DNA of 64,000 bases, from the NCBI GenBank assembly GCA_029865385.1, contig JAOUGX010000005.1, forward strand, positions 1 through 64,000, given 5' to 3'. The position numbers and the translations under genes were made by a program. The DNA is from Gammaproteobacteria bacterium (GTDB lineage Bacteria > Pseudomonadota > Gammaproteobacteria > Steroidobacterales > Woeseiaceae). The stretch's first letter is position 1, and the number at the start of each line of letters is the position of its first letter. Shown here one piece after another: positions 1 to 64,000 of the stretch. The notes below the pieces were generated by a model. That model was not told the DNA's origin and did no database searches. It saw only the letters and a list, made by a program, of their open reading frames with translations.

Positions 1-1
1 T

Positions 2-445
2 CCCGCAAACGGCGTAGAAATGCGTTTCGCCGAAAGCGCCGCAGTCGACGGCAAAGCTGTCTCGGGTTTCGAAACCGAGCGGCAACAGCTTGAAATGCTT
101 GATGGCCTTTCGCCGCAGGCACAACGGGACCTGCTATTGCAGACTCTGGCCGAAAGCACGAATGTCGTCGAAATTATGGATGACCTGATTGAAGCCTGGC
201 GTCGCGGCGATACGAAAAGGCTGGAGGACGAATTGCTGACTGAAATCAAACGGTATCCCGAGATTTACCAGGCAATTGTCGTGCGACGGAACGAAAACTG
301 GATAGAACAGATCGTCGAACTTCTCGATGATCGCCAGAACTATCTGATCATTGTAGGCACAATGCACATGATCGGCGAAAGTGGCCTACCCGCATTATTG
401 AAGGAAAAAGGTCATGTTGCGGTTCAAATGCATCAACCGCAATAA
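2..445 (+). CDS. TraB/GumN family protein, 3' part only
   Basis: This is the C-terminal half of a gene that begins before the window; the frame is open from base 2 with no start needed. The visible 147 residues are mostly helical and end in a segment reading NYLIIVGTMHMIGESGLPALL, whose GTxHxxGxxGL pattern is the C-terminal signature of the TraB/PrgY/GumN family (putative TIKI-like metalloproteases). Family members in proteobacteria are usually secreted or lipid-anchored proteins of about 290-350 residues, so roughly half is missing. The substrate is unknown. It converges on rubredoxin with only two bases between the stop codons. Family assignment is fairly sure; function is not. Confidence 0.8.
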   Translation, partial: PANGVEMRFAESAAVDGKAVSGFETERQQLEMLDGLSPQAQRDLLLQTLAESTNVVEIMDDLIEAWRRGDTKRLEDELLTEIKRYPEIYQAIVVRRNENWIEQIVELLDDRQNYLIIVGTMHMIGESGLPALLKEKGHVAVQMHQPQ

Positions 446-447
446 AA

Positions 448-612
448 TCAGACCTCAACCATCTCGAAATCTTCCTTGCCTGCGCCGCAGTCCGGGCAGC
501 GCCACGACAAGGGCACATCATCCCATCGAGTCCCCGCATCGATTCCCGACTCCGGGTCGCCGCGCTCTTCTTCGTAGAGATAGCCGCAAATCAGACACAT
601 ATATGCTTTCAT
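448..612 (-). CDS. Rubredoxin
   Basis: This is a 54-residue protein with the two rubredoxin knuckles, CLICGY near the N-terminus and CPDCGA near the C-terminus, which hold one iron in a Cys4 site. Length and spacing match classical rubredoxins. It is a small cytoplasmic one-electron carrier that passes electrons to partners such as alkane hydroxylases or oxidative-stress enzymes; the partner here is unknown. The start chosen (ATG at 612) gives the usual MKxYxCxxCG beginning; a longer frame continues upstream but its N-terminal extension would run antisense into hemL and looks spurious. It is divergent from hemL, a common neighbourhood for rubredoxin in gammaproteobacteria. Confidence 0.95.
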
Positions 613-736
613 GACAAAAAATATGTGCTGAAGCGCCGCAGCTGTCAACTTTTGCGATCGTAAACATCCTGCTTCTCTGGCGCCAACTCCTTCGGTAGCA
701 TGAAGTCCTGCACTCTCGGGCCCGGACTGATAACAC

Positions 737-2005
737 ATGTCACTTTTTGAAGATGCAAGAAAATACATCGCCGGCGGCGTTAACTCGCCGGTGCGCGCAT
801 TTGCAGGTGTAGGCGGGGAGCCGCTGTTCGTAAAAAGCGCCAAAGGCGCCTACCTCTACACCGAGGACGGCCGGCAATTGATCGACTATGTCGGCTCCTG
901 GGGACCGATGATTCTGGGTCACGCCGATGCAGCTGTGATTAAGGCCGTCAAGAAGGCTGCGGAAAGCGGTTTGAGCTTTGGTGCGCCAACGGTCATCGAG
1001 ACGATGCTGGCGAGGAAGATCTGCCAACTGATGCCATCGATCGAGAAGATTCGAATGGTCAGTTCGGGCACGGAGGCAACGATGAGTGCCATCCGGCTTG
1101 CCAGGGGTTTTACCGGCCGCGACAAGATCATCAAGTTCGAAGGTTGTTATCACGGGCATTCGGATTCGCTGTTGATCAAGGCTGGCTCCGGCGCTCTGAC
1201 CCTCGGGGTCCCCAGTTCGCCGGGCGTACCGGCAGGCCTTGCCGAGCACACCATCACACTCGATTACAACGACGCCGATGCAGTAAAAGCAGTCTTTGCC
1301 GAACTCGGCGACAGCATCGCCTGCATTATCGTTGAGCCGATTGCCGGAAACATGAACATGGTGCCGCCGGTCGAGGGATTCCTGGAAACCCTGCGAAACG
1401 AATGCACTGCGTCGGGTTCCGTCTTGATATTCGACGAAGTAATGACCGGTTTTCGCGTGGCCCTTGGCGGCGCGCAGGCAGCCTTCGATATCAAACCGGA
1501 CCTGACAACACTCGGCAAGATCGCTGGGGGCGGCATGCCTGCCGCCGCATTTGGCGGGCGCGCCGACATCATGAAACATCTCGCGCCGGAGGGTCCCGTC
1601 TACCAGGCTGGCACGCTGTCCGGAAATCCACTGGCCATGGCCGCCGGCCTGGCAACTCTGCAGGCGATCGAGCGACCGGGATTTTACGAGTCGTTGTCCG
1701 CAAGAACCCGTCAACTGATCGACGGCCTGCAGGGTGCGGCCGGAGCTGCGGGTGTGCCGCTGTCAACCGAGGCCATGGGAGGCATGTTCGGACTGGTCTT
1801 CACGGCCGATGGGCCCATGCGCCGCTTCAGTCAGATCGCCAAAGCGGACCTCGACCGCTTCCGGAAGTTCTTCCACGGGATGCTCGATCAAGGCATTTAT
1901 CTTGCGCCGTCGGCATTCGAGGCGGGATTCGTCTCCTCCGCGCACGGCGACACCGAGATTGGCCGCACAATCGACGCTGCGACGCGCGTGTTCGAGACTA
2001 TCTAG
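737..2005 (+). CDS. hemL: Glutamate-1-semialdehyde 2,1-aminomutase
   Basis: HemL is a PLP enzyme that converts glutamate-1-semialdehyde to 5-aminolevulinate, the last step of the C5 route to haem, siroheme and cobalamin. The 422 residues match the family's usual length. The PLP lysine lies in [18 protein letters not shown] (Lys261), with the upstream [10 protein letters not shown] aspartate that binds the pyridine nitrogen and the typical N-terminal [10 protein letters not shown] and [13 protein letters not shown] segments. It is transcribed alone and its stop overlaps the stop of the convergent Lon-domain gene by four bases. The haem and B12 supply is relevant here because the window also encodes c-type cytochromes and a B12-dependent ribonucleotide reductase. 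Confidence 0.98.
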
Positions 2006-2595
2006 TCCGAGTCCGCGGGCTGAGGGCCACGCACTGATTCGAGAACCTGCCGAACGATTTCGAGACGGGCCAGCGGATCGTCCTGTTCTAGACAGCTTTG
2101 CTTGCCGCTCGGAGATATCGGCAGGATCTCTGCGAAACGATAAGCAACCCAGCCCGCATCATCGTATTTTCGCTCCAGCGAATCGTACAGTTTCCCCAGA
2201 TCGTCCAGCACACCGGCGAGAATCCTGGCCAATGCGCGATACTCCTGCGGAAGCGCGACGTCATGCTGGTCCGGTAACATCTCGACCTCGCCGACGTTGA
2301 GTCCGTCATCGCGCTGTTCGCTGGACAGCAGGCGAAATCGCCGATCTCCTATCGCCGTAACGCCAAGCAGTCCGTCACTGCCCTGGTACCAGTCGACGAT
2401 GCGCGCTAGCGTGCCAACCTGGTAAGTAGACGTCGGTCCGGTTTCGTTTCCACTGCGAATCAGCAACACACCGAACAGCCCACCCGACCTGAGTCTTTCG
2501 CTTATCATGTCCAGGTAGCGTACTTCAAAAATGCGCAACGGCAGCGGCCCTCCAGGATAGAGGACTGTATGCAATGGAAAAAGCGGTACTTTCAT
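2002..2595 (-). CDS. Lon substrate-binding-domain (LON N-like) protein
   Basis: This is a 197-residue protein made of one LON substrate-binding (PUA-like) domain: it starts [27 protein letters not shown] and continues FGVLLIRSG, the usual opening of Lon N-domains. There is no AAA+ or protease domain, so it is a free-standing member (COG2802 type), presumably cytoplasmic. Its role in bacteria is not established; the family is related to cereblon-like substrate binders. It ends convergently with hemL (four-base overlap) and lies downstream of mpl on the same strand, with about 107 bases between. Confidence 0.88.
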
Positions 2596-2702
2596 TGGCT
2601 CGACAGACCCTGGGCGGGCGCAACCGCAAAAGTCACGGCCACAACGAACACAGTCTGATTATAGTTGCTGAAATCTGCGGTGCCGGCTGGGTCGATTTCG
2701 CG

Positions 2703-4073
2703 TCAGATCGCACGCTTTTGTTGTAACGCCATCGTCAGTTTCTGCCGGGATGCGCCGAAACCACCATTGCTCATGAAGACCAACTGATCTCCGGCAAGCA
2801 AATTGTCCAGTAGCGCAGTCACGAGATCGTCGTATTCGGCAAATACGCTCAACCGGCTGCCCGCCTCTGCCAACGCGTCATCCAGTTCCCCGCGCATGTC
2901 CCCTGGTCGGAAAACAAAGACCAGGTCCGCATCATTCAGTGATTCGACCAGCGACCGATTGTGCACGCCCAGTTTCATGGTGTTTGAGCGCAGCTCGAGC
3001 GCCACAACGATGCGCTGACCGGGGTAGCGATTCCTGAGACCGCTCAGAGTGCGCTTTATTGCCGTCGGGTGGTGAGCAAAATCATCGTAAATTGCGATTT
3101 CCGATACGGTCGCCGTTCGCTCCATGCGTCGCTTGACTCCTTCGAATCTGGACAACGCGTCAACGGCCCGGTTAAACGGCACTCCCGCCGACCTGGAGGC
3201 AGCGACCGCCGCCAGCGCATTTTCCAGATTGTGGGTACCGCCGAGTTTCCATACCGTATCGGCAACGTCGCCAGAGGCATGTTCGATGCGGATTCGTCGC
3301 TCGCCACTATCCAGAAAGCTGCCGTGCCACTCACCCTCATCATCCAGCCCGAACGACTCCAGTGGCGTCCAGCAGCCCTTTTCCACCAGCACATCGATAT
3401 TGCTGTCGTCCGCCTTGCGAATGATTCGCCCGCCGGACGGCACAATGCGCAGCAACTGATGAAACTGCCAGAGAATGGCTTCGACGTCGCGGTAGATATC
3501 GGCGTGATCGAACTCGATATTGTTGATGACCAGCGTCTGTGGCCGGTAATGAACGAACTTCGCTCGCTTGTCGAAAAATGCCGTGTCGTATTCGTCCGCC
3601 TCGACAACGAAATACTCCGACTCGCCGAACCGCGCGGATTCCGGGAAATTTGCAGGAAGACCTCCGATAAGGAACCCCGGCGCGAGTCCGGCATCGTGCA
3701 GAATCCACGCCAGCATGCTCGCCGTAGTCGTTTTTCCATGAGTACCCGCGATGGCCATGACATGGCGCCCCTGCAGGACGTGGTCAGCAAGCCATTGTGG
3801 TCCCGAGCAGTACGGGATACGGCGATCGAGTATCGCCTCCACCGTAACATTGCCGCGACTCAAAGCGTTGCCAATGACAACGCAATCGGGAACCGGTTCC
3901 AGCTGCGCGGTGTCGTAGCCATTGACGATCTCGATGCCCAGCTGCCTCAACTGGGTGCTCATCGGCGGATAGACGTTCTGGTCGCTGCCGCTAACCCTGT
4001 GCCCGGCCGCCTTGGCCAGCGCTGCAACGCCACCCATGAACGTGCCGCAAATGCCGAGAATATGTATGTGCAT
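2703..4073 (-). CDS. mpl: UDP-N-acetylmuramate:L-Ala-gamma-D-Glu-meso-DAP ligase
   Basis: Mpl recycles murein: it joins the tripeptide recovered from the cell wall to UDP-MurNAc using ATP, in the cytoplasm. The 456-residue protein has the Mur-ligase layout: N-terminal Rossmann part with MHIHILGICGTFMGGVAALA, the ATP-binding loop GTHGKTTTASML in the central domain, FVVEADEYDTAFFD, and the C-terminal domain containing YDDFAHHPTAI. The MHIHILGICGTFMGG start and the HHPTAI motif separate Mpl from MurC. It appears to be monocistronic or to lead the Lon-domain gene, and it is divergent from rnd. Confidence 0.97.
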   Translation of the reverse strand: MHIHILGICGTFMGGVAALAKAAGHRVSGSDQNVYPPMSTQLRQLGIEIVNGYDTAQLEPVPDCVVIGNALSRGNVTVEAILDRRIPYCSGPQWLADHVLQGRHVMAIAGTHGKTTTASMLAWILHDAGLAPGFLIGGLPANFPESARFGESEYFVVEADEYDTAFFDKRAKFVHYRPQTLVINNIEFDHADIYRDVEAILWQFHQLLRIVPSGGRIIRKADDSNIDVLVEKGCWTPLESFGLDDEGEWHGSFLDSGERRIRIEHASGDVADTVWKLGGTHNLENALAAVAASRSAGVPFNRAVDALSRFEGVKRRMERTATVSEIAIYDDFAHHPTAIKRTLSGLRNRYPGQRIVVALELRSNTMKLGVHNRSLVESLNDADLVFVFRPGDMRGELDDALAEAGSRLSVFAEYDDLVTALLDNLLAGDQLVFMSNGGFGASRQKLTMALQQKRAI

Positions 4074-4301
4074 CGATCTTCCTAAAATTCAGCATTTGTT
4101 TATGCCATCACTCCACGAGCTAGCTGCATTGTGAATACGAACCTCGCGATGGCAATTACCGCACACCGGTGCTGCTGATTTCCGCTTGTAATGATATCGA
4201 AGATTGTATTGAGAAGAAGTTACAGGGTTCTGTCACAATACGACAATGCATTGCCGCAATCATCTCATGAGAACCAAGCCGTTCCAAAGCCCGGGCCGCA
4301 C

Positions 4302-5387
4302 GTGACCAACTTCGAGTTTGTCAACCTGCAAGAAGACGATTCGCTGGTCGCTGTGCTCGACGCGGCAGAAAGGATCGGTGTTGACACCGAGTTCATGCGG
4401 GAGAAGACCTACTTCGCCGAGTTGTGCCTGATTCAACTATCGGATAGCGGGCGAATTTACTGCGCGGATCCCCTCGGCGCGTCGGATCTCGGGTCTTTCT
4501 GGAAGTCTTTGATGAGATGCGAATGGATCCTGCACTCCGGGAGGCAGGACATGGAGGTCATTTATCAGGCGTCAGGGCTCATGCCCGGCCGCCTTTTCGA
4601 TACACAGATCGCGGCGGCCCTCCTCGGCTACATGCCCCAGATCGGGTATGCAGGACTGGTAGCTGAACTCTTTGACGTCGAGCTGGCCAAGTCACACACA
4701 CGGGCCGACTGGTCACGGCGGCCATTGTCGAATGAAGTGCTTCGATACGCCGCGGAAGATGTTGAGCATCTGCTACCGGCGTATGACCTGTTGAATGAAC
4801 GCCTTGAAAAACTGGGCCGCCGCGACTGGGTGCTGGAGGATTCAGCGGATCTCCTCGACCGGACCTTGTACGATGCGGAACCTCACCTTGCCATCGAGCG
4901 AGTAAAGGGTGCAAGGAGCATACATGGCGTGCCGCGCGCTATTGCATCGGGTATCGCGGAATGGCGGGAAAGGGAAGCGCTACGACGCAATCGTCCGCGA
5001 CAATGGATTTTGCGGGACACTGTCGTTCTCGAAATTGCCCAGGCAATGCCCAGGTCGAAACAGGCCCTGCACTCGATTTCGGGATTGGCTGATCGAACGG
5101 CGGCACGGGCTGGCGATGAATTGCTCGATGTGATCTCGACGGCGATGGACAACGTCACCGACTATGTGCCTCCAACGAGGCCGGATGAAAAACAGAAGGA
5201 CGTGCTCAAAAAGGCACAGAAAACTGTTGCCGACTGCGCAGCGGATCTCGGCGTTTCTGCCGAAATTGTCGCGTCGAAAAAAGAACTCTCTGCAGCCCTC
5301 TCCGGAGTTCGCGACTCCCGCGTATTTCGTGGATGGCGTCGCGAGCTCGTCGGTGAACGGCTATTGGATCAGTTCGACCGGGCCTGA
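4302..5387 (+). CDS. rnd: Ribonuclease D
   Basis: This 3'-to-5' exoribonuclease trims tRNA precursors. The DEDD exonuclease domain is clear: Exo I IGVDTEFMRE, Exo II in LHSGRQDMEVIYQ, Exo III as RYAAEDVEHLLPAYDLL. One or two HRDC domains follow (residues about 205-285 and beyond, e.g. WILRDTVVLEIAQAMP). I chose the GTG at 4302 because it places DTEF at residue 29, as in E. coli RNase D (residue 28). The same frame stays open to an ATG at 4191, which would add 37 poorly conserved residues. The C-terminus ends near the convergent adk stop. Confidence 0.93.
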   Translation: MTNFEFVNLQEDDSLVAVLDAAERIGVDTEFMREKTYFAELCLIQLSDSGRIYCADPLGASDLGSFWKSLMRCEWILHSGRQDMEVIYQASGLMPGRLFDTQIAAALLGYMPQIGYAGLVAELFDVELAKSHTRADWSRRPLSNEVLRYAAEDVEHLLPAYDLLNERLEKLGRRDWVLEDSADLLDRTLYDAEPHLAIERVKGARSIHGVPRAIASGIAEWREREALRRNRPRQWILRDTVVLEIAQAMPRSKQALHSISGLADRTAARAGDELLDVISTAMDNVTDYVPPTRPDEKQKDVLKKAQKTVADCAADLGVSAEIVASKKELSAALSGVRDSRVFRGWRRELVGERLLDQFDRA

Positions 5388-5404
5388 TTCGCAGCCCGGA
5401 TTCT

Positions 5405-6049
5405 CTACGCCTTCAAGGTCTGTTTGAACCGTGCGTAAACCTCGTCGATAGTCCCGTCGGCATCGACAGTCTTCAATTTGCCGCGTTTACGGTAATAGCC
5501 AATCAGGGGTTCTGTTTGCTGGCGATAAACGTCGAGCCGGTTGCGAATGGTCTTCTCGTTATCGTCCTCCCGTTGAATCAACTCACCGCCCGCTTTGGTG
5601 CAGGCATCCAGTTCTTCCTTCGGTGAGAGGTAGATATTGAGCAACTTCCCGGTCAATGAACAGGTACGGCGGCCGGTCAGCCGCTTGAGCAGTGTATCCT
5701 GATCAACATCCATCAGTATTGCGGCATCAAGACGCACGCCGATTTCGTCGAGCAGATCCTCGAGATCGAGAGCCTGCTTTTCGGTCCGCGGGAAGCCGTC
5801 CAGGATAAAACCGTCCGCGGCGTCCGGCTCGGCGAGCCTCTCGCTGATTATCCCCAGCATCACATCGTCCGATACCAGGTTGCCGGCATCCATGATTGAT
5901 CTGGCTTTCTGACCGAATCGCGTACCGGCAGCAACAGCGGCACGCAACATGTCGCCCGTCGATATCTGCGGAATATGCTTTTCCGACATCAGCTTTTGGG
6001 CCTGGGTGCCCTTGCCGGATCCCGGTGCCCCGAGAAGGACTATGCGCAT
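5405..6049 (-). CDS. adk: Adenylate kinase
   Basis: Adenylate kinase interconverts ATP + AMP and 2 ADP in the cytoplasm. The 214-residue long form is complete: P-loop GAPGSGKGTQ, the NMP-binding segment with STGDMLR, and DGFPRT. The LID (about residues 122-160) begins GRRTCSLTGKLLN and contains only two cysteines, so it is not the four-Cys zinc LID of Gram-positives; it is presumably held by hydrogen bonds as in enterobacteria. It is divergent from the PPi-phosphofructokinase gene, with 150 bases between the starts, which puts three phosphoryl-transfer and pyrophosphate genes together. Confidence 0.98.
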   Translation of the reverse strand: MRIVLLGAPGSGKGTQAQKLMSEKHIPQISTGDMLRAAVAAGTRFGQKARSIMDAGNLVSDDVMLGIISERLAEPDAADGFILDGFPRTEKQALDLEDLLDEIGVRLDAAILMDVDQDTLLKRLTGRRTCSLTGKLLNIYLSPKEELDACTKAGGELIQREDDNEKTIRNRLDVYRQQTEPLIGYYRKRGKLKTVDADGTIDEVYARFKQTLKA

Positions 6050-6199
6050 TTGGATTGACTCTTGTTTTTAATGGAAAACGACGACCATAACAGGTCGGCG
6101 GCCTACGCTACCCGCTCTTCCCAGGGACGTCAAACTGCCTTCGATGCAAGGATTCGGCTATTCTTGGCTCCGCAATCGAACAGAAAAGGATAGTCAGAA

Positions 6200-7462
6200 A
6201 TGCCGAAAATGAATGCGTTTTATGCACAATCCGGGGGTGTTACGGCCGTTATCAACGCGACAGCGTGCGGCGTTATCGAGACAGCCCGGAAATATCGAAG
6301 CCGGATCGGCAAAGTCTATGCCGGCAGAAACGGGATCATTGGTGCACTGACTGAGGACATGATCGATACCGGTCGCGAAACGGCCGGCTCAATCGCTGCT
6401 CTGCGGCATACACCAGGTGGTGCATTCGGTTCGGCACGATACAAACTGAAGGGTCTGGAAGAGAATCGCGCTCAGTACGAACGACTCATCGAAGTCTTCA
6501 AAGCGCACGATATCGGTTATTTTTTCTACAACGGTGGCAATGATTCGATGGACACCGCGCACAAGGTGTCGCTGATCAGCAAGCGCATGGGATTTCCGGT
6601 CACCTGCCTCGGCATTCCAAAGACAGTGGACAACGATTTGCCGGTGACCGACAACTGTCCCGGATTCGGCTCCGTTGCCAAATACGTCGCTGTATCCACG
6701 CGCGAAGCGGCCCTCGACGTATTGTCCATGTCCAAGACGTCCACAAAAGTGTTCATTCTCGAAGTCATGGGCCGGCACGCAGGATGGATTGCGGCGGCCG
6801 GGGGCCTCGCTGGCACCAAACCCGGCGATGCGCCACACATCATCCTTTTTCCCGAAATACCCTTCGATCAGACCGCGTTCCTGAAGCGCGTCAAGGAATC
6901 GGTGACCAAGTACGATTACTGCGTCATCGTCGTAAGCGAGGGCGCAAGATTTGCCGACGGCAGATTTCTTGCCGAAGCCGGAACACGGGATGCCTTCGGT
7001 CATGCGCAGCTCGGAGGCGTCGCGCCCGTGGTTGCACACATGGTTCGCGACAACCTTGGATACAAGTTTCACTATGCGATCGCCGACTACCTGCAGCGAT
7101 CGGCGCGACATATTGCGTCCGCCACGGATGTTCGGCAGGCCTATGCCGTCGGCAAAGAGGCAGTGAAAATGGCGCTCGCCGGACACACGGCCGTCATGCC
7201 GGTGATAATCCGCGTATCCGACCAGCCGTACCGCTGGAAAATCGGCCAGGCGCCGCTGTCGAAGATCGCCAACAAGGAAAAAATGCTGCCGCGGCGCTAC
7301 ATCAGCCGGGACGGCTTCTCGATCACCGAGGCCTGCCGGCGGTACCTGTCGCCGTTGATTCGCGGAGAGGATTATCCTCCATATATCAATGGCTTACCAA
7401 AGTATCCGAGCCTCAAGAACGTGCCCGTTCCGAAAAAGCTAAAGGCCGGTTTTGTGGTATGA
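6200..7462 (+). CDS. Pyrophosphate-dependent 6-phosphofructokinase
   Basis: This is a cytoplasmic enzyme of the PFK family that phosphorylates fructose-6-phosphate reversibly. Two positions define the phosphoryl donor: GGND (residues 112-115) replaces the GGDG of ATP enzymes, and PKTVDND (140-146) has Lys where ATP enzymes have Gly. Both changes mark the PPi-using class, because the extra side chains block the ATP alpha-phosphate. MGRHAGWIAAAGGLAG is the usual sugar-phosphate-binding segment. An AAGGA ribosome site lies nine bases before the ATG. The membrane pyrophosphatase gene follows 168 bases later on the same strand, a pairing known from methanotrophs. Confidence 0.95.
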   Translation: MPKMNAFYAQSGGVTAVINATACGVIETARKYRSRIGKVYAGRNGIIGALTEDMIDTGRETAGSIAALRHTPGGAFGSARYKLKGLEENRAQYERLIEVFKAHDIGYFFYNGGNDSMDTAHKVSLISKRMGFPVTCLGIPKTVDNDLPVTDNCPGFGSVAKYVAVSTREAALDVLSMSKTSTKVFILEVMGRHAGWIAAAGGLAGTKPGDAPHIILFPEIPFDQTAFLKRVKESVTKYDYCVIVVSEGARFADGRFLAEAGTRDAFGHAQLGGVAPVVAHMVRDNLGYKFHYAIADYLQRSARHIASATDVRQAYAVGKEAVKMALAGHTAVMPVIIRVSDQPYRWKIGQAPLSKIANKEKMLPRRYISRDGFSITEACRRYLSPLIRGEDYPPYINGLPKYPSLKNVPVPKKLKAGFVV

Positions 7463-7630
7463 TGCGCCGCCTGCCGCGGGTGGGGTCCTTAGTAACAGGG
7501 CCCGCGAGCGCAGTCAGGTACAGCAACAAATAACCATAAACCGCTTGCTTGCGGTCCGTAATAAATAAAATTTTCGCTTTGCCCCAGGCGCAATCGTGCC
7601 GGGGTCTTTGGATGATCGGGAGACAATCTG
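7463..7630 (+). promoter_or_regulatory. Leader between PPi-PFK and hppA with two hairpins
   Basis: This gap holds two stem-loops: ACCGC-TTGCTT-GCGGT at 7540-7555, followed by an A/T-rich run, and CCCC-A-GGC paired with GCC-GGGG at 7582-7604. The first could act as a weak terminator or processing site, the second as a leader structure for hppA. A GGGAG ribosome site sits eight bases before the hppA ATG. No known riboswitch consensus was recognised. Confidence 0.3.
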
Positions 7631-9670
7631 ATGACAAATGAGATGGCACTATGGCTTGCCATAGGTGCGGGCGTTCTCGCGGTGCTTTACGGCATCGTAT
7701 CCTCGCAATGGATTCTGAAGCAGCCCGCGGGCAATCAGCGCATGCAGGATATCGCGCTCGCAATTCAGGAAGGTGCCGGCGCCTACATGAATCGCCAGTA
7801 CCAGACAATCGGTCTGGTCGGCGTAATTCTGTTCGTCGTGCTCGGCATTGCGCTTGACTGGCTTACCGCCATCGGCTTCGCTATCGGCGCTATCTTCTCC
7901 GGCCTCGCCGGATATATCGGCATGTTTGTATCCGTTCGTGCCAACGTCCGCACGGCGCAGGCAGCAACCAAGGGAGTCAATGCGGCGCTAAACATTGCGT
8001 TTCGCGGCGGTGCCATCACCGGATTGCTCGTGGTTGGTCTCGGCCTGATAGGCGTAGCCGGTTACTACTTCGTGCTCAGCAAGATGGGCTACGGTACGGA
8101 CGATACGATTCATGCATTGGTCGGTCTCGCGTTCGGTGGCTCGCTCATCTCGATCTTTGCGCGTCTGGGCGGTGGTATTTTTACCAAGGGCGCGGACGTA
8201 GGCGCCGACCTGGTCGGCAAAGTCGAAGCAGGTATCCCCGAGGACGACCCGCGCAACCCCGGTGTAATTGCCGATAACGTCGGTGACAACGTTGGCGACT
8301 GCGCCGGCATGGCCGCCGACCTGTTCGAGACTTACGCTGTTACCATCATTGCGACGATGCTGCTCGGTACGCTCGTCGCCACGAATTTCGGCACCACCGC
8401 TATCATTTACCCGCTGGTTCTTGGCGCAGTTTCCATTGTCGCGTCGATCATAGGTACCTTTTTCGTCAGCACATCGGATGGCGGCAAGATCATGGGCGCG
8501 CTGTACAAGGGCATGATCGTTTCCGGCGTCCTGGCAGCCATCGCATTTTATTTCATCACCATGGAAATGATGGCAGGGACGGGCAACGCTATGGGCATTT
8601 ACGGCTCCGCGCTGATCGGCCTTGGTTTGACCGCGGCCATGGTGGTAATCACGGAGTACTACACGGGTACGGAATACAAACCGGTCAGGACCATCGCTGA
8701 AGCATCTTTGACAGGCGACGCAACCAATATCATCGCAGGACTCGGCATTTCGATGAAAGCAACGGCTCTGCCGGTTCTTGCAGTGTGCCTGAGTATCTGG
8801 GGCGCCTTTGCTCTCGCGCCGCAGGGTGACGAGCTCGCCGGCCTGTACAACATCGCTATTGCGGCTACTACGATGCTGTCGATGACAGGTGTCGTCGTTG
8901 CACTCGATGCATTCGGCCCGATTACCGACAACGCGGGCGGCATTGCGGAAATGTCGGACCTGCCGGCCGAAGTTCGCACCATTACGGATCAGCTCGATGC
9001 GGTCGGCAATACCACCAAGGCCGTGACCAAGGGTTACGCGATCGGATCGGCCGGTCTCGCGGCCCTGGTGCTGTTCGCGGATTACACACACGCGCTGGAA
9101 TCCCGCGGCATCCTGGTCGATTTCGATCTTTCCGATCACCTGGTCATCATCGGCCTGTTCATCGGCGGGCTGGTGCCATTCCTGTTCGGCTCGATGGCGA
9201 TGGAAGCGGTCGGGCGAGCTGCCGGATCCGTCGTCGAGGAAGTGCGACGCCAGTTCCGCGAAATACCGGGCATCATGGAAGGCACCGGCAAACCAGACTA
9301 CAGCCGTGCCGTTGATCTGCTGACCAAAGCCGCTATCAAGGAAATGATCATTCCATCCATGCTGCCGATCCTTGTGCCACTGGCCGTTGGTCTGTTGCTG
9401 GGGCCGAAGGCACTTGGCGGTCTGTTGCTGGGCACCATCGTCACCGGGTTGTTCGTCGCCATATCAATGACCACGGGCGGCGGTGCATGGGACAACGCCA
9501 AGAAGTACATCGAGGATGGCAATTGCGGCGGCAAAGGCTCGGATGCCCACAAGGCAGCCATCACCGGAGACACAGTCGGCGACCCTTACAAGGATACGGC
9601 AGGTCCTGCCATCAATCCGCTGATCAAGATCATCAACATCGTTGCATTGTTGATGGTACCCCTGTTGTAG
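7631..9670 (+). CDS. hppA: Membrane proton-translocating pyrophosphatase
   Basis: This integral membrane pump hydrolyses PPi and exports ions, saving the energy of biosynthetic pyrophosphate. The 679-residue protein has about 16 predicted helices. The catalytic segments [20 protein letters not shown] and [19 protein letters not shown] bind Mg-PPi. The segment GNTTKA carries Lys463; lysine there (instead of alanine, GNTTAA) is the established mark of the K+-independent H+-pumping subfamily. With the upstream PPi-PFK it forms a functional pair: PPi made or used in glycolysis is coupled to membrane energisation. A strong terminator follows directly. Confidence 0.97.
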
Positions 9671-9691
9671 ACTGCAACGACGACACAAAAA

Positions 9692-9719
9692 AACGCCGGG
9701 CTTACCCGGCGTTTTTTTT
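9692..9719. terminator. Bidirectional rho-independent terminator
   Basis: A nine-base-pair perfect stem AACGCCGGG / CCCGGCGTT with loop CTTA is followed by eight Ts and preceded by a run of As, so it can end transcription of hppA on the plus strand and of the GGDEF-EAL gene on the minus strand. Confidence 0.92.
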
Positions 9720-9736
9720 GGATTCCATCGTCATGG

Positions 9737-12085
9737 TCAGCCGGCGTTTTGCCCCGTATCCGGCAACGCCAGAATCCTGTGAGTACCTGTAGACGAGTTA
9801 CCCAGCATTGCCGGCGGCTCGACGAAATTACCCTGGACGAAATGCACGCCGGCGGTTCTAAGCCAGTCGAAATCTTCCTGTTGTTCGACCTGCTCTGCGA
9901 CTACGCGAAACTCCAGCGTACGGGCCAGCTTGATCATCGCTGCAACCATCTCCTGGTTGAGCTGGTCGGAGCCCAGATTTCGCGTATAGGACCCATCGAT
10001 CTTCAGGTAATCGACCGGCAAACGCTTGAGACTGGAGAACGCGCCGAGGCCGCTGCCGAAATCATCGATGGCGAATTCGCAGCCAATGCCGTGCAGCACC
10101 TCGATAAAGCGCTGCACGTGCTGCACGTTGGTCGACACCGCGCTTTCAGTAACCTCGAAACAGATGCTGGATGGCGACACGCCGCTTCTGTCCAGCGCCT
10201 CGACGATAAAACCCAGAAAACTTTCGTCGCCAAGCGTTTGTCCGGAAATATTGATTGTGCAACTGCGTTTGCCGGCGAGCTTTATCTTTCCCGAATTTAT
10301 TGCGGCCAACGTCGCATTGACGACCCAGCGGTCGATCTGCGGCATGAGCTGGTAGCGTTCCGCCGGGCGCAGGAATTCCGCGGTACTAACCGCCTTTCCG
10401 CGAGCATCCGGCAATCGAATAAGTACCTCAACCGACGGTCCGGATTCATCGCGACCGGTAGCAATGATCGGCTGAACGGCCAGTTCAAAGCGACCCTCGT
10501 GCAGCGCATCCTGCAGTCGCCGCAACCACTGGATATCGCCTCTTTCCCGCGCTATCGCTTCATCGCGGGCGGAATATACGTGCACCTGGCCACGGCCACG
10601 TTGCTTCGCAACGTAACAGGCCGAGTCTGCAGCGCTGATTACATCCTGCAAGGTTCCACTCGCGTGATTGATTTCAACCAGACCGACCGAGATGCCGATG
10701 TTGAATATCTTGTCCTTCCATACGAAGCGGTAATCCGCGACGGCATTGCAGATGTCTGTGGCGATCTGCCGCGCCTTTTCGATCGGACAGCGTGCCAGCA
10801 GCGCGCCGAACTCATCCCCTCCGAGACGGCCTACGAAGTCCGAGTCGCGAACCTTGTCCTTGATCAAGGCGGCAACTTCCCGCAGCAGGTTGTCGCCGGC
10901 AAGATGGCCGCAGCTGTCATTGACCGCCTTGAATCGGTCCAGGTCCATATAAAAAAGCATGTGCACGTTTTCGTCAGTGCGCGCCGTATCCATGGATTCC
11001 TGCAGGCGCCTCTCGAACTCTCTGCGGTTGACCAGCCCGGTCAGCGGATCGTGCGTGGCCTGATAGCTCATCTGGCGCGTCAATCCACGCACTTCGCTGA
11101 CGTCATGGAAAACGACGACCGTGCCGGAAATGCTGTTTCCCGGCCCACGAATCGGCGATGCCGTAATCTCGACGGAGTGCTCGTGTTCGCCATCGCGGCT
11201 CACGAGCAGCGCCCGGCGACCCATGTTCACGCGACGGCGCATCGCCAGGCATTTTTCGACCGGGTCTCCGAGCGCCCTCCTGTCGGTCTCGTCGATCAGC
11301 GAAAACAATTCGGCAATCCGATGTCCCGCGGCTTCTTCACGATTGGCACCGGTCATCGATTCGGCCGCACGATTCATGTAATCGATGCGGCCTTCATTGT
11401 CCGTCGTTATGACCCCTTCAGAGATGGATTCGAGCGTGTACTGGGCTTGCCGCTTGCTGCGACTCAGTGAGACTTCCAGACTCTTGCGGTAGCCAACGTC
11501 GCGCGCGATCGTCAGCACGGCTTGGGTACCGCGATATTCGATGGTCGAACTTTGCGCTTCGACCCAGAGCCCCTGCTCATTGCCGTTGATCAACTGGATC
11601 TCGAGCCGGCGCGGCACGTTTTCACCGGCAAGCCGCTTCATCATCGACTTCCTGAACAGGGCCCGATACGCCGGCTTTACGAGATCAGCGACATCGCGCC
11701 CTTCAAGCTGCTCCGGATTCAGCCCGATCAGTGCGGCCGCACTTTCGTTGGCGAACAAAATTCGCTCATTATGTACGATTACGACCTCCGGGAGCGTACG
11801 CGCAAATTCCATGAACAGCTTGTCGCGGTCCTGAATTTCTTCGTCACGCTCGCCCAGCGCATCGAAGAGCCGGTTTATCGTGTCGGCAAGTCGTGCAATT
11901 TCTCCGTCGCCGGTCGAGGGCAAGCGACGCCCGACCGATGCGTCACCAGAAACCGCAATCAGCTCGGTGTTGAGTTCACTTAGCCGCTGCTCGGTCTTCC
12001 GGTTGTTGCGCCACAGGGTCAGCATTCCGGCCACGGCCATCGCCAGCGTGATCGCAAGAATAATAGTGAGCATCATCGATGACAT
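9737..12085 (-). CDS. PAS-PAS-GGDEF-EAL cyclic-di-GMP enzyme
   Basis: This membrane-anchored protein makes or breaks c-di-GMP. In order: one transmembrane helix (about 4-24), a HAMP-like linker, two PAS domains (about 88-198 and 210-330), GGDEF (about 340-500) and EAL (about 520-765). GGDEF is intact at 422-426, with an RDSD inhibitory site at 413-416. In the EAL domain the motif reads EVL (553-555), but the other metal and catalytic residues are kept: N612, E644, DDFG at 674-677, K696 in LKIDG, E731 in AEQVE and Q751. It may therefore be bifunctional, or use one domain as a sensor. It is monocistronic and ends at the shared terminator. Confidence 0.93.
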   Translation of the reverse strand: MSSMMLTIILAITLAMAVAGMLTLWRNNRKTEQRLSELNTELIAVSGDASVGRRLPSTGDGEIARLADTINRLFDALGERDEEIQDRDKLFMEFARTLPEVVIVHNERILFANESAAALIGLNPEQLEGRDVADLVKPAYRALFRKSMMKRLAGENVPRRLEIQLINGNEQGLWVEAQSSTIEYRGTQAVLTIARDVGYRKSLEVSLSRSKRQAQYTLESISEGVITTDNEGRIDYMNRAAESMTGANREEAAGHRIAELFSLIDETDRRALGDPVEKCLAMRRRVNMGRRALLVSRDGEHEHSVEITASPIRGPGNSISGTVVVFHDVSEVRGLTRQMSYQATHDPLTGLVNRREFERRLQESMDTARTDENVHMLFYMDLDRFKAVNDSCGHLAGDNLLREVAALIKDKVRDSDFVGRLGGDEFGALLARCPIEKARQIATDICNAVADYRFVWKDKIFNIGISVGLVEINHASGTLQDVISAADSACYVAKQRGRGQVHVYSARDEAIARERGDIQWLRRLQDALHEGRFELAVQPIIATGRDESGPSVEVLIRLPDARGKAVSTAEFLRPAERYQLMPQIDRWVVNATLAAINSGKIKLAGKRSCTINISGQTLGDESFLGFIVEALDRSGVSPSSICFEVTESAVSTNVQHVQRFIEVLHGIGCEFAIDDFGSGLGAFSSLKRLPVDYLKIDGSYTRNLGSDQLNQEMVAAMIKLARTLEFRVVAEQVEQQEDFDWLRTAGVHFVQGNFVEPPAMLGNSSTGTHRILALPDTGQNAG

Positions 12086-12428
12086 GGCACCGCCGATAAG
12101 AATATCCGGGTACGATCAGTGTCTGGAGTTAGTTCTGGACGGTCGCGGCTCAAGATTCGTCAGTCCCTGTCGGCTATCTTGCAAATGATGCCGTCAAACG
12201 ATCATTTGTTATTATTGAGCGCTCGTCATGTATCTCCTTCTTCGGAGATTTTAGATTAGTCGAGCAGAATCCGGATTCAAAACCAAGCATATCCCAGCTG
12301 CCAGGGCGCACCGCAGCAATTCACCATAACGCGGAAACGGCGGGCGTTTCTACCGGAACCGGGGTCTGCACTCGCTGCAAATCACATCGAAAAACACTAT
12401 AACTAGCAAGAACTTAAAGGATCAGAAA
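12086..12428. other. Intergenic region between divergent c-di-GMP gene and pcm-like gene
   Basis: No gene was found in this stretch. It holds an inverted repeat CAAATGAT-N11-ATCATTTG (12182-12189 and 12201-12208), which could be an operator, and a small hairpin ATCTCC-TTCTT-CGGAGAT running into TTT (12232-12252). A good ribosome site (AAAGGA) precedes the downstream ATG. Promoters for both flanking genes must lie here but I cannot place them with confidence. Confidence 0.4.
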
Positions 12429-13079
12429 ATGGACACCGAATTCGCGCGGCGCCAGATGGTGGGACAACAGGTTCGTGCCTGGGACGTTTTCGACCCGAAT
12501 GTACTGCAGGTACTCGGGAGTGCATCGAGGGATGTGTTCGTACCTGCCGATTTTCGCGATCTCGCGTTTGCCGATACCGAGATACCGTTGCCTCACGGAC
12601 AGAAGATGATGACTCCGACGGTGGAAGGCCGCGTATTGCAGGCGCTTGCGCTGACCCGGAACGACAAAGTGCTGGAGATTGGCACCGGAAGTGCTTACCT
12701 GACAGCCTGCCTTTCAAGGCTTGCCGGTACCGTTTTCAGCATCGACATTTTCGAAGATTTCGTTTCGGCTGCCCGCGACAGGATGCAGAAACAGGGAATC
12801 GAAAACGTCGATCTCGCCTGCATGGACGCCTGCGAGGATTTACCGGAGGGTGAGTTCGATGCTATCGCCGTTACCGGATCGCTGCCGCGCTTTGACGACC
12901 GGTACGTCGCCAGGCTTCGGCCGGGCGGTAGACTCTTTGTTGTCGTTGGTGAGCCGCCGGTGCAGGAAGCAAGGATCGTACGGCGCAACAACGACACGGG
13001 CTGGGAAAGCACCGCACTGTTTGAAACCGCGCTCGCGCCGCTGATCAACAGTTCGCCGCCGCCGGAATTCGTTTTTTGA
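12429..13079 (+). CDS. Protein-L-isoaspartate O-methyltransferase family protein
   Basis: This 216-residue SAM-dependent methyltransferase is of the PCMT fold. The SAM-binding motif is VLEIGTGSAYLTACLS (about residues 81-96) and the pre-motif HGQKMMTPTVEGRVLQAL replaces the more usual hGQTISqP of true Pcm. The end (PPPEFVF) is typical of the pcm-like gene that sits before tolC in gammaproteobacteria. Repair of isoaspartyl residues is the family's known role, but the diverged substrate loop leaves its target uncertain. AAAGGA lies seven bases before the ATG. The rhodanese gene follows 72 bases later and tolC after that, the same order as in many relatives. Confidence 0.88.
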   Translation: MDTEFARRQMVGQQVRAWDVFDPNVLQVLGSASRDVFVPADFRDLAFADTEIPLPHGQKMMTPTVEGRVLQALALTRNDKVLEIGTGSAYLTACLSRLAGTVFSIDIFEDFVSAARDRMQKQGIENVDLACMDACEDLPEGEFDAIAVTGSLPRFDDRYVARLRPGGRLFVVVGEPPVQEARIVRRNNDTGWESTALFETALAPLINSSPPPEFVF

Positions 13080-13151
13080 GTTATTTCAGGGAATGTCGAA
13101 CGAAATGAAACCAGATGGCGGCTTGCGGCATCTATTGAAGGTACGGCCCGC

Positions 13152-13484
13152 ATGGCGGAACCGATGATAGAAGAATTCAGCCCGGCGGATTTTTTGCTGC
13201 GGCAACAGGGCGGCGAACTTTGGCAGTTGCTTGACGTCCGAGAACCATGGGAAATCAATATTGCAAGCATTAGCGGGACAATCCGAATCCCGATGGCCCT
13301 GCTTCCGGAAAGAATTTGCGAGCTCGATGCCCGGACGGCCACAGCCGTTCTGTGCCATTCGGGTGTGCGAAGCCTGCGTGCGGCCGCTTACCTCGCGGAT
13401 CGTGGATTCGGCCACGTGGCCAACATAAACGGGGGGATCGACCTGTGGTCGCAAACTGTCGACCCGACCATCGCCCGTTACTAG
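13152..13484 (+). CDS. Rhodanese-like sulfurtransferase domain protein
   Basis: This is a 110-residue single-domain rhodanese. The active-site loop is CHSGVRS (about residues 72-78), a six-residue loop with catalytic Cys, and the N-terminal DVREPWE (CH2A-type) motif is present. Such GlpE/PspE-like proteins carry persulfide sulfur in the cytoplasm; the acceptor here is not known. It lies between the pcm-like gene and tolC on the same strand. Confidence 0.92.
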   Translation: MAEPMIEEFSPADFLLRQQGGELWQLLDVREPWEINIASISGTIRIPMALLPERICELDARTATAVLCHSGVRSLRAAAYLADRGFGHVANINGGIDLWSQTVDPTIARY

Positions 13485-13599
13485 GCCCGCCACGGACACG
13501 GCCAGGCACTGGCCCGAGCTTGACTGATTTAGTGATATAGATGACCATAACACCCAACGAAGGGGCCCCGCGGCCACTCAATCTACGGAAGCAATTCTC

Positions 13600-15042
13600 A
13601 TGAAAAGACTTTCCCGAATCCGTCACCTCGCGCTCTGCGCCCTGATGGTCACCGTGGCGCCGCTCGCACAGGCTACTTCGTTGCTGGAGGTGTATCAGCA
13701 GGCACTGCAAAGCGATCCCCTCATTCACGAGGCGGATGCGCGCCGTCTGGCTGCAGCGGAAGCTGCGCCACAAGCCCGCAGTTTGCTGTTACCGCAGATT
13801 GAGGCCAATGCGGGCTATACGAATAGCCAGGCCTCCGGAACCCAGTTGATTTTGGACAATAGCGCCGTAACCCGCCCTCCTTTTTCGGCCGATCTCGACA
13901 ACGAAACCTGGGACCTCGGCCTGCGCCAAAGCATCTTCCGTTGGGACCAGATCGTCGGTCTGCGCCAGGCAAACAAACTCGTCGCGAGGGCCGAGGCCGA
14001 TTACGAAGCAGCGCAGCAGGACCTGATGATTCGGGTTGCACAGCGTTATTTCGACGTGCTGGCAGCTGAAGACGTGCTGACTTCGATCCACGCCAACCGG
14101 CTGGCCATCGCACGGCAGCTGGACCAGGCCAAACAGCGCTTCGAGGTTGGCCTGATAGCCATTACCGATGTTCAGGAGTCGCAGGCCGCGCACGATCAGG
14201 CTGTCGCGGATGAGATTGGAGCAAAACGGACACTGGCGACTGCACGTGAGTTCCTTCGGGAAATTACCGGCGAATACGTAACCTCGCTGGCCGCGCCGAC
14301 GGATCAGTTTCCACTGGTGTCACCAAGTCCGGCCGATGAAGCCAGCTGGGTCGATCTGGCCATGTCCCAGAATCTTGCCGTCATATCGAGCCGCCTTGGA
14401 GAGCAGGTTGCGCGGGATGAAATCTCGTTTCGCCGCACCGGCCACTACCCGACCATCGAACTTGTCGCAGGCAGGAGATTCAATGAGCAGACCGGAACGC
14501 AGACGTTTAGCCCTGCGCCTCCGCTTTCGCAGGTGGTAACGCCCGCGGACACCAACAGCCTGGGCAACTCGATCTCGGTGCAATTAAACCTGCCGATTTT
14601 CTCCGGCGGCCGAACTTCGTCCAGAGTTCGTGAGGCAGTCTATTTGCACCGGGCGTCCAGGGAACAGCTGCAACGGGTAGCCAGGGAAACCGAACGTCAG
14701 ACGCGCGACGCCTATCTTGGCGTTCTGGCGGAAATCAGCCGTGTGCAGGCGTTGCAGCAAGCGGTCGAATCCAGTCGCACCGCACTGGAAGCAACGGAAG
14801 CCGGCTTCGAGGTCGGCACACGTACCATCGTGGACGTCCTGAACTCGCAATTTTCGGTTTACGCCGCAATCACGAATTACTATCGCAGTCGCTACGCTTA
14901 CATCGGAAATGTGCTGCGTCTGAAACAGGCGGCGGGTATGTTGCAGGTTCAGGACCTGGAAGATATCGACAAATGGCTAAGCGAACGCAAGCCGCCCGAG
15001 CAAGCGATTCGCGAAGAAACTGCCGGCGAAGCCGAAAGCTGA
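13600..15042 (+). CDS. tolC: TolC family outer-membrane efflux channel
   Basis: TolC forms a trimeric outer-membrane and periplasmic tunnel that joins type I secretion and RND efflux pumps. The 480-residue protein has a signal peptide (MKRLSRIRHLALCALMVTVA..AQA, cut before TSLLEVY) and two repeats of the long coiled-coil/beta-strand unit; SLLEVYQQALQSDP and, in the second half, NLPIFSGGRTSSRVREA are diagnostic. A GGAAG ribosome site precedes the ATG. It is last in the pcm-like / rhodanese / tolC run and ends two bases from the convergent waaA stop. Confidence 0.95.
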   Translation: MKRLSRIRHLALCALMVTVAPLAQATSLLEVYQQALQSDPLIHEADARRLAAAEAAPQARSLLLPQIEANAGYTNSQASGTQLILDNSAVTRPPFSADLDNETWDLGLRQSIFRWDQIVGLRQANKLVARAEADYEAAQQDLMIRVAQRYFDVLAAEDVLTSIHANRLAIARQLDQAKQRFEVGLIAITDVQESQAAHDQAVADEIGAKRTLATAREFLREITGEYVTSLAAPTDQFPLVSPSPADEASWVDLAMSQNLAVISSRLGEQVARDEISFRRTGHYPTIELVAGRRFNEQTGTQTFSPAPPLSQVVTPADTNSLGNSISVQLNLPIFSGGRTSSRVREAVYLHRASREQLQRVARETERQTRDAYLGVLAEISRVQALQQAVESSRTALEATEAGFEVGTRTIVDVLNSQFSVYAAITNYYRSRYAYIGNVLRLKQAAGMLQVQDLEDIDKWLSERKPPEQAIREETAGEAES

Positions 15043-15044
15043 TG

Positions 15045-16322
15045 TCAGGGACCGAAAACTTCCTTCATTAACGGTTCCAGCAACTCAAGAAACCGGGCCA
15101 GGGCGCCGCGATTCCTTATGAATATATCGTGGCCCTTGATACCCATTTCGGTCGCCAACCGCTGATCGCCGAACAGACGCTGTAACGTACTGGCGAGCTG
15201 CTGGCTGTTTTCGACAACGAGCGACGCGCCGACACTGGTATACATTTCGGCTATGTCTTCGGTATTGAACAGGTGCGGCCCAGTCAGGATGGGCCGACCC
15301 AGTGCGGCAGGCTCGAGGAGATTGTGCCCCCCGACCGGCACCAGTGTGCCGCCAACAAAAGCAATATCGCTTGCCGCGTAAAAAAGCGGCAACTCGCCCA
15401 TCGTGTTGACCAGAAATACTTCCGTTTGTGCACTGCAAGTGGTGTTGTCAGTACGTACGACATGACTCACGTGCCGGCGCTCGAGCAGTGTAGCAACACC
15501 ATTGAACCGGTCCGGGTGTCGTGGCACCAGAATCAGCAGTGCATCCGGTATCTCGATGCGAAGAGCCGCGTGTGCATCCAGAACCTGCTCCTCCTCTCCT
15601 TCGTGGGTGCTGGCGGCTATCCAGACGGGCCGCTGGCCAAACGACTGCCGGCGCAGCGCCAACCCTTTTTCGGACAAACCGACAGGCAGCTCGAAATCGA
15701 ACTTTATGTTTCCGGTAACAGCGGTCCTGGACGGGTTGGCACCTAAAGATCGAAATCTGTCGGCATCCGCGTCACTTTGGGCAGCAATAACGATTCCGTA
15801 TGACAGTGTCTCCCGAAACAGTGGCAACCAACGCCGATAGTTGCCGACCGATCTCGGCGATATTCGGGCACTGACCAGCACCAGCGGGACACCGCGATTG
15901 CCGCAGGCATGGTAGAGATTCGGCCAGATCTCCGTCTCCATGATCAAGGCGATTCCCGGCTTGACCGCCGTAAAAAACCTGTTGATCGAAAAAGGTGTTT
16001 CAAACGGAATATAGGAATGCGCGACGCTATCGCCGAACAATGCCCTGGCGCGTGCCGCACCGGTCGGCGTCACCGTAGTTACCAGGATTTGCTGTCCTGG
16101 ATATCGTTCCATGAGTCGGCGCACCAGCGGCGCCGTGGCCTGGACTTCACCGACTGAAACAGCGTGAATCCAGATCGACGGTCCGGACAGCTGCGGATAG
16201 GCGAAGCCGAATCGTTGCCCGAATCGTTCCCGGTACGCATTGTCCGTAAGGCCGCGAAAAGCCCAATACAGGGCATAGACCGGTGCCAAGAAGTAACTGA
16301 GAATGACGTAAGCGAGGCGCAT
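15045..16322 (-). CDS. waaA: 3-deoxy-D-manno-octulosonic acid (Kdo) transferase
   Basis: WaaA adds Kdo to lipid IVA at the inner face of the cytoplasmic membrane during LPS synthesis. The 425-residue protein has an N-terminal membrane anchor (MRLAYVILSYFLAPVYALYW), then a GT-B fold; WIHAVSVGEVQA, MKPGIALIMETEIWPNL-like and PVGGHNLLEPAALGRP segments are characteristic of this GT30 family. It starts 25 bases after the stop of hldE on the same strand, so the two LPS genes are probably one operon. Confidence 0.97.
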   Translation of the reverse strand: MRLAYVILSYFLAPVYALYWAFRGLTDNAYRERFGQRFGFAYPQLSGPSIWIHAVSVGEVQATAPLVRRLMERYPGQQILVTTVTPTGAARARALFGDSVAHSYIPFETPFSINRFFTAVKPGIALIMETEIWPNLYHACGNRGVPLVLVSARISPRSVGNYRRWLPLFRETLSYGIVIAAQSDADADRFRSLGANPSRTAVTGNIKFDFELPVGLSEKGLALRRQSFGQRPVWIAASTHEGEEEQVLDAHAALRIEIPDALLILVPRHPDRFNGVATLLERRHVSHVVRTDNTTCSAQTEVFLVNTMGELPLFYAASDIAFVGGTLVPVGGHNLLEPAALGRPILTGPHLFNTEDIAEMYTSVGASLVVENSQQLASTLQRLFGDQRLATEMGIKGHDIFIRNRGALARFLELLEPLMKEVFGP

Positions 16323-16347
16323 CAGTACGCAGTACGCGCCGCGAGCC

Positions 16348-17772
16348 TTACTTGGCGCGTCCCAGCTTATCGATGATCTGGCTGGACGAGTGACCGTGTT
16401 TGAAAGAAAGGATCCGTACCTGCCCGCCGTTTGCTATCACGTCCCTGCCACCCGCGACATCTTCCGGCCGATAGTCTCCTCCCTTCACAAGAATGTGCGG
16501 CATTACGTCCTGAATGAGCCGTGCGGGGGTGTCCTCCGAAAACGGTACAACCCAGTCGACGGATGCCAAACCGGAAAGCACGGCCATGCGATCCTGCAGT
16601 TCGTTGATCGGTCGCCCATTGCCCTTCAGCCGATGCACCGATTCATTATCGTTAACGGCAACAATAAGACGGTCCCCCAGACTCGCCGCCTCCTTCAGGT
16701 ATGCGACATGACCCGGGTGCAGAATATCGAAGCAGCCGTTGGTCATAACAATCCGCTCGCCGCGGTTGCGCGCGGCATCGACCAGCGTCAGAAGTTCGAT
16801 CTCGCTGACAACTCCGGCATCTGCAAGGTCCTGCGGTTTCGCGGCAGCGTCCAGCTCGGCCGGAGACACGCTCGCGACGCCTATCTTCCTTACGACCACA
16901 CCCGCGGCAAGATTTGCCAGGATAGACGCCGAGAGCAACTTCTCCTTGCTGGCAAGCGCGGCCGCAATCGTCGCAATTACGGTGTCACCCGCGCCGGTCA
17001 CGTCATAGACCTCCCGCGCCTGAGTCGACAGAAATACCGGTTCTGCGTCTGCCTCAATCAGCAACATGCCCTTCTCGCTGCGTGTGATAAGCAACGAGTC
17101 CAGCTTCAGGTCCCGCAGCATCTTTTGGCCTTGCTCGACCAGGATCGCGTCCGTCGGGCAATCGCCGGCGACCGCTTCGAATTCACTCTGGTTCGGTGTT
17201 ATCAGTGACGCGCCGCTGTACTTGGCAAAATTGGTGCCCTTTGGATCGACCAATACCGGCACGTTCGCCTTTCGGCACAGCGCAATTAAGCGAGACACAT
17301 CGGTCAACGCTCCCTTGCCGTAGTCAGACAGCACCACGATATCCGTATCCGCCAGTACAGAGGCCAGGGAATCGGCCAGGGATTGCCCGGCATCACCGCA
17401 GGGCTCTTCGCGATCCAGCCGGATCAGCTGCTGGCTGCGGCTCAGGACGCGCGTCTTAGTAATAGTGGGCCATTCATTGGATTCGCTGAAGCGGCAATCG
17501 ATTCCGCTTTTTCCCAACAGGTTTCGTAGCGTGACAGCCTCTTCGTCCCTGCCGACGATGCCGATCAGCGTTGTACTCACTCCGAGGGTCGCAAGGTTAA
17601 CCGCGACGTTTGCAGCACCTCCAGGCCGGTCATTCGATTCCCGCACATGCACAACGGGCACCGGTGCTTCAGGTGATATGCGACTGGTCACGCCGAACAG
17701 GTAACGGTCCAGCATGATATCGCCGGCGACCACTACCCTCGCTTGGGTAAAATCAGGAATTGATACAGTCAC
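16348..17772 (-). CDS. hldE: Bifunctional heptose-7-phosphate kinase / heptose-1-phosphate adenylyltransferase
   Basis: HldE makes the activated heptose of the LPS inner core: a ribokinase-type N-domain phosphorylates D-glycero-D-manno-heptose 7-phosphate, and a C-terminal cytidylyltransferase-like domain adds AMP. The 474 residues contain both. The kinase domain (about 1-320) has GGAANVAVNLA and the catalytic DVTGAGDTVIA; the nucleotidyltransferase (about 340-474) has TNGCFDILHPGHVAYL with the HxGH motif. This full-length fusion is the usual gammaproteobacterial form. It leads into waaA. Confidence 0.98.
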   Translation of the reverse strand: MTVSIPDFTQARVVVAGDIMLDRYLFGVTSRISPEAPVPVVHVRESNDRPGGAANVAVNLATLGVSTTLIGIVGRDEEAVTLRNLLGKSGIDCRFSESNEWPTITKTRVLSRSQQLIRLDREEPCGDAGQSLADSLASVLADTDIVVLSDYGKGALTDVSRLIALCRKANVPVLVDPKGTNFAKYSGASLITPNQSEFEAVAGDCPTDAILVEQGQKMLRDLKLDSLLITRSEKGMLLIEADAEPVFLSTQAREVYDVTGAGDTVIATIAAALASKEKLLSASILANLAAGVVVRKIGVASVSPAELDAAAKPQDLADAGVVSEIELLTLVDAARNRGERIVMTNGCFDILHPGHVAYLKEAASLGDRLIVAVNDNESVHRLKGNGRPINELQDRMAVLSGLASVDWVVPFSEDTPARLIQDVMPHILVKGGDYRPEDVAGGRDVIANGGQVRILSFKHGHSSSQIIDKLGRAK

Positions 17773-17877
17773 GGGATGCGATAGTACTACAGCGACGGGC
17801 GCGCGGTCGGCCCGATTGGATCACTGCAAACAGGGACGGCTTACCCGCAAGTACTTTGGACTAACGCCTCTGGGTAC

Positions 17878-18594
17878 CTAGCTACACTTGGAGTCGCCGC
17901 AGCTCAGGCAAGTCTGGCAACCGTCCATCATTACCACGGCCGCAGTACTGCACTTGCTGCAAAGCTGTGCACCCTCCGGATAGCTGCTCTTGGCAAAAGC
18001 GTCACGCTGCCGGTTGCTCGCTTCGAACTCGGCGCGCTTTTCCTGGATCAGTTTTTGCTGCCCCTCGTCGAGACCCGGTTTTGCCAGCAAACCGATCAAT
18101 ATAAGATGCTTTTCTACGATGTAGCCCAGCTCCGCAATGATAGACGGCATGAACTTGCCGCCGGGCTTCCAGTAGCCACCGCGCGGATCAAACACCGCTT
18201 TCAGCTCATCGACCAGAAACGTGACATCGCCGCCCTTGCGAAATACCGCAGAGATAATCCGCGTGAGGGCAACAATCCACTGATAGTGGTCCAGGTTCTT
18301 CGAATTGATGAAGATCTCGAATGGCCGGCGCTTTTCATGCTCCGTACCTTCGTTAAGAATGATGTCATTGATCGTTACGTACATTGCATGATCTGACACC
18401 GGTGTTTTGACCTTGTAGGTCGAGCCGATAAGCATCTCCGGCCGTTCCAGCTTCTCGTGCATGCGAATGACTTCCGCACGCGTGCCATCCGACGCTTCCC
18501 GCCGGTACTCCGGTTTCTTGCCGCTTTCGCCCTTTGCGTCGGATTGCTTGACCGCATAGCCGACGATCTTCTTGTCAATTTTAGTATTGCTCAT
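17878..18594 (-). CDS. nrdJb: Class II ribonucleotide reductase, small C-terminal chain NrdJb
   Basis: This 238-residue protein matches the separately encoded C-terminal part of B12-dependent ribonucleotide reductase known from Pseudomonas as NrdJb. It ends in a Cys-rich tail (CSKCSTAAVV and CQTCLSCGDSKCS) that is expected to carry the redox cysteines that regenerate the large chain's active site. I used the ATG at 18594, which has AGGAAG about nine bases upstream; the frame remains open for 16 more residues. It begins 51 bases after the stop of nrdJa, so the two are surely one operon. It is not expected to be active alone. Confidence 0.9.
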   Translation of the reverse strand: MSNTKIDKKIVGYAVKQSDAKGESGKKPEYRREASDGTRAEVIRMHEKLERPEMLIGSTYKVKTPVSDHAMYVTINDIILNEGTEHEKRRPFEIFINSKNLDHYQWIVALTRIISAVFRKGGDVTFLVDELKAVFDPRGGYWKPGGKFMPSIIAELGYIVEKHLILIGLLAKPGLDEGQQKLIQEKRAEFEASNRQRDAFAKSSYPEGAQLCSKCSTAAVVMMDGCQTCLSCGDSKCS

Positions 18595-18645
18595 GTCGTC
18601 ACTTCCTGGCGTCCTGCCCCAGCCTAGCAATCGCAAGGCCAAGCC

Positions 18646-20805
18646 TCAGAACTTTCCGTAATAACCTTCCTTCAATGCATCAAACAGGTTTGCTGCGGAA
18701 TGCACCTCTCCGTCGTACTCGATCTCTTCATCACCCTTTAGCTCGACCACGGAGCCGTCTTCCAGCGTAAAAGAGTAGACGGTGTTCTTGAGGTCCTGCT
18801 CTTTTACCAGAACGCCCTGAAATGCTTCCGGGTTGAAACGGAAAGTCGTGCATCCTTTCAGCCCTTGCTCATATGCATACAGGTAGATGTTCTTGAAGTC
18901 CTCGTATGGATAATCAGTCGGCACATTTGCCGTCTTCGAGATCGATGAATCTACCCACTTCTGCGCCGCTGCCTGTATATCCACATGCTGCTCGGGCGAT
19001 ACGCCCTCGGCTGTAATGAAGTAGTCGGGCAGCTTGTTCTCACCGATGACCTCTGCGTCCCCGCCGCCCGGCATGGCCTTGGCATTTACCAATTCCCTAT
19101 AGGCCAGCAATTCGAAGGAAAAAACGCTGACCTTTTCTTTCGTCTTTTTGCCTTGTCGTATGACATTGCGAAAATAGTGATGTGCGAAACTGGGCTCGAT
19201 GCCGTTGCTGGCATTGTTCGCCAGCGACAGCGAAATTGTCCCGGTCGGAGCAATCGAGCTGTGATGCGTAAACCGCGCACCGACTTCTGCCAGCTCCTCG
19301 ACCAGTCCGGGAGCGACGTCCGCGATTCGCTGCATATAGCGGCTGTAGCGGCTATGCAGCAATCGACCGGCAACCCGGTCACCGACTTTGTACCCGTCTG
19401 CGACCATTTCCGGGCGTTTAACGAGCATGGCTTTGGTAACCTCGAATTCCTCGGTCATGATTGGCGCCGGACCTTTTTCTTTCGCCAGTTCCAGCCCAGC
19501 TTCCCAGCCCGCCAATGCCAGCTGCTTTGCCACCTCCTCGGTGAACGCAACTGCTCGCGCCTCGCCGTACTTCATGCGCAGCATCGTGATCGCCGATCCC
19601 AGGCCGAGGAAGCCCATGCCATGACGACGTTTGCGCAGGATCTCCTCGCGCTGGCGAGGCAGCGGCAGCCCGTTGATCTCCACGACGTTGTCCAGCATTC
19701 GCGTGAATACCTTGACCACCTTGCGGAATTCGTCCCAATCGAATCGTGCTTTTGCCGTAAACGGATCGAGCACAAATTTGGTCAGATTCACAGAGCCAAG
19801 CAGGCAGGAACCATACGGCGGCAACGGTTGTTCACCGCAGGGATTGGTCGCGCGGATAGTCTCGGCAAACCAGTTGTTGTTCATCTCGTTGACCTTGTCG
19901 ATCAGCACGAATCCAGGCTCGGCAAAGTCGTAAGTGGATGCCATGATCACGTCCCAGACTCGTCGCGCCGGTAAGGTCTTGTAAATCTTGCAGGCAACCA
20001 GGCCTTGGGCATTGCACACATAACTCTTCGGTTCCGGCCACTCGCGCCACACGAACTGGCTACTGTCGTTGACATCGAAGCCGTCCTGCTCAACCTCACG
20101 CGAACTCACCGGGAACGCTAGTTGCCAGTCCGCATCGGTCTTTACCGCCTGCATGAACTCGTCCGTTACCAGCAAAGACAGGTTGAACTGCCGTAGCCGA
20201 CCATCCTCCCGCTTGGCACGGATAAACTCCATGACATCAGGATGGCCAACGTCAAAAGTGCCCATTTGTGCACCGCGTCGGCCGCCCGCGGACGACACCG
20301 TAAAACACATCTTGTCGTAAATATCCATGAAGGACAGCGGGCCCGAAGTAAAGGCTCCGGCGCCCGTGACATATGCACCCTTCGGCCGCAAGGTCGAAAA
20401 TTCGTACCCGATGCCGCAGCCCGCTTTCAGCGTGAGGCCGGCTTCATGGACCTTGTTCAGAATATTGTCCATCGAATCCGCTACGGTACCGGACACGGTG
20501 CAATTGATCGTGGACGTAGCGGGCTTGTGTTCCTGCGCCCCGGCGTTGGAGATAATTCGCCCGGCCGGGATCGCGCCACTGCGCAAGGCCCAGAGGAATT
20601 CCTCGAAACACTGCTCTCTCAGCGGTTCTGCTTCGACATCGGCCAGCGCCCGTGCGACGCGCCGATAGGTATCATCGACCTGCTCATCGATGGCGCGACC
20701 GTCTTTGCCGACCAGCCTGTACTTTGATTCCCAAATGTCGATCGACGCGGGCTGAAAGGTAATATCTGCTACAGAATTTGCTTCTACACTAACTGCGGAC
20801 TTCAT
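18646..20805 (-). CDS. nrdJa: Class II (adenosylcobalamin) ribonucleotide reductase, large chain NrdJa
   Basis: This enzyme reduces ribonucleotides to deoxyribonucleotides using adenosylcobalamin as radical generator; it works with or without oxygen. The 719-residue chain has the ten-stranded barrel signatures: NPCGEQPLPPYGSC with active-site Cys, RRHGMGFLGLGSAITML, GTISLSLANNASNGIEPSF, and a C-terminal NVPTDYPYEDFKNIY segment. The chain lacks the Cys-rich tail found in one-piece NrdJ, which is supplied by the next gene. Upstream lie a strong promoter and NrdR-box-like sites, so it is probably repressed by NrdR when dNTP pools are high. Confidence 0.95.
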   Translation of the reverse strand: MKSAVSVEANSVADITFQPASIDIWESKYRLVGKDGRAIDEQVDDTYRRVARALADVEAEPLREQCFEEFLWALRSGAIPAGRIISNAGAQEHKPATSTINCTVSGTVADSMDNILNKVHEAGLTLKAGCGIGYEFSTLRPKGAYVTGAGAFTSGPLSFMDIYDKMCFTVSSAGGRRGAQMGTFDVGHPDVMEFIRAKREDGRLRQFNLSLLVTDEFMQAVKTDADWQLAFPVSSREVEQDGFDVNDSSQFVWREWPEPKSYVCNAQGLVACKIYKTLPARRVWDVIMASTYDFAEPGFVLIDKVNEMNNNWFAETIRATNPCGEQPLPPYGSCLLGSVNLTKFVLDPFTAKARFDWDEFRKVVKVFTRMLDNVVEINGLPLPRQREEILRKRRHGMGFLGLGSAITMLRMKYGEARAVAFTEEVAKQLALAGWEAGLELAKEKGPAPIMTEEFEVTKAMLVKRPEMVADGYKVGDRVAGRLLHSRYSRYMQRIADVAPGLVEELAEVGARFTHHSSIAPTGTISLSLANNASNGIEPSFAHHYFRNVIRQGKKTKEKVSVFSFELLAYRELVNAKAMPGGGDAEVIGENKLPDYFITAEGVSPEQHVDIQAAAQKWVDSSISKTANVPTDYPYEDFKNIYLYAYEQGLKGCTTFRFNPEAFQGVLVKEQDLKNTVYSFTLEDGSVVELKGDEEIEYDGEVHSAANLFDALKEGYYGKF

Positions 20806-20950
20806 TTGGTCCCTTACTCCCCGTTTCTCCCTGCGAAGGCCCCAAGCGATTCACGCGGTCCGCGAATGACCGGGCGAAAAGTTCCCCGCTCGTCGTCTGG
20901 TTACGACCACACGCCGAGTGCCAGAAATGGCTGATTTATTCGTAATTGCA

Positions 20951-20968
20951 GGCACTAGATGTTGTGCC
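20951..20968 (-). promoter_or_regulatory. NrdR-box-like operator of nrdJa
   Basis: GCACTAGATGTTGTGC fits the NrdR consensus acaCwAtATaTwGtgt at most of its 16 positions, including the conserved half-site cores. It lies just downstream of the predicted nrdJa -10, about at +7 to +24, where bound NrdR would block transcription. Confidence 0.7.
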
Positions 20969-20980
20969 AACCAAGGCACA

Positions 20981-21009
20981 AGATTATGCCCGACGTCGGC
21001 GGCTGTCAA
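20981..21009 (-). promoter_or_regulatory. Sigma-70 promoter of nrdJa-nrdJb
   Basis: Read on the minus strand, TTGACA (21004-21009), a 17-base spacer and TAATCT (20981-20986) form a near-consensus promoter. The predicted start point near 20974 leaves a leader of about 170 bases before the nrdJa ATG. Confidence 0.75.
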
Positions 21010-21130
21010 GGCTTTGCCTCTTTTTTTTCGGTAGGCTTTTCGTATTCATAATCAATGTGTTACACAAACTAGTGCAGTAAGTTCTTTAAATGCTTGCAGA
21101 AAAAAATGACGCTTTCGTGAAAAATAATTT

Positions 21131-21146
21131 CCACAACATCTAGTGG
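21131..21146. promoter_or_regulatory. Second NrdR-box-like site, inverted copy of the first
   Basis: CCACAACATCTAGTGG contains the exact reverse complement of the 14-base core CACTAGATGTTGTG found at 20953-20966. It lies about 120 bases upstream of the nrdJa -35 and about 70 bases upstream of the hsp20 promoter. Confidence 0.6.
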
Positions 21147-21214
21147 CATTAAGTCAAATCGGTTTGGCCTGCTTTTTGCAGCTGCAGTGGCTGCGGGCAC
21201 GGCGCTTTCAGGCT

Positions 21215-21243
21215 CTTGAAATCCCCTCAACAGACCCAATTTT
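21215..21243 (+). promoter_or_regulatory. Sigma-32 type heat-shock promoter of hsp20
   Basis: CTTGAAA (21215-21221), 13 bases, then CCCAATTTT (21235-21243) closely matches the RpoH consensus CTTGAAA-N11-16-CCCCATNT. It lies about 60 bases before the ATG of a small heat-shock protein, which supports the call. Confidence 0.78.
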
Positions 21244-21302
21244 ACGAGCCAATTGAGTAACAGCCGCCTAACAGGGCGGTATGCAAGATCAGGAGAAACC
21301 TT

Positions 21303-21752
21303 ATGAACATTGCACGATTTGAACCCTGGAGCCTATTCAACTTGTTGCAGCGAGACCTGGATCAGCTTTCAGCACGCCGCGGCGGATTTCCCAGCGCATT
21401 CGACAACGGGAACAGTGTTGCGGACTATGTCCCGGCCGTTGACGTTGTCGAGGAAGACGATCGGTTCGTGCTGCGCGCCGATTTACCCGGTGTAGACGCG
21501 AACGATATTTCCATCAGCATGGAAGACGGTACGCTGAGCCTGGCCGGAGAACGCCACACGGAAAAAACGGAGAATGCTGACGGATTGCATAGATTCGAGC
21601 GAACCAGCGGCAAGTTCTTCCGACGCTTCAGCCTTCCGGAATCGGCTGATTCCGAGAACATTTCTGCCAAGACAGCCAACGGAATTCTGGAAGTCAGTAT
21701 TCCGAAAAAGCCGCAAGTGCAGTCTCGACGGATCACGGTGCAGGCGGCCTGA
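21303..21752 (+). CDS. Small heat-shock protein, Hsp20/alpha-crystallin family
   Basis: This ATP-independent chaperone holds unfolding proteins in large oligomers in the cytoplasm. The 149-residue protein has the alpha-crystallin domain from about residue 43 to 135: VPAVDVVEEDDRFVLRADLPGV, the LAGERHTE strand, FRRFSLPESAD and the C-terminal-domain signature NGILEVSIPK. The N-terminal arm is short. An AGGAG ribosome site is seven bases before the ATG. The gene is headed by a sigma-32-type promoter and followed by a long palindrome; the next gene is a DegP-type protease, another stress protein. Confidence 0.96.
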   Translation: MNIARFEPWSLFNLLQRDLDQLSARRGGFPSAFDNGNSVADYVPAVDVVEEDDRFVLRADLPGVDANDISISMEDGTLSLAGERHTEKTENADGLHRFERTSGKFFRRFSLPESADSENISAKTANGILEVSIPKKPQVQSRRITVQAA

Positions 21753-21754
21753 TC

Positions 21755-21811
21755 GGCGGGGGACAACGCCCCGGAACTTTTGCCCCGCAGGCGTTGTCCC
21801 CCGCCTGCGGG
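21755..21811. terminator. Long palindrome after hsp20 with two exclusive folds
   Basis: GGCGGGGGACAACGCC (21755-21770) pairs perfectly with its complement at 21790-21805, a 16-bp stem with a 19-base loop. A second stem, CCGCAGGCG (21785-21793) with CGCCTGCGG (21802-21810), uses overlapping bases, so only one can form at a time. No T-run follows, so termination is likely but not proven. Confidence 0.5.
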
Positions 21812-21919
21812 CCGCAAAAAACGCTCCGCAACGATAAAGCGGCTGTTCACTGATTATTCAGCGGCGGCAGGGTAAACTCGATCGCCTATCTTGATTCTGT
21901 GCGCAAGGGTATTTCGACG

Positions 21920-23254
21920 ATGACTACTGGAAATCGTTTCAAACTGATCGGCATTTTGTTACTGGCCGCCTCCATAAGCTGGTCGGCGCTACCTGACAGT
22001 GTCGACGGCGAACCGCTCCCGAGCCTCGCGCCCCTCGTTAAGCGGGTTGCGCCGGCAGTCGTCAATATCCGCGTCAGTCAGACAGTGCAACGGGGTTCGC
22101 CTTACGGCGATGATATGTTCCGACGGTTCTTCGGCCTGCCCGAGGGATCCAGGGAAATCGCCAGCGCAGGTTCGGGGGTAATTGTCGACGCAAGCAATGG
22201 TTACATCCTGACCAATCACCATGTCGTCGAGAATGCCGCCAAAATTCAGATATCGCTGCTCAATGAGCAAACCCTTGACGCCGAAATCGTCGGCTCCGAT
22301 GCCGCCACGGACATCGCGGTCATCAAGGTCGATCCGAAAAACCTCGTCGAACTGCCGATTGGCGATTCGAATGACGTGGAAGTCGGAGATTTTGTAATTG
22401 CAATAGGAAACCCGTTCGGTCTCGGACATACGGTCACGTCGGGAATCGTGAGCGCGCTCGGCCGAACCGGTATCAGCCGCAACGGTTACGAAGACTTCAT
22501 TCAGACCGATGCGTCTATCAATCCCGGCAATTCCGGCGGCGCACTCGTCAACATGCGTGGCGAGCTCGTCGGCATTAACTCCGCCATCATCAGTCGCACA
22601 GGTGGCAATGTCGGTATCGGTTTCGCGGTGCCATCGGAAATCGCGAAATCGATCATGCGCCAGATACTCGATTTCGGCGAAGTACGCCGCGGACTTCTTG
22701 GTGTTTCCATTCAAACTATCGATACCGACAGCGCGAAAGCGCTTGGTGCTGAAGTCGAAAGCGGCGCTCTCGTATCTGCCGTCGAACCGGGTTCCGCCGC
22801 CGAGAAAGCCGGCCTGCATGTCGACGACATCATCACCAAGGTGAACAGCAAAAAGATAAACAACAGCCGCGAACTGATGAATGCGATCGGTTTGAAGGGT
22901 TCCGGCGAACAGGTCGACATCGAATACGTTCGCGACGGCAGGACCCGATCCGTTACCGCCACGCTGGGACAACGCACCGTAACCCGAAGCGACGGCAGTG
23001 ATATCCATCCGGGCCTCGCCGGCGCACAGTTTGCCGATGCAAGCGCCACCAATAGCGGCGGCATCGAGGTAACGGAAGTCGAACCCGGCAGCCCTGCTGC
23101 ACAAAGGGGATTGAGGACGGGAGACCTGATCACGGCGGTAAATCGGCAGCCGGTGCAGAACCTGTTGCAATTGCGAGCCATTGCCGAAGCCAACCAGATA
23201 TTGTTTTTGCTGGTACAGCGTGGCGATCGGGCATTGATGCTGCAGATTCGCTGA
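21920..23254 (+). CDS. DegP/DegQ-family periplasmic serine endoprotease
   Basis: This periplasmic quality-control protease and chaperone cuts misfolded envelope proteins. The 444-residue protein has a signal peptide (to about residue 28), a trypsin-like domain with catalytic triad His in TNHHVV, Asp in ATDIAVIKV and Ser in GNSGGALVN, then two PDZ domains (about 260-350 and 370-444). I took the ATG at 21920; a GTG at 21899 is also in frame and would add seven residues before the signal peptide. The short, Q-linker-poor layout is nearer DegQ than DegP. The lytic transglycosylase gene follows after 11 bases, so the two are probably co-transcribed. Confidence 0.93.
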   Translation: MTTGNRFKLIGILLLAASISWSALPDSVDGEPLPSLAPLVKRVAPAVVNIRVSQTVQRGSPYGDDMFRRFFGLPEGSREIASAGSGVIVDASNGYILTNHHVVENAAKIQISLLNEQTLDAEIVGSDAATDIAVIKVDPKNLVELPIGDSNDVEVGDFVIAIGNPFGLGHTVTSGIVSALGRTGISRNGYEDFIQTDASINPGNSGGALVNMRGELVGINSAIISRTGGNVGIGFAVPSEIAKSIMRQILDFGEVRRGLLGVSIQTIDTDSAKALGAEVESGALVSAVEPGSAAEKAGLHVDDIITKVNSKKINNSRELMNAIGLKGSGEQVDIEYVRDGRTRSVTATLGQRTVTRSDGSDIHPGLAGAQFADASATNSGGIEVTEVEPGSPAAQRGLRTGDLITAVNRQPVQNLLQLRAIAEANQILFLLVQRGDRALMLQIR

Positions 23255-23265
23255 TTAAGGCCCGG

Positions 23266-25266
23266 TTGACCTCCATATCGGCAATCCGATTCATTGGCAT
23301 TTTGTCAATGCTCGTCGCTACGCCGGTAACTGCGGCAGAGCAATCCGTGCTCGAAAGGCAAAGGGCCGCGTTTGTCGCCGCCTATGCGGAAGCGGAGCTC
23401 GGTAATTGGCTGCCGGCCGAGGCCAGGAGCGAATTGCTTCAGAATTACGTCTTGTGGCCCGATATTCGTGCGGCCTATCTGAAAACACGCATCGACCAAC
23501 GCCAATTCAGTGCCGACGACGAAGCCGAAATTTTGCGGTTTGTAAATCAGTACGGTCTTCTCAGGCCAGCCAGAGACCTTCGATACCGCTACGCGCTGCG
23601 GCTCGCCTCGTCCGGCCGCCTGGCGGACTTCCTGTCGGTATACCAGCAGTTTTATCAGGGCCTGGAGATCGCCAGACTCGACTGCCTTGCGCTGCAAGCC
23701 GAAATTCAGTCAGGCCGGCGCGATGGCATTTTCGGGCGCGCTAAGGATCTGTGGCTGGTGGGCAGGAGCCAGGAACCGGAGTGTGACCCGGTTTTCGAGT
23801 ACCTCCGGGCCGAGGGCATGCTGGACCAGGATCTGTATCGGCAACGCTACGAACTTGCCATTGACGAGCGCCAGTTCGCGCTCGCGCGATACCTCTCGGC
23901 ACCGCTTGCGCCGTCGTGCAGGGAAGAAGCGACACGATGGATTGCGGCGCGCGACGATCCTGCAGCATTTGTAACCACGCGTTCGTCGCGTGCGGACAGT
24001 GCCATGCATCGGCGCCAACTTCTTTATGCGCTGGAACAGATCGCGTACCGGGATCCCGAGACTGCCTCCATGCATTGGCAAACACTAAATGACGAGTACG
24101 CTTTCTCCGAAGAGCAGCATGCGGCACTGTCGCAATACATTGCTTTGTGGGCAGCACGGCGCCACTCGCCGCAGGCATTTGCCCTTCTGACGACACTGCC
24201 GCCGCCGGCTGTGAATACGGAAGTTCGTCGCTGGACAGCACGCTCGAGCTTGCGCCGGCGGGATTGGAACGGGGTAATTGAGAGCATTGCCGCCATGCCG
24301 GCAGATGAACAGCAGCTGGAAGAATGGCAGTTTTGGCATGCGAGCGCCTTACGCGGCATATCGCAGCAGGATCATTCGCTGTCGATACTTGACCAGTTGT
24401 CGAAAGAAAGAAGTTATTACGGCTTCCTGGCATCCGACGATCTTGGCCGCGACTACTCCTTCTCCCACGCCGCGTCCGGCAGCGACGGGCAGATTCTTGC
24501 ATCGCTGGAGAAGAACGAGGCCGTAATCAGGGCCCGGGAATTGTTCCTTACGGGACTCGACAGCAAAGGCCGTTCGGAGTGGGACTCGATCATCGGAACG
24601 CTGAATGCGAGAGAAAAAGTTCAGGCGTCTCTACTGGCTCATCGATGGGGATGGCATTCGCGGGCGATTTCGACGGCGGCCAGCGCCGGAGAGTACGATG
24701 ATCTCGACATCCGCTATCCACTGGCCTACGAACAATCCTTTGCGCAGTATTCGGCAGATGCCGGCATTTCACCAAGCTGGGCCTATGGCGTCGCCCGTAG
24801 TGAAAGCCTGTTTATGAGTGATGTGCGCTCAAGTGCCGGCGCGATTGGTCTCATGCAACTGATGCCGGCGACCGGACGCTCGACTGCTGGTGAGATTCAA
24901 CTGCCTTATGCCGGTGTTTCGACCCTGGTCGATCCTGGCAGCAACATTCGCCTGGGAACAACCTACCTCGGCAAGATGCTGAAGCGATTCGATCGAAATC
25001 CGATCCTTGCAACTGCCGCGTACAACGCAGGCCCGTCCAACGTCGAGTCGTGGCTGCCTGTCGAGAACAGCGTCGACGGCCGGATATGGATAGAGAACAT
25101 CCCTTTTAATGAGACGCGGAAATACGTTCGCCGGGTTCTGGCGACGGAAGTCATTTTTTATTGGCGTATGACCGGTGAAATGCGCAGGGTATCCGAAGGT
25201 CTACCGCTCGTCGTTGCCCCGGTGCCACCGGACCGCATTACCAGCAGCGGCGAAATCAGGAACTAG
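23266..25266 (+). CDS. slt: Soluble lytic murein transglycosylase (Slt70-like)
   Basis: This periplasmic enzyme cleaves the MurNAc-GlcNAc bond of peptidoglycan, forming 1,6-anhydro ends. The 666-residue protein follows the Slt70 plan: signal peptide (about 1-24), a long superhelical alpha-domain (about 25-480) and the C-terminal lysozyme-like domain with catalytic Glu514 in VARSESLF, GAIGLMQLMPATG and the AAYNAGPSNV motif. The only start that includes the whole signal peptide is a TTG at 23266, just after the degQ-type stop. Anhydro-muropeptides released by this enzyme feed the recycling route in which Mpl works. The 3' end overlaps the convergent peptidase gene by 11 bases. Confidence 0.93.
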   Translation: MTSISAIRFIGILSMLVATPVTAAEQSVLERQRAAFVAAYAEAELGNWLPAEARSELLQNYVLWPDIRAAYLKTRIDQRQFSADDEAEILRFVNQYGLLRPARDLRYRYALRLASSGRLADFLSVYQQFYQGLEIARLDCLALQAEIQSGRRDGIFGRAKDLWLVGRSQEPECDPVFEYLRAEGMLDQDLYRQRYELAIDERQFALARYLSAPLAPSCREEATRWIAARDDPAAFVTTRSSRADSAMHRRQLLYALEQIAYRDPETASMHWQTLNDEYAFSEEQHAALSQYIALWAARRHSPQAFALLTTLPPPAVNTEVRRWTARSSLRRRDWNGVIESIAAMPADEQQLEEWQFWHASALRGISQQDHSLSILDQLSKERSYYGFLASDDLGRDYSFSHAASGSDGQILASLEKNEAVIRARELFLTGLDSKGRSEWDSIIGTLNAREKVQASLLAHRWGWHSRAISTAASAGEYDDLDIRYPLAYEQSFAQYSADAGISPSWAYGVARSESLFMSDVRSSAGAIGLMQLMPATGRSTAGEIQLPYAGVSTLVDPGSNIRLGTTYLGKMLKRFDRNPILATAAYNAGPSNVESWLPVENSVDGRIWIENIPFNETRKYVRRVLATEVIFYWRMTGEMRRVSEGLPLVVAPVPPDRITSSGEIRN

Positions 25267-26320
25267 TGCCGGACGCTTCCAGTCGATCCAGCTCCGCTTC
25301 GCGTTGCTCCGGATTCAGCCTGGAAAGCTCCTCGGCTTTCTTGTAGAAACATCTGAGATCCGCTTCGCAATCCTGCATTAGCGCATTGAAAGCGTCGACC
25401 CTTCCTTCGTAAAGACCGATAAGCGCAAGCCTCGCGTTGTTGAGCGTGCCTCCGAGCCACCCGCGGTCGATACCATTGGCTCCCGTCAGCGTTTCTGCGT
25501 CTTTCGCGAGTTTTTCGAAAATTTCCTTTTTTTGCTGCCGCATGCTCTCTTCATCCGTTCCGGACGCGTACAAGCCTTGCAACTGATCGCGCACTGATAG
25601 CGCCAGCTTGAGCATATCCTTCTGCCCGGCTCGTCGTCCGTCCCTGGCATCGGCTTCGCCTTCCGTACCGTGCAACTTTCTCCAGCGCGCCAGACCGGCC
25701 TCCGCCACCGCTGTCGCGAAAGATTCGTTAAATCGCGTATCTCCCTTGATGTAGAGTTTCTGATGCGCGAGTTCGTGAAACAGCGTTGCTACAAGGTCCT
25801 CGTCGGACCAGTGCATCATCGTATTGAGAACCGGGTCGGCGAAACGTCCCAGCGTCGAATAGGCGGGAACACCGCCGACCATTACGTCGAACCCCCTGGA
25901 CGAGAGTTTTGCCGCCAGTTTTCTGGCTGAAGATTCTGAAAAATAGCCACGATAAGCCACACAACCTGCGATCGGATAACACCACTGCTTTGGCTCGACG
26001 GAAAATTCCGGCGCGGCGATAACATTCCAGACGACGTAGTCGCGCTCAAGGTCCGCGTAGCTGCGATAGCTTTCGTTGTCGGCCAGGTGCAACGCATCGA
26101 CGGCGAATTGTCGCGCTTCAGTCACGGTCTTCAGGCGCTCCCGCAAATTTTCCGGCGTATTTGCATCGGCGATCACTTCGGCAACCGGCCGCCGCCGATG
26201 CAACAGGTCCAGTTGCCCGCTAGCAGCCTGTACGTAATAGCAGCCTTCGAGCAAAAGCAGCGCTGCAAGCAACAACGCTAACCCGGAACACCTGCTTCGT
26301 TTATCAGTGGTCAAATGCAA
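25256..26320 (-). CDS. Predicted zinc aminopeptidase lipoprotein (COG4324)
   Basis: This 354-residue protein begins with a lipoprotein signal (LLLLEGC, lipid Cys27) and carries the gluzincin-type zinc motif HELAHQ, followed by an FNESFATAVAEAG segment that supplies the third ligand Glu. WCYPIAGCVAYRGYF precedes the motif. This layout matches the uncharacterised 'predicted aminopeptidase' family (Pfam Aminopep); it is expected to sit on the periplasmic side of a membrane. No substrate is known. It overlaps slt at its 3' end and is divergent from cca, with 40 bases between the starts. Confidence 0.85.
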   Translation of the reverse strand: MHLTTDKRSRCSGLALLLAALLLLEGCYYVQAASGQLDLLHRRRPVAEVIADANTPENLRERLKTVTEARQFAVDALHLADNESYRSYADLERDYVVWNVIAAPEFSVEPKQWCYPIAGCVAYRGYFSESSARKLAAKLSSRGFDVMVGGVPAYSTLGRFADPVLNTMMHWSDEDLVATLFHELAHQKLYIKGDTRFNESFATAVAEAGLARWRKLHGTEGEADARDGRRAGQKDMLKLALSVRDQLQGLYASGTDEESMRQQKKEIFEKLAKDAETLTGANGIDRGWLGGTLNNARLALIGLYEGRVDAFNALMQDCEADLRCFYKKAEELSRLNPEQREAELDRLEASGTSS

Positions 26321-26360
26321 TTATGTCGCTCGAATAGCGCCGGAAAGCTAGAATGATTGC

Positions 26361-27599
26361 ATGAAAGTTTACCTCGTAGGTGGTGCGGTTCGTGACGAGC
26401 TGCTCGGCTTGTCCGTAAAGGAACGGGACTGGTGCGTCGTTGGCGCCACGCCGGATGAGCTGGAGCAGAAGGGCTACCGTCGTGTCGGCAAGGATTTTCC
26501 GGTGTTCCTGCACCCGCAAACCAACGAGGAGTACGCCCTCGCCAGAACAGAGCGGAAGACTGGCTCGGGTTATCACGGGTTTCAATTCGATACGTCGCCA
26601 AATATCAGCATCGAGGACGATCTCGGTCGTCGAGACCTGACCATCAACGCGATCGCTCGCGATCTCGATGGCCGGATCGTTGACCCGTATAACGGTCGCG
26701 CGGACCTGGAAGCACGGCTTTTGCGCCACGTGTCCGACGCTTTTGCCGAGGATCCGGTACGCGTGTTGCGCGTGGCGAAATTCGCCGCCAGATTTGCCGA
26801 CGCTGGTTTTCGTGTGGCCAGTGAAACCATGGCAAGGATGCGCGAAATGGTCGATGCCGGTGAGGTCGACGCCTTGGTCCCTGACCGCGTCTGGAAAGAA
26901 ACGGAAGCGGCGCTGGCAGGCGCCAATCCTCAGGTCTATTTCAGGCTACTCCGGGAATGCGGCGCACTGAAAGTTGTATTTCCGGAAATCGATGCGCTTT
27001 TCGGCATTCCGCAACCGGCAAAGTGGCATCCGGAAATAGACTGTGGTGTGCATACGATGATGGTCGTCGAACAGGCGGCAATTCTGAGTCAACAGGTGGA
27101 TGTCCGATTTGCCGCATTGGTGCACGATCTCGGCAAAGCGGCGACTCCGGAGGCCCAATTACCCCAACACCCGGGCCATGAAAAACGCAGCGTCAGGCTG
27201 GTCAAGGCCTTCTGCAAACGACTTCCGGTGCCGGCTGCCCATCGCGACCTTGGAATGCTCGTCGCGGAATTTCACGCGCATTGCCACCGGGCTTTCGAAC
27301 TCAAGGCATCGACGATTCTTCGTTTGTTGCAACGCGTGGATGCGTTCCGCCGTGCGGATCGTTTCGATCACTTCCTGCTTGCCTGCGAAGCGGACGCCCG
27401 TGGCCGCACGGGGTTCGAAACAAAGGATTATCCGCAAGCCCGCTACCTGCGTGATGCGTATGCAGCGGCAGCATCCGTCGAAGCGAGCAGGCTTGCCAGG
27501 CCGGATTTGAGTGGCCAGGAAATCGGCGCTCTCGTGAGTCGGGCTAGGCTCGAGGCAATCTCGAGCTTCAAGAAGGCAGCGCCTCAACCTCCGAAATAG
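26361..27599 (+). CDS. cca: Multifunctional CCA-adding tRNA nucleotidyltransferase
   Basis: Cca adds and repairs the 3' CCA of tRNA; the gammaproteobacterial form also has an HD phosphohydrolase domain. The 412-residue protein closely follows E. coli Cca: GGAVRDELLG, RRDLTINAIA, EDPVRVLRVAKFAARF, and HD motif LVHDLGKAATPE. One catalytic position differs: E. coli has Asp21 and Asp23 as metal ligands (KDRDW) whereas here the sequence is KERDW, Glu21 and Asp23. Glutamate could still bind metal. The gene ends with a 16-base overlap with the convergent barrel-protein gene. Confidence 0.96.
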   Translation: MKVYLVGGAVRDELLGLSVKERDWCVVGATPDELEQKGYRRVGKDFPVFLHPQTNEEYALARTERKTGSGYHGFQFDTSPNISIEDDLGRRDLTINAIARDLDGRIVDPYNGRADLEARLLRHVSDAFAEDPVRVLRVAKFAARFADAGFRVASETMARMREMVDAGEVDALVPDRVWKETEAALAGANPQVYFRLLRECGALKVVFPEIDALFGIPQPAKWHPEIDCGVHTMMVVEQAAILSQQVDVRFAALVHDLGKAATPEAQLPQHPGHEKRSVRLVKAFCKRLPVPAAHRDLGMLVAEFHAHCHRAFELKASTILRLLQRVDAFRRADRFDHFLLACEADARGRTGFETKDYPQARYLRDAYAAAASVEASRLARPDLSGQEIGALVSRARLEAISSFKKAAPQPPK

Positions 27600-28435
27600 T
27601 AATAAAACACGGAAAAGGTCAACGTATCTCCGAAGTTGTCGGAACGATCGTAGGCGATACGAAATTCCATGTCGCTTTTTGTTCCGATCGGAGTCAGGAT
27701 TCCGATTCCCATTGAATTGACGTAGCCCTGGTCAATGGCTGTCTGCCACCTCTCCAGTCGAATGTCGAGGGCACTCAGACCAAAGCTGTAATCGATACCG
27801 GCACTGACTCGATAATCGAGCAGGCTGTTCATCAACCCGAGTCTCGACGAGGAGAATATTCTCAAGATATCGATGTTTGGTTGCAGATTGATGTTTCGCG
27901 AGTAGTCGTACCTCATTCCGCCGAACGACACACCGACGACCTCGCTCAACGGGAAACGTGCATTCAGACCGTAGCCATCGCCGTGAAATTCGACCGTTCT
28001 GGGCTCGGGAAGGAACGCGGCACCGAACGCGAAATCGAACTGTCGCCGCTCGTAGTCCGCGGATACGGACAGCTCGTCATTCCTGAAGTAGATCGACGCA
28101 CGCAAATCGTTCGAATCGAGAATTGTGTCATCACCCCAGTATCCGCCTCCGAACCGGATACCCAGAGGCTCGAACCAGTAATCGACCCCCGCATCGACGT
28201 ACCATGTTTCGAGGCCGCCAGCCTCCCCGCCGGTGCTGGTTCTGGCAATCAACGCAGATGCCCAGGTCTTCTCGGACAGGCTGATATCGCCGAACACCGT
28301 TGCGGCGCGGCCGCCGGCTGTATCCGACTCGCCGCCAAGACCTGCGATGTATCCATCGCTTTCGGCGCTTGCGATCGCAGCCTGCAACAATAACGCTGCA
28401 ACAGCGGCAACGACCCTGCTACAAGACGAGTACAT
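27584..28435 (-). CDS. Predicted outer-membrane barrel protein
   Basis: This 283-residue protein has a clear signal peptide (VVAAVAALLLQAAIASA) and then alternating beta-strands rich in aromatic residues and Gly (e.g. YVDAGVDYWFEPLGIRFGGG, LTFSVFYYYFGG), as in outer-membrane barrels. No family was recognised. The ATG at 28435 is inside the end of uppP, a 17-base overlap on the same strand, so translation is likely coupled to uppP. A longer frame upstream exists but would ignore the signal peptide. It ends in FGG rather than a terminal aromatic residue, which is atypical for a BAM substrate. Confidence 0.7.
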   Translation of the reverse strand: MYSSCSRVVAAVAALLLQAAIASAESDGYIAGLGGESDTAGGRAATVFGDISLSEKTWASALIARTSTGGEAGGLETWYVDAGVDYWFEPLGIRFGGGYWGDDTILDSNDLRASIYFRNDELSVSADYERRQFDFAFGAAFLPEPRTVEFHGDGYGLNARFPLSEVVGVSFGGMRYDYSRNINLQPNIDILRIFSSSRLGLMNSLLDYRVSAGIDYSFGLSALDIRLERWQTAIDQGYVNSMGIGILTPIGTKSDMEFRIAYDRSDNFGDTLTFSVFYYYFGG

Positions 28436-29219
28436 AACAAATAACCGCAGCGAGTATGACCCTGTATATAGCAAACGGCACAAGGCCGATTGCGTTGACG
28501 AAACGCATGAAGAATTCGATGCTGAGATACGCGACAACAGCCGATATCAACGCGGCGAGCGTAAGTTCTCCCCACGCGACCGGCGCATTGGACATAATCA
28601 GAGTGGCGAATTCGTACATTGCTGCCAATAAAATGACCGGAACGGCCAACAGGAACGAGAATCTTGCGGCATCCTGCCTTCGAAATCCCAGTAACAACCC
28701 CGCCGTGATGGTTATTCCCGATCTCGACGTACCGGGCACCAGCGAGAGGGCCTGTGCGATGCCGATCACCAGTCCTTCCTTGAGGCCCACATCGGTAATG
28801 ACACGCTGCTTCCGTCCGACAATGTCGGCGATTCCAAGCAGGATGCCATAGCCTGCCAATGTTGCTGCAACCACGGCCGGACTTCGCAGGTTTTCCTCTA
28901 TCCACCCAGCCAGCGTGAGGCCCGCGATCGCAGCCGGTACCGTGCCGATTGCCAAAACGAACACCATTTTCGTCCGCAGCGTATCGGTCCGGCCCTGCAG
29001 GATTTCCATTGCGCCTTTCAGCAGGCCGCCAATATCGTTTCGGAAGTAGACGACAACCGCCAGCAGCGAGCCGAAATGAACCGCGACATCAAATTCCAGA
29101 CCCTGGTCGCTCCAGTTCAGCAGGCCCGGCACCAGCACCAGGTGACCCGAACTCGAAATCGGCAGGAATTCCGTCAGGCCCTGCACAACGGCGAGCACGA
29201 TTATCTGGATCAGACTCAT
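28419..29219 (-). CDS. uppP: Undecaprenyl-diphosphatase (UppP/BacA)
   Basis: UppP dephosphorylates undecaprenyl pyrophosphate to recycle the lipid carrier for peptidoglycan and LPS. The 266-residue protein has about eight membrane helices and both catalytic motifs: QGLTEFLPISSSGHL near the N-terminus and LVPGTSRSG in the second half. It follows midA after 28 bases and overlaps the next barrel gene by 17. Confidence 0.97.
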   Translation of the reverse strand: MSLIQIIVLAVVQGLTEFLPISSSGHLVLVPGLLNWSDQGLEFDVAVHFGSLLAVVVYFRNDIGGLLKGAMEILQGRTDTLRTKMVFVLAIGTVPAAIAGLTLAGWIEENLRSPAVVAATLAGYGILLGIADIVGRKQRVITDVGLKEGLVIGIAQALSLVPGTSRSGITITAGLLLGFRRQDAARFSFLLAVPVILLAAMYEFATLIMSNAPVAWGELTLAALISAVVAYLSIEFFMRFVNAIGLVPFAIYRVILAAVICYVLVL

Positions 29220-29247
29220 GGTTCGTCCCTGAAAACTGCCCTGTGTA

Positions 29248-30438
29248 TCAAAGGATGTGTGCCCGGTCCGACAATTCGAATACGGCCGGAGTATCTGTCA
29301 GGTTCTTGGCAAGACCGAGGCACTTGAAATTTTCGCCCATTTCGCCAGGCAGCGTAAGTATTTTGATTTGCCGGGACAAATCGACCTGTTCACGAATCTG
29401 CAACTCCGAAAAATTGTCCAGTTCATCCTGAAGCCCGCCGTGCAACAGGAAATGTGCCTGGGTCACGTATCCGGATACCTGCATGCCCCGTTTTACGGCG
29501 GCCTCTGCGACCGCAGAAAAATCCACCCAGGCCGTGAGGTCCTGGATACCCGGCAGAATAAGCGGATTGTCGTGTGCCCGCTGACGAAAATGACATCTCA
29601 GCCAGCCTTGATCCCGCTCCGCAGCGTAGTACTCGCGGCGCGACAGCCCGTAGTCGAACAGGAATAGCATTCCCCGATCCACGCAGTCGGCCAGATCAGC
29701 AATCCATTGCGGAAGCGCGAGACAAACTTCCGACACATAACCGTCCGGCAACCGGCTACCGATATCCTTTTCGATATTCCTGACAGCTTCGGCGAGACGC
29801 GTCGGCGCAATCCTCTCGCACCAATCGAAGCCGCTTCCGGCGCTGGTCACGCACAGCTCATTGACCGTGTCCTGTCGTTTGACGAACCTGGCAAAAGGCA
29901 GCGCATCGGCCACCTCATTGGCCAGCACGATGCCGACAAGATTCGCCGGCCAGTCAGTAATCCACTCGACCCGACGTGCCAGATCCTCCGGCAGTTCGGC
30001 GACCCGGGATTTCTGGCGAGACTGAAGCTCTGCTGACGGCTCGAGGATGCGATAGCGTTCCGGCAACGCAGCGAGCTCCTGCAGTTTCGACAGGATCTGA
30101 ACGGCGAGTGCGCCGCTGCCCGCTCCCAACTCCAGGATGTCGGCTCCCGGGATTTCACCGAGAATCGGTGCGCACTGTGCGCCCAGCACGCGACCGAACA
30201 ACGGCGACACCTCCGGTGCAGTTACGAAGTCGCCGTCGGCTCCGAACTTGCGGGAACCGGCAACGTAGTAACCGAGGCCGGGCGCATACAGTGCGAGCTG
30301 CATGAATTCGGCGAAACTGATACTGCCTCCCGCCGACGCAATCCGCGACCGCAAGCAGCCTGCAACGATTTCGCTGTGCGCCGCACTCGCCGGGTCGGCT
30401 GCCGGCAGTGAGGATTGCTGACCTGTCTGAACTTGCAT
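29248..30438 (-). CDS. MidA/NDUFAF7-family SAM-dependent methyltransferase
   Basis: This 396-residue protein matches the COG1565 family: ISFAEFMQLALYAPGLGYY near the N-terminus, then the SAM motif ILELGAGSGALAVQIL, and the usual VTAPEVSPLFGRVLG stretch. In mitochondria the orthologue NDUFAF7 methylates an arginine of complex I during assembly; in bacteria the target is not established. It is the first gene of a three-gene run with uppP and the barrel protein, and is divergent from the pteridine reductase gene. Confidence 0.9.
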   Translation of the reverse strand: MQVQTGQQSSLPAADPASAAHSEIVAGCLRSRIASAGGSISFAEFMQLALYAPGLGYYVAGSRKFGADGDFVTAPEVSPLFGRVLGAQCAPILGEIPGADILELGAGSGALAVQILSKLQELAALPERYRILEPSAELQSRQKSRVAELPEDLARRVEWITDWPANLVGIVLANEVADALPFARFVKRQDTVNELCVTSAGSGFDWCERIAPTRLAEAVRNIEKDIGSRLPDGYVSEVCLALPQWIADLADCVDRGMLFLFDYGLSRREYYAAERDQGWLRCHFRQRAHDNPLILPGIQDLTAWVDFSAVAEAAVKRGMQVSGYVTQAHFLLHGGLQDELDNFSELQIREQVDLSRQIKILTLPGEMGENFKCLGLAKNLTDTPAVFELSDRAHIL

Positions 30439-30542
30439 TGGCGTTACATGTCTCGAACAATGCCAACAATGTATTGCGAGTGGCTGGCGATTGCCATGCG
30501 CGGCGCTTTTAATTCCACGAAACTTTATTGACAGGACAAGGC

Positions 30543-31301
30543 ATGTCTGAATTCTCCGGCCCGTCGCTTGCCGGCAAAACCGCCCTGATCACCGGTGCGG
30601 CCCGGCGTATCGGTGCGGCTATCGCCCGTCGCTTGCACATCGCGGGAGCGGATGTCGCGATTCACTACCGCGGATCGGCGAAGGAAGCCGAAGAACTGGC
30701 GGACTCTTTCAATCAGTCCCGCGCAGCCTCCGCGCGGGTTTTTCAGTCGGATCTGCTGCGACATGACGCGCCTTCCGCACTTGTCGCAGCGGTCGTGGAT
30801 TGGGCCGGCGGGCTGGACGTCCTGGTAAACAACGCATCGAGTTTTTATCCGACACCTGTAGGTGACATCACCGAAGAGCAATGGAATGACCTGATTGGCA
30901 GCAACCTGAAGGCGCCGCTCTTTCTCTCCCAGGCGGCCAGTCCGTATCTGAAAAAAGGACTGGGCTGCATAGTCAATATCGTCGATATCCATGCGCAGCG
31001 TCCGCTCAGGCATCACTCGGTCTATGGATCCGCGAAAGCCGGCCTGGCGATGCTGACTCGATCGCTGGCGAAGGATCTCGCCCCCGAAATCCGCGTCAAC
31101 GGCGTATCGCCTGGTGCAATTCTGTGGCCCGAGGATGGGATGAGCAACGAAACCAAGCAGCAGATCATTCGCCAGATTCCGCTGGCAAGACCGGGCAATC
31201 CGGATGACATTGCGGCTGCGGTCTTGTATCTCGTGCGTGACGGGCAATACGTCACCGGGCAGATCATTGCGGTCGACGGGGGCCGATCGGTCGGCTGGTA
31301 A
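30543..31301 (+). CDS. Pteridine reductase (FolM-like short-chain dehydrogenase)
   Basis: This 252-residue NADPH-dependent reductase is of the SDR family. TGAARRIGAAIARRL carries the TGxxxRxG cofactor motif, which is characteristic of pteridine reductases, and YGSAKAGLAML holds the catalytic Tyr-x3-Lys; NNASSFYPTPVGD is the usual NNAS segment. It likely reduces dihydro-pteridines or dihydrofolate. I chose the ATG at 30543, which has AGGACAAGGC just upstream, rather than the TTG at 30528. It converges on folK, so four pteridine and folate-related genes lie together here. Confidence 0.9.
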   Translation: MSEFSGPSLAGKTALITGAARRIGAAIARRLHIAGADVAIHYRGSAKEAEELADSFNQSRAASARVFQSDLLRHDAPSALVAAVVDWAGGLDVLVNNASSFYPTPVGDITEEQWNDLIGSNLKAPLFLSQAASPYLKKGLGCIVNIVDIHAQRPLRHHSVYGSAKAGLAMLTRSLAKDLAPEIRVNGVSPGAILWPEDGMSNETKQQIIRQIPLARPGNPDDIAAAVLYLVRDGQYVTGQIIAVDGGRSVGW

Positions 31302-31352
31302 GCGTACTTCGAAGCGGCTGCACGGAGTACCGAAGCGCCGTGGAAACCACTG

Positions 31353-31868
31353 TCAATTCGACTCCGGAGAGTCAGCGCTCATGAACTCGAGCTCGCTGCG
31401 CACGAGCGGATAGCCATCACAGTCGAACTCTTGCCAGTGCTCGCCGATCGTCCGCCCGCTCAGCGGATGACGTAGATCCGCCGCCAGATCCGCCAGCGGC
31501 CGCAACACAAAGCCGTACTCCAGAATATCTTTCCGTGGCACCCGAACCGGCGGCGCTTGGATGCATTGCTGGCCGTATAGCAACATATCGATATCGAGAC
31601 GCCTCGAGAGGTATTTCTCACATCCGCGTTCGCGCCCGGCGAGAGCGTGAATATCCTCAAGTTGCCGATGAATCTCGGCAGGATCGATCACCGTCTCGAT
31701 TTCGGCAACGAGATTCAGAAATTCAGGTCCGTCGAATCCGACCGCCGCACTCCGATAGACAGGGGAAAGCCTCACGGCGCCAAAGCGTTTTCTCAGTTCG
31801 GCGATTGCCAGGCGCAGGTTGTCCTCCGGATCGATGTTGCTGCCAAGCCCGAGGTAAACGCGTGTCAT
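31353..31868 (-). CDS. folK: 6-hydroxymethyl-dihydropterin pyrophosphokinase (HPPK)
   Basis: FolK transfers pyrophosphate from ATP to 6-hydroxymethyl-7,8-dihydropterin in folate synthesis. The 171-residue protein has YLGLGSNI at the N-terminus, the loop SPVYRSAAVGFDGPEFLN and the catalytic segment RRLDIDMLLYG with two magnesium-binding Asp residues. Its start overlaps the end of folB by four bases, giving translational coupling. Confidence 0.96.
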   Translation of the reverse strand: MTRVYLGLGSNIDPEDNLRLAIAELRKRFGAVRLSPVYRSAAVGFDGPEFLNLVAEIETVIDPAEIHRQLEDIHALAGRERGCEKYLSRRLDIDMLLYGQQCIQAPPVRVPRKDILEYGFVLRPLADLAADLRHPLSGRTIGEHWQEFDCDGYPLVRSELEFMSADSPESN

Positions 31869-32245
31869 TGAATGTCGGCGCGTTCCCGCCGGATAAGTAC
31901 GCCTACGTCACGTGAGCCGCGAATCGCGCCCGGCTTGTTTACTCTGACGACAATCCATGGCACGTCGAATTCGCGCAGGACGATAGACGCGATATTTTCC
32001 GCCAACGTTTCGACCAGCCGGAAACTGGAGTCCTCGACAAATTGCTGAACGCGCTTCGCAATCTGCTTGTAGTCCAGCGTGTCTTCAATCGTGTCTGTGC
32101 TTGCCGCCTTGCGAATATCCGCGCCCATTTCGAGATCGATACTGACTATCTGGCGAATTTTTCTTTCCCATTCCCAGATCCCGACAACTGCATTGATTCG
32201 CAGATCGTGCAGGAAAATTGTGTCTGCAACGGGTGAATCACTCAT
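31865..32245 (-). CDS. folB: Dihydroneopterin aldolase
   Basis: FolB converts dihydroneopterin to 6-hydroxymethyl-dihydropterin, the substrate of FolK. The 126-residue protein has the N-terminal strand [33 protein letters not shown] and the catalytic-site region [12 protein letters not shown] and VNKPGAIRG. The ATG lies inside the end of tsaD (eight-base overlap) and the stop overlaps folK by four bases, so tsaD-folB-folK is a tightly coupled operon. Confidence 0.95.
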
Positions 32246-33260
32246 CGATCATTCCTTCAGGCGGGCGCAGCGTGTCGAGGGACCATCGGGCCTGCGCACG
32301 GATTTCCGTTGCATCAACAGCTTCGGCCATGCGCAGCGCACCTGCGACGGCGATCATGGCCCCGTTATCCGTGCAGTATTCCAGGCGCGGGTAGAAAACC
32401 CTGCCGTCGAATCTTGCCGCAAGTTCGCGACGAAGCAATACGTTTGCGCCAACGCCGCCGGCGACGACGATGCGCTTCGCGGATACCTCTTTCGCGGCTT
32501 TCAGCGTGCGTCCAATGAGCGTGTCTATCGCCGCCCTCTGAAATGACGCCGCAATATCGGCGACAGCCGAATCGAGAACCCCATCGCTGGTCGCCTGCTT
32601 TACCTGCAGCATCACTGCGGTTTTGAGGCCACTGAAACTGAAGTCGAGGCCGGGATGATGCAGCATCGGCCGCGGGAATGCGTAAGCCGATTCGGACCCC
32701 TGCTCCGCCAGCCGCGCAAGCGCCGGCCCCCCCGGGTAGCCGAGACCCAGTAACTTTGCGCATTTGTCGAAGGCTTCGCCGACAGCATCGTCCTGGGTCG
32801 TTCCCAGGACCTGGTAATCACCGAGCGTCTTGCACAGTACCAACATGGAATGGCCGCCCGACACGAGCAGGGCCAGGAACGGAAAATCCGGGGCATTTTC
32901 TTCCAGCATCGGCGCGAGCAGGTGACCCTCCATGTGATGGATAGGAATGACGGGGCATTGCCAGCCCAGGCCGAGCCCGTTTGCCAGTCCGCCGCCCACC
33001 ATCAATGCCCCTACAAGCCCGGGGCCGGCCGTATAGGCGATCGCGTCCGGTCGCTGCACAGCCGCCTCCGCCAGCACCTGCCGGACAAGCGGCAAAAGGC
33101 AGCGCACATGGTCCCGCGAGGCGATTTCAGGCACCACGCCGCCGTAAGCAGCATGCAGGCGTACCTGGCTGTGCAGCGCTTGCGCCACAAGGCCCCGGCG
33201 GGTATCGAACAGCGCCACCCCGGTCTCGTCACAGCTCGTTTCCAGTCCCAGTACCTGCAT
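32238..33260 (-). CDS. tsaD: tRNA N6-adenosine threonylcarbamoyltransferase
   Basis: TsaD completes the essential t6A37 modification of ANN-decoding tRNAs, with TsaB, TsaE and TsaC. The 340-residue protein is a full-length Kae1/YgjD family ASKHA enzyme: [15 protein letters not shown] at the N-terminus, iron-binding [22 protein letters not shown], and [13 protein letters not shown]. It is divergent from rpsU, the standard neighbourhood. Confidence 0.98.
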
Positions 33261-33352
33261 AGGCGGCGGATGATACCTGAGCGATCGCGGCGGCGGGCAG
33301 GGCTATCGCCCGGCCGGCGGCCACTCGCGGGCTCTGAAAAGGGCCAGAGCCT

Positions 33353-33381
33353 TTGCAAATGCCGGCAAGTCCCGATAATAT
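33353..33381 (+). promoter_or_regulatory. Candidate sigma-70 promoter of the rpsU operon
   Basis: TTGCAA (33353-33358), a 17-base spacer and TAATAT (33376-33381) lie about 60 bases before the rpsU start, in the gap shared with the divergent tsaD. Confidence 0.5.
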
Positions 33382-33442
33382 GCGCGGTCTTGCCCCGGCC
33401 CAGCGCCGGGTTTCTTCGTATCTGAACCAAGAATGATTACGT

Positions 33443-33658
33443 ATGCCGAGTGTCCGCCTAAAGGAAAACGAGTACTTTGACGCTGCCCTGCGTCGCTTCA
33501 AGCGCGCCTGTGAAAAAGCCGGCGTCTTGACCGAGCTTCGCCGTCGCGAGTTCTACGAGAAACCGACCCAGGAAAGAAAGCGCAAGAAAGCGGCGGCGGT
33601 AAAACGTCATCTGAAACGCACTTCTCGCGAAGCGGCACGGCGCAAGCGCCTGTTCTAA
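33443..33658 (+). CDS. rpsU: 30S ribosomal protein S21
   Basis: This 71-residue, strongly basic protein begins [21 protein letters not shown] and has the Arg/Lys-rich tail of S21, which sits near the 3' end of 16S rRNA and helps initiation. It heads the macromolecular-synthesis operon rpsU - yqeY - dnaG - rpoD, which ties translation, primer synthesis and transcription together. Confidence 0.98.
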
Positions 33659-33737
33659 TTTGTCTTGGCGGGAACCTCGTGAACCCGTCAGCGCCCAAAC
33701 CCTGATACCAGCAGCCCTCGATGGCAGGTGTCTCGCT

Positions 33738-34187
33738 ATGACTTTGAAAAGCCAGATCCAGGACGACATGAAGACCGCGATGAAGGCCGGCGACAAAGAC
33801 CGGCTGAAAGTGGTGCGGCTGTTGCTGGCGGCGATCAAACAAGTGGAAGTCGACGAACGCATCGAATTGGACGATGCCGCCGTACTGTCCGTAATCAACA
33901 AGATGGTGAAACAGCGGCGGGATTCGGTTACCCAGTTCCAGGAAGGCGGTCGCAACGACCTCGCGGAGATAGAGACGGCCGAAATATCCGTGCTCGAGCA
34001 ATACCTGCCCGAGCAGCTTTCGGATGCCGAAATCGATGAGCTGATCAACAAGGCCATAGCCGATGCAGGCGCCGAATCGATTCGTGACATGGGCAAAGTC
34101 ATGGCCCGGATCAAGGAGAAAGCCCAGGGTCGCGCCGACATGGGCCGGGTTGGTGCCATGGTCAAGGCGCGGCTTGCCGGAGACTGA
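33738..34187 (+). CDS. yqeY: GatB/YqeY domain protein
   Basis: This is a 149-residue, all-helical protein of the YqeY family, related to the tRNA-binding tail of GatB. LKSQIQDDMKTAMKAGDKDRL at the start and DMGRVGAMVKARL at the end are typical. It lies between rpsU and dnaG, as in many proteobacteria; its exact role is unknown. The ATG at 33738 fits the family start; the frame is open 26 codons further up, to just after the rpsU stop. Confidence 0.93.
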   Translation: MTLKSQIQDDMKTAMKAGDKDRLKVVRLLLAAIKQVEVDERIELDDAAVLSVINKMVKQRRDSVTQFQEGGRNDLAEIETAEISVLEQYLPEQLSDAEIDELINKAIADAGAESIRDMGKVMARIKEKAQGRADMGRVGAMVKARLAGD

Positions 34188-34325
34188 AACGCCGGCGCTG
34201 GCTGGCAGCGGGCTTCGACTGGGCTATCCTTTGGAATATGGCCCGGCGCTGAACAAGAATAATAATGAAGGGGTTCAGAAGAACGCCAGCAACCCCGTGC
34301 CTGCGGAGCTACCGTTAAGAACCCT

Positions 34326-36086
34326 ATGAGCGGCTTGATTCCCCAACAATTCGTCGACGACCTGATCGCCCGCGCGGATATCGTCGAAGTGATCGGGCAT
34401 CGCATTCAGCTGAAAAAAGCCGGGCGCGAATTCAAAGCCGTATGCCCGTTCCACGAGGAAAAATCCGCCTCGTTTACCGTCAGCCCGACAAAAGGTTTCT
34501 ACCATTGCTTTGGTTGCGGAGCGCACGGGACCGCGCTCGGCTTCCTGATGGAATACGACCACATGAGTTTTGTCGAAGCTGTCGAAAGCCTGGCCCATTC
34601 GATGGGCATGGAGGTACCGCGCGAGGAAAGCCAGCGCCCGGCACGCCGCTACGACGAACTGTTTGAACTGATGCAGCAGATCGAGCGTTACTTCCAGGCG
34701 CAGCTGAAAGAGCATGGCGCTGCGGTTGATTACCTCAAGAATCGAGGCATAGACGGAGCGACGGCAAAGCGCTTCGGTATCGGCCTTGCGCCAGCGGGCT
34801 GGAGCAATGTGCTGGACCGGTTCGGCAACTCCAATGAAGCGATCGAGCGATTGCTGGCAGTCGGTCTGATAATCCGCAAAGACAACGGCCAGCACTACGA
34901 TCGCTTCCGCGATCGGATCATGTTCCCGATTCGCGACGGTCGCGGCCGCACGATCGGATTCGGCGGGCGCGTGATGGGCAACGACGAACCGAAATACCTG
35001 AATTCGCCGGAGACCGTATTGTTTCACAAGGGCCGTGAACTCTACGGCTTGTACGAAGCGCGACAGGCATTACGCAACATCCAGCAGCTGGTTGTGGTCG
35101 AGGGCTACATGGATGTGGTCGGACTGGCGCGCCATGGAATTGATTTCGCGGTAGCAACGCTGGGTACCGCTACGACCGTCGATCACCTGAATAATCTTTT
35201 TCGCCTGTGCGACGAAGTCTATTTCTCGTTCGACGGCGACCGGGCCGGCCGGGCAGCGGCGTGGAAAGCGCTGGAGATTGCGCTTCCGCAGGTTCGCGAA
35301 GGGCGGCAAATCCGCTTCGTATTCCTGCCGGAAGGGCAGGATCCGGATTCTTTCGTTCACCAGTACGGTGCCGGCGCTTTCGAAAAAGCGCTGGCCGGCG
35401 GCCAGCCCTTGTCGGATTTCCTGATCGATGAGCTGGCAAACCAGGTCGATATGAATTCGGTTGACGGCCGTGCCCGCCTGGCCGAGCTGGCAAAGCCGCT
35501 TATCAACCGCATTCCGCAGGGTGTGTTTCGCGAATTGTTGACAGCTCAGCTGGCAGAGAAGATCGGCTTGCCGGTTGCCAGGCTCGATTCCCTGATAACT
35601 GATCGGTCTGCTGCCCAGGCGCGCCGCGGGACCGGCGGCACCGGCATGCGGCCGCGCCGGCGCGCCGTGGCCGGGTCGCCGTCCGTGGTTCGGCGCGCGA
35701 TAGCACTCGTTTTGCATAATCCCCCTGCGGCTGCCGGTCTCGATGCGACGCTTCTTGACAAGGTATCCCGGCCGGGTACCGGCCTGCTCAAGGAAATCAT
35801 TGAAATGGTGCAGGCGGAACCCGATATCACGACAGCGGGGCTGCTCGAGCGCTGGAGAAATCACGAGAAGGGCCAGCACCTTGGCAAGCTCGCAGCCCTG
35901 GAAATGCCGGATTTGGAGGACTTCGACGCTGGCGCAGAGCTGGCCGAATGCCTGCAGCAACTGGCCGTGTCCGGAGCCCGGCAAAGAGTCGAATTTCTTA
36001 TTGAAAAACAGAGAGTTACGCCACTAACCGAGGCCGAAAGAAGCGAACTCCGGTCATTGGGTCGCGGCAGCGGTATGGTGGGATAA
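34326..36086 (+). CDS. dnaG: DNA primase
   Basis: DnaG lays down RNA primers at the replication fork. The 586-residue protein has all three parts: a CHC2 zinc domain (CPFHEEKSASF with FYHCFGCGAHG), the TOPRIM catalytic core (VVVEGYMDVVGLARHG and SFDGDRAGRAA) and a C-terminal helicase-interaction domain. Length and order are normal. It is third in the rpsU operon, followed by rpoD after 69 bases. Confidence 0.98.
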   Translation: MSGLIPQQFVDDLIARADIVEVIGHRIQLKKAGREFKAVCPFHEEKSASFTVSPTKGFYHCFGCGAHGTALGFLMEYDHMSFVEAVESLAHSMGMEVPREESQRPARRYDELFELMQQIERYFQAQLKEHGAAVDYLKNRGIDGATAKRFGIGLAPAGWSNVLDRFGNSNEAIERLLAVGLIIRKDNGQHYDRFRDRIMFPIRDGRGRTIGFGGRVMGNDEPKYLNSPETVLFHKGRELYGLYEARQALRNIQQLVVVEGYMDVVGLARHGIDFAVATLGTATTVDHLNNLFRLCDEVYFSFDGDRAGRAAAWKALEIALPQVREGRQIRFVFLPEGQDPDSFVHQYGAGAFEKALAGGQPLSDFLIDELANQVDMNSVDGRARLAELAKPLINRIPQGVFRELLTAQLAEKIGLPVARLDSLITDRSAAQARRGTGGTGMRPRRRAVAGSPSVVRRAIALVLHNPPAAAGLDATLLDKVSRPGTGLLKEIIEMVQAEPDITTAGLLERWRNHEKGQHLGKLAALEMPDLEDFDAGAELAECLQQLAVSGARQRVEFLIEKQRVTPLTEAERSELRSLGRGSGMVG

Positions 36087-36155
36087 ATATGGTATGGGCC
36101 CGGTCAAACGAGTACCATTGCCGGTTTGCGTTTTTAGCGTGGAGGTCGAGCCGTC

Positions 36156-37991
36156 TTGAGTGAGAAGCGCGCAGTATTCAAAGGAAACAAACAAGCGAAG
36201 CAGCTTAAGGAATTGATTGCCCGGGGCAAGGAGCAAGGCTACCTCACCTATACGGAAGTCAACGACCATCTGCCGAGCGGTATTGTCGACCCGGAACAGA
36301 TTGAAGATATCGTGAACATGATTAACGATATGGGCATCACCGTGCACGAGAAAGCGCCGGATGCCGAATCGTTGTTGCTTTCCGATGCCGAGGTCTCGAA
36401 CGACGACGAAGATGCCGCCGAAGAAGCTGAAGCGGCGCTTGCCAGTGTCGACGCGGAGTTCGGGCGCACGACCGATCCGGTGCGCATGTATATGCGCGAA
36501 ATGGGTACCGTCGAGCTGCTGACACGTCAGGGCGAAATCGAGATTGCCAAACGCATTGAAGATGGCCTCAACCAGGTCAAGTATCACATGGCGCATTTTC
36601 CGCCGACCGTCGAGAAACTCCTCGAAGTGGGTGAAGCGGTTGCCGCCGCCGAGACGCGCTTGCAGGACCTGTTGGTAGGCTTCATTGATCCGAACGCGCC
36701 GGATGAAATCAAGTCACCTGTTTCCAAGGCCGATGGCGCGAGTAACGACAAAGAAGAGGAAGAAGTCGTCGATACGGGCCCTGATCCGGAAGAGGTCAAG
36801 GCGCGCATGAAGACGATCGGCAAGCTGTACAGCAAGACACTGACCTCGCTCGAGAAACACGGTGCGAAAAACAGCAAGACCGTGAAAATCCAGAAGGAAC
36901 TTGCCGATCAATTGATGGAGCTCAAACTGGCGCCGAAACTGTTCGACATGCTGGTTCGCAATCTGCGCGACTCAGTCGCGGTCATTCGTGCACAGGAACG
37001 CCAGGTCATGCAGATCTGCGTGCGCGATGCCGGCATGCCGAGGAAAGACTTTCTCGCCAGTTTCCCGAAGAGCGAAACGGATCTGACGTGGATCGACAAG
37101 CACATCCGCGCCAAACGCAAGCATTCGTCGACTCTCGGCAAGCTCAAGGACGACGTGCTGCGATCGCAGCGCAAGTTGCTGGCTGTGGAAACGCTGACGA
37201 ACCTGAAGATTGCCGAGATCAAGGAGATCAATCGCCAGATGTCCATTGGCGAAGCCAAGGCACGGCGTGCGAAAAAGGAAATGGTCGAGGCCAACCTGCG
37301 GCTGGTGATTTCCATCGCCAAGAAATACACGAATCGCGGACTGCAATTCCTTGACCTGATCCAGGAAGGCAATATCGGGCTGATGAAGGCTGTCGACAAA
37401 TTCGAGTATCGGCGCGGTTACAAGTTTTCGACTTACGCGACCTGGTGGATCCGGCAAGCCATTACGCGCTCTATCGCGGACCAGGCCCGCACGATTCGTA
37501 TTCCAGTACACATGATCGAAACCATCAACAAACTGAACCGAATTTCCCGACAGATGCTGCAGGAAATGGGCCGGGAACCCCTGCCTGACGAGCTGGCAGA
37601 GCGTATGGAAATGCCGGAGGACAAGGTGCGCAAAGTGCTGAAGATCGCGAAAGAGCCGATCTCGATGGAAACGCCGATAGGTGACGACGAAGACTCGCAC
37701 CTGGGCGACTTCATCGAGGACCAGACGGTGCATTCGCCGGTGGATTCGGCGACTTCGGAAGGCCTGAAGGAAACGACTCATTCCGTTCTCGCCGGCCTGA
37801 CGCCACGCGAAGCCAAGGTACTGCGCATGCGCTTCGGTATCGATATGAATACCGACCACACGCTCGAAGAAGTAGGCAAACAGTTCGACGTTACTCGAGA
37901 GCGTATTCGTCAGATCGAAGCCAAGGCATTACGCAAGCTGCGTCACCCGACCCGCTCGGATCAGCTGCGCAGCTTCCTGGTCGAAGATTAG
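36156..37991 (+). CDS. rpoD: RNA polymerase primary sigma factor, sigma-70
   Basis: This is the housekeeping sigma factor. The 611-residue protein has region 1.1 at the N-terminus ([20 protein letters not shown]), region 1.2 ([14 protein letters not shown]), an acidic non-conserved insert, region 2 ([16 protein letters not shown] and [15 protein letters not shown]), region 3 and the region 4 helix-turn-helix ([20 protein letters not shown]). Translation starts at TTG, with a GGAGG ribosome site about ten bases upstream; no ATG lies near the expected N-terminus. This is an unusual start for so important a gene and may tune its level. It is last in the rpsU-dnaG operon. Confidence 0.98.
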
Positions 37992-37996
37992 TGTCA

Positions 37997-38014
37997 GGCG
38001 GCCGTCAGGCCGCC
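37997..38014 (+). terminator. Hairpin after rpoD
   Basis: GGCGGCC-GTCA-GGCCGCC is a perfect seven-base-pair stem six bases after the rpoD stop. No T-run follows, so it may be a pause or RNA-stability element rather than a terminator. Confidence 0.4.
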
Positions 38015-38053
38015 ATACTGTCGCAAACCGAACATAGGAAAATTGGTTTTTTT

Positions 38054-38130
38054 GGGCCTGTAGCTCAGTTGGTTAGAGCAGGAGACTCATAATCTCTTGG
38101 TCCCAGGTTCGAGTCCTGGCGGGCCCACCA
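38054..38130 (+). tRNA. tRNA-Ile2 (CAT anticodon, lysidine type)
   Basis: The 77-base cloverleaf is complete, with encoded CCA, GTTCGAGTC T-loop and anticodon CAT in CTCATAA. Three CAT tRNAs exist: initiator, elongator Met and Ile2. Here the acceptor stem has C4-G69 and C5-G68, and the anticodon stem reads GGAGA/TCTCT with a G27-U43 pair, as in E. coli Ile2, whereas E. coli elongator Met has U4 and A5. These are determinants for TilS, which changes C34 to lysidine so that AUA is read as Ile. The tRNA follows rpoD, on the same strand. Confidence 0.85.
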
Positions 38131-38184
38131 AATCCGCCTGCGGCGTTCGAAAGAGCGCCGACGGTCGCAGCGGATTTATCTTTA
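38130..38184 (+). terminator. Terminator-like hairpin after the tRNA
   Basis: AAATCCGC (38130-38137) pairs with GCGGATTT (38170-38177); inside are further paired segments (TGCG/CGCA and CGGCG/CGCCG). A weak T-rich stretch (TTATCTTT) follows, as expected for the end of the tRNA transcript. Confidence 0.55.
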
Positions 38185-38667
38185 GCGCTTTATTCGTACT
38201 TGCGACGTAGCGATGTCTACAGAACCTCGTGTCCCAGGACTATTCCGGCCCTCGGCTTGTCTGCCTCGGGCGTTCGCCGGTATTTGCCATACGGTTTCTA
38301 TGCGCGGTTCCCGCAAAAAACCGAAAAACCGGATTCAATCGCAGCTCAAAAACGAGAATTCGGTCAATTTTTCGCAAAATAATGAGTTGGTTAAATTCCC
38401 GGCCGGGACGCAGCGGTTTGCGATGCCGCCTTACAGCCCCGATGCTTGCGCGCCTTGACTTTCGCGACCTGCGCCGTCGCGGCTGGCCGCAGCTGACTGG
38501 AAGGCGCGGCGTTCGAGCGTTACCATCAGGTATACATACGGTGTGATGGCCTTGCCGTCCATTCGCGCCACAAAAAAACAAGTCAGGCGCCGGCTAGTGT
38601 ACTGACGGCCAACGACCGCCCGGTTCGGTCCGGAAAAAGCTGAATAACAATGCAAGGGGGCATAGAC
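38185..38667. other. Gene-free region after the tRNA
   Basis: I see no convincing gene here. Several short frames overlap on both strands (38200-38580), but they lack ribosome sites, coding-like composition and recognisable motifs. A moderately A/T-rich patch lies at 38300-38400. The right end holds an AAGGGGG ribosome site for the next gene. Confidence 0.5.
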
Positions 38668-39252
38668 ATGCACATACAACATCTGTGCACGAAACTGTTG
38701 TCGATACTGTTGCTAAGCTCGTTATTCGCCGCATCATCGTTTGCCGACGATATCACCCAGAGAATCCAGAGGGACCTCGTAACGCTTGGATACGATCCCG
38801 GCAATGTCGATGGCGAATCCTCGGATGCAACCATCGCCGCAATTGCACAGTTTCAGGCTGAACGAAACCTGGCCGTCACCGGCGAAGCCTCGCCGCTGCT
38901 GGCAGGTATCATTTCCGCCGAAGTTTCGAAAGCGGCTTCGGCAACGACGAGCGCGGAAAACCCGCCCGCCATGCCATCACCAGCCCAGGACCCTGCCGCA
39001 GTGCAGGCCGCACAACAGGCTTGCCTGCAGGAGAAAATGAATGCGGCGCAAGCCAGCAACAAGAAAAAACGCGGTTTCGGCAGGTTGCTCAGTGCCGTGA
39101 CACGGTCGGCGGCACAGTCCGGCAATTATGACCTGGCCAGAACGACAGGGGACATCTATTCTGCCAGCGCCACGGCGGATGATCTGTCGGCGGCGGCAAA
39201 GGACCTCGGCCTCACCGAAGACGAAATCGCGGAGTGCCGGAATCCGACCTGA
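38668..39252 (+). CDS. Secreted peptidoglycan-binding domain protein
   Basis: This 194-residue protein has a signal peptide (MHIQHLCTKLLSILLLSSLFAASSFA), then a PG_binding_1-like domain (about 28-75) with IQRDLVTLGYDPGNVDGESSD and IAQFQAERNL. The rest is low-complexity and Ala-rich, with a single Cys pair. Such domains anchor periplasmic proteins to murein. No catalytic domain is seen. The ATG at 38668 has AAGGGGG upstream. The Yip1-family gene follows after 18 bases. Confidence 0.75.
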   Translation: MHIQHLCTKLLSILLLSSLFAASSFADDITQRIQRDLVTLGYDPGNVDGESSDATIAAIAQFQAERNLAVTGEASPLLAGIISAEVSKAASATTSAENPPAMPSPAQDPAAVQAAQQACLQEKMNAAQASNKKKRGFGRLLSAVTRSAAQSGNYDLARTTGDIYSASATADDLSAAAKDLGLTEDEIAECRNPT

Positions 39253-39270
39253 TATTCGCGGAGACAGCAG

Positions 39271-40323
39271 ATGATCGATCTGAATCGTACGTTTGAACTC
39301 GTCAAGGGCGCCCTTTTTGATTCGGAAGCAACGTGGCGTGCCTACCTTCCGCAAGCCGGTGACTGGAAAAAAACAGCGTTTCTGCTGACCGGTCCATTAA
39401 TCGTAGCGTCGGTAGTCCTCGCCTACCTGACAGGCTTGACCGGTAGCGGCATGTCCCTGTTCGGATTCCGGCCAACGATTGTGTCGTCGCTACTGAGCCT
39501 CGTCACCGGCGCCATCACCGCCGGCGTAGTGGCTTTTGTTTTCAGCTATTTCGGTGGAATTTTCGGCGGTAAATCGGCTTTTGCATTGGGACTGGCCGCT
39601 ACGACACTGGCATTCGTGCCCGGTTACCTGGGCCAGGCTCTGTCCGGGTTGCCATGGATTGGCAGTTTGCTGGCAATTGGGCTCGGCATATACGGATTGG
39701 TCCTGCTCTGGCGGATCCTGCCGATTTACCTGGAAGTGCCCGATGCCAAGCGCACTGCACATTACGTCGTCTCACTTCTTGTATGCATAGTAGTCATGTT
39801 TGTTATCGGCTCGGTCTTAGGTCGGGCGCTGTACGGGTCTGTCGGCGGGCCGGGCATACCGGCGCTCTCCGGCAGCGGTTCGTCCACCGGCGTACTCGGC
39901 GGCATGGCGCGTCAGGCAGAGTTAATTGCCGCCGCGCAGGAAGACCGCTATTCACCACCCGCTGACGGCGAAGTAAGCGAGAAACAGGTGCAAACATTCA
40001 TTCGAAATGTCGAAAGAGCGAGTGAATTGCAGGCTGAAAAGGAACAAAAATTCAGAGAACTTGCGGAGAAGGCGGACAAGAACGAAAGCATGTCCTTCAG
40101 CGATATGAGCCAGATAATGAGCGGCGTGACCGATTTCGCCGGTGTGCAAACCACGGAAATCGAAGTCGTAAAGTCGGCCGGGGGGAACTGGGCAGAACAT
40201 CAGTGGGTGAGGGACTCTTTGCGCACGGCCTGGATGCAAAAGGATATCAGCGACGCAGTTGCGCACAACTACGCGCTTTATCGGAAATACGAAGAACAGC
40301 TGGCGGCCCACGTAAGCCGGTAA
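39271..40323 (+). CDS. Yip1-family membrane protein
   Basis: This 350-residue protein starts [22 protein letters not shown], a common N-terminus of bacterial Yip1-domain proteins, and has five hydrophobic helices between about residues 35 and 195. The C-terminal third is a soluble, charged, probably helical tail (about 225-350). Function in bacteria is unknown. A GGAG ribosome site lies seven bases before the ATG. Only five bases separate it from the ACC deaminase start, so the two are probably co-translated. Confidence 0.75.
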
Positions 40324-40328
40324 ACCTC

Positions 40329-41342
40329 ATGCTACAGAAATTCGAACGCTATCCCCTGACCTTCGGGCCGACCCCGATTGAAAAGCTCGCCCGGCTTTCG
40401 GCCCATCTCGGCGGCTCGATCGAGCTGTATGCCAAACGCGAAGACTGCAATTCGGGCCTCGCCTTTGGCGGCAACAAACTTCGCAAACTCGAATACATCA
40501 TTCCCGACGCGATCGCCGCGGGCGCGGATACCCTGGTCACCATCGGTGGAGTGCAATCCAATCACACGCGCCAGGTTGCCGCCGTTGCCGCGAAGATCGG
40601 TATGAAATGCCGCCTCGTGCAGGAAAGCTGGGTGCCATTCCAGGACGCCGTTTACGACCGCGTTGGCAATATCCTGATGTCGCGCGTCATGGGCGCCGAA
40701 GTCGAGCTGGTCGATGCAGGATTCGACATAGGCATACGCGAATCCTGGGAAAACGCGCTCGAAGACGTGAAAGATCGCGGCGGCGTGCCCTACCCGATTC
40801 CCGCCGGCGCATCGGTGCACAAGTTCGGCGGACTGGGGTTCGTCGGCTTTGCCGAGGAGCTTCGCGCGCAGGAAGCCGAGCTGGGATTTCGCTTTGACTT
40901 TATCGTCGTGTGCACGGTAACCGGCTCGACGCATGCCGGCATGGTGGTCGGCTTCGCCAAAGACGGCCGGGCCAGGAAGGTCATCGGCATCGACGCTTCC
41001 GGCACGCCCGACCAGACGCACGCGCAGGTACTCGATATTGCGCAGAGAACGGCTGAGCTGGTAAAGCTCGGCAAGAGCATCGTGGCCGATGACATCGTGC
41101 TGGTCCGCGATTACGCTTACCCGGTCTATGGCGTGCCGTCCGAGGAAACCAACGAAGCGATTCGTCTGTGCGCGCGCCTCGAAGGCATGATGACCGACCC
41201 GGTTTACGAGGGTAAGTCGATGCAGGGCATGATCGACCTGGTCAGGAAGGAATATTTCCCGGCCGGCTCGAAGGTTCTGTACGCACACCTCGGCGGTGTG
41301 CCGGCAATCAATGCCTATAGCTACATCTATCGCAACGGCTAG
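40329..41342 (+). CDS. acdS: 1-aminocyclopropane-1-carboxylate deaminase
   Basis: This PLP enzyme opens the cyclopropane ring of ACC, the ethylene precursor, to 2-oxobutanoate and ammonia. The 337-residue protein aligns along its length with the Pseudomonas ACP enzyme: [12 protein letters not shown]-like start, PLP lysine in [15 protein letters not shown] (Lys50), and DPVYEGKSM with the catalytic Tyr and Glu equivalent to Y294/E295, plus LYAHLGG with the equivalent of L322. These residues separate true ACC deaminases from D-cysteine desulfhydrases. ATG at 40329 gives the family N-terminus; a longer frame begins inside the Yip1 gene. It usually signals contact with plants or algae, or use of ACC as nitrogen source. 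Confidence 0.93.
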
Positions 41343-41348
41343 TTGAGA

Positions 41349-41414
41349 GTCGCCTGCGATGCAGGCTCCTACAGGTCGGATAGCCGGTTTGTAGGAGCCT
41401 GCATCGCAGGCGAC
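41349..41414. repeat. REPIN-like palindrome, copy 1
   Basis: Two 24-base arms (41349-41372 and 41391-41414) are exact reverse complements, separated by 18 bases. Each arm, read outward, begins GTAGGAGCCTGC and is itself a small palindrome, like the GTAG-type REP sequences of Pseudomonas and Xanthomonadales mobilised by RAYT transposases. It fills the gap between two convergent genes. A second copy with the same spacer length lies at 56371-56436. Confidence 0.85.
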
Positions 41415-41417
41415 TTG

Positions 41418-42545
41418 TTACTGGCCCGACTTTCTCATGAAGTTCTGCATCGCATTCAGTGCCTGCGACACCAGCGTGCGGCCGAGCCCGAGACGAAAAT
41501 AATCCTGCGGAACGTCACCGACCTCCGATCGATACAGGCTGGAGGGCAGGAGCAGCACGCCTGCCTCCTCGACCAGTCGCCTGGTGAATTCCTCGACACC
41601 GTCCGCACCCTTGTACTTCACGAAACACACGCACCCGCCATCCGGTGCTTCGAACTCGAACAGATCCCGGTGCGCGTCGAAGAAATGGCGCGCCGCCACA
41701 ATGTTCTTGCGAATCAAGGCAACGTTCCGCTCCAGAATGGCTTTCCGTGATTTCAATGCAATCGTCGCCAGCAGTTCCGATGGACCGGAATTGCAGATCG
41801 ACAGGTAATGTTTGTAGCGCTCCATGCGAGCCAATAACTCGCGATCGCGGCATGCTATCCAGCCAATACGCAACCCCGGCAAACCATACGCCTTGGACAT
41901 GACGTTCAACGACAGTCCCTTCTCGTAGCTGTCGGCAATCTGTTGCACGCGCCGCGAGGGGTCGGTTTCGAGACCGCGATAGACCTCGTCACTGAAGAGC
42001 CACAGGTCGTTTTCGCGACAAAGATCGAGCAGCGCGTTCATGGTTTCCTGCGTCGGAATGGCGCCGGTCGGATTGTTCGGGAAATTGATCGATACCAGTC
42101 GGGTACTCGGCCGGATGGCGGCGCCAATCCTGTCAACATCCAGCGACCAGCCGTTTGACTCATCGAGCGCAACACCGCTGACCTCACAGATCGTCAACGG
42201 GACCGTCTCGGCAGACTGGTAATTCGGCGTGATCACGACAGCGTGATCGCCGGCGCGCAGCAGCACCTGCATCGCAACGAAAATGCCCTCGCCTGCACCG
42301 GCGAAACACAGGACGTCCTCTGCGCCGATCGTGTCGTAAGTGCCGGCGATAGCTTCGCGCAGCGCCGGCGAACCGAAGGTTTCGGTGTAGCCAAGATGCA
42401 GATTTTCGAACGCGCTGCGCTCGTCGTCGGTGGCAAACGCGAGCAACTTCGAAATCGTCATGCTTTCCGCGTCGGAGCCTGTCAGGTTGTAGCGCGCCTT
42501 GAACTCCCACTTCGAAAAATGGACTTCGAGCGCGAAATCCCGCAT
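41418..42545 (-). CDS. PLP-dependent aminotransferase, class I/II fold
   Basis: This 375-residue fold-type I PLP enzyme has SINFPNNPTGAIPT, the DEVYRGLE aspartate that pairs with the pyridine nitrogen, SKAYGLPGLRIGW with the PLP lysine, and a C-terminal FRLGLGR that binds the substrate carboxylate. The N-terminus MRDFALEVHFSKWEFKARYN is typical of a subgroup often annotated as capreomycidine-synthase-like, whose natural substrate in most bacteria is unknown. The ATG at 42545 gives this start; a longer frame runs upstream into the preceding gene. It begins 14 bases after the heme lipoprotein gene stop, so they form an operon, and it converges on acdS. Confidence 0.85.
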   Translation of the reverse strand: MRDFALEVHFSKWEFKARYNLTGSDAESMTISKLLAFATDDERSAFENLHLGYTETFGSPALREAIAGTYDTIGAEDVLCFAGAGEGIFVAMQVLLRAGDHAVVITPNYQSAETVPLTICEVSGVALDESNGWSLDVDRIGAAIRPSTRLVSINFPNNPTGAIPTQETMNALLDLCRENDLWLFSDEVYRGLETDPSRRVQQIADSYEKGLSLNVMSKAYGLPGLRIGWIACRDRELLARMERYKHYLSICNSGPSELLATIALKSRKAILERNVALIRKNIVAARHFFDAHRDLFEFEAPDGGCVCFVKYKGADGVEEFTRRLVEEAGVLLLPSSLYRSEVGDVPQDYFRLGLGRTLVSQALNAMQNFMRKSGQ

Positions 42546-42559
42546 CGGTTTTGCCACGA

Positions 42560-44686
42560 TCAATGCGCCAGCGGATCCGGGCGCATCTGGAAATGCACCA
42601 CCAGCGGCTTCGTGCCTATGCCGCCTTCCATCAACCACGGAGTGCGATCGCCGCTGGGCACCCACAGGCCGCGCCCCTTCCACCCAGTGCCGGCGTCATC
42701 GATGCGCCCCTCGAATCCTTTCGAGTAGAAACCCAACGGATACGGAATTCGCAGCGTCAGGAATTTTCCCTCGACCAGCGCGTGCACGCCGTCGAACAGG
42801 TTGCCGGTTGCAATCGGCACGTTTCTGCCCAGCCCCAAAGTGTCGTGCTGATCCACCCAGGTGTAATAACTCGATTCAACGCTGAAGCCGGGCAAGTCGG
42901 CGAACGACGGGCCGGGGAGATCGTGGAATGTCCATCCCTCGGCACAATGCTGCCCGGTAGCCGTGGGCCCGTTGAGCGGCCCTTTGCATTTGCGACGGTC
43001 GAATTCGCCGAGATGGCCGCTGCCCAATGACACCCAGACGACGCCGTTACCGTCGATGTCCGCACCCCGGACGCCAAACCCCGGCAACGGTACTTCGTAG
43101 AGCTCGGACAACGTCGTCAATGGCGGATTGTCGCCAGGCACCATGCGCACGATCGAGCCCGGATAGGAGAACGCATTCGAGCCCCAGACCGAATCGTCGA
43201 TCGGACTCGGCATGACGGCATAAAATCCTTTCGGCACGCGCATGTCGAGCTCCGGATCCTGCTCCTCGCCGGGCTCGGTCCAATCGTCCAGCTTGCCGTT
43301 ACCGTTCGTGTCGAGAACCACGGGTGCCCAGCCCTGCGATGCGGCCGCGTCCCCGGTCTCGAGAAATTTCTTCGTATCGAGCCACCCCACCACGTTTCTG
43401 TCGCCGCTGGTCCATAATGTGTTGTTGTCGTCGTAAGCGAACTGCAAATGGTGTGTGCTGAAACAGGTATCGATGAACGTGTACTCCATGTTCTTCGGGT
43501 CGATGACAGCAAGCTGACGGGACGCCTGCTCGGTCGGAAACAGTTGTGCGGACGGATGGTCCGAACCCTTGCGGCAGAAACCCGGATTGCCAGGCGCGCG
43601 GATCCTTGCGGTCAGCCATACGCGTCCGTCCTGATCCAGCATCGGGTTGTGAATATTCGCTTTGCTGTCCCAGATCGCCTCTTCGCCCCAGTAAGGTGAC
43701 GATGCAACCACAGGGTCGTCGTTGGTTGTCGGCGTGTCCTCATCGCGAACCGGCACGTGAAAAATCGCCGCCATGTTTTTCACTGGATCGAGAATCGGCA
43801 TCTCGTCCGTGCTGAGTTCCGGTGCGCCGAACAGCGGACCATACGCATTGACCGTCGGATTGCGTCGATCGGTGCCGGACAGGTCGTGCATGTAGGCCTT
43901 CTCGTTCGACCAGTCGCGCACCGTGGCAACGACGTTGCGCTCGGCTCCACTCGGTCGCGATGGACGATTCGCCGGCAACTCACCGGCGGCTATGCGATCG
44001 GACCAGTCGGCCAGGTACCTGATCGGCACACCCTGCAGCAAATCGGCGGCGAGCCGGATCATGTTTCCACCGGCTTGTCCGGACGAGATGCGGCGCGCCC
44101 AGGCCTGTTCGGACGACTGGATCTGGCCGAACATCGCCGGCATCGAACGCGTCGACGCCTGTCCCATCTGGTGGCAGCCGACGCAGCCCATGTTCTTGAT
44201 CCACATCAGGTAGTTGTTTATGCCTCCCGGGATCTCCGCTACCTCGTCTTCAGCCGGTAGATCGAGCATCGCGTACCAGTAGGCGGCCGGATACACGCGC
44301 GCAGCCGCCGCGGCGTCCGCAGCCGCTTCAGCTATGAGATCGATGCGATCACCGGGTGACGCAGGGACTCTTACCGAATCGACCAGCCCGTAGCCGCGCA
44401 CCCACAGCTGGTATTCGGCATCCGGCAAATCGGGCACGAGGTAGCGGCCCTGGTCGTCCGTCACGACGATTCTTGCGAAGCGCGTTCCCAGTGACGCCGT
44501 TTCGGCAATGACCCACACGCCAGCTTCGGTGCCGGACACACTGCGAACCACGCCCGCGATGTCGTCCGCATCGATCGGGATCGAAATATCGTCCTGCGAG
44601 GGCGGTTCCTGCCGGCAGCCCGTGAGCATGGCGCTCACCAGGACAGCTATGGATGCGCGGACGAACGTCGTGAGTACACTATTCAT
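42560..44686 (-). CDS. Mono-heme lipoprotein with carboxypeptidase-regulatory-like and propeller domains
   Basis: This 708-residue envelope protein has a lipoprotein signal (SAMLTGC, lipid Cys24), a beta-sandwich of the carboxypeptidase-regulatory type (about 43-120), one c-type heme site CVGCH at 168-172, and a long beta-propeller-like region to the C-terminus with repeated strand motifs such as VWVSLGSGHLGEFD and TLWTSGDRNVVGWLD, similar to streptogramin-lyase/NHL-type propellers. Heme-bearing and propeller domains together suggest a periplasmic or outer-surface oxidoreductase or electron-transfer partner. No specific reaction can be named. The aminotransferase follows in the same operon. 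Confidence 0.75.
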   Translation of the reverse strand: MNSVLTTFVRASIAVLVSAMLTGCRQEPPSQDDISIPIDADDIAGVVRSVSGTEAGVWVIAETASLGTRFARIVVTDDQGRYLVPDLPDAEYQLWVRGYGLVDSVRVPASPGDRIDLIAEAAADAAAAARVYPAAYWYAMLDLPAEDEVAEIPGGINNYLMWIKNMGCVGCHQMGQASTRSMPAMFGQIQSSEQAWARRISSGQAGGNMIRLAADLLQGVPIRYLADWSDRIAAGELPANRPSRPSGAERNVVATVRDWSNEKAYMHDLSGTDRRNPTVNAYGPLFGAPELSTDEMPILDPVKNMAAIFHVPVRDEDTPTTNDDPVVASSPYWGEEAIWDSKANIHNPMLDQDGRVWLTARIRAPGNPGFCRKGSDHPSAQLFPTEQASRQLAVIDPKNMEYTFIDTCFSTHHLQFAYDDNNTLWTSGDRNVVGWLDTKKFLETGDAAASQGWAPVVLDTNGNGKLDDWTEPGEEQDPELDMRVPKGFYAVMPSPIDDSVWGSNAFSYPGSIVRMVPGDNPPLTTLSELYEVPLPGFGVRGADIDGNGVVWVSLGSGHLGEFDRRKCKGPLNGPTATGQHCAEGWTFHDLPGPSFADLPGFSVESSYYTWVDQHDTLGLGRNVPIATGNLFDGVHALVEGKFLTLRIPYPLGFYSKGFEGRIDDAGTGWKGRGLWVPSGDRTPWLMEGGIGTKPLVVHFQMRPDPLAH

Positions 44687-44775
44687 TTCGTTACCTTTGT
44701 CCCGTCAGTCTTCGAAGCCAGGTTATTTTACTTTTCAGCGGAACTCGGACGCCACTTTACGCCTCAACAAACTCA

Positions 44776-45735
44776 ATGTCAGAAGACCCCACTTTGCTGA
44801 ATCGACAGTCGCTAACGGGATTGATCCTGATGCCCATGCTGTGCGCTTGCGCGAGCACATTCGATCAGGACAGCGCACTGGCCGTAACACCTTACACAAT
44901 TGCCGATGGCGGTCAGCTGGTCGTCGAAACCACGTTGAATGGTCAGGGGCCTTTTCGTTTTTCCCTGGATACGGGCGCGAGTATCTCTGTCGTTTTCGAG
45001 CGCTTGCGCGAATCGCTTTCGCTTGAACCGGTACCCGGAGCCAGCGTGACGGTTCACGGGGTCGTTGCTTCGCAGGCCTTTCCCCTGGTGGATATCGATC
45101 AAATGCGTCTCGGAGAGGAAATCTGGGCGAATCCGCGAATGGTCCTGCTGCCCGACCAGGAGGCGGTCACTGCACAGATTGACGGCATTCTCGGTATCGA
45201 TTTCCTGAGCGCTTATGCCGTCGGATTCTCGACCGCAGATCGCCGCATGCGCCTCTATGCGGTGGATCGGGTCGCAAGCAACGCTTATCGCGGCTGGGCA
45301 TCGATCCCGATGACGCTCGAGTCCATCAGCGACGGCACCGCGTCACTCTATTTATTCGAGATAGAAATCAACGGGCGGAAACTGCCTGCCCTGTTCGACC
45401 TGGGCGCCGGTTCGAACCTGATCAACTGGTCGGCCGCGCGAAGTCTCGGCCTCACGCCCGCATCCGCAAAATCGGGCGATCGTGTATCCGGCGCATTCGG
45501 CAGCCTGACGGACGTCGCGCGGCTCAATGTCGAAGAACTCTCGACCGAGGGCATAAGCTGGCGCAACGAGAAATTTTCGGTGGGTGACTTCGGGATATTC
45601 GAAATCTTCGAACTGGGAGATGGTCCCGCCGTCATTCTCGGTGCCGGACTTTTTTCTCAGCGCGATTTTGTCATCGATTTCGCGCGCGGCCGCGTACTGG
45701 TTAAAGTCGCGATGGATGACGAAGATTCACGATAG
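44776..45735 (+). CDS. Retropepsin-like aspartic protease, probable lipoprotein
   Basis: This 319-residue protein has two tandem retroviral-type aspartic protease halves. The first has LDTGAS with Asp65 and the paired ILGIDFLS hydrophobic segment; the second has FDLGAG with Asp208, where Thr is replaced by Leu, and VILGAGLFSQRDF. The N-terminal LILMPMLCACAS could be a lipobox or signal peptide. Two half-domains in one chain could give one pepsin-like active site, or the second could be weakened by the changed Thr. Substrate unknown. It is divergent from the heme lipoprotein gene. Confidence 0.78.
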   Translation: MSEDPTLLNRQSLTGLILMPMLCACASTFDQDSALAVTPYTIADGGQLVVETTLNGQGPFRFSLDTGASISVVFERLRESLSLEPVPGASVTVHGVVASQAFPLVDIDQMRLGEEIWANPRMVLLPDQEAVTAQIDGILGIDFLSAYAVGFSTADRRMRLYAVDRVASNAYRGWASIPMTLESISDGTASLYLFEIEINGRKLPALFDLGAGSNLINWSAARSLGLTPASAKSGDRVSGAFGSLTDVARLNVEELSTEGISWRNEKFSVGDFGIFEIFELGDGPAVILGAGLFSQRDFVIDFARGRVLVKVAMDDEDSR

Positions 45736-45817
45736 CTGGTTTCGCCACGTCACCAGTCTGCGTCACCGCCAACGACATTGAACGACAACACTCTGTTATC
45801 TTTGGTTGGCGCGATCG

Positions 45818-45849
45818 GCAGGTCGTCGTCAATTGTGACGACGACCTGC
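45818..45849. terminator. Perfect 14-bp hairpin between convergent genes
   Basis: The arms 45818-45831 (GCAGGTCGTCGTCA) and 45836-45849 are perfect reverse complements with an ATTG loop. The palindrome is in the 178-base gap between the protease gene and the Ig-domain lipoprotein gene and could stop transcription from both sides, though no T-run is present. Confidence 0.55.
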
Positions 45850-45913
45850 GCCTCGGCGATCTGCGAAAGCCAAATCTCAACGCTGACCAACAACATGCGT
45901 AAGCTGCGTGTAA

Positions 45914-47920
45914 CTATGGCGATACGCACCAGTTGTCGCAGGTGCTGACATACAAGGCATTGCCCCTGTAAGCCTCAACCTGGTTTGCATCGCGCACCGT
46001 ATAGGCAACATACGGATTGTTGTTTGGCCCGACCGTCATTCCGAAGTGACCGATGTTTGTTGCAGCAGGGTGTGGCGCTGGAACATCGACCCAGGCCAGC
46101 CCGTTCCAGACGCGCCCAGTGATCGTGGAAGATGCGCTCGAACCGGTCAGCCAGGCGACGCCAGGTGTATCGAGGGCAGTTTCGATTCGCAAATGCGGTG
46201 CCGAGCTGACCAAAGGACTTGTGGCAAGCAAATCGCCGCCGAGCGTGGTCCACGTTGCACCGTTCCACCGTCTTACAGTCATTGTTTGTGCTGCGCCTGA
46301 ACTTCGGCTCACGAAGCCCAAGAACACCTCACCGGAATTGCCGACCGACAGACCGGCAGGCCCTATTTCATCTGCGATCACAGTGTTCGCCGGCCCGCCG
46401 CCTAACTCTGAAGTGAAGAAGCCGTCGTCCTGCGCGGCGCGGTAACGGACTGAGATCCAGTTTCTTAGTTCCGTGGGGTTGCCGCTCCCGTCCTGCGGTA
46501 GCGTAGACGGGGATCCGGCAACCAGAGCCGTACCATTGTTGCTAAGCGCGAACGCGAAGCTCGACTGGTTCGATGCCGCACAAGCTCTTAGACGATCGGG
46601 CTCCCACACACTGCCGATCAAGGCCCGGTAAACGATGCAGATGCCTTCGGAGAAGACAACGTTGGGCTGGTTGGAGCCTGCCCCAAGCACCAGCAGCGGC
46701 GCGTAAGCTCCGGTGGAACCGCTCCAAATTCCGCTCGGTGCGCCGCCGAGCCTTTGCCAAGCAGAACTGGCCGCATCCCAGCTTTGTACGACGACCTCGT
46801 TGATAGAGGTGGCATTTAGCGTCCGATTGACCCACGCAACTACAGGCACGCCGTCGCTGCCCACCTTGATGGATGGCCACTCCGGTGCTGTACCAATTCC
46901 ATCATTCAGATCGTCGCCAAGTTGCTGCCAGCTCGTGCCATTCCACCTGCTGACACGCAGCACGCCCTCAAGCCCGGCAATTCCGGAGCTGCGAATACCG
47001 TAAGCAACATAGATAGTGCCGTCACCTGCCACGGCGACCGATGGATATCGGACCGGCGTTACAACACCGAGTACCGTCTCCGCGAACACTGCACCACCGA
47101 TGCGGGTCCAGCCAGTCACCGCGTTCACGGTGAGCGTCGCCGCCTGGCTGGAAGTACTGCCGACACCATTACCCACAATTACCGTGAATTGGGCGCCGTT
47201 GTCGCCGGACGTTGCGCTAAGCAGCGTGTAACTCGCACTTGTCGCGCCAGGTATATCTACACCGTCTTTCTGCCACTGATATGAAAGAAAAGCTCCGCCG
47301 TTCTGTTCGGCCACCACACTGAATGTTGCGCTCTGCCCGGCGTCGACCGTTTGGTCCGCAGGCTGCGTAGTGATGGTCGGCACTGTCGCAATCAGCGCCG
47401 TCAGCCACCACGACAGGGTGTCTGTCGTCGCCGTCATGGCATCACCGGACTCGGTCGCGCCGGGCACACTTTCCCAGCCGTCCTGCGCCGCGTTGGTCTT
47501 CACCAGTTGCACATCCCGACCGGCAGGCACCATGGCCGGATTAATCGGCACCGTTACGGTCGCCGCAACGGCGAATGTCGTGCCGTGAGGAGTAATGGCG
47601 AAAACGCTGCCTGCTGCCTCGAGTCCAGAAGGCAGCGCTGGAGAACCCGCGCTCGATTGCGCTATGGCTATGGCGGTGTTTGCTGCAAGCGCATTGGCCG
47701 GCACGACGATGGACGAACCGCCAGGGCCGTTCACCGTGCCGCCGGCGGGACCGATTCCCGCTGGTGGCGGCGGCGGTGGTGGGACGGCTCCGCCGCCGGA
47801 ATCGCTGCTGCTGTTGCAGCCAACCGCGAACAGCAACGTCAGGACCAGTGACAGCACGCCGAATTTGCGTGCTCGAGAAAAAGAGCTTTGTTCAACTGAA
47901 ACGATGGACCGACGATTCAT
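45914..47920 (-). CDS. Ig-like-domain lipoprotein of unknown function
   Basis: This 668-residue secreted protein has a lipoprotein signal (LLFAVGC, lipid Cys35), a Ser/Gly then Pro-rich spacer with seven prolines, a ZU5-like segment (GPAGGTVNGPGGSSIVVPANAL), one Ig-like domain (about 183-268; TITTQPADQTVDAGQSATF and VSYQWQKDG-type strands) and a C-terminal beta-rich region with repeated YVAYGIR / WNGTSWQQLG strand patterns suggestive of a propeller. It has no catalytic motif that I recognise. It lies downstream of the large sensor-regulator on the same strand, with 137 bases between. Confidence 0.7.
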   Translation of the reverse strand: MNRRSIVSVEQSSFSRARKFGVLSLVLTLLFAVGCNSSSDSGGGAVPPPPPPPAGIGPAGGTVNGPGGSSIVVPANALAANTAIAIAQSSAGSPALPSGLEAAGSVFAITPHGTTFAVAATVTVPINPAMVPAGRDVQLVKTNAAQDGWESVPGATESGDAMTATTDTLSWWLTALIATVPTITTQPADQTVDAGQSATFSVVAEQNGGAFLSYQWQKDGVDIPGATSASYTLLSATSGDNGAQFTVIVGNGVGSTSSQAATLTVNAVTGWTRIGGAVFAETVLGVVTPVRYPSVAVAGDGTIYVAYGIRSSGIAGLEGVLRVSRWNGTSWQQLGDDLNDGIGTAPEWPSIKVGSDGVPVVAWVNRTLNATSINEVVVQSWDAASSAWQRLGGAPSGIWSGSTGAYAPLLVLGAGSNQPNVVFSEGICIVYRALIGSVWEPDRLRACAASNQSSFAFALSNNGTALVAGSPSTLPQDGSGNPTELRNWISVRYRAAQDDGFFTSELGGGPANTVIADEIGPAGLSVGNSGEVFLGFVSRSSGAAQTMTVRRWNGATWTTLGGDLLATSPLVSSAPHLRIETALDTPGVAWLTGSSASSTITGRVWNGLAWVDVPAPHPAATNIGHFGMTVGPNNNPYVAYTVRDANQVEAYRGNALYVSTCDNWCVSP

Positions 47921-48057
47921 GGCAACTCTCCATTCCGGGCGAAGACTCGAGATCGAGCCCGGAATGTAGGGCTGCGCGACGGCGAGGCGCTGTCACGAAA
48001 GCGACAATCGCATGCAATATCGCGACGAACCGGGCAATCCCGCGCGGTCGGAGTTTG

Positions 48058-51000
48058 TTACGTTTTAGTGATATCGCTAGGGCGGATGCCGTAACGTGTT
48101 GAAAAACAACGGGCGAAATAGCCGGCAGTGGAAAAACCGCAATCCAGCGCTGCATTGGTGACGGTATCGCCCTCTTCAAGTTTCGCTTTTGCTTTCTGCA
48201 GGCGGAAATCGCGGAGATACATCGCCGGCGCGACATCCAGCAGCGCTTTCAGCTTGCGTTGCAACTGACGATGGCTCATGTGCATGGCATCGGCAAGATC
48301 GTTTGCATGGAATTCGGAATTGGCATAGCGCTCGTTGAGCACGCGGCCGAGCCTATCGAGAAAAGCCTGGTCGCGTTTCGTCAGCCCGGAAATTTCCGCT
48401 GCACCATGGCCGTCGCCTGCCAGCAGCTGTTGCCGTGCGCGTTCGGCACGCAACTGACACAACTCAAGGAGATTACGCAACCGGTAGCGAAGCTCGTCCG
48501 GAAGGAATGGTTTCGCGAGGTAGTCGTCCGCCCGTTCCCTCAGGCCTTTCAGGCGGCTTGCCTCGTCGCCACGCGCAGTCAGCATGACGATAGGCACGTG
48601 CGACGTGTGCTCGTCGCTTCTAAGGCGTTGCAACACCTCGAAACCGTCGAGGCCCGGCATCATCACATCGCAAATGACGGCGTCCGGAATTCGCTCGATT
48701 GCCTGAGCCAGCCCGGTCGTGCCGTCATGCGCCTCGATGCAGCGATAATCCTCTTGCAACAATTCGACGATGAAGAGCCGCATGTCGTCGTTGTCGTCGA
48801 TTATCAGGATTTCGGCAAGGTCTCTGTCAGTATCCGGCGTCGGCGTGTCCCTGAGAGACGGCCCCTGCATGTAGATTTCCGCATCGAGATCTGGCGGGAT
48901 GAGCGTCGAGGGTGTCGTCCCTGCTTGCGGCACTACTGATTTCAGCCTGACGGTGACGGTGGTGCCGGTACCGGGAATGCTGTCGATACCGATAATACCC
49001 TCGTGCGCGTCGATCAGTTCTTTGACCAGCGTAAGCCCGATGCCCGTGCCAGGACCGGTGGCAGGACCCCGTTCGAACAGGTTGAACACGCCACCCAGGT
49101 GTTTCGCAGCGATACCGACTCCGCTGTCCGCAACCCTCATAACGGCATCGCCGCCTTCGCGGGCAACCGAGACAGCTATGCTGCCACCGGCTTCCGTGTA
49201 CTTGAGCGCATTCGATACAAGATTCACCAGAATGGTCTGCAGCGCATCCGCATTACTTTCTACCCAGACGTCATCGACAACATCGAGCGTAATTTCAATG
49301 CCCTTCTGCGCCGCTGCCGAGTTGAATTCAGCTACGATAAGACGCGCCACGGGCGCGAGCGCGATCGGCAGTCGCTCGACGTGTTGCTGGCCTCCATGTC
49401 TCGCGAGAGTCAGCAACTGATCGACAAGGTGCAGCAAGCGCTGTCCGTTGCGTTTCGCGAGTGCCAGTGACCGCTTTGCTGCGTCGGGTATGGCTTCGCG
49501 CAGGCTTTCATCGATCGGGCCCAGGATCAGCGTGATCGGCGTGCGGAACTCGTGTGACAAACGCGCGAAGAATCGGCTCTTGCTCTCCAGTGCGTCTTCG
49601 AGGTGCGCCGCCTGCCGCTCGATTGTATCTTTCTGCGCAACGATCTTTGCCGTACGCTTTCGCACCTCGTCCGCAAGCTGCCGGGCGTGCACTCGCAAGA
49701 CGCGCAGTCGCCACTGGACGAACAGCAACAAGCTCATCGCGGTAATCAATGCGAGCAGCGACTTCGCCCACCAGGTCAGCCACCATGGCGGTGCAATATG
49801 AATGCCTATCGCGGCGTCATTGACTGACCACACGCCGTCACTGTTGGCCGCGCGGACGCGAAAAACATAATCGCCCGGATCGACGTTGGCATAGGAGGCA
49901 AATCGGCGACGAGCATCGGTCTCGGTCCAGCGATGGTCAAGTCCTTCAAGCAAGTAGGCATAGCGGTTGCGCTCCGGGCTGACAAAATGCAGCGCCGAAA
50001 ACTCGAAACCGATGAAGTTCTGGTCGTAGCGTAGCTCGAGAGATGTTGTTTCCGAGATCGGCTTTTTCAGGATCGACGCCGGATCGTTTCGCGAAAAAGC
50101 GACTGGCGAATTGAACAGGCTGAAGTTGGTGATGACGACCTCGGGCGGCAATGGGTTACCAACGAGATCGGATGGATCAAAACGCGTAATACCACCGACG
50201 CCGCCAAAATAGATCTGCCCGGCACGCGTCCGCAGCGCCGCGCCACCGTTGAATTCGTTAGCCTGCAATCCGTCTTTGTACTCGTAATGACGTCCTTCGC
50301 GTTGGTGCACATCGTAACGCATCAGGCCGCGATTGCTGCTGAGCCACAACACACCGCTTTGTTCCGGGACGACGGCATAAATGACGCCCGGAATCAGTCC
50401 CTCGGACGAGGTGAATCGCTCGAACTCCCCGGATTCCTCGTCGTAACGGGCGATACCGCCTCCGGTCGCAATCCATATGCCGCCGTCCAGGTCCTCGTTG
50501 ATGGCGCGAATATTGTTGTTATTGATCGTGTGACGATCGGTCGGGTCGTGCGCATGGCAACGAAAATTCTCGTCTTTGCGGGCAGCGACGCACAACCCCC
50601 GGCTCCAGGTGCCTGCCCAAAGCCGATCTTTACTGTCGTAGTAGAGCGCCGCGATATTGACGGGCCTTGTCAATTCGTCCCCGGCATTGAACAGCGCGAG
50701 GCGTCGGAACCCGGTGCCGCCGGCGGCCCGATGGACCAGCCCGCCGTCTACAAGGCCAGCGTAGAGGCCGCCTGCGCCGTCGCCGACAATTGCCGTGACA
50801 ATTGCGCCCGGCAACGCGCCGGGCGAGTCGTTTGGCATGAAGCGCTGAACGCTGGCGGTTGCCGTCTCAAAACGATTCAGCCCGCCGCCCCAGGTGCCGA
50901 CCCAGAGTACGCCACCGGGTTCGAGATACATGCCCCAGATGCGATCACTCGAAAGCGACGAAGGATCGGCGGGATCCGCGCGATGGTGAATAAACCGGCT

Positions 51001-52209
51001 GCTGTTCGGCGCCAAATAGCTGAGGCCACCGCCGCTGCTGCCAACCCATACGCCGTTATTCTCATCCTCTGCAAACTCAATGACCATATTGTCGCTGAGA
51101 CTGGAAGGATCGCCTGGCACGTGGCGAAAATGCGTAAAACTGGCAGCACCGGCGACCGACCTGCTGAGACCCGCTTCCAGCGAGCCGACCCACAACACGC
51201 CGGATTTGTCCTCCAGCAACGAGTACGCCGTACTCGTGGGCAACGAATACGGATCGCTTGTCGAATGAACCACGTCGACGATCGTTTCGCCATTGTCCGT
51301 CAGGACTTTCAGACCGCCGCCGATCAGGCCGACCCAGATGCGACTGGCAGAATCTTGCAGAATGCTGCGGATCGAATATCGGCTGCCGCGTTCGGTGGAC
51401 CGCACGGTAATACGGCCCAGCAAGGCTCCGTCCGGTGTAAAGCGTGAAATTACGCTGTTGCTGCCCGCCGCCCAGACTTGGCCGGACCGCAACACCTCGA
51501 TGGTACGAACGTCTTCGTCGAGCAGGCTTGCGTTATCCGCATCGAGCGGAATCAAAGTGCCGCCTTTGCTCAGATAGCGCCTCAGTCCCTGCGACGAGCC
51601 AACCCAAAGCTCATTACTTTGCACCTCTTTCAACACATTGATGCTTTGTTCACGCACGGTGGTCAGCGGTTCGAACGTGCCAAGGCCATTATCGAAAAGG
51701 AATATTCCCTGCAGATCGGTGCCTATCCAGAACTTGCCGTCGCTGGTCTCGCAGATCTCGTGCACGTCCAGTGAAGTGTCCGCCGATCCAGCGTCCCTGC
51801 GCGAGCCGGTTATGCGAAATCTCTCGAAGTCATTCGAGTCACGGTCATAGCGATGCACTGTACCGTCATTTGTGCCGACCCAGAGGATGCCTGCGCGGTC
51901 TTCGAATATCGTCGTTATGTTGTTGTTGGCAAGCGAACGCGGATCATCGGGATCGTAGCGCATGACGTCGAAGCGATATCCGTCATATCGATTCAGCCCG
52001 TCCTGAGTACCGACCCAGAGATAGCCGCGGCGGTCCTGCGCCAGGGCGTTGACAGAGCTTTGTGACAGGCCGTCATTGATGGTCAGGTGCTCGAACCGCA
52101 TCGATTCGAGTTGCGCCGAAACGCATGCTGGCCAAGCGAGGCAAAAGGACAAAAAGAGAGTGCGGACGACGACGTCCAGTCTGGTAACCGGCCGACCCTG
52201 GCATTGCAT
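48058..52209 (-). CDS. Hybrid two-component system protein (propeller sensor, kinase, receiver, AraC HTH)
   Basis: This single chain of 1383 residues senses, phosphorylates itself and binds DNA. In order: signal peptide (about 1-33), two seven-bladed regulator propellers (about 35-690; repeated LWVGTxDGLNRY motifs), Y_Y_Y domain (about 745-805), transmembrane helix (about 809-835), HisKA with phospho-His886 in LSHEFRTP, HATPase (about 950-1090; GTGIGLTLVKEL), receiver with phospho-Asp1181 in CDVMMPGLDG, and a C-terminal AraC-type HTH (about 1295-1383). This is the layout of HTCS regulators of glycan use in Bacteroides, and is less common in proteobacteria. Its target genes are unknown; neighbours are lipoproteins and exporters. 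Confidence 0.93.
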   Translation of the reverse strand: MQCQGRPVTRLDVVVRTLFLSFCLAWPACVSAQLESMRFEHLTINDGLSQSSVNALAQDRRGYLWVGTQDGLNRYDGYRFDVMRYDPDDPRSLANNNITTIFEDRAGILWVGTNDGTVHRYDRDSNDFERFRITGSRRDAGSADTSLDVHEICETSDGKFWIGTDLQGIFLFDNGLGTFEPLTTVREQSINVLKEVQSNELWVGSSQGLRRYLSKGGTLIPLDADNASLLDEDVRTIEVLRSGQVWAAGSNSVISRFTPDGALLGRITVRSTERGSRYSIRSILQDSASRIWVGLIGGGLKVLTDNGETIVDVVHSTSDPYSLPTSTAYSLLEDKSGVLWVGSLEAGLSRSVAGAASFTHFRHVPGDPSSLSDNMVIEFAEDENNGVWVGSSGGGLSYLAPNSSRFIHHRADPADPSSLSSDRIWGMYLEPGGVLWVGTWGGGLNRFETATASVQRFMPNDSPGALPGAIVTAIVGDGAGGLYAGLVDGGLVHRAAGGTGFRRLALFNAGDELTRPVNIAALYYDSKDRLWAGTWSRGLCVAARKDENFRCHAHDPTDRHTINNNNIRAINEDLDGGIWIATGGGIARYDEESGEFERFTSSEGLIPGVIYAVVPEQSGVLWLSSNRGLMRYDVHQREGRHYEYKDGLQANEFNGGAALRTRAGQIYFGGVGGITRFDPSDLVGNPLPPEVVITNFSLFNSPVAFSRNDPASILKKPISETTSLELRYDQNFIGFEFSALHFVSPERNRYAYLLEGLDHRWTETDARRRFASYANVDPGDYVFRVRAANSDGVWSVNDAAIGIHIAPPWWLTWWAKSLLALITAMSLLLFVQWRLRVLRVHARQLADEVRKRTAKIVAQKDTIERQAAHLEDALESKSRFFARLSHEFRTPITLILGPIDESLREAIPDAAKRSLALAKRNGQRLLHLVDQLLTLARHGGQQHVERLPIALAPVARLIVAEFNSAAAQKGIEITLDVVDDVWVESNADALQTILVNLVSNALKYTEAGGSIAVSVAREGGDAVMRVADSGVGIAAKHLGGVFNLFERGPATGPGTGIGLTLVKELIDAHEGIIGIDSIPGTGTTVTVRLKSVVPQAGTTPSTLIPPDLDAEIYMQGPSLRDTPTPDTDRDLAEILIIDDNDDMRLFIVELLQEDYRCIEAHDGTTGLAQAIERIPDAVICDVMMPGLDGFEVLQRLRSDEHTSHVPIVMLTARGDEASRLKGLRERADDYLAKPFLPDELRYRLRNLLELCQLRAERARQQLLAGDGHGAAEISGLTKRDQAFLDRLGRVLNERYANSEFHANDLADAMHMSHRQLQRKLKALLDVAPAMYLRDFRLQKAKAKLEEGDTVTNAALDCGFSTAGYFARCFSTRYGIRPSDITKT

Positions 52210-52267
52210 GGCGCCATTATCTCAGAACAGCGAGCGGGCGATAGGGTCCTTCTTGTACGAGACCAGG

Positions 52268-52873
52268 TCAGGAGCCGCGTTTTGACAGGGCGAGGCCCAC
52301 GCTCGCACCAAACAGGAACACGGCCGTCAGCCTGTTGCGCAGGTGCCCGAATCTTGCAAGGCTACGACGCGCCGAAGTCGCGAACACCGCCCAAAGCAGG
52401 TCGCCAACCAGGATAACGGCGAGATAGATTCCGGCAACCAGGAGCAGCTGTAAGGTCGCGTCTCCGGTGGCACTGACGAATTGCGGCAGGAATGCGGCAT
52501 TGAACAGCAACACCTTCGGATTGACGATGGCGAGCAACAAGCCGTGTCGAAAGACCCTGGGCCGACGCTCGGGTTGCACGCTGTGCAGATCTGGCGCCGG
52601 CCGACGCCATGTTGTTATCGCCAGTGCAAGCAGATAACAGACACCGAGCCACTTGATCCACAACAGCGCCGATGCTGCTGCGTGAATAACAGCAGACAAA
52701 CCGCCAGTTACCAAAACCAATTGCACAGCGATGCCGATCGTAGTGCCGATAACCGTTCTTACGCCGGCGCGCAAACCGTGCTGGAGTGTATTGGCGACGA
52801 TCAGCGCGACATTCGGTCCGGGTATGAGAACCAGAACCGTTGTTGCTGCAATAAGGGCCAGGATGTTTTCCAT
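52268..52873 (-). CDS. LysE family amino-acid exporter
   Basis: This 201-residue inner-membrane protein has about six helices and starts with the LysE/RhtB signature PGPNVALIVANTLQHGLRAGV. The ending and the NPKVLLFNAAFLPQFV segment also fit. Such proteins export amino acids or homoserine lactones; the substrate is unknown. It lies 13 bases after the rhomboid stop, in a same-strand run. Confidence 0.93.
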   Translation of the reverse strand: MENILALIAATTVLVLIPGPNVALIVANTLQHGLRAGVRTVIGTTIGIAVQLVLVTGGLSAVIHAAASALLWIKWLGVCYLLALAITTWRRPAPDLHSVQPERRPRVFRHGLLLAIVNPKVLLFNAAFLPQFVSATGDATLQLLLVAGIYLAVILVGDLLWAVFATSARRSLARFGHLRNRLTAVFLFGASVGLALSKRGS

Positions 52874-52886
52874 TGCGTTCGTTTCG

Positions 52887-53561
52887 CTAGTGCGGACGAC
52901 GCGGTCGGCGCCAGTGTTGAATCAGCAGGAAACCGAACAACATGCCGCCGAGGTGAGCAAAGTTTGCCACTCCCGGCGCGCGTCCGCTGACGCCGAGATA
53001 CAGCTCGAATACGCCCGCCAGGATGACCAGGTACTTGGCTTTCATCGGAATCGGAGGAATCAGCAACATGACCATGCGATTGGGGAAGGCCATGCCGAAT
53101 GCCAGCAAAATACCGAACACGCCGCCGGACGCGCCGACCGTGTTGTACTGTCCGTTCTGCAAATACGCGACGAGCAACTGCACGAGCCCTGCCCCGACGA
53201 CGCAAGTCAGGTAGTAAGTAATGAACCGGCGCGGCCCCATCAGTATCTCGATCTCGCGACCGAACATCCACAGCATCAACATGTTGAAGACAACGTGGCC
53301 TACACTGCCATGCAAAAATCCGTAAGTAACAATCTGCCACGGATAGAACGAGCCACGAACGGCTTCGATAGGCCACAGCGAGAAAAAGTACTCGAGATAG
53401 TAGGGTGGAAACTGCTGCAGCGCGAACAGCAGCCCGTTCGCGACAAGCAGAAAGAAAATGACGTTGGGAATGGTACCGCTGTCCGCCGGTCGCCGCTGAT
53501 ATCTGATCTGATTCAAGTCGAATGTCTTTTTATGTGTATATACAAGGAACAGACTCCGCAT
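52887..53561 (-). CDS. Rhomboid family intramembrane serine protease
   Basis: This 224-residue, six-helix membrane protein has the serine motif GASGGVFG and catalytic His in FAHLGGMLFGF, plus FLHGSVGHVVFNMLMLW with the usual HxxxxHxxxN pattern. The Ser-His dyad cuts membrane helices within the bilayer. The start is uncertain; ATG at 53561 fits but no strong ribosome site is visible. It follows the DUF2207 gene by about 46 bases on the same strand. Confidence 0.9.
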   Translation of the reverse strand: MRSLFLVYTHKKTFDLNQIRYQRRPADSGTIPNVIFFLLVANGLLFALQQFPPYYLEYFFSLWPIEAVRGSFYPWQIVTYGFLHGSVGHVVFNMLMLWMFGREIEILMGPRRFITYYLTCVVGAGLVQLLVAYLQNGQYNTVGASGGVFGILLAFGMAFPNRMVMLLIPPIPMKAKYLVILAGVFELYLGVSGRAPGVANFAHLGGMLFGFLLIQHWRRPRRPH

Positions 53562-53607
53562 CGGCAGGACCGTTCCCGTGAGTCCCGCCGCAAAGAGGTT
53601 CGGATGA

Positions 53608-55308
53608 CTACCAGCCGCCGCCTCCGCCACCGCCCCCTCCGCCGCCGGACGAGCCGCCACCGCCACCGCCCGAAGAAGAACCCGGCGGGCTGACCGACGA
53701 GCTGATCGCCGTATCGAGGCCTCCGGACAGCCGCGACATATTGGATCCGAGGTTCATGTTGTTCCAACTACCGCTGTACCAGGCCGGCTGGTAGCTGCTG
53801 TTGTCGGGGCCGCGCAGACTGGCGAAAACTTCCGTGAATTTTTCAGCCCATTTTTGCTCGACGCCCATTGCCAGCGCGAACGGCAAGAAACGCTCGAATA
53901 GCTCCGGGGTTTTCTCCGGCGGGTTTCGCAGGTTCATTTCGTCCTTCTCCGCGATCTCCAGGTAATCACGAAACCCCAGAATTTCGTCCAGAAGTTTTCG
54001 TCCCAGCCCGGTCGGCCGCTTCATGATGGCCGCAAACACGAAGAACGTGATGATCATGAGAACGATGACGCCGATAACGAATGGCGTAGGCCCTAGGCCG
54101 GTATTCAGGGCGACTATCGACGAGATTACAGCGATGATGATCCCCGGGATGCTCAGCAGGCCGTTGGTCTTGAAGTAGCGTCCCGCGTAGTCGCGAACCA
54201 GGGCTTGCTTGTGTGCCGAGCGGGCCCCGCCGATTCTCTCGTGATTCTTGTCATCCAGCAGTAACGAGCTGCTGCTGGCGAACAGCTTCCCGTACAAGGC
54301 CTGCTCTCCGGCGGCCAGCGGCGGCGCTTTGCTTCCCGGGTCGGTTTTCACGAGCGTATGTTTCTTTTTTGACTTCTCGATCCGCAGGTAGCCCTTGACC
54401 GCCAGATTCAGCACCGCCGCGGTCATGACCTTGCTGTCGTAGTACATCTGCTGGATATAACGCAGAGAAGCCGGAGAAAAGTTTTCTGGCGGTTGATAGC
54501 GCGTGACAATCAGTCCCTCTTCCGGATCGCGGCCGTAGGCGCGCCATACCGGAATGAAATACGACAGCAATGCGATGAATCCGGCGATGGCGACGATCAG
54601 ATTGAGGTTGTCTTTCAGCAGCCAGGCGATGCGTTGCGTCCTGTCAGGCTCATCGACAAAGCCCTTCGGCCAGCCGACCACGATCGTCAGGCCCTCATGA
54701 GGATACAAAGTGCGATCCGCAGCGAACACGACCCGGGCAAGATCTTCACGCCGCACCGTGTAATCCTTGCCTTTGGCGCCCATCGGGCCGGTGTAGGCGT
54801 CGACACTGTGTATCTGCGGTTCTCCGGAAAACTCCAGCGTGACGGTTGCGCTTGCCTTGTCGATCGGGAAAGCCCACTCGTTTCCGGTTGCGTTCCAGTA
54901 AAGCTCATCGTGGCTTTCGAAAAAGCCCAACATACGATTGGCGCGATAACGATAGGTGTAGGTGTGAACGCCGTTCTCCAGGTAGCGATCCGAACTGCCA
55001 AAATAGGTGCGCAAGCCATTGCTCAGTTTCTCCGAGTGAAATGCTTCGGCTGCGTCGTTTCGCAAAACGGAAAGCGGTTCGTAGGCAACGATATGGCTGT
55101 TGCCATAGTTATCCTGGTACTCGGTCGGGAAGTCTCTGTATATGCCACGGCGTATTCTCGCGCCCTCGGAGCGCACCGTGATTGTTTCGGTTACGTCAAT
55201 CCAGCCGTCCTGCTGAACCCTGACATCACTGTGAAATTCGAGAATGCGCTCATCCGCCGCCGACAGCAGCGGAATCGATGCCAGTGCCAGCAGCAGAAAT
55301 ATTTTCAT
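53608..55308 (-). CDS. DUF2207 membrane protein
   Basis: This 566-residue protein has a signal peptide ([20 protein letters not shown]), a large periplasmic beta-domain (about 20-225; [10 protein letters not shown] is a family hallmark), a transmembrane helix near 232-256, a cytoplasmic segment, a helical hairpin around 385-430, and a Gly/Ser tail ending GGGGGGGW. It is nearly always next to lemA; the pair has no established function. Here its ATG overlaps the lemA stop by four bases. The Gly-rich end is low-complexity and may mediate assembly. Confidence 0.87.
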
Positions 55309-55862
55309 TCGATGCTGCCGAGTTTGACCAGTGGTACGTTCGCGGCGTCATCGGAACTTTTCTGGAAGTAGTCCTTTTGCTTGAAGCCGAACAAGCTGGC
55401 AATCATGTTATTTGGCACGGTCTCGATTCGGGTATTCAATTCGCGCACCGACCCGTTGTAGTAGCGGCGCGCGAACTGCAGATAGTCTTCCGTTTCGACC
55501 AGTTCTTTCTGCAATTGGAGGAAATTTTCGTTTGCCTTGAGGTCCGGGTAGGCCTCGGCAATCGCCAGCAGGCGCTTGATACCGCTGCCGAGTTCTTCTT
55601 CGGTCTTGCCAAGTTCGGCGATGCTGCTGCTATGCATCGCCTGTTTCCGAAGCGTCGTTACAGCTTCGATCGTGGCTCTTTCGTAAGCTGCGTACTGCTC
55701 GACGGCTTTTACCAGTTGCGGTACCAGGTCGTGGCGCCGCTGCAGTTGCACATCGATATCGCTCCATGCCGCACTCGTGCGATTTCTGTCGCGAACCAGA
55801 CGATTGTAAAGAATCGCCACCAACACGGCGATCAGGGCAATGGTGAGCAGCAGGATGAACAT
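55305..55862 (-). CDS. LemA family protein
   Basis: This 185-residue protein has one N-terminal membrane helix ([19 protein letters not shown]) and a helical cytoplasmic or periplasmic bundle with the LemA signature [20 protein letters not shown] and [17 protein letters not shown]. Function is unknown. It starts at the ATG that shares its A with the MOSC stop (TGATG) and ends overlapping the DUF2207 gene, so MOSC-lemA-DUF2207 are coupled. Longer frames upstream run through the MOSC gene and are not likely. Confidence 0.93.
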
Positions 55863-56305
55863 CAGCGGTTTCCGGTATACAAAACGGTATCGCCGACGGA
55901 TACTGGACCGCCACGCAGCACCCGGCAACAGACGCCGCCGCGCCAATCCGGTTTCAAGGCCGTGGTCAGACCAGCGCACTGCTCATCCATGCGGAAGCAG
56001 GGATCCGTCTCCCCGGTCACCTGCAGCCGGACCTCGCCAATGCTTAACTCTCCGCCGATCTCTTTCGGCAATTCAACGCCTTCCACCAGCAGGTTGGCTC
56101 GACGCACGGTCCAGGGAACGGTCTTGCCGAGCTCTTTACAAACCTGCCGCCAGACATCGGCGGAGATTACCGTAACCTGGCGTTTGCCGGGCTTGCCGCG
56201 ATAATCGAGCGCGACACCAGTCTCGTCCGTGATTTCAGCTTCTTGCAGCGTTTGCATCTCGCCGCGCTTCTTGTCGCGCCGCGCGATTCCGACCAACCGA
56301 CCCAT
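55862..56305 (-). CDS. MOSC domain protein
   Basis: This 147-residue single MOSC domain (molybdenum cofactor sulfurase C-terminal type) has MGRLVGIARRDKKRGEM, the LDYRGKPGKRQVTVIS stretch and a Cys in ETDPCFRMDEQC that would bind metal or sulfur carrier. MOSC proteins deliver sulfur or reduce N-hydroxylated substrates; this one's partner is unknown. ATG 56305 was chosen because it gives the family start; the frame is open for 15 residues more. It is the first gene of the operon that leads to lemA. Confidence 0.88.
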   Translation of the reverse strand: MGRLVGIARRDKKRGEMQTLQEAEITDETGVALDYRGKPGKRQVTVISADVWRQVCKELGKTVPWTVRRANLLVEGVELPKEIGGELSIGEVRLQVTGETDPCFRMDEQCAGLTTALKPDWRGGVCCRVLRGGPVSVGDTVLYTGNR

Positions 56306-56370
56306 GACAGCCCCCCCAAAATCGAATTTGGGAACATTGTATCGAATCATTGCCGACAGCGATCGATGAT

Positions 56371-56436
56371 GTCGCCTGCGGTGCAGGCTCCTACGAGTCT
56401 TCTATTGCCGTTGTAGGAGCCTGCATTGCAGGCGAC
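56371..56436. repeat. REPIN-like palindrome, copy 2
   Basis: Two arms (56371-56394 and 56413-56436) pair except for two central bases in the hairpin tip and are separated by 18 bases, the same spacer length as copy 1 at 41349-41414. It lies between the divergent MOSC gene start and the DUF3570 gene stop. Confidence 0.85.
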
Positions 56437-56450
56437 CTGCGAACGCCAAA

Positions 56451-57587
56451 TCAGTACCAGAAAGAAAAGAAAAGCTGGAAGACGTTGGCTTTCAGGGAAT
56501 AGAGGGGCTCTTCACCGACCGGTGCGGTGCTGGTCAGGTCGCGGAACTCATGGTAATCGACCATCAGGTGGTCTAGCGACGCCGTTACCGACCCTTTCTC
56601 GATGAAATTCCAGCCACGACTCAGGAACTCGTAGCTCGCCGAAAATCGCAGGGTGTGGCTGGTGAGGGGACTGAGCTCCTTGTCGCGACCACGGAAGTTG
56701 GTCGCTTCCGATCGGGAGAAAAGATCCCTGAAAAAATGTGCCCCGGTCTGATCGTGGTAACGGTATTTGCCGGTGAATGTCCACGGGCCCATCGGATGCA
56801 CATAAGTAACTGCTGCGGTATGCGATGTGATGTCCCAGGTGTCGCCAAAAAAACGGTACTCACCCTGTAGCGCAGCACGCCATGGCATGTAATAACGCGC
56901 GCGAAGACCGACAGCGCTGGTTGTGCGTGTATGCGGATAAAGCTCGGGTTCGTACGCGTAACCGGCGGGACTGCCGGAATCGGCGTATCGCACAGACCGG
57001 TACGGATTGTTCAGAAAGCCTTCGTCAGTGATGACCTCGAAATTGACGCTGGTGATCAGGTTGCGCGTCATGATCTGCGTCAAACTCATGCCGTAATGCT
57101 GACGCGTGTTATCGCGGGAAAAAGCCGGATCGTCGGAACGACCGACGATATCGTCGCCGAAAGCGTAACTCAGCGTCAGCGTCGTCAGGTCGCCGAACAT
57201 GTCCTGGCTCACGCTCAAATTGTAGGTCGTCGCATCGAAATCCGACTCCACGCTACTGGTATAGCCGGCTGACATTGTCGTGTTGCCGCGAAGGTAGTCC
57301 ATCGACAGCGAGTACTGAGTGCGCTCTTCGGTATACGGGCTGGCCGTGGTGATGACATCAATCGATGCGGAGCTGACCATATCGACGTAGTAGTTGGCCG
57401 CAAACGAGACGCTCTTGCCGACCTGCTTTCGTACCAATACGGACGGACCGTCAATAGTGACTCCACCGCCGGTGTATTGATGGTAGAGAATATCGGTGCG
57501 GTCCTCGGGCAATACGCCGGACACGGCCGAGCGATTGATCGCGAAGATCAGCAGCAGTACGGAATAGACGATACGTTGCAGTTTCAT
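56451..57587 (-). CDS. DUF3570 outer-membrane barrel protein
   Basis: This 378-residue protein has a signal peptide (MKLQRIVYSVLLLIFAINRSAVSG) and then repeated amphipathic strands with aromatic girdles (e.g. YSLSMDYLRGNTTMSAGY, RYYMPWRAALQGEYRFFG). It ends in FQLFFSFWY, with a terminal aromatic residue as expected for BAM-inserted barrels. It matches the DUF3570 family, known to neighbour DUF4266; function unknown. It starts 23 bases after the DUF4266 stop and is last in a five-gene envelope operon. Confidence 0.88.
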   Translation of the reverse strand: MKLQRIVYSVLLLIFAINRSAVSGVLPEDRTDILYHQYTGGGVTIDGPSVLVRKQVGKSVSFAANYYVDMVSSASIDVITTASPYTEERTQYSLSMDYLRGNTTMSAGYTSSVESDFDATTYNLSVSQDMFGDLTTLTLSYAFGDDIVGRSDDPAFSRDNTRQHYGMSLTQIMTRNLITSVNFEVITDEGFLNNPYRSVRYADSGSPAGYAYEPELYPHTRTTSAVGLRARYYMPWRAALQGEYRFFGDTWDITSHTAAVTYVHPMGPWTFTGKYRYHDQTGAHFFRDLFSRSEATNFRGRDKELSPLTSHTLRFSASYEFLSRGWNFIEKGSVTASLDHLMVDYHEFRDLTSTAPVGEEPLYSLKANVFQLFFSFWY

Positions 57588-57610
57588 GTCCTGTTTCGAT
57601 AGGAAGTTTG

Positions 57611-57853
57611 CTAGTTGCAACCGCAGCCGCCGCCAGCGCTGCCTTCGGCGCCTCGCGCGCCTTCGCGTGCCTCGTAAACGTGCTGAATGTAGGAGGTCGA
57701 TACCGGGTCAGCGTCGAGGAACATGATCGGATCCGCAAGGCGGTCACGCTCATATGGCTTTACCCAGGGTTCAATGCCCCCGCAGGCCGACAGCCCCAGC
57801 GTCAGCAGGACGGCGGCGCCAGTGCGCAAAATCGGATTTTTTCTCATATTCAT
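57611..57853 (-). CDS. DUF4266 Cys-rich lipoprotein
   Basis: This 80-residue lipoprotein has a signal LTLGLSACGG (lipid Cys24). The mature part reads WVKPYERDRLADPIM, the DUF4266 hallmark, and ends GGGCGCN, where two cysteines could bind metal, form a disulfide or hold a cofactor. The family's role is unknown; it almost always pairs with DUF3570 genes, as here. Confidence 0.9.
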   Translation of the reverse strand: MNMRKNPILRTGAAVLLTLGLSACGGIEPWVKPYERDRLADPIMFLDADPVSTSYIQHVYEAREGARGAEGSAGGGCGCN

Positions 57854-57900
57854 ACTCCAAGCTTATCCCGGGCGTTTGCACCGGAACCGTGAACCCTGCC

Positions 57901-58587
57901 TCAGAAGAACATGGTCACGCCCACGTGAGCCTCCAGGTTGTGCGTGGTCTTTTCCTCGCCGAGCAGGTCGATGTCGTAGAGGTGATCCCTGAAATCGAAA
58001 TGAAAGGCGACCGAATCGTTGAATAGAAAGCGATAGCCGACACCGAAATTGACGGTAAACCGGTCGTCGCCGGCAAAACGTGTCGAACCCAGCCCGCCGA
58101 TCAGATACAGGGCGTTGTTGTAGGCACGACCCTCGCCGATGAATACCTCACCTGGAAGGATGTTGTAGCCGAGGTTCAGGTTGTAATACGTGTACTGGCG
58201 GTCCGAGTCGGACAGCAAAGGCGCACCGCCGCTCAGGATTTCGAAACTGGTCAGCCCTGCTTTCGTCTGTCCGGCCGTGCCTTCAACGAAGAACCCTTCG
58301 GTAACGTGGTAGGCAATCCGGGCTCCGTAGACGAAATCGGAGCCAAAGTCCTCGATACTCAGAACACCGACAAACGCACCGATCTCGAAGTCCTCGGTAT
58401 CGATCTTGGGCTCCTTGACCTTGCGACGCTCTACCTCGGGCTCGATCACCTGCCCCTGTGGCAGCTCCGCGGGCGGAGGTGCCGATTTGTCGCCGCGGCC
58501 GAACAGGCTCTTTGTAGCAGCACAGCCCGACAGCGTAAGCGCTATCATTGGCAGCACTAGAAAAAGAACGCGAAACCGGCTTTCCAT
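57901..58587 (-). CDS. Outer-membrane barrel lipoprotein
   Basis: This 228-residue protein has a lipoprotein signal (LTLSGC, lipid Cys22), a charged spacer (about 30-65) and about eight beta-strands with a GARIAYHVTEGFFVEG repeat style and a final VGVTMFF, a terminal-Phe barrel signature. It resembles the small 'outer membrane beta-barrel domain' proteins seen in myxobacteria and some gammaproteobacteria. Its ATG lies 31 bases inside the preceding SH3 gene, so translation is coupled. Confidence 0.8.
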   Translation of the reverse strand: MESRFRVLFLVLPMIALTLSGCAATKSLFGRGDKSAPPPAELPQGQVIEPEVERRKVKEPKIDTEDFEIGAFVGVLSIEDFGSDFVYGARIAYHVTEGFFVEGTAGQTKAGLTSFEILSGGAPLLSDSDRQYTYYNLNLGYNILPGEVFIGEGRAYNNALYLIGGLGSTRFAGDDRFTVNFGVGYRFLFNDSVAFHFDFRDHLYDIDLLGEEKTTHNLEAHVGVTMFF

Positions 58588-59345
58588 TCTTCTACTTCCT
58601 CGTTGTCGTCACGGCTCGTGAATACCACGTAGCTTTTGTACTCGGCTCTCAGGACGAAGCGCCGCGTCGCATATACGCGGAAGCCGGCTCCCACATGAGC
58701 AATCTGATCCGTTCGGTCCTCGCCCTGAATGATGGTCGACTTCGGGCTGGTGTGAATCACACCGGTTCCCAGAGTGAAAAACGGCGAAATCCGCCAGTCA
58801 GGCCAAGTCTCGTGAACCACGTTAACACTGCCCATCCAGCCGTTCGAAAAATTTCCCAAAATCTGTGAACCCCATACCTCTATCGAGACATTGGGGTTGA
58901 GCGAGTACCCGCCGTATACGGAAATAATGTTCGCGCCGCCGAAATCACCGGCGACGAGACCGGCCTCCCATTTTGCGTCGGTGAAGTCCTGTTGATTGGC
59001 CTGCGCGAAGCGTGTGGTTTCGCCGTCGGGCTGCAGCGTTTGTTCCATCTGTGCCCTGTCGACCCAGCCTTCCTTGCCGTCCGGGCCGCGGACCTTGTAC
59101 CAGTCCGTGCGCTGCGCCAAAACCTGGACGGTTTCGCCACGATCAATGATGTGAAATATCGGGTAGCCGCGACCCGGTCCGGTACGCATTTCCAGATAGG
59201 GATCGGCGACCGCAACGGTCTTGTACTCGTCGGCCTGAACAACTCCTGCGCTGATTGCCTGGGTCAGTACGACCAGGAGAGTCAGAAATGCAGATTTAAT
59301 TGATCGGGACGTCGAAAGGATTGTTGTAATATTGCGCTCCGACAT
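58557..59345 (-). CDS. SH3-domain protein with barrel-like C-terminal part
   Basis: This 262-residue protein has a signal peptide (SAFLTLLVVLTQAISAGVVQA), a bacterial SH3 domain (about 44-104, with YLEMRTGPGRGYPI, WYKVRGPDGKEGWV) and a C-terminal beta-rich part that ends KAGFAFFF, an outer-membrane barrel signature. SH3b domains bind peptidoglycan or peptides, so the protein might link murein and outer membrane. The ATG at 59345 has GGA eight bases upstream and is inside the preceding gene; ATG 59360 is possible too. The start is the least certain in this operon. Confidence 0.78.
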   Translation of the reverse strand: MSERNITTILSTSRSIKSAFLTLLVVLTQAISAGVVQADEYKTVAVADPYLEMRTGPGRGYPIFHIIDRGETVQVLAQRTDWYKVRGPDGKEGWVDRAQMEQTLQPDGETTRFAQANQQDFTDAKWEAGLVAGDFGGANIISVYGGYSLNPNVSIEVWGSQILGNFSNGWMGSVNVVHETWPDWRISPFFTLGTGVIHTSPKSTIIQGEDRTDQIAHVGAGFRVYATRRFVLRAEYKSYVVFTSRDDNEEVEEWKAGFAFFF

Positions 59346-62004
59346 CCAACCATTCCGCAATCAAGCGTTTCTCCGCGTCACTAAGATAACCATCGTGACT
59401 TTGACCCGCATTGAAGCGATTGAAGAATCGCCCCGATGCATTAGCGCCCGCTGTCGACATCGACGGATTTACGGTAACGGTGACCAGAATCGGATCGCCA
59501 TTGGCATCCACACCGTTTTGCACCAACCTGTCCTGCAGCGCGCCCATATTAAGCTCTTGTTCGTTATCGGGAAACAGCAATTCCCGATAAGAATTGAAGT
59601 GATCCGCCTCATCCGGCGAAATTCCATCCGTAAGATCCAGCTGACTCGCCGGCACCTGTGCCATGCCGGCGGCATCCAGCGGCGTATGACAGTTGGTGCA
59701 GTTGTTCGTAACCGGCAATCCGGTAACCGGGTCCAATACCGGCATTCCGGTCACCGGATCCAGTACCGTTCGATCTGCTCCCCACAACGGATGTATATGC
59801 ATCTCGTAGTTGATGACGATTCGGCAGTTCGACGACCACGCCTGCGTAATGCAGTTAAGCGACGTGGGTGGCGGTGTCGTCAGATCCACGTAGGAATAGC
59901 GGAATGAAGTGTCTTTCAGACGGCCGGCAGCGACTTCCTCTGTCCAGACGTCATCGTATTCGATGTCCATCGACGGCTCGATGGAGGAGCACTGGTTGAC
60001 GTTATCGGCACAGGTGATGCGAGCACGCACCTCAGCCATCGTCTCGCCGATCTCGCCCACAAACCACATCGGCTCGGTATTTGGAAACTCGACGCCGGCA
60101 GTCGGTGCGCCAGCGTAGGCCGAATCGAATGCATCGTAACGGCCGTGGGAAACGCCACTCTGTGCCACGTGACAGCCGTTGCACTCGAGCAACTGTCCGG
60201 GGCGCAATTGAATCCAGTTCTGATGCCGGGCAGTGATACGCCGCCCGTTGCCATCGAGAACGCTGACCCACAGCGCGACGTTGGCCGGGACTTTCATCAT
60301 GACCGAACCGTCCGGCTCGATCATCGAATAGCCGACGATCTCTTTCATGCCCTGGGCCAGATCGCGGCCGAACGCCGTATTGTCCAGGTCGAGCAGGTCC
60401 TCGTCGGGAAGCGACACGGCCTTTTCGACCCGCAGGAAACGTGCCGGCCGCTGCGCAGCGGTCGTCTGGGCCGGGTCGGCCATCGTCGGAATGTCGACAA
60501 TTGCTCCGCCGTCAAAATCGTACACGCTGCGAATGCTCAGAACGGCCGCGGCTTCCGCTGCCAGGTTCTGATCGGCGTCAAAGCGATTCTCGGTGTCGAG
60601 AATGACAGGAGGCGCCGGACGCGGATCGGCCGAAACGACTTCGGTGTACATGAAACCGACTTCGGGCGGCACGATGGGCAATTGCGTGTTGTCACGCGGG
60701 TCGTAAATCCAGATGCCGTAAGTCGGATCCGCTTCTTCGAGGAGCGGGTTTGCAAGGTTCGTAGCCGTGCACGGATAGTAAACTGCGGGCACCGGCGGCG
60801 CGTTCGGGTCGACGATGTCGGTCAAACTGCACTGCGTCCAGCTGACCATCATTCGGCCCGTGCCATCCTGTATCGGATAAACGGAGCTGTAACGACCACC
60901 CGGGGATGGCACACCAGGGACGGTCGACACGTTGACGATAGTCGCACGCTGCTGCGCCGGACCCGTCATGCCGGGATTGTCTTTGGTCGGCTGGGTGTTT
61001 TCCAGATACACCGGCGTGTCAATGACCATGATGTCGCCACCGCCGCCGGTATCGGTGAATGGCCTTACCAGGGCCATGATGCGGCCGTCTTCGAGTTCGC
61101 GTGGTTGCACGAATTGAATAACCTGGCCGTTAGTGCCGGTATTGTGACTGTTCTGACCGTACAGCATCTCCATCTGAGAACCGTCCGGATTCATGCGGTA
61201 GATGTTTACAGCGTTGTTCCTGGCGGCGTGATCCCAACGGCTGAAGACCACCTGGCCATTCGACAGGACCGACGCATCGAAGTCGTGCGACTGGTTGTAG
61301 GAAACCTGTTCAATGCTCGTGCCGTCCGAATTCATTACGTGCAGCACAAAGGCCGGCTCGTTCTGATCTTCATCCTCGGCGGGAAACTGCGGCTTGCCCT
61401 CGTCCAGCAATACGGCGTTCGAACGAAGCTGCCGCGTTGATGAAAAAATGATACGGCCGTCTGGAAGGTACTTAGGCCCGATGTCGTGGCCGATTTCGGC
61501 AGTCAGATCCGACGCAATGACACGCCGCAACACGCCGGTTTCGAAGCTATATTCCCAGATGTTCCAGGTCGGCTGGCCGGGATCGTCCAGTGCAAGGCCC
61601 AGGTCGACCGGGCCGCGCATCGCAAACAGCAGCGTACTGCCATCATAGGCGATTTCCAGATCACGGACGGCTCCAAGTCCCTGGGTGATGGCTTCCGTAA
61701 TATTGACATCAAGCGCGCTCGGCGAGGCGCGATCACGGAAATAGACGTCTGCACCGAAGTTGAAAGTGACGAGTTCGCGAACGTCGGTTTGCATGAACTC
61801 ACCCTGATCGTCTACAGGCAGCGGTGCCTTTACATAGGCGATCGGGAAATCGATGATGACCGGGTCCGGCCGCTGGCCATTGCCGAGCTGCACGCCTTCT
61901 CCGCTTTCACAACCGGCAAACAGAAATAACGCAGCAATGAGTGCAAATATTCGCACGCCGCGTTGTTTCGATTCATCCATGATATTTTGCGATTGCATAG
62001 CCAT
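59296..62004 (-). CDS. HzsA-like diheme propeller lipoprotein
   Basis: This 902-residue protein has a lipoprotein signal (ALFLFAGC, lipid Cys32), a beta-propeller with WD40-like/TolB-like repeats (about 110-390, e.g. GHDIGPKYLPDGRIIFSSTR), a middle domain with a first c-type heme site CNGCH at 608-612, and a C-terminal domain with a second heme site CTNCH at 769-773. The arrangement recalls the alpha subunit of hydrazine synthase, but hydrazine chemistry is not implied. A 9-residue tandem repeat LDPVTGMPV / LDPVTGLPV sits just before the second heme. ATG 62004 has GAGG eight bases upstream; an ATG at 62052 is also in frame. It is first in the five-gene envelope operon. Confidence 0.82.
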   Translation of the reverse strand: MAMQSQNIMDESKQRGVRIFALIAALFLFAGCESGEGVQLGNGQRPDPVIIDFPIAYVKAPLPVDDQGEFMQTDVRELVTFNFGADVYFRDRASPSALDVNITEAITQGLGAVRDLEIAYDGSTLLFAMRGPVDLGLALDDPGQPTWNIWEYSFETGVLRRVIASDLTAEIGHDIGPKYLPDGRIIFSSTRQLRSNAVLLDEGKPQFPAEDEDQNEPAFVLHVMNSDGTSIEQVSYNQSHDFDASVLSNGQVVFSRWDHAARNNAVNIYRMNPDGSQMEMLYGQNSHNTGTNGQVIQFVQPRELEDGRIMALVRPFTDTGGGGDIMVIDTPVYLENTQPTKDNPGMTGPAQQRATIVNVSTVPGVPSPGGRYSSVYPIQDGTGRMMVSWTQCSLTDIVDPNAPPVPAVYYPCTATNLANPLLEEADPTYGIWIYDPRDNTQLPIVPPEVGFMYTEVVSADPRPAPPVILDTENRFDADQNLAAEAAAVLSIRSVYDFDGGAIVDIPTMADPAQTTAAQRPARFLRVEKAVSLPDEDLLDLDNTAFGRDLAQGMKEIVGYSMIEPDGSVMMKVPANVALWVSVLDGNGRRITARHQNWIQLRPGQLLECNGCHVAQSGVSHGRYDAFDSAYAGAPTAGVEFPNTEPMWFVGEIGETMAEVRARITCADNVNQCSSIEPSMDIEYDDVWTEEVAAGRLKDTSFRYSYVDLTTPPPTSLNCITQAWSSNCRIVINYEMHIHPLWGADRTVLDPVTGMPVLDPVTGLPVTNNCTNCHTPLDAAGMAQVPASQLDLTDGISPDEADHFNSYRELLFPDNEQELNMGALQDRLVQNGVDANGDPILVTVTVNPSMSTAGANASGRFFNRFNAGQSHDGYLSDAEKRLIAEWLDVGAQYYNNPFDVPIN

Positions 62005-62763
62005 TTCCATTACCTCGATACTCAAATGTGAGTGCGGATCAGTTCTCCGCAATCATCGAGCCAGCCTGAATCTCGCCGCGGCTTCCCTAACCGCTTTGAT
62101 TTCAGGAATCGACGCGCACTACTCCGACATTTAAGTAATGTGTAATAGTGGACGCCGGGCACCCGACATACCGTTAACGCGATCACAAAAGGCCCGGCTT
62201 CCCGACACTTACGATTGGCAGGCCGTGACCAGCGTCACATCGCGTAAGTCGCGCAGCGTGTCGAACACTTACTATTCGCCGACGATGGCTGCTAATAGGG
62301 CTGGAGTATAGGAAACCGAAACGATCAATGTAATGTCTCGAAAGTACGACAGTACGCAAAGTTAAGTTGTGAATTTGCATATTGCCGCTATGCGAGATGC
62401 TGCTCCTTTCGTTTCTATTTCTGAACCTATTCCTCTACACGTATGACTTCGAGAAAAGGTTCCCTGACATTTTTTCTGCCGACAGCATCTGCAGAGAACG
62501 TTGTTGCGATTTCGTTTCGATGACGCAACAAAATTATCGAGGCGTTCCTTCAGCAGCTTCCGAAGATGTTGCAACACTGTCACGAGTTGACGTTTCTGTC
62601 TGCTATCGGCGACAGCGTCGCGACCCTTAATAATCAGCCGTTTGTGAATTGGGGTGTTCGCCTGTGTGCGGTTCGTACGACAGTCACTTGACATATAGTG
62701 ATACACGACGGCTCGACGAATGAAACTGTATATGATTGTTTCTAAACAAGTAATTGGACGTTT

Positions 62764-62778
62764 TCGGACAACATCCGA
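62764..62778. promoter_or_regulatory. Palindrome upstream of the sigma-54 element
   Basis: TCGGA-CAACA-TCCGA is a five-base inverted repeat that ends four bases before the -24 element; it might be a binding site for an activator or repressor. Confidence 0.3.
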
Positions 62779-62782
62779 ATAC

Positions 62783-62798
62783 TGGCACAGCACTTGCT
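62783..62798 (+). promoter_or_regulatory. Sigma-54 (-24/-12) promoter
   Basis: TGGCAC-AGCAC-TTGCT matches the RpoN consensus TGGCAC-N5-TTGC(A/T) exactly, with the GG and GC pairs ten bases apart. Transcription would start near 62810 and run into the unknown secreted-protein gene, leaving a leader of about 400 bases. It needs an activator ATPase of the NtrC type, which is not in the window. Confidence 0.7.
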
Positions 62799-63217
62799 TC
62801 ATACAGTGCAGATCGAGGGCAACGTTTGCCGCGAGCTTTGGACGAAACCAGGACTGTGAATGCATTCACGGTGATTTTTTCAAGACTCAGGCAAGATCTT
62901 TGATGTAAGTCCACCTGTCGACTGACAGATGTTCAAGGAAGAAACACGAACAACAGGGACTTCTGAAAAGGGCAAGGTCTCACCGCTTATCTAAGGTGCG
63001 ACCACGCAAAGCAACCGATCGTATGGCCGGCACATGATGTCGGTCAGATAGACAGCGGGGCTACCAGGAGAAAGGTGGACACGTCAGTAAGCTGACATTC
63101 AATCCTTCCCCCTAATAGTCCTCGTGATGACAAGTCGGCCCTTCGCTACTCGGGTTCGAGAACGTCTTCCGCTGTTTCGACATTGTTTTGATCGTATTGG
63201 TCATGAGCAGGAACGCT

Positions 63218-64000
63218 ATGAAATACATAACGTGGACAAGTCAGGAAATCATCAACGGCCAGAGCTGCGTCAATTGGCTCAGGGCGATGCCCCGGGTGTT
63301 GGTGATCGGATTGCTCTGTACGAGCGTCGCCACTACTGCATTTGCGGGCCCGCGCGAGCAGGCTAAACAAATGCATGACCGGCTGGCTGGCGTACCGCCG
63401 ACCGAAGCGGTGCTTCAGTCGATGGAGGCAGATATCGATCCGGGTCAGAACAACAACCCGCTTGCCGCTGCCAATACGGCAATGAGTAATCCCAACTTTT
63501 ACAACGTGACATTGAAGAATTTCGTTGCGCCGTGGACCAATCGCGACAGCAACGTTTTCGTGCCGCTGAACGATTACATCGCCACGGTGGTCGGCATGAT
63601 TCGTGACGATGTCCCGTTCAATACGCTGCTGTCGGGCGACATCCTGTATGTCGCGAGCGGCGTTCCGGGACTGCCGGCCTACTCGAATACGAACAACAAT
63701 CATTACGCACAGTTCGAAGCAGACGGTCACGACATGATGGCGCGATTGACGCAGACGACACAGTCTTCCGTTACCGGCCTGCCGAGTACGGCAACGGCCG
63801 GCATCATGACGACGCGCGCTGCGGCTGAGGCCTTCTTTATCGCGGGTACAAACCGCGCGATGTTCCGCTTCACGATGCTGAATCACATGTGTAATGACAT
63901 GGAGCAGGTGCACTACCTCGCGCTTCCGCCGGACCGCATCCGCCAGGACGTCAGCCGCAGCCCGGGTGGCGACAGCCGGCTGTTCCTGACGAACTGCGTC
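63218..64000 (+). CDS. Secreted protein of unknown function, 5' part only
   Basis: This frame stays open from an ATG at 63218 to the window end (261 codons, no stop), so the gene continues. It has a long n-region and a signal peptide (RVLVIGLLCTSVATTAFA, cut before GPREQ), then LAGVPPTEAVLQSMEADI and a mixed helical mature part, e.g. NDYIATVVGMIRDDVPFN and GTNRAMFRFTMLNHMCNDMEQ. I do not recognise the family. An AGGA lies upstream of the ATG. Its position divergent from the heme operon and downstream of a sigma-54 promoter suggests that it belongs to the same system, which is inference. Confidence 0.7.
   Translation, partial: MKYITWTSQEIINGQSCVNWLRAMPRVLVIGLLCTSVATTAFAGPREQAKQMHDRLAGVPPTEAVLQSMEADIDPGQNNNPLAAANTAMSNPNFYNVTLKNFVAPWTNRDSNVFVPLNDYIATVVGMIRDDVPFNTLLSGDILYVASGVPGLPAYSNTNNNHYAQFEADGHDMMARLTQTTQSSVTGLPSTATAGIMTTRAAAEAFFIAGTNRAMFRFTMLNHMCNDMEQVHYLALPPDRIRQDVSRSPGGDSRLFLTNCV

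Follow-up and report, generated by a model that had tools for sequence, protein, structure and literature searches.

A conserved envelope operon encoding an HzsA-like diheme lipoprotein is genetically linked to TolQ/TolR-type motor genes

Organisation of the locus

Five genes occupied the minus strand of the window (the whole stretch of DNA that was analysed, 64,000 nucleotides) at 56451-62004, all where a sequence-only reading had placed them, and a divergent gene trio began upstream of them.

59296..62004, minus strand: HzsA-like diheme lipoprotein (PF18582), 902 aa, with a propeller, an HZS_alpha middle domain and a C-terminal cytochrome domain
60169..60183, minus strand: haem motif I, CNGCH, residues 608-612 of the HzsA-like protein
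59686..59700, minus strand: haem motif II, CTNCH, residues 769-773 of the HzsA-like protein
58557..59345, minus strand: SH3 domain (SH3_3) plus small outer-membrane barrel, GltA/GltB-like paralogue 1 by architecture
57901..58587, minus strand: small outer-membrane barrel lipoprotein, OMP_myx_plus (TIGR04565), GltA/GltB-like paralogue 2 by architecture
57611..57853, minus strand: DUF4266 lipoprotein (PF14086) with C-terminal GGGCGCN
56451..57587, minus strand: DUF3570 predicted 16-strand outer-membrane barrel (PF12094), HZS-locus subfamily
57339..57383, minus strand: tandem flavin-acceptor-like motif DMVSSAS-I-DVITTAS, DUF3570 residues 69-83, in the loop between strands 3 and 4
63188..64000 and on to C167:64447 beyond the window end, plus strand: one-haem protein gene, 419 aa, first of the divergent trio
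C167:64451-66979: CytLamG, second of the trio
C167:67011-68633: TAT-signal DUF1501-like gene, third of the trio

From the HzsA-like gene on, the junctions were overlaps of 50 and 31 nt and then gaps of 47 and 23 nt (the ORF of the SH3-barrel gene opened at 59360, the gene being given as 58557-59345). The proposed arrangement of five one-strand genes with overlaps or short gaps was confirmed by these coordinates and by profile matches, and the aromatic C-termini noted for three products were FFF, FF and FWY. Among the five products, CxxCH occurred twice, both times in the HzsA-like protein. No tRNA was found in 50000-64000.

The divergent cytochromes contributed one and two CxxCH motifs, which with the two of the HzsA-like protein made five in the locus of the window genome. 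The one-haem protein had weak PSCyt3 and then PSD2 matches (12-17 bits, below the cut-offs of 25.8-27), and neither it nor the third protein received a Pfam or NCBIfam name; the latter, for which the profile library gave no match, we take to be DUF1501-like from its TAT-signal start. The trio was recognised in 55 of the 56 named loci with room for it and less often in the order-level loci, which are shorter stretches (41, 41 and 27 of 61). Within the divergent region, L037 1800-3300 was scanned for promoters and terminators, and the counts stayed near those of shuffled sequences (3 against 1.7 and 2 against 1.5).

The HzsA-like lipoprotein

The HzsA-like protein matched PF18582 (HZS_alpha) with 50.1 bits (cut-off 26.6, E 4e-13), and its PD40 match of 17.2 bits was below the cut-off of 20.9. 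The CxxCH motifs started at residues 608 and 769, and the lipobox cysteine was Cys32; this residue and the Cys and His of both haem sites were invariant in alignments A1 (20 rows) and A3 (29 rows). At the position of haem motif II, 74 of the 80 named loci had CxxCH and five had CxxxxCH, and neither was found in L177. His870, likewise invariant, lined up with a His in HzsA. The predicted model (mean pLDDT 72) gave a near full-length fold match to 5c2v_A (Z 34.0, rmsd 3.9, 592 aligned), and the second haem region aligned weakly with hydrazine synthase alpha.

PMC12607021 gives, as a feature of hydrazine synthase alpha, a Tyr ligand at the fourth residue past the CxxCH His. A Tyr at this His+4 position (Tyr591, the proximal ligand of the catalytic haem) was present in 0/49 alignment rows. 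Against the NCBIfam equivalog for the alpha subunit, the protein scored 59.9, with a cut-off of 800. The profile search of the window genome returned nothing above cut-off for HzsB, and the HzsB matches that it did return were unspecific, the control also matching in E. coli, B. subtilis and M. acetivorans. The best reading is that the operon is not a hydrazine synthase, and HZS_alpha domain matches in Woeseiaceae and Steroidobacteraceae are no evidence of anammox.

DUF3570, DUF4266 and a probable flavin link

DUF4266 (80.1 bits, cut-off 27, E 2.2e-22) and DUF3570 (119.7 bits, cut-off 25, E 1.8e-34) are adjacent in the window, 23 nt apart. The DUF4266 tail was kept in 68/68 named loci where the gene was found, a count made with a profile built from CxC-tail sequences, which favours that tail. 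The product had been described as Cys-tailed, which holds for the CxC within the tail and not for the last residue, an Asn. The DUF3570 protein was predicted as a 16-strand outer-membrane barrel (pLDDT 91.4), and its matches among solved structures, e.g., PelB (Z 20.0) and CymA (Z 18.4), are general outer-membrane barrels that give no function. In a quick tree, one branch with a support of 100 split the HZS-type rows (57) from the canonical rows (21). The window genome also carries a second, canonical DUF3570 copy, on contig C126.

The window DUF3570 contains two tandem D-x-x-[ST]-x-A-S motifs, which are flavin-acceptor-like with the Gly replaced; the [S/T]GA[S/T] acceptor motif itself is absent from this protein, which has SSAS and TTAS. 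Residues D69, A74, S75, D77 and S83 were invariant in alignment A2 (47 rows), while the motif Gly drifted. DxxSxAS occurred in 123/123 HZS-type DUF3570 proteins, the two truncated ones (L171 and L174) being left out, and 102 had the strict tandem; among 24,600 shuffled controls, the tandem appeared 3 times and the single motif 1349 times. The strict DxxSGA[ST] was found in 18 of the 123; in most of the proteins, the first motif no longer has its Gly. An ApbE gene lay within 5 kb of the locus in 18/66 genomes and was near it in 9 of the 57 named loci, a minority in both counts, and a thioredoxin (TlpA) gene was in the cluster in 23 of the 57 named loci. In the window genome, the two genes are together on contig C101, and neither is in the operon in the window's lineage. 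The C101 ApbE shared ~50% identity with the ApbE of HZS loci, and the one on C126 ~30%.

According to Meheust et al. 2021 (PMC8238504), DUF3570 and DUF4266 are part of an ApbE-flavinylation system, and for one Chlorobium protein both acceptor motifs were demonstrated. Because the two families belong to this system, a flavin is a likely cofactor of the DUF3570 barrel. ApbE stays beside loci whose DUF3570 motif is SSAS, which speaks against the loss of Gly ending flavinylation; PMC12052999 reports that a Gly-to-Ala change in the acceptor motif left about 50% flavinylation.

The small barrels and the motor locus

The SH3-barrel protein matched SH3_3 above the cut-off (E 1.2e-12) and OMP_b-brl below it. 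It reached 33.4 bits against TIGR04565, below the cut-off of 60, which the barrel lipoprotein passed with 164.5 bits. The two barrels are related (hhalign probability 93%, E 2.4e-7). In 6/6 loci, one barrel passed TIGR04565 and the other missed it, and the likeness to GltA/GltB is one of architecture.

The second locus of the window genome, on C101, encodes a TolQ/TolR/TolR motor, an AgmX-tailed TonB-like protein and TPR proteins. The motor genes matched PF01618 (MotA_ExbB, 108.1 bits) and PF02472 (ExbD, 65.1 and 62.2 bits), all over the cut-offs, and the AgmX/PglI tail domain of the TonB-like protein scored 63.2 (cut-off 40). The AgmX-tailed protein was below the equivalog cut-offs for GltG (38 bits against 650) and GltJ (35 against 450), and for GltE the locus gave 34.1 bits, below the 225 required. 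Two further families, F178 and F155, had no Pfam or NCBIfam match. The gammaproteobacterial AglRQS-Glt core (PMC3169522, PMC4488436), which this gene set resembles, was called "of unknown function" in a 2011 paper, and the myxobacterial gliding motor was proposed to derive from it.

Conservation and linkage

The four genes after HzsA kept their order in 56/57 named loci with enough contig, so the clustering in other genomes expected by the sequence-only reading holds; with 55/56 kept upstream, a chance neighbourhood was dropped as an explanation. Of 61 order-level loci, 57 had all five genes, and three of the remaining four stop at a contig end. In the phylum sample, DUF4266 lay 2.4-3.9 kb downstream of HZS in 10/14 HZS genomes, and the partners were not nearby in the other four and in L096. 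The HZS gene was found in 147/246 genomes of the sampled order, and the system is therefore no rare oddity.

The motor marker F178 was present in 146 of these 147 genomes, a co-occurrence counted inside one order, where genomes are not independent and reduced genomes without both genes may inflate it. F178 lay within 21 kb of the HZS gene in at least 47 of the 135 genomes with a listed place, and 19 of the 165 F178 genomes had no HZS match. The order of the motor block was read in 27 loci. The genetic linkage of the redox and motor genes is thus well shown.

Interpretation

The explanation that we prefer, giving it an even chance, is that the five genes form the outer-membrane and redox half of one proton-driven, envelope-spanning machine in which a motor is tied to probable flavin and haem proteins. 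The machine would comprise roughly 20 genes conserved in Woeseia- and Steroidobacter-type bacteria. This reading builds on which genes are present, their order and linkage, their co-occurrence inside a single order, haem motifs and conserved acceptor-type motifs, and on the predicted folds of the DUF3570 barrel and the HzsA-like protein. The other half, on C101 in the window genome and beside the operon in many relatives, would consist of the TolQ/TolR/TolR motor, the AgmX-tailed TonB-like arm, TPR scaffold proteins, TlpA and ApbE (the last in part of the genomes). Electrons would travel through thiols, covalent flavin and haems: ApbE may put FMN on both acceptor serines in the loop of the DUF3570 barrel, electrons would pass between this flavin and the periplasmic thiol pool by way of TlpA and the DUF4266 CxC tail, and the HzsA-like protein and the divergent cytochromes could take them onward, to or from an outer-membrane substrate. 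Like GltA/GltB of myxobacteria, the two small barrels may hold the motor scaffold at the outer membrane, and the motor could couple the proton-motive force to moving or presenting the substrate. Counting against this reading are the scores below the equivalog cut-offs for GltE, GltG and GltJ, the rarity of the strict acceptor motif and its absence from the window protein, an ApbE gene near the locus in a minority of genomes, the F178 genomes with no HZS match, the modest confidence of the HzsA model and the HZS genomes whose partners are not nearby. The motor-redox linkage is a genetic one, which does not by itself prove physical contact of the two parts.

A porin-cytochrome conduit for extracellular electron transfer, in which the barrel and the HzsA-like protein would pass respiratory electrons to metals and the motor genes would be mere neighbours, seems improbable to us. 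One operon does hold a diheme lipoprotein and a 16-strand barrel, and the locus has its five CxxCH motifs, but the operon products include no multihaem (MtrA-like) chain, for which a plain Mtr-type conduit was dropped, and the Mtr/Pcc hallmark of a multihaem cytochrome inserted in a barrel is absent among them. The near-constant presence of F178 in HZS genomes, often nearby, is also unexpected for a plain conduit. Moreover, PMC12175321 reports mtrCAB mostly from sediment-derived Woeseiaceae, and the metal-conduit job therefore has its own genes in some of them. The sequence-only reading had described a conserved envelope operon of a propeller diheme lipoprotein and barrels with a domain set unlike Mtr/Pcc, which our data support. 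The role is probably redox. Because the operon is part of a larger gene set with a TolQR-type motor and an AgmX-tailed TonB-like protein, it is not best described as a simple conduit.

We find it comparably hard to credit a mechanical envelope machine for gliding, adhesion or polymer/outer-membrane transport, with DUF3570 as an unflavinylated scaffold or channel and haem proteins that sense or maintain instead of conducting. There is a resemblance to Agl/Glt in the motor, the AgmX tail, the TPR proteins and the pair of small barrels, and most DUF3570 proteins lack the Gly of the first motif; however, the acceptor Ser, Ala and Asp are invariant despite the Gly drift, ApbE is retained beside SSAS-motif loci, DUF4266 keeps its CxC tail, and some of the loci keep the thioredoxin gene. 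A nitrogen-compound enzyme with a hydrazine-synthase-like reaction at the surface is far less probable still: the near full-length fold match and the weak alignment of the second haem region favour it, but the equivalog score is low and no HzsB exceeded its cut-off in the genome. Small-molecule oxidation as in hydrazine synthase, which had also been suggested, is disfavoured because none of the 49 rows has the Tyr ligand of the catalytic haem, and hydrazine chemistry was dropped on this residue and the equivalog score.

If the proton-driven redox machine is real, it is to our knowledge the first known case of a TolQR-type motor and a flavin/haem outer-membrane system as one machine, and it bears on the evolution of gliding and of hydrazine synthase. 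There is now a definite set of partners for a motor complex that resembles one described in Gammaproteobacteria as "of unknown function", and this makes its function testable. A wider and rather doubtful proposal is that the gammaproteobacterial AglRQS-Glt core is a redox machine of the outer membrane, driven by protons and partnered by a flavin-bearing barrel and an HZS-alpha-type diheme lipoprotein, and that gliding arose via swapping the redox head for adhesins. In the open-access papers searched, we found none linking HzsA-like genes with DUF3570, DUF4266 or Glt.

Comparison with known systems

The HzsA-like protein shares with the hydrazine synthase alpha subunit (PDB 5c2v) the overall fold, two haem sites and the alpha-II haem region. 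It differs in having an invariant His594 in place of a Tyr591 equivalent, in its lipoprotein signal and in a genome without HzsB over the cut-off. The divergent genes resemble the planctomycete-type PSCyt3/PSD2 and LamG cytochromes of PMC5615132 by a cytochrome protein with a Laminin_G_3 domain and by the order of the weak PSCyt3 and PSD2 matches, whereas these matches are below the cut-offs and the genes are tied to the HZS operon.

With the DUF3570-DUF4266-thioredoxin-ApbE clusters (PMC8238504), the locus has in common DUF3570, DUF4266 with a C-terminal CxC, two acceptor motifs and, in the cluster for part of the relatives only, a thioredoxin-like protein and ApbE. In contrast to those clusters, the HZS-type DUF3570 is a separate subfamily with the motif Gly mostly replaced, accompanied by an HzsA-like protein, two small barrels, cytochromes and a motor. 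The likeness to the AglRQS-Glt core and the M. xanthus gliding machine (PMC3169522, PMC4488436) extends to a TolQ-like and two TolR-like proteins, an AgmX/PglI-tailed TonB-like protein, TPR periplasmic and lipoprotein-like proteins and two tandem paralogous small barrels. Unlike in those systems, the proteins described here score below the Glt equivalog cut-offs, and their genes are linked to flavin and haem genes and to the two additional families F178 and F155.

Conservation of the five-gene operon

Pfam and NCBIfam profiles confirmed all five genes of the envelope operon claimed by the sequence-only reading. Behind the HzsA-like gene lie those for a small barrel with an SH3 domain, a barrel lipoprotein of TIGR04565, a DUF4266 lipoprotein and DUF3570. 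The operon and its surroundings in the window are as follows.

56451-62004, minus strand, five-gene operon
55305-55979, after the operon, LemA gene (PF04011)
53608-55308, after the operon, gene for a 566-aa protein
48058-52209, near the operon, gene for a putative hybrid two-component sensor regulator of 1383 aa (propeller sensor, kinase, receiver and AraC-type domain)
from 63188, divergent to the operon, gene for a one-haem protein

The LemA and 566-aa genes reappeared downstream of the operon in several relatives. The hybrid sensor might regulate the operon.

The hydrazine-synthase-alpha profile PF18582 (HZS_alpha), which marks the HzsA-like gene, was searched in 246 genomes of the same order and was present in 147, as a single copy in 145 of these. 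Surroundings were fetched for 60 of the 146 other positive genomes, picked blind to the outcome for spread over families and for contig size. Among the resulting 61 loci, the window included, SH3 was found in 60, the barrel lipoprotein in 59, and DUF4266 and DUF3570 in 57 each. The five genes do cluster in other genomes. Four loci had neither DUF4266 nor DUF3570; three of them (L056, L082, L097) stop at a contig end, and the fourth, L096, has a divergent HZS protein without partners. We also examined named loci, the best 80 of 566 relatives, from Woeseia, Woeseiaceae, Steroidobacteraceae and other mostly gammaproteobacterial assemblies. All four partner genes followed in order in 56 of the 57 named loci with 5.2 kb beyond HzsA; the single exception, L163, had no recognised SH3 gene. 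A C-terminal Phe or Tyr was present on the barrels of these best 80 of 566 relatives in 72/75 (SH3), 70/72 (lipoprotein) and 66/68 (DUF3570) cases. In a phylum sample of 398 genomes, HZS_alpha was found in 14 and DUF4266 in 30. DUF4266 lay 2.4-3.9 kb downstream of HZS on the same strand in 10 of the 14 (window genome counted), and the remaining four (G347, G399, G419, G474) gave weaker or several HZS matches.

Upstream of the operon and divergent to it lies a trio encoding the one-haem protein, a two-haem Laminin_G_3 protein and a TAT-signal protein, which we label DUF1501-like; the first gene runs from 63188 past the end of the window, and the other two follow it on that contig. The full trio occurred in 55 of the 56 named loci (from the best 80 of 566 relatives) with 7 kb upstream. 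Its members were recognised in 41, 41 and 27 of the 61 order-level loci, where stretches were shorter and clustering stricter. None was recognised within the fetched stretches of loci with a long HzsA subtype (L081-L087, L099), six of which have a different small cytochrome gene in place of the trio. The long subtype carries a third CxxCH close to its C-terminal end, as the two aligned members (L081 and L086) show, and in six of its loci an extra small cytochrome gene sits between the HzsA and SH3 genes.

The HzsA-like diheme lipoprotein

The HzsA-like lipoprotein is 902 aa long and carries two CxxCH motifs. Its structure model, with a mean pLDDT of 72, resembled the hydrazine synthase alpha subunit over almost its full length (Z 34.0, rmsd 3.9, 592 aligned residues); matches to TolB (Z ~26) came next and covered the propeller only. 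Among the best 80 of 566 relatives, 73 loci encode two CxxCH motifs and one locus encodes three; the remaining six encode a single one. In five of the latter the second site reads CxxxxCH, and L177 has neither form there.

As described in the accessible part of PMC12607021, the proximal ligand of the catalytic haem of hydrazine synthase is Tyr591, four residues past the motif His, and the same His binds zinc. No Tyr was found at this position in any of 49 rows from two alignments (window counted in both), and Ser occupied it in 33. His594, His612, Trp597 and Met656 were invariant in all 49 rows. The protein scored 59.9 against a cut-off of 800 for the NCBIfam hydrazine-synthase equivalog, and no HzsB over the cut-off was found in the window genome. 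Together with the absent Tyr, these results make a hydrazine synthase very unlikely.

The flavin-type motif of DUF3570

Excerpts of PMC8238504 place DUF3570 and DUF4266 in flavinylation clusters together with ApbE and thioredoxin, and show Chlorobium DUF3570 to be flavinylated; the modification was abolished only when both [S/T]GA[S/T] serines were replaced. One such canonical cluster is present in the window genome, on another contig, C126.

Stretch L036 (C126), 4362-7331, TlpA-DUF4266-DUF3570-ApbE, with the DUF3570 motif DTLTGAT

In a quick tree, DUF3570 from HZS loci (57 rows) separated from the canonical type (21 rows) with support 100. The motif region in the window is DMVSSAS-I-DVITTAS. 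Once two truncated sequences had been left out, 123 of HZS type remained, 109 of them distinct; D-x-x-[ST]-x-A-[ST] was present in all, the strict tandem motif in 102 and the strict DxxSGA[ST] form in 18. In 24,600 shuffled control sequences, the tandem arose 3 times and the single motif 1349 times. All 21 canonical sequences had Dxx[ST]G[AGS][ST], 13 in the strict form and none in tandem. Asp69, Ala74, Ser75, Asp77 and Ser83 were invariant in a 47-row alignment; at the Gly position, the first motif has Ser or Gly and in a single case Ala, and the second motif is more variable there. A review (PMC12052999, in the portion available) states that Gly-to-Ala keeps about half of flavinylation and that serine is accepted.

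ApbE was present in all 66 HZS-locus genomes considered, which comprise 59 of the 60 fetched (G062 was excluded) and seven others; taken alone, this says little. ApbE lay within 5 kb of the HZS locus in 18 of the 66, where we would expect about one case by chance (our estimate, with 1-4 copies per ~4 Mb genome). The SSAS motif was still present in loci with a neighbouring ApbE. We must also note that in L096 (G062:C27:39500-53800) an ApbE-cluster gene lies directly upstream of the gene for the 1096-aa HZS_alpha protein, around which the stretch contains no genes for SH3, barrel, DUF4266 or DUF3570 proteins; this is possibly another HzsA-flavin pairing.

The DUF3570 model (pLDDT 91.4) has 16 predicted long strands by our own count of listed elements, and resembles solved outer-membrane barrels, e.g. 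PelB (Z 20.0) and CymA (Z 18.4). Its longest modelled loops come after odd-numbered strands, and the motif loop (74-84) comes after strand 3. Since outer-membrane barrels usually have both chain ends in the periplasm, one would expect the motif either on the outer face or tucked into the lumen.

A linked motor locus

The third ApbE of the window genome lies on a further contig, C101, together with genes for a TlpA-like protein, the family F178, three TPR proteins (624 aa, 939 aa and a small one) and the 155-aa F155. Also encoded there are a MotA/TolQ/ExbB protein, a pair of ExbD/TolR proteins and a TonB-like protein whose AgmX/PglI tail scored over the cut-off. Two of its families are secreted-looking and conserved, with no Pfam or NCBIfam match.

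Stretch L201 (C101), 8188-8832, F178
Stretch L201, 14091-14558, F155

The C101 ApbE is ~50% identical to ApbE within HZS loci of other families; for the canonical C126 ApbE the value is ~30%. Where ApbE lies inside the HZS locus, DUF3570 is followed on its own strand by the block ApbE-TlpA-F178-TPR; in other HZS loci the block is placed after the divergent DUF1501-like gene. A putative LemA-like gene (L201 5564-6214) and a probable M48 peptidase gene (3573-5510) lie divergent to the C101 ApbE; with the LemA gene by the operon, LemA-type genes would thus flank both halves.

F178 was found in 165 of the 246 genomes of the order, including 146 of the 147 with HZS; the exception, G192, is 88% complete. 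F178 occurred without HZS in 19 genomes, and 80 had neither. Among 135 HZS genomes with a listed F178 place, both were on the same contig in at least 50 and within 21 kb in at least 47. We read 27 motor loci in detail: seven belong to the window's family, where the motor genes have a site of their own, and 20 were chosen for F178 near HZS. In these 20, the block followed DUF3570 in seven and the DUF1501-like gene in 11, neither being recognised in the stretch in two. F178 and the 624-aa TPR protein were present in 27/27, TolQ in 24, and ExbD and AgmX in 21; where AgmX is lacking, in six loci, the stretch stops inside the block. Genes, order and linkage are directly observed, and our confidence in the genetic unity of the locus is high.

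Proposed machine and comparison with known systems

The products, with folds as predicted, could form a single machine that spans the envelope. Its TolQ/TolR motor, driven by protons, and a TonB-like arm would sit in the inner membrane, with the TPR proteins as a periplasmic scaffold and the two small barrels and the DUF3570 barrel as an outer-membrane platform. A redox chain would be made up of TlpA, the cysteines of DUF4266, FMN attached to DUF3570, and the haems carried by the HzsA-like protein and by the divergent cytochromes. Flavin loading, electron flow and its direction, the substrate, and physical contact between motor and redox parts are what we infer, and we give this redox-motor mechanism even odds. 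Counting against it, Gly is missing from most DUF3570 motifs, the operon of the window's own lineage lacks ApbE and TlpA, and ApbE is not near the locus in most relatives. So do the 19 genomes with the F178 motor marker and no HZS match, co-occurrence counted within one order, the middling quality of the HzsA-like model, and scores that did not reach the equivalog cut-offs for GltE, GltG and GltJ.

GltB and GltA of Myxococcus xanthus, two paralogous small barrels of the outer membrane, bind the TPR protein GltC (PMC4488436, available sections). Similarly, the window encodes two related small barrels in tandem, of which the second scored over the TIGR04565 cut-off and the SH3 barrel under it in six loci tested, and the 624-aa TPR protein is near GltC (673 aa) in size. 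The likeness to the Glt proteins is one of architecture. Luciano et al. (2011) described an AglRQS-Glt core in Gammaproteobacteria, which the C101 motor genes resemble; as far as the available text of that study goes, GltA and GltB were found only in Myxococcales and Bdellovibrionales. It also mentions a further core gene with no homologue in myxobacteria, which F178 or F155 may represent. Each module is already known; no report of these modules joined as one locus was found in the open-access literature searched.
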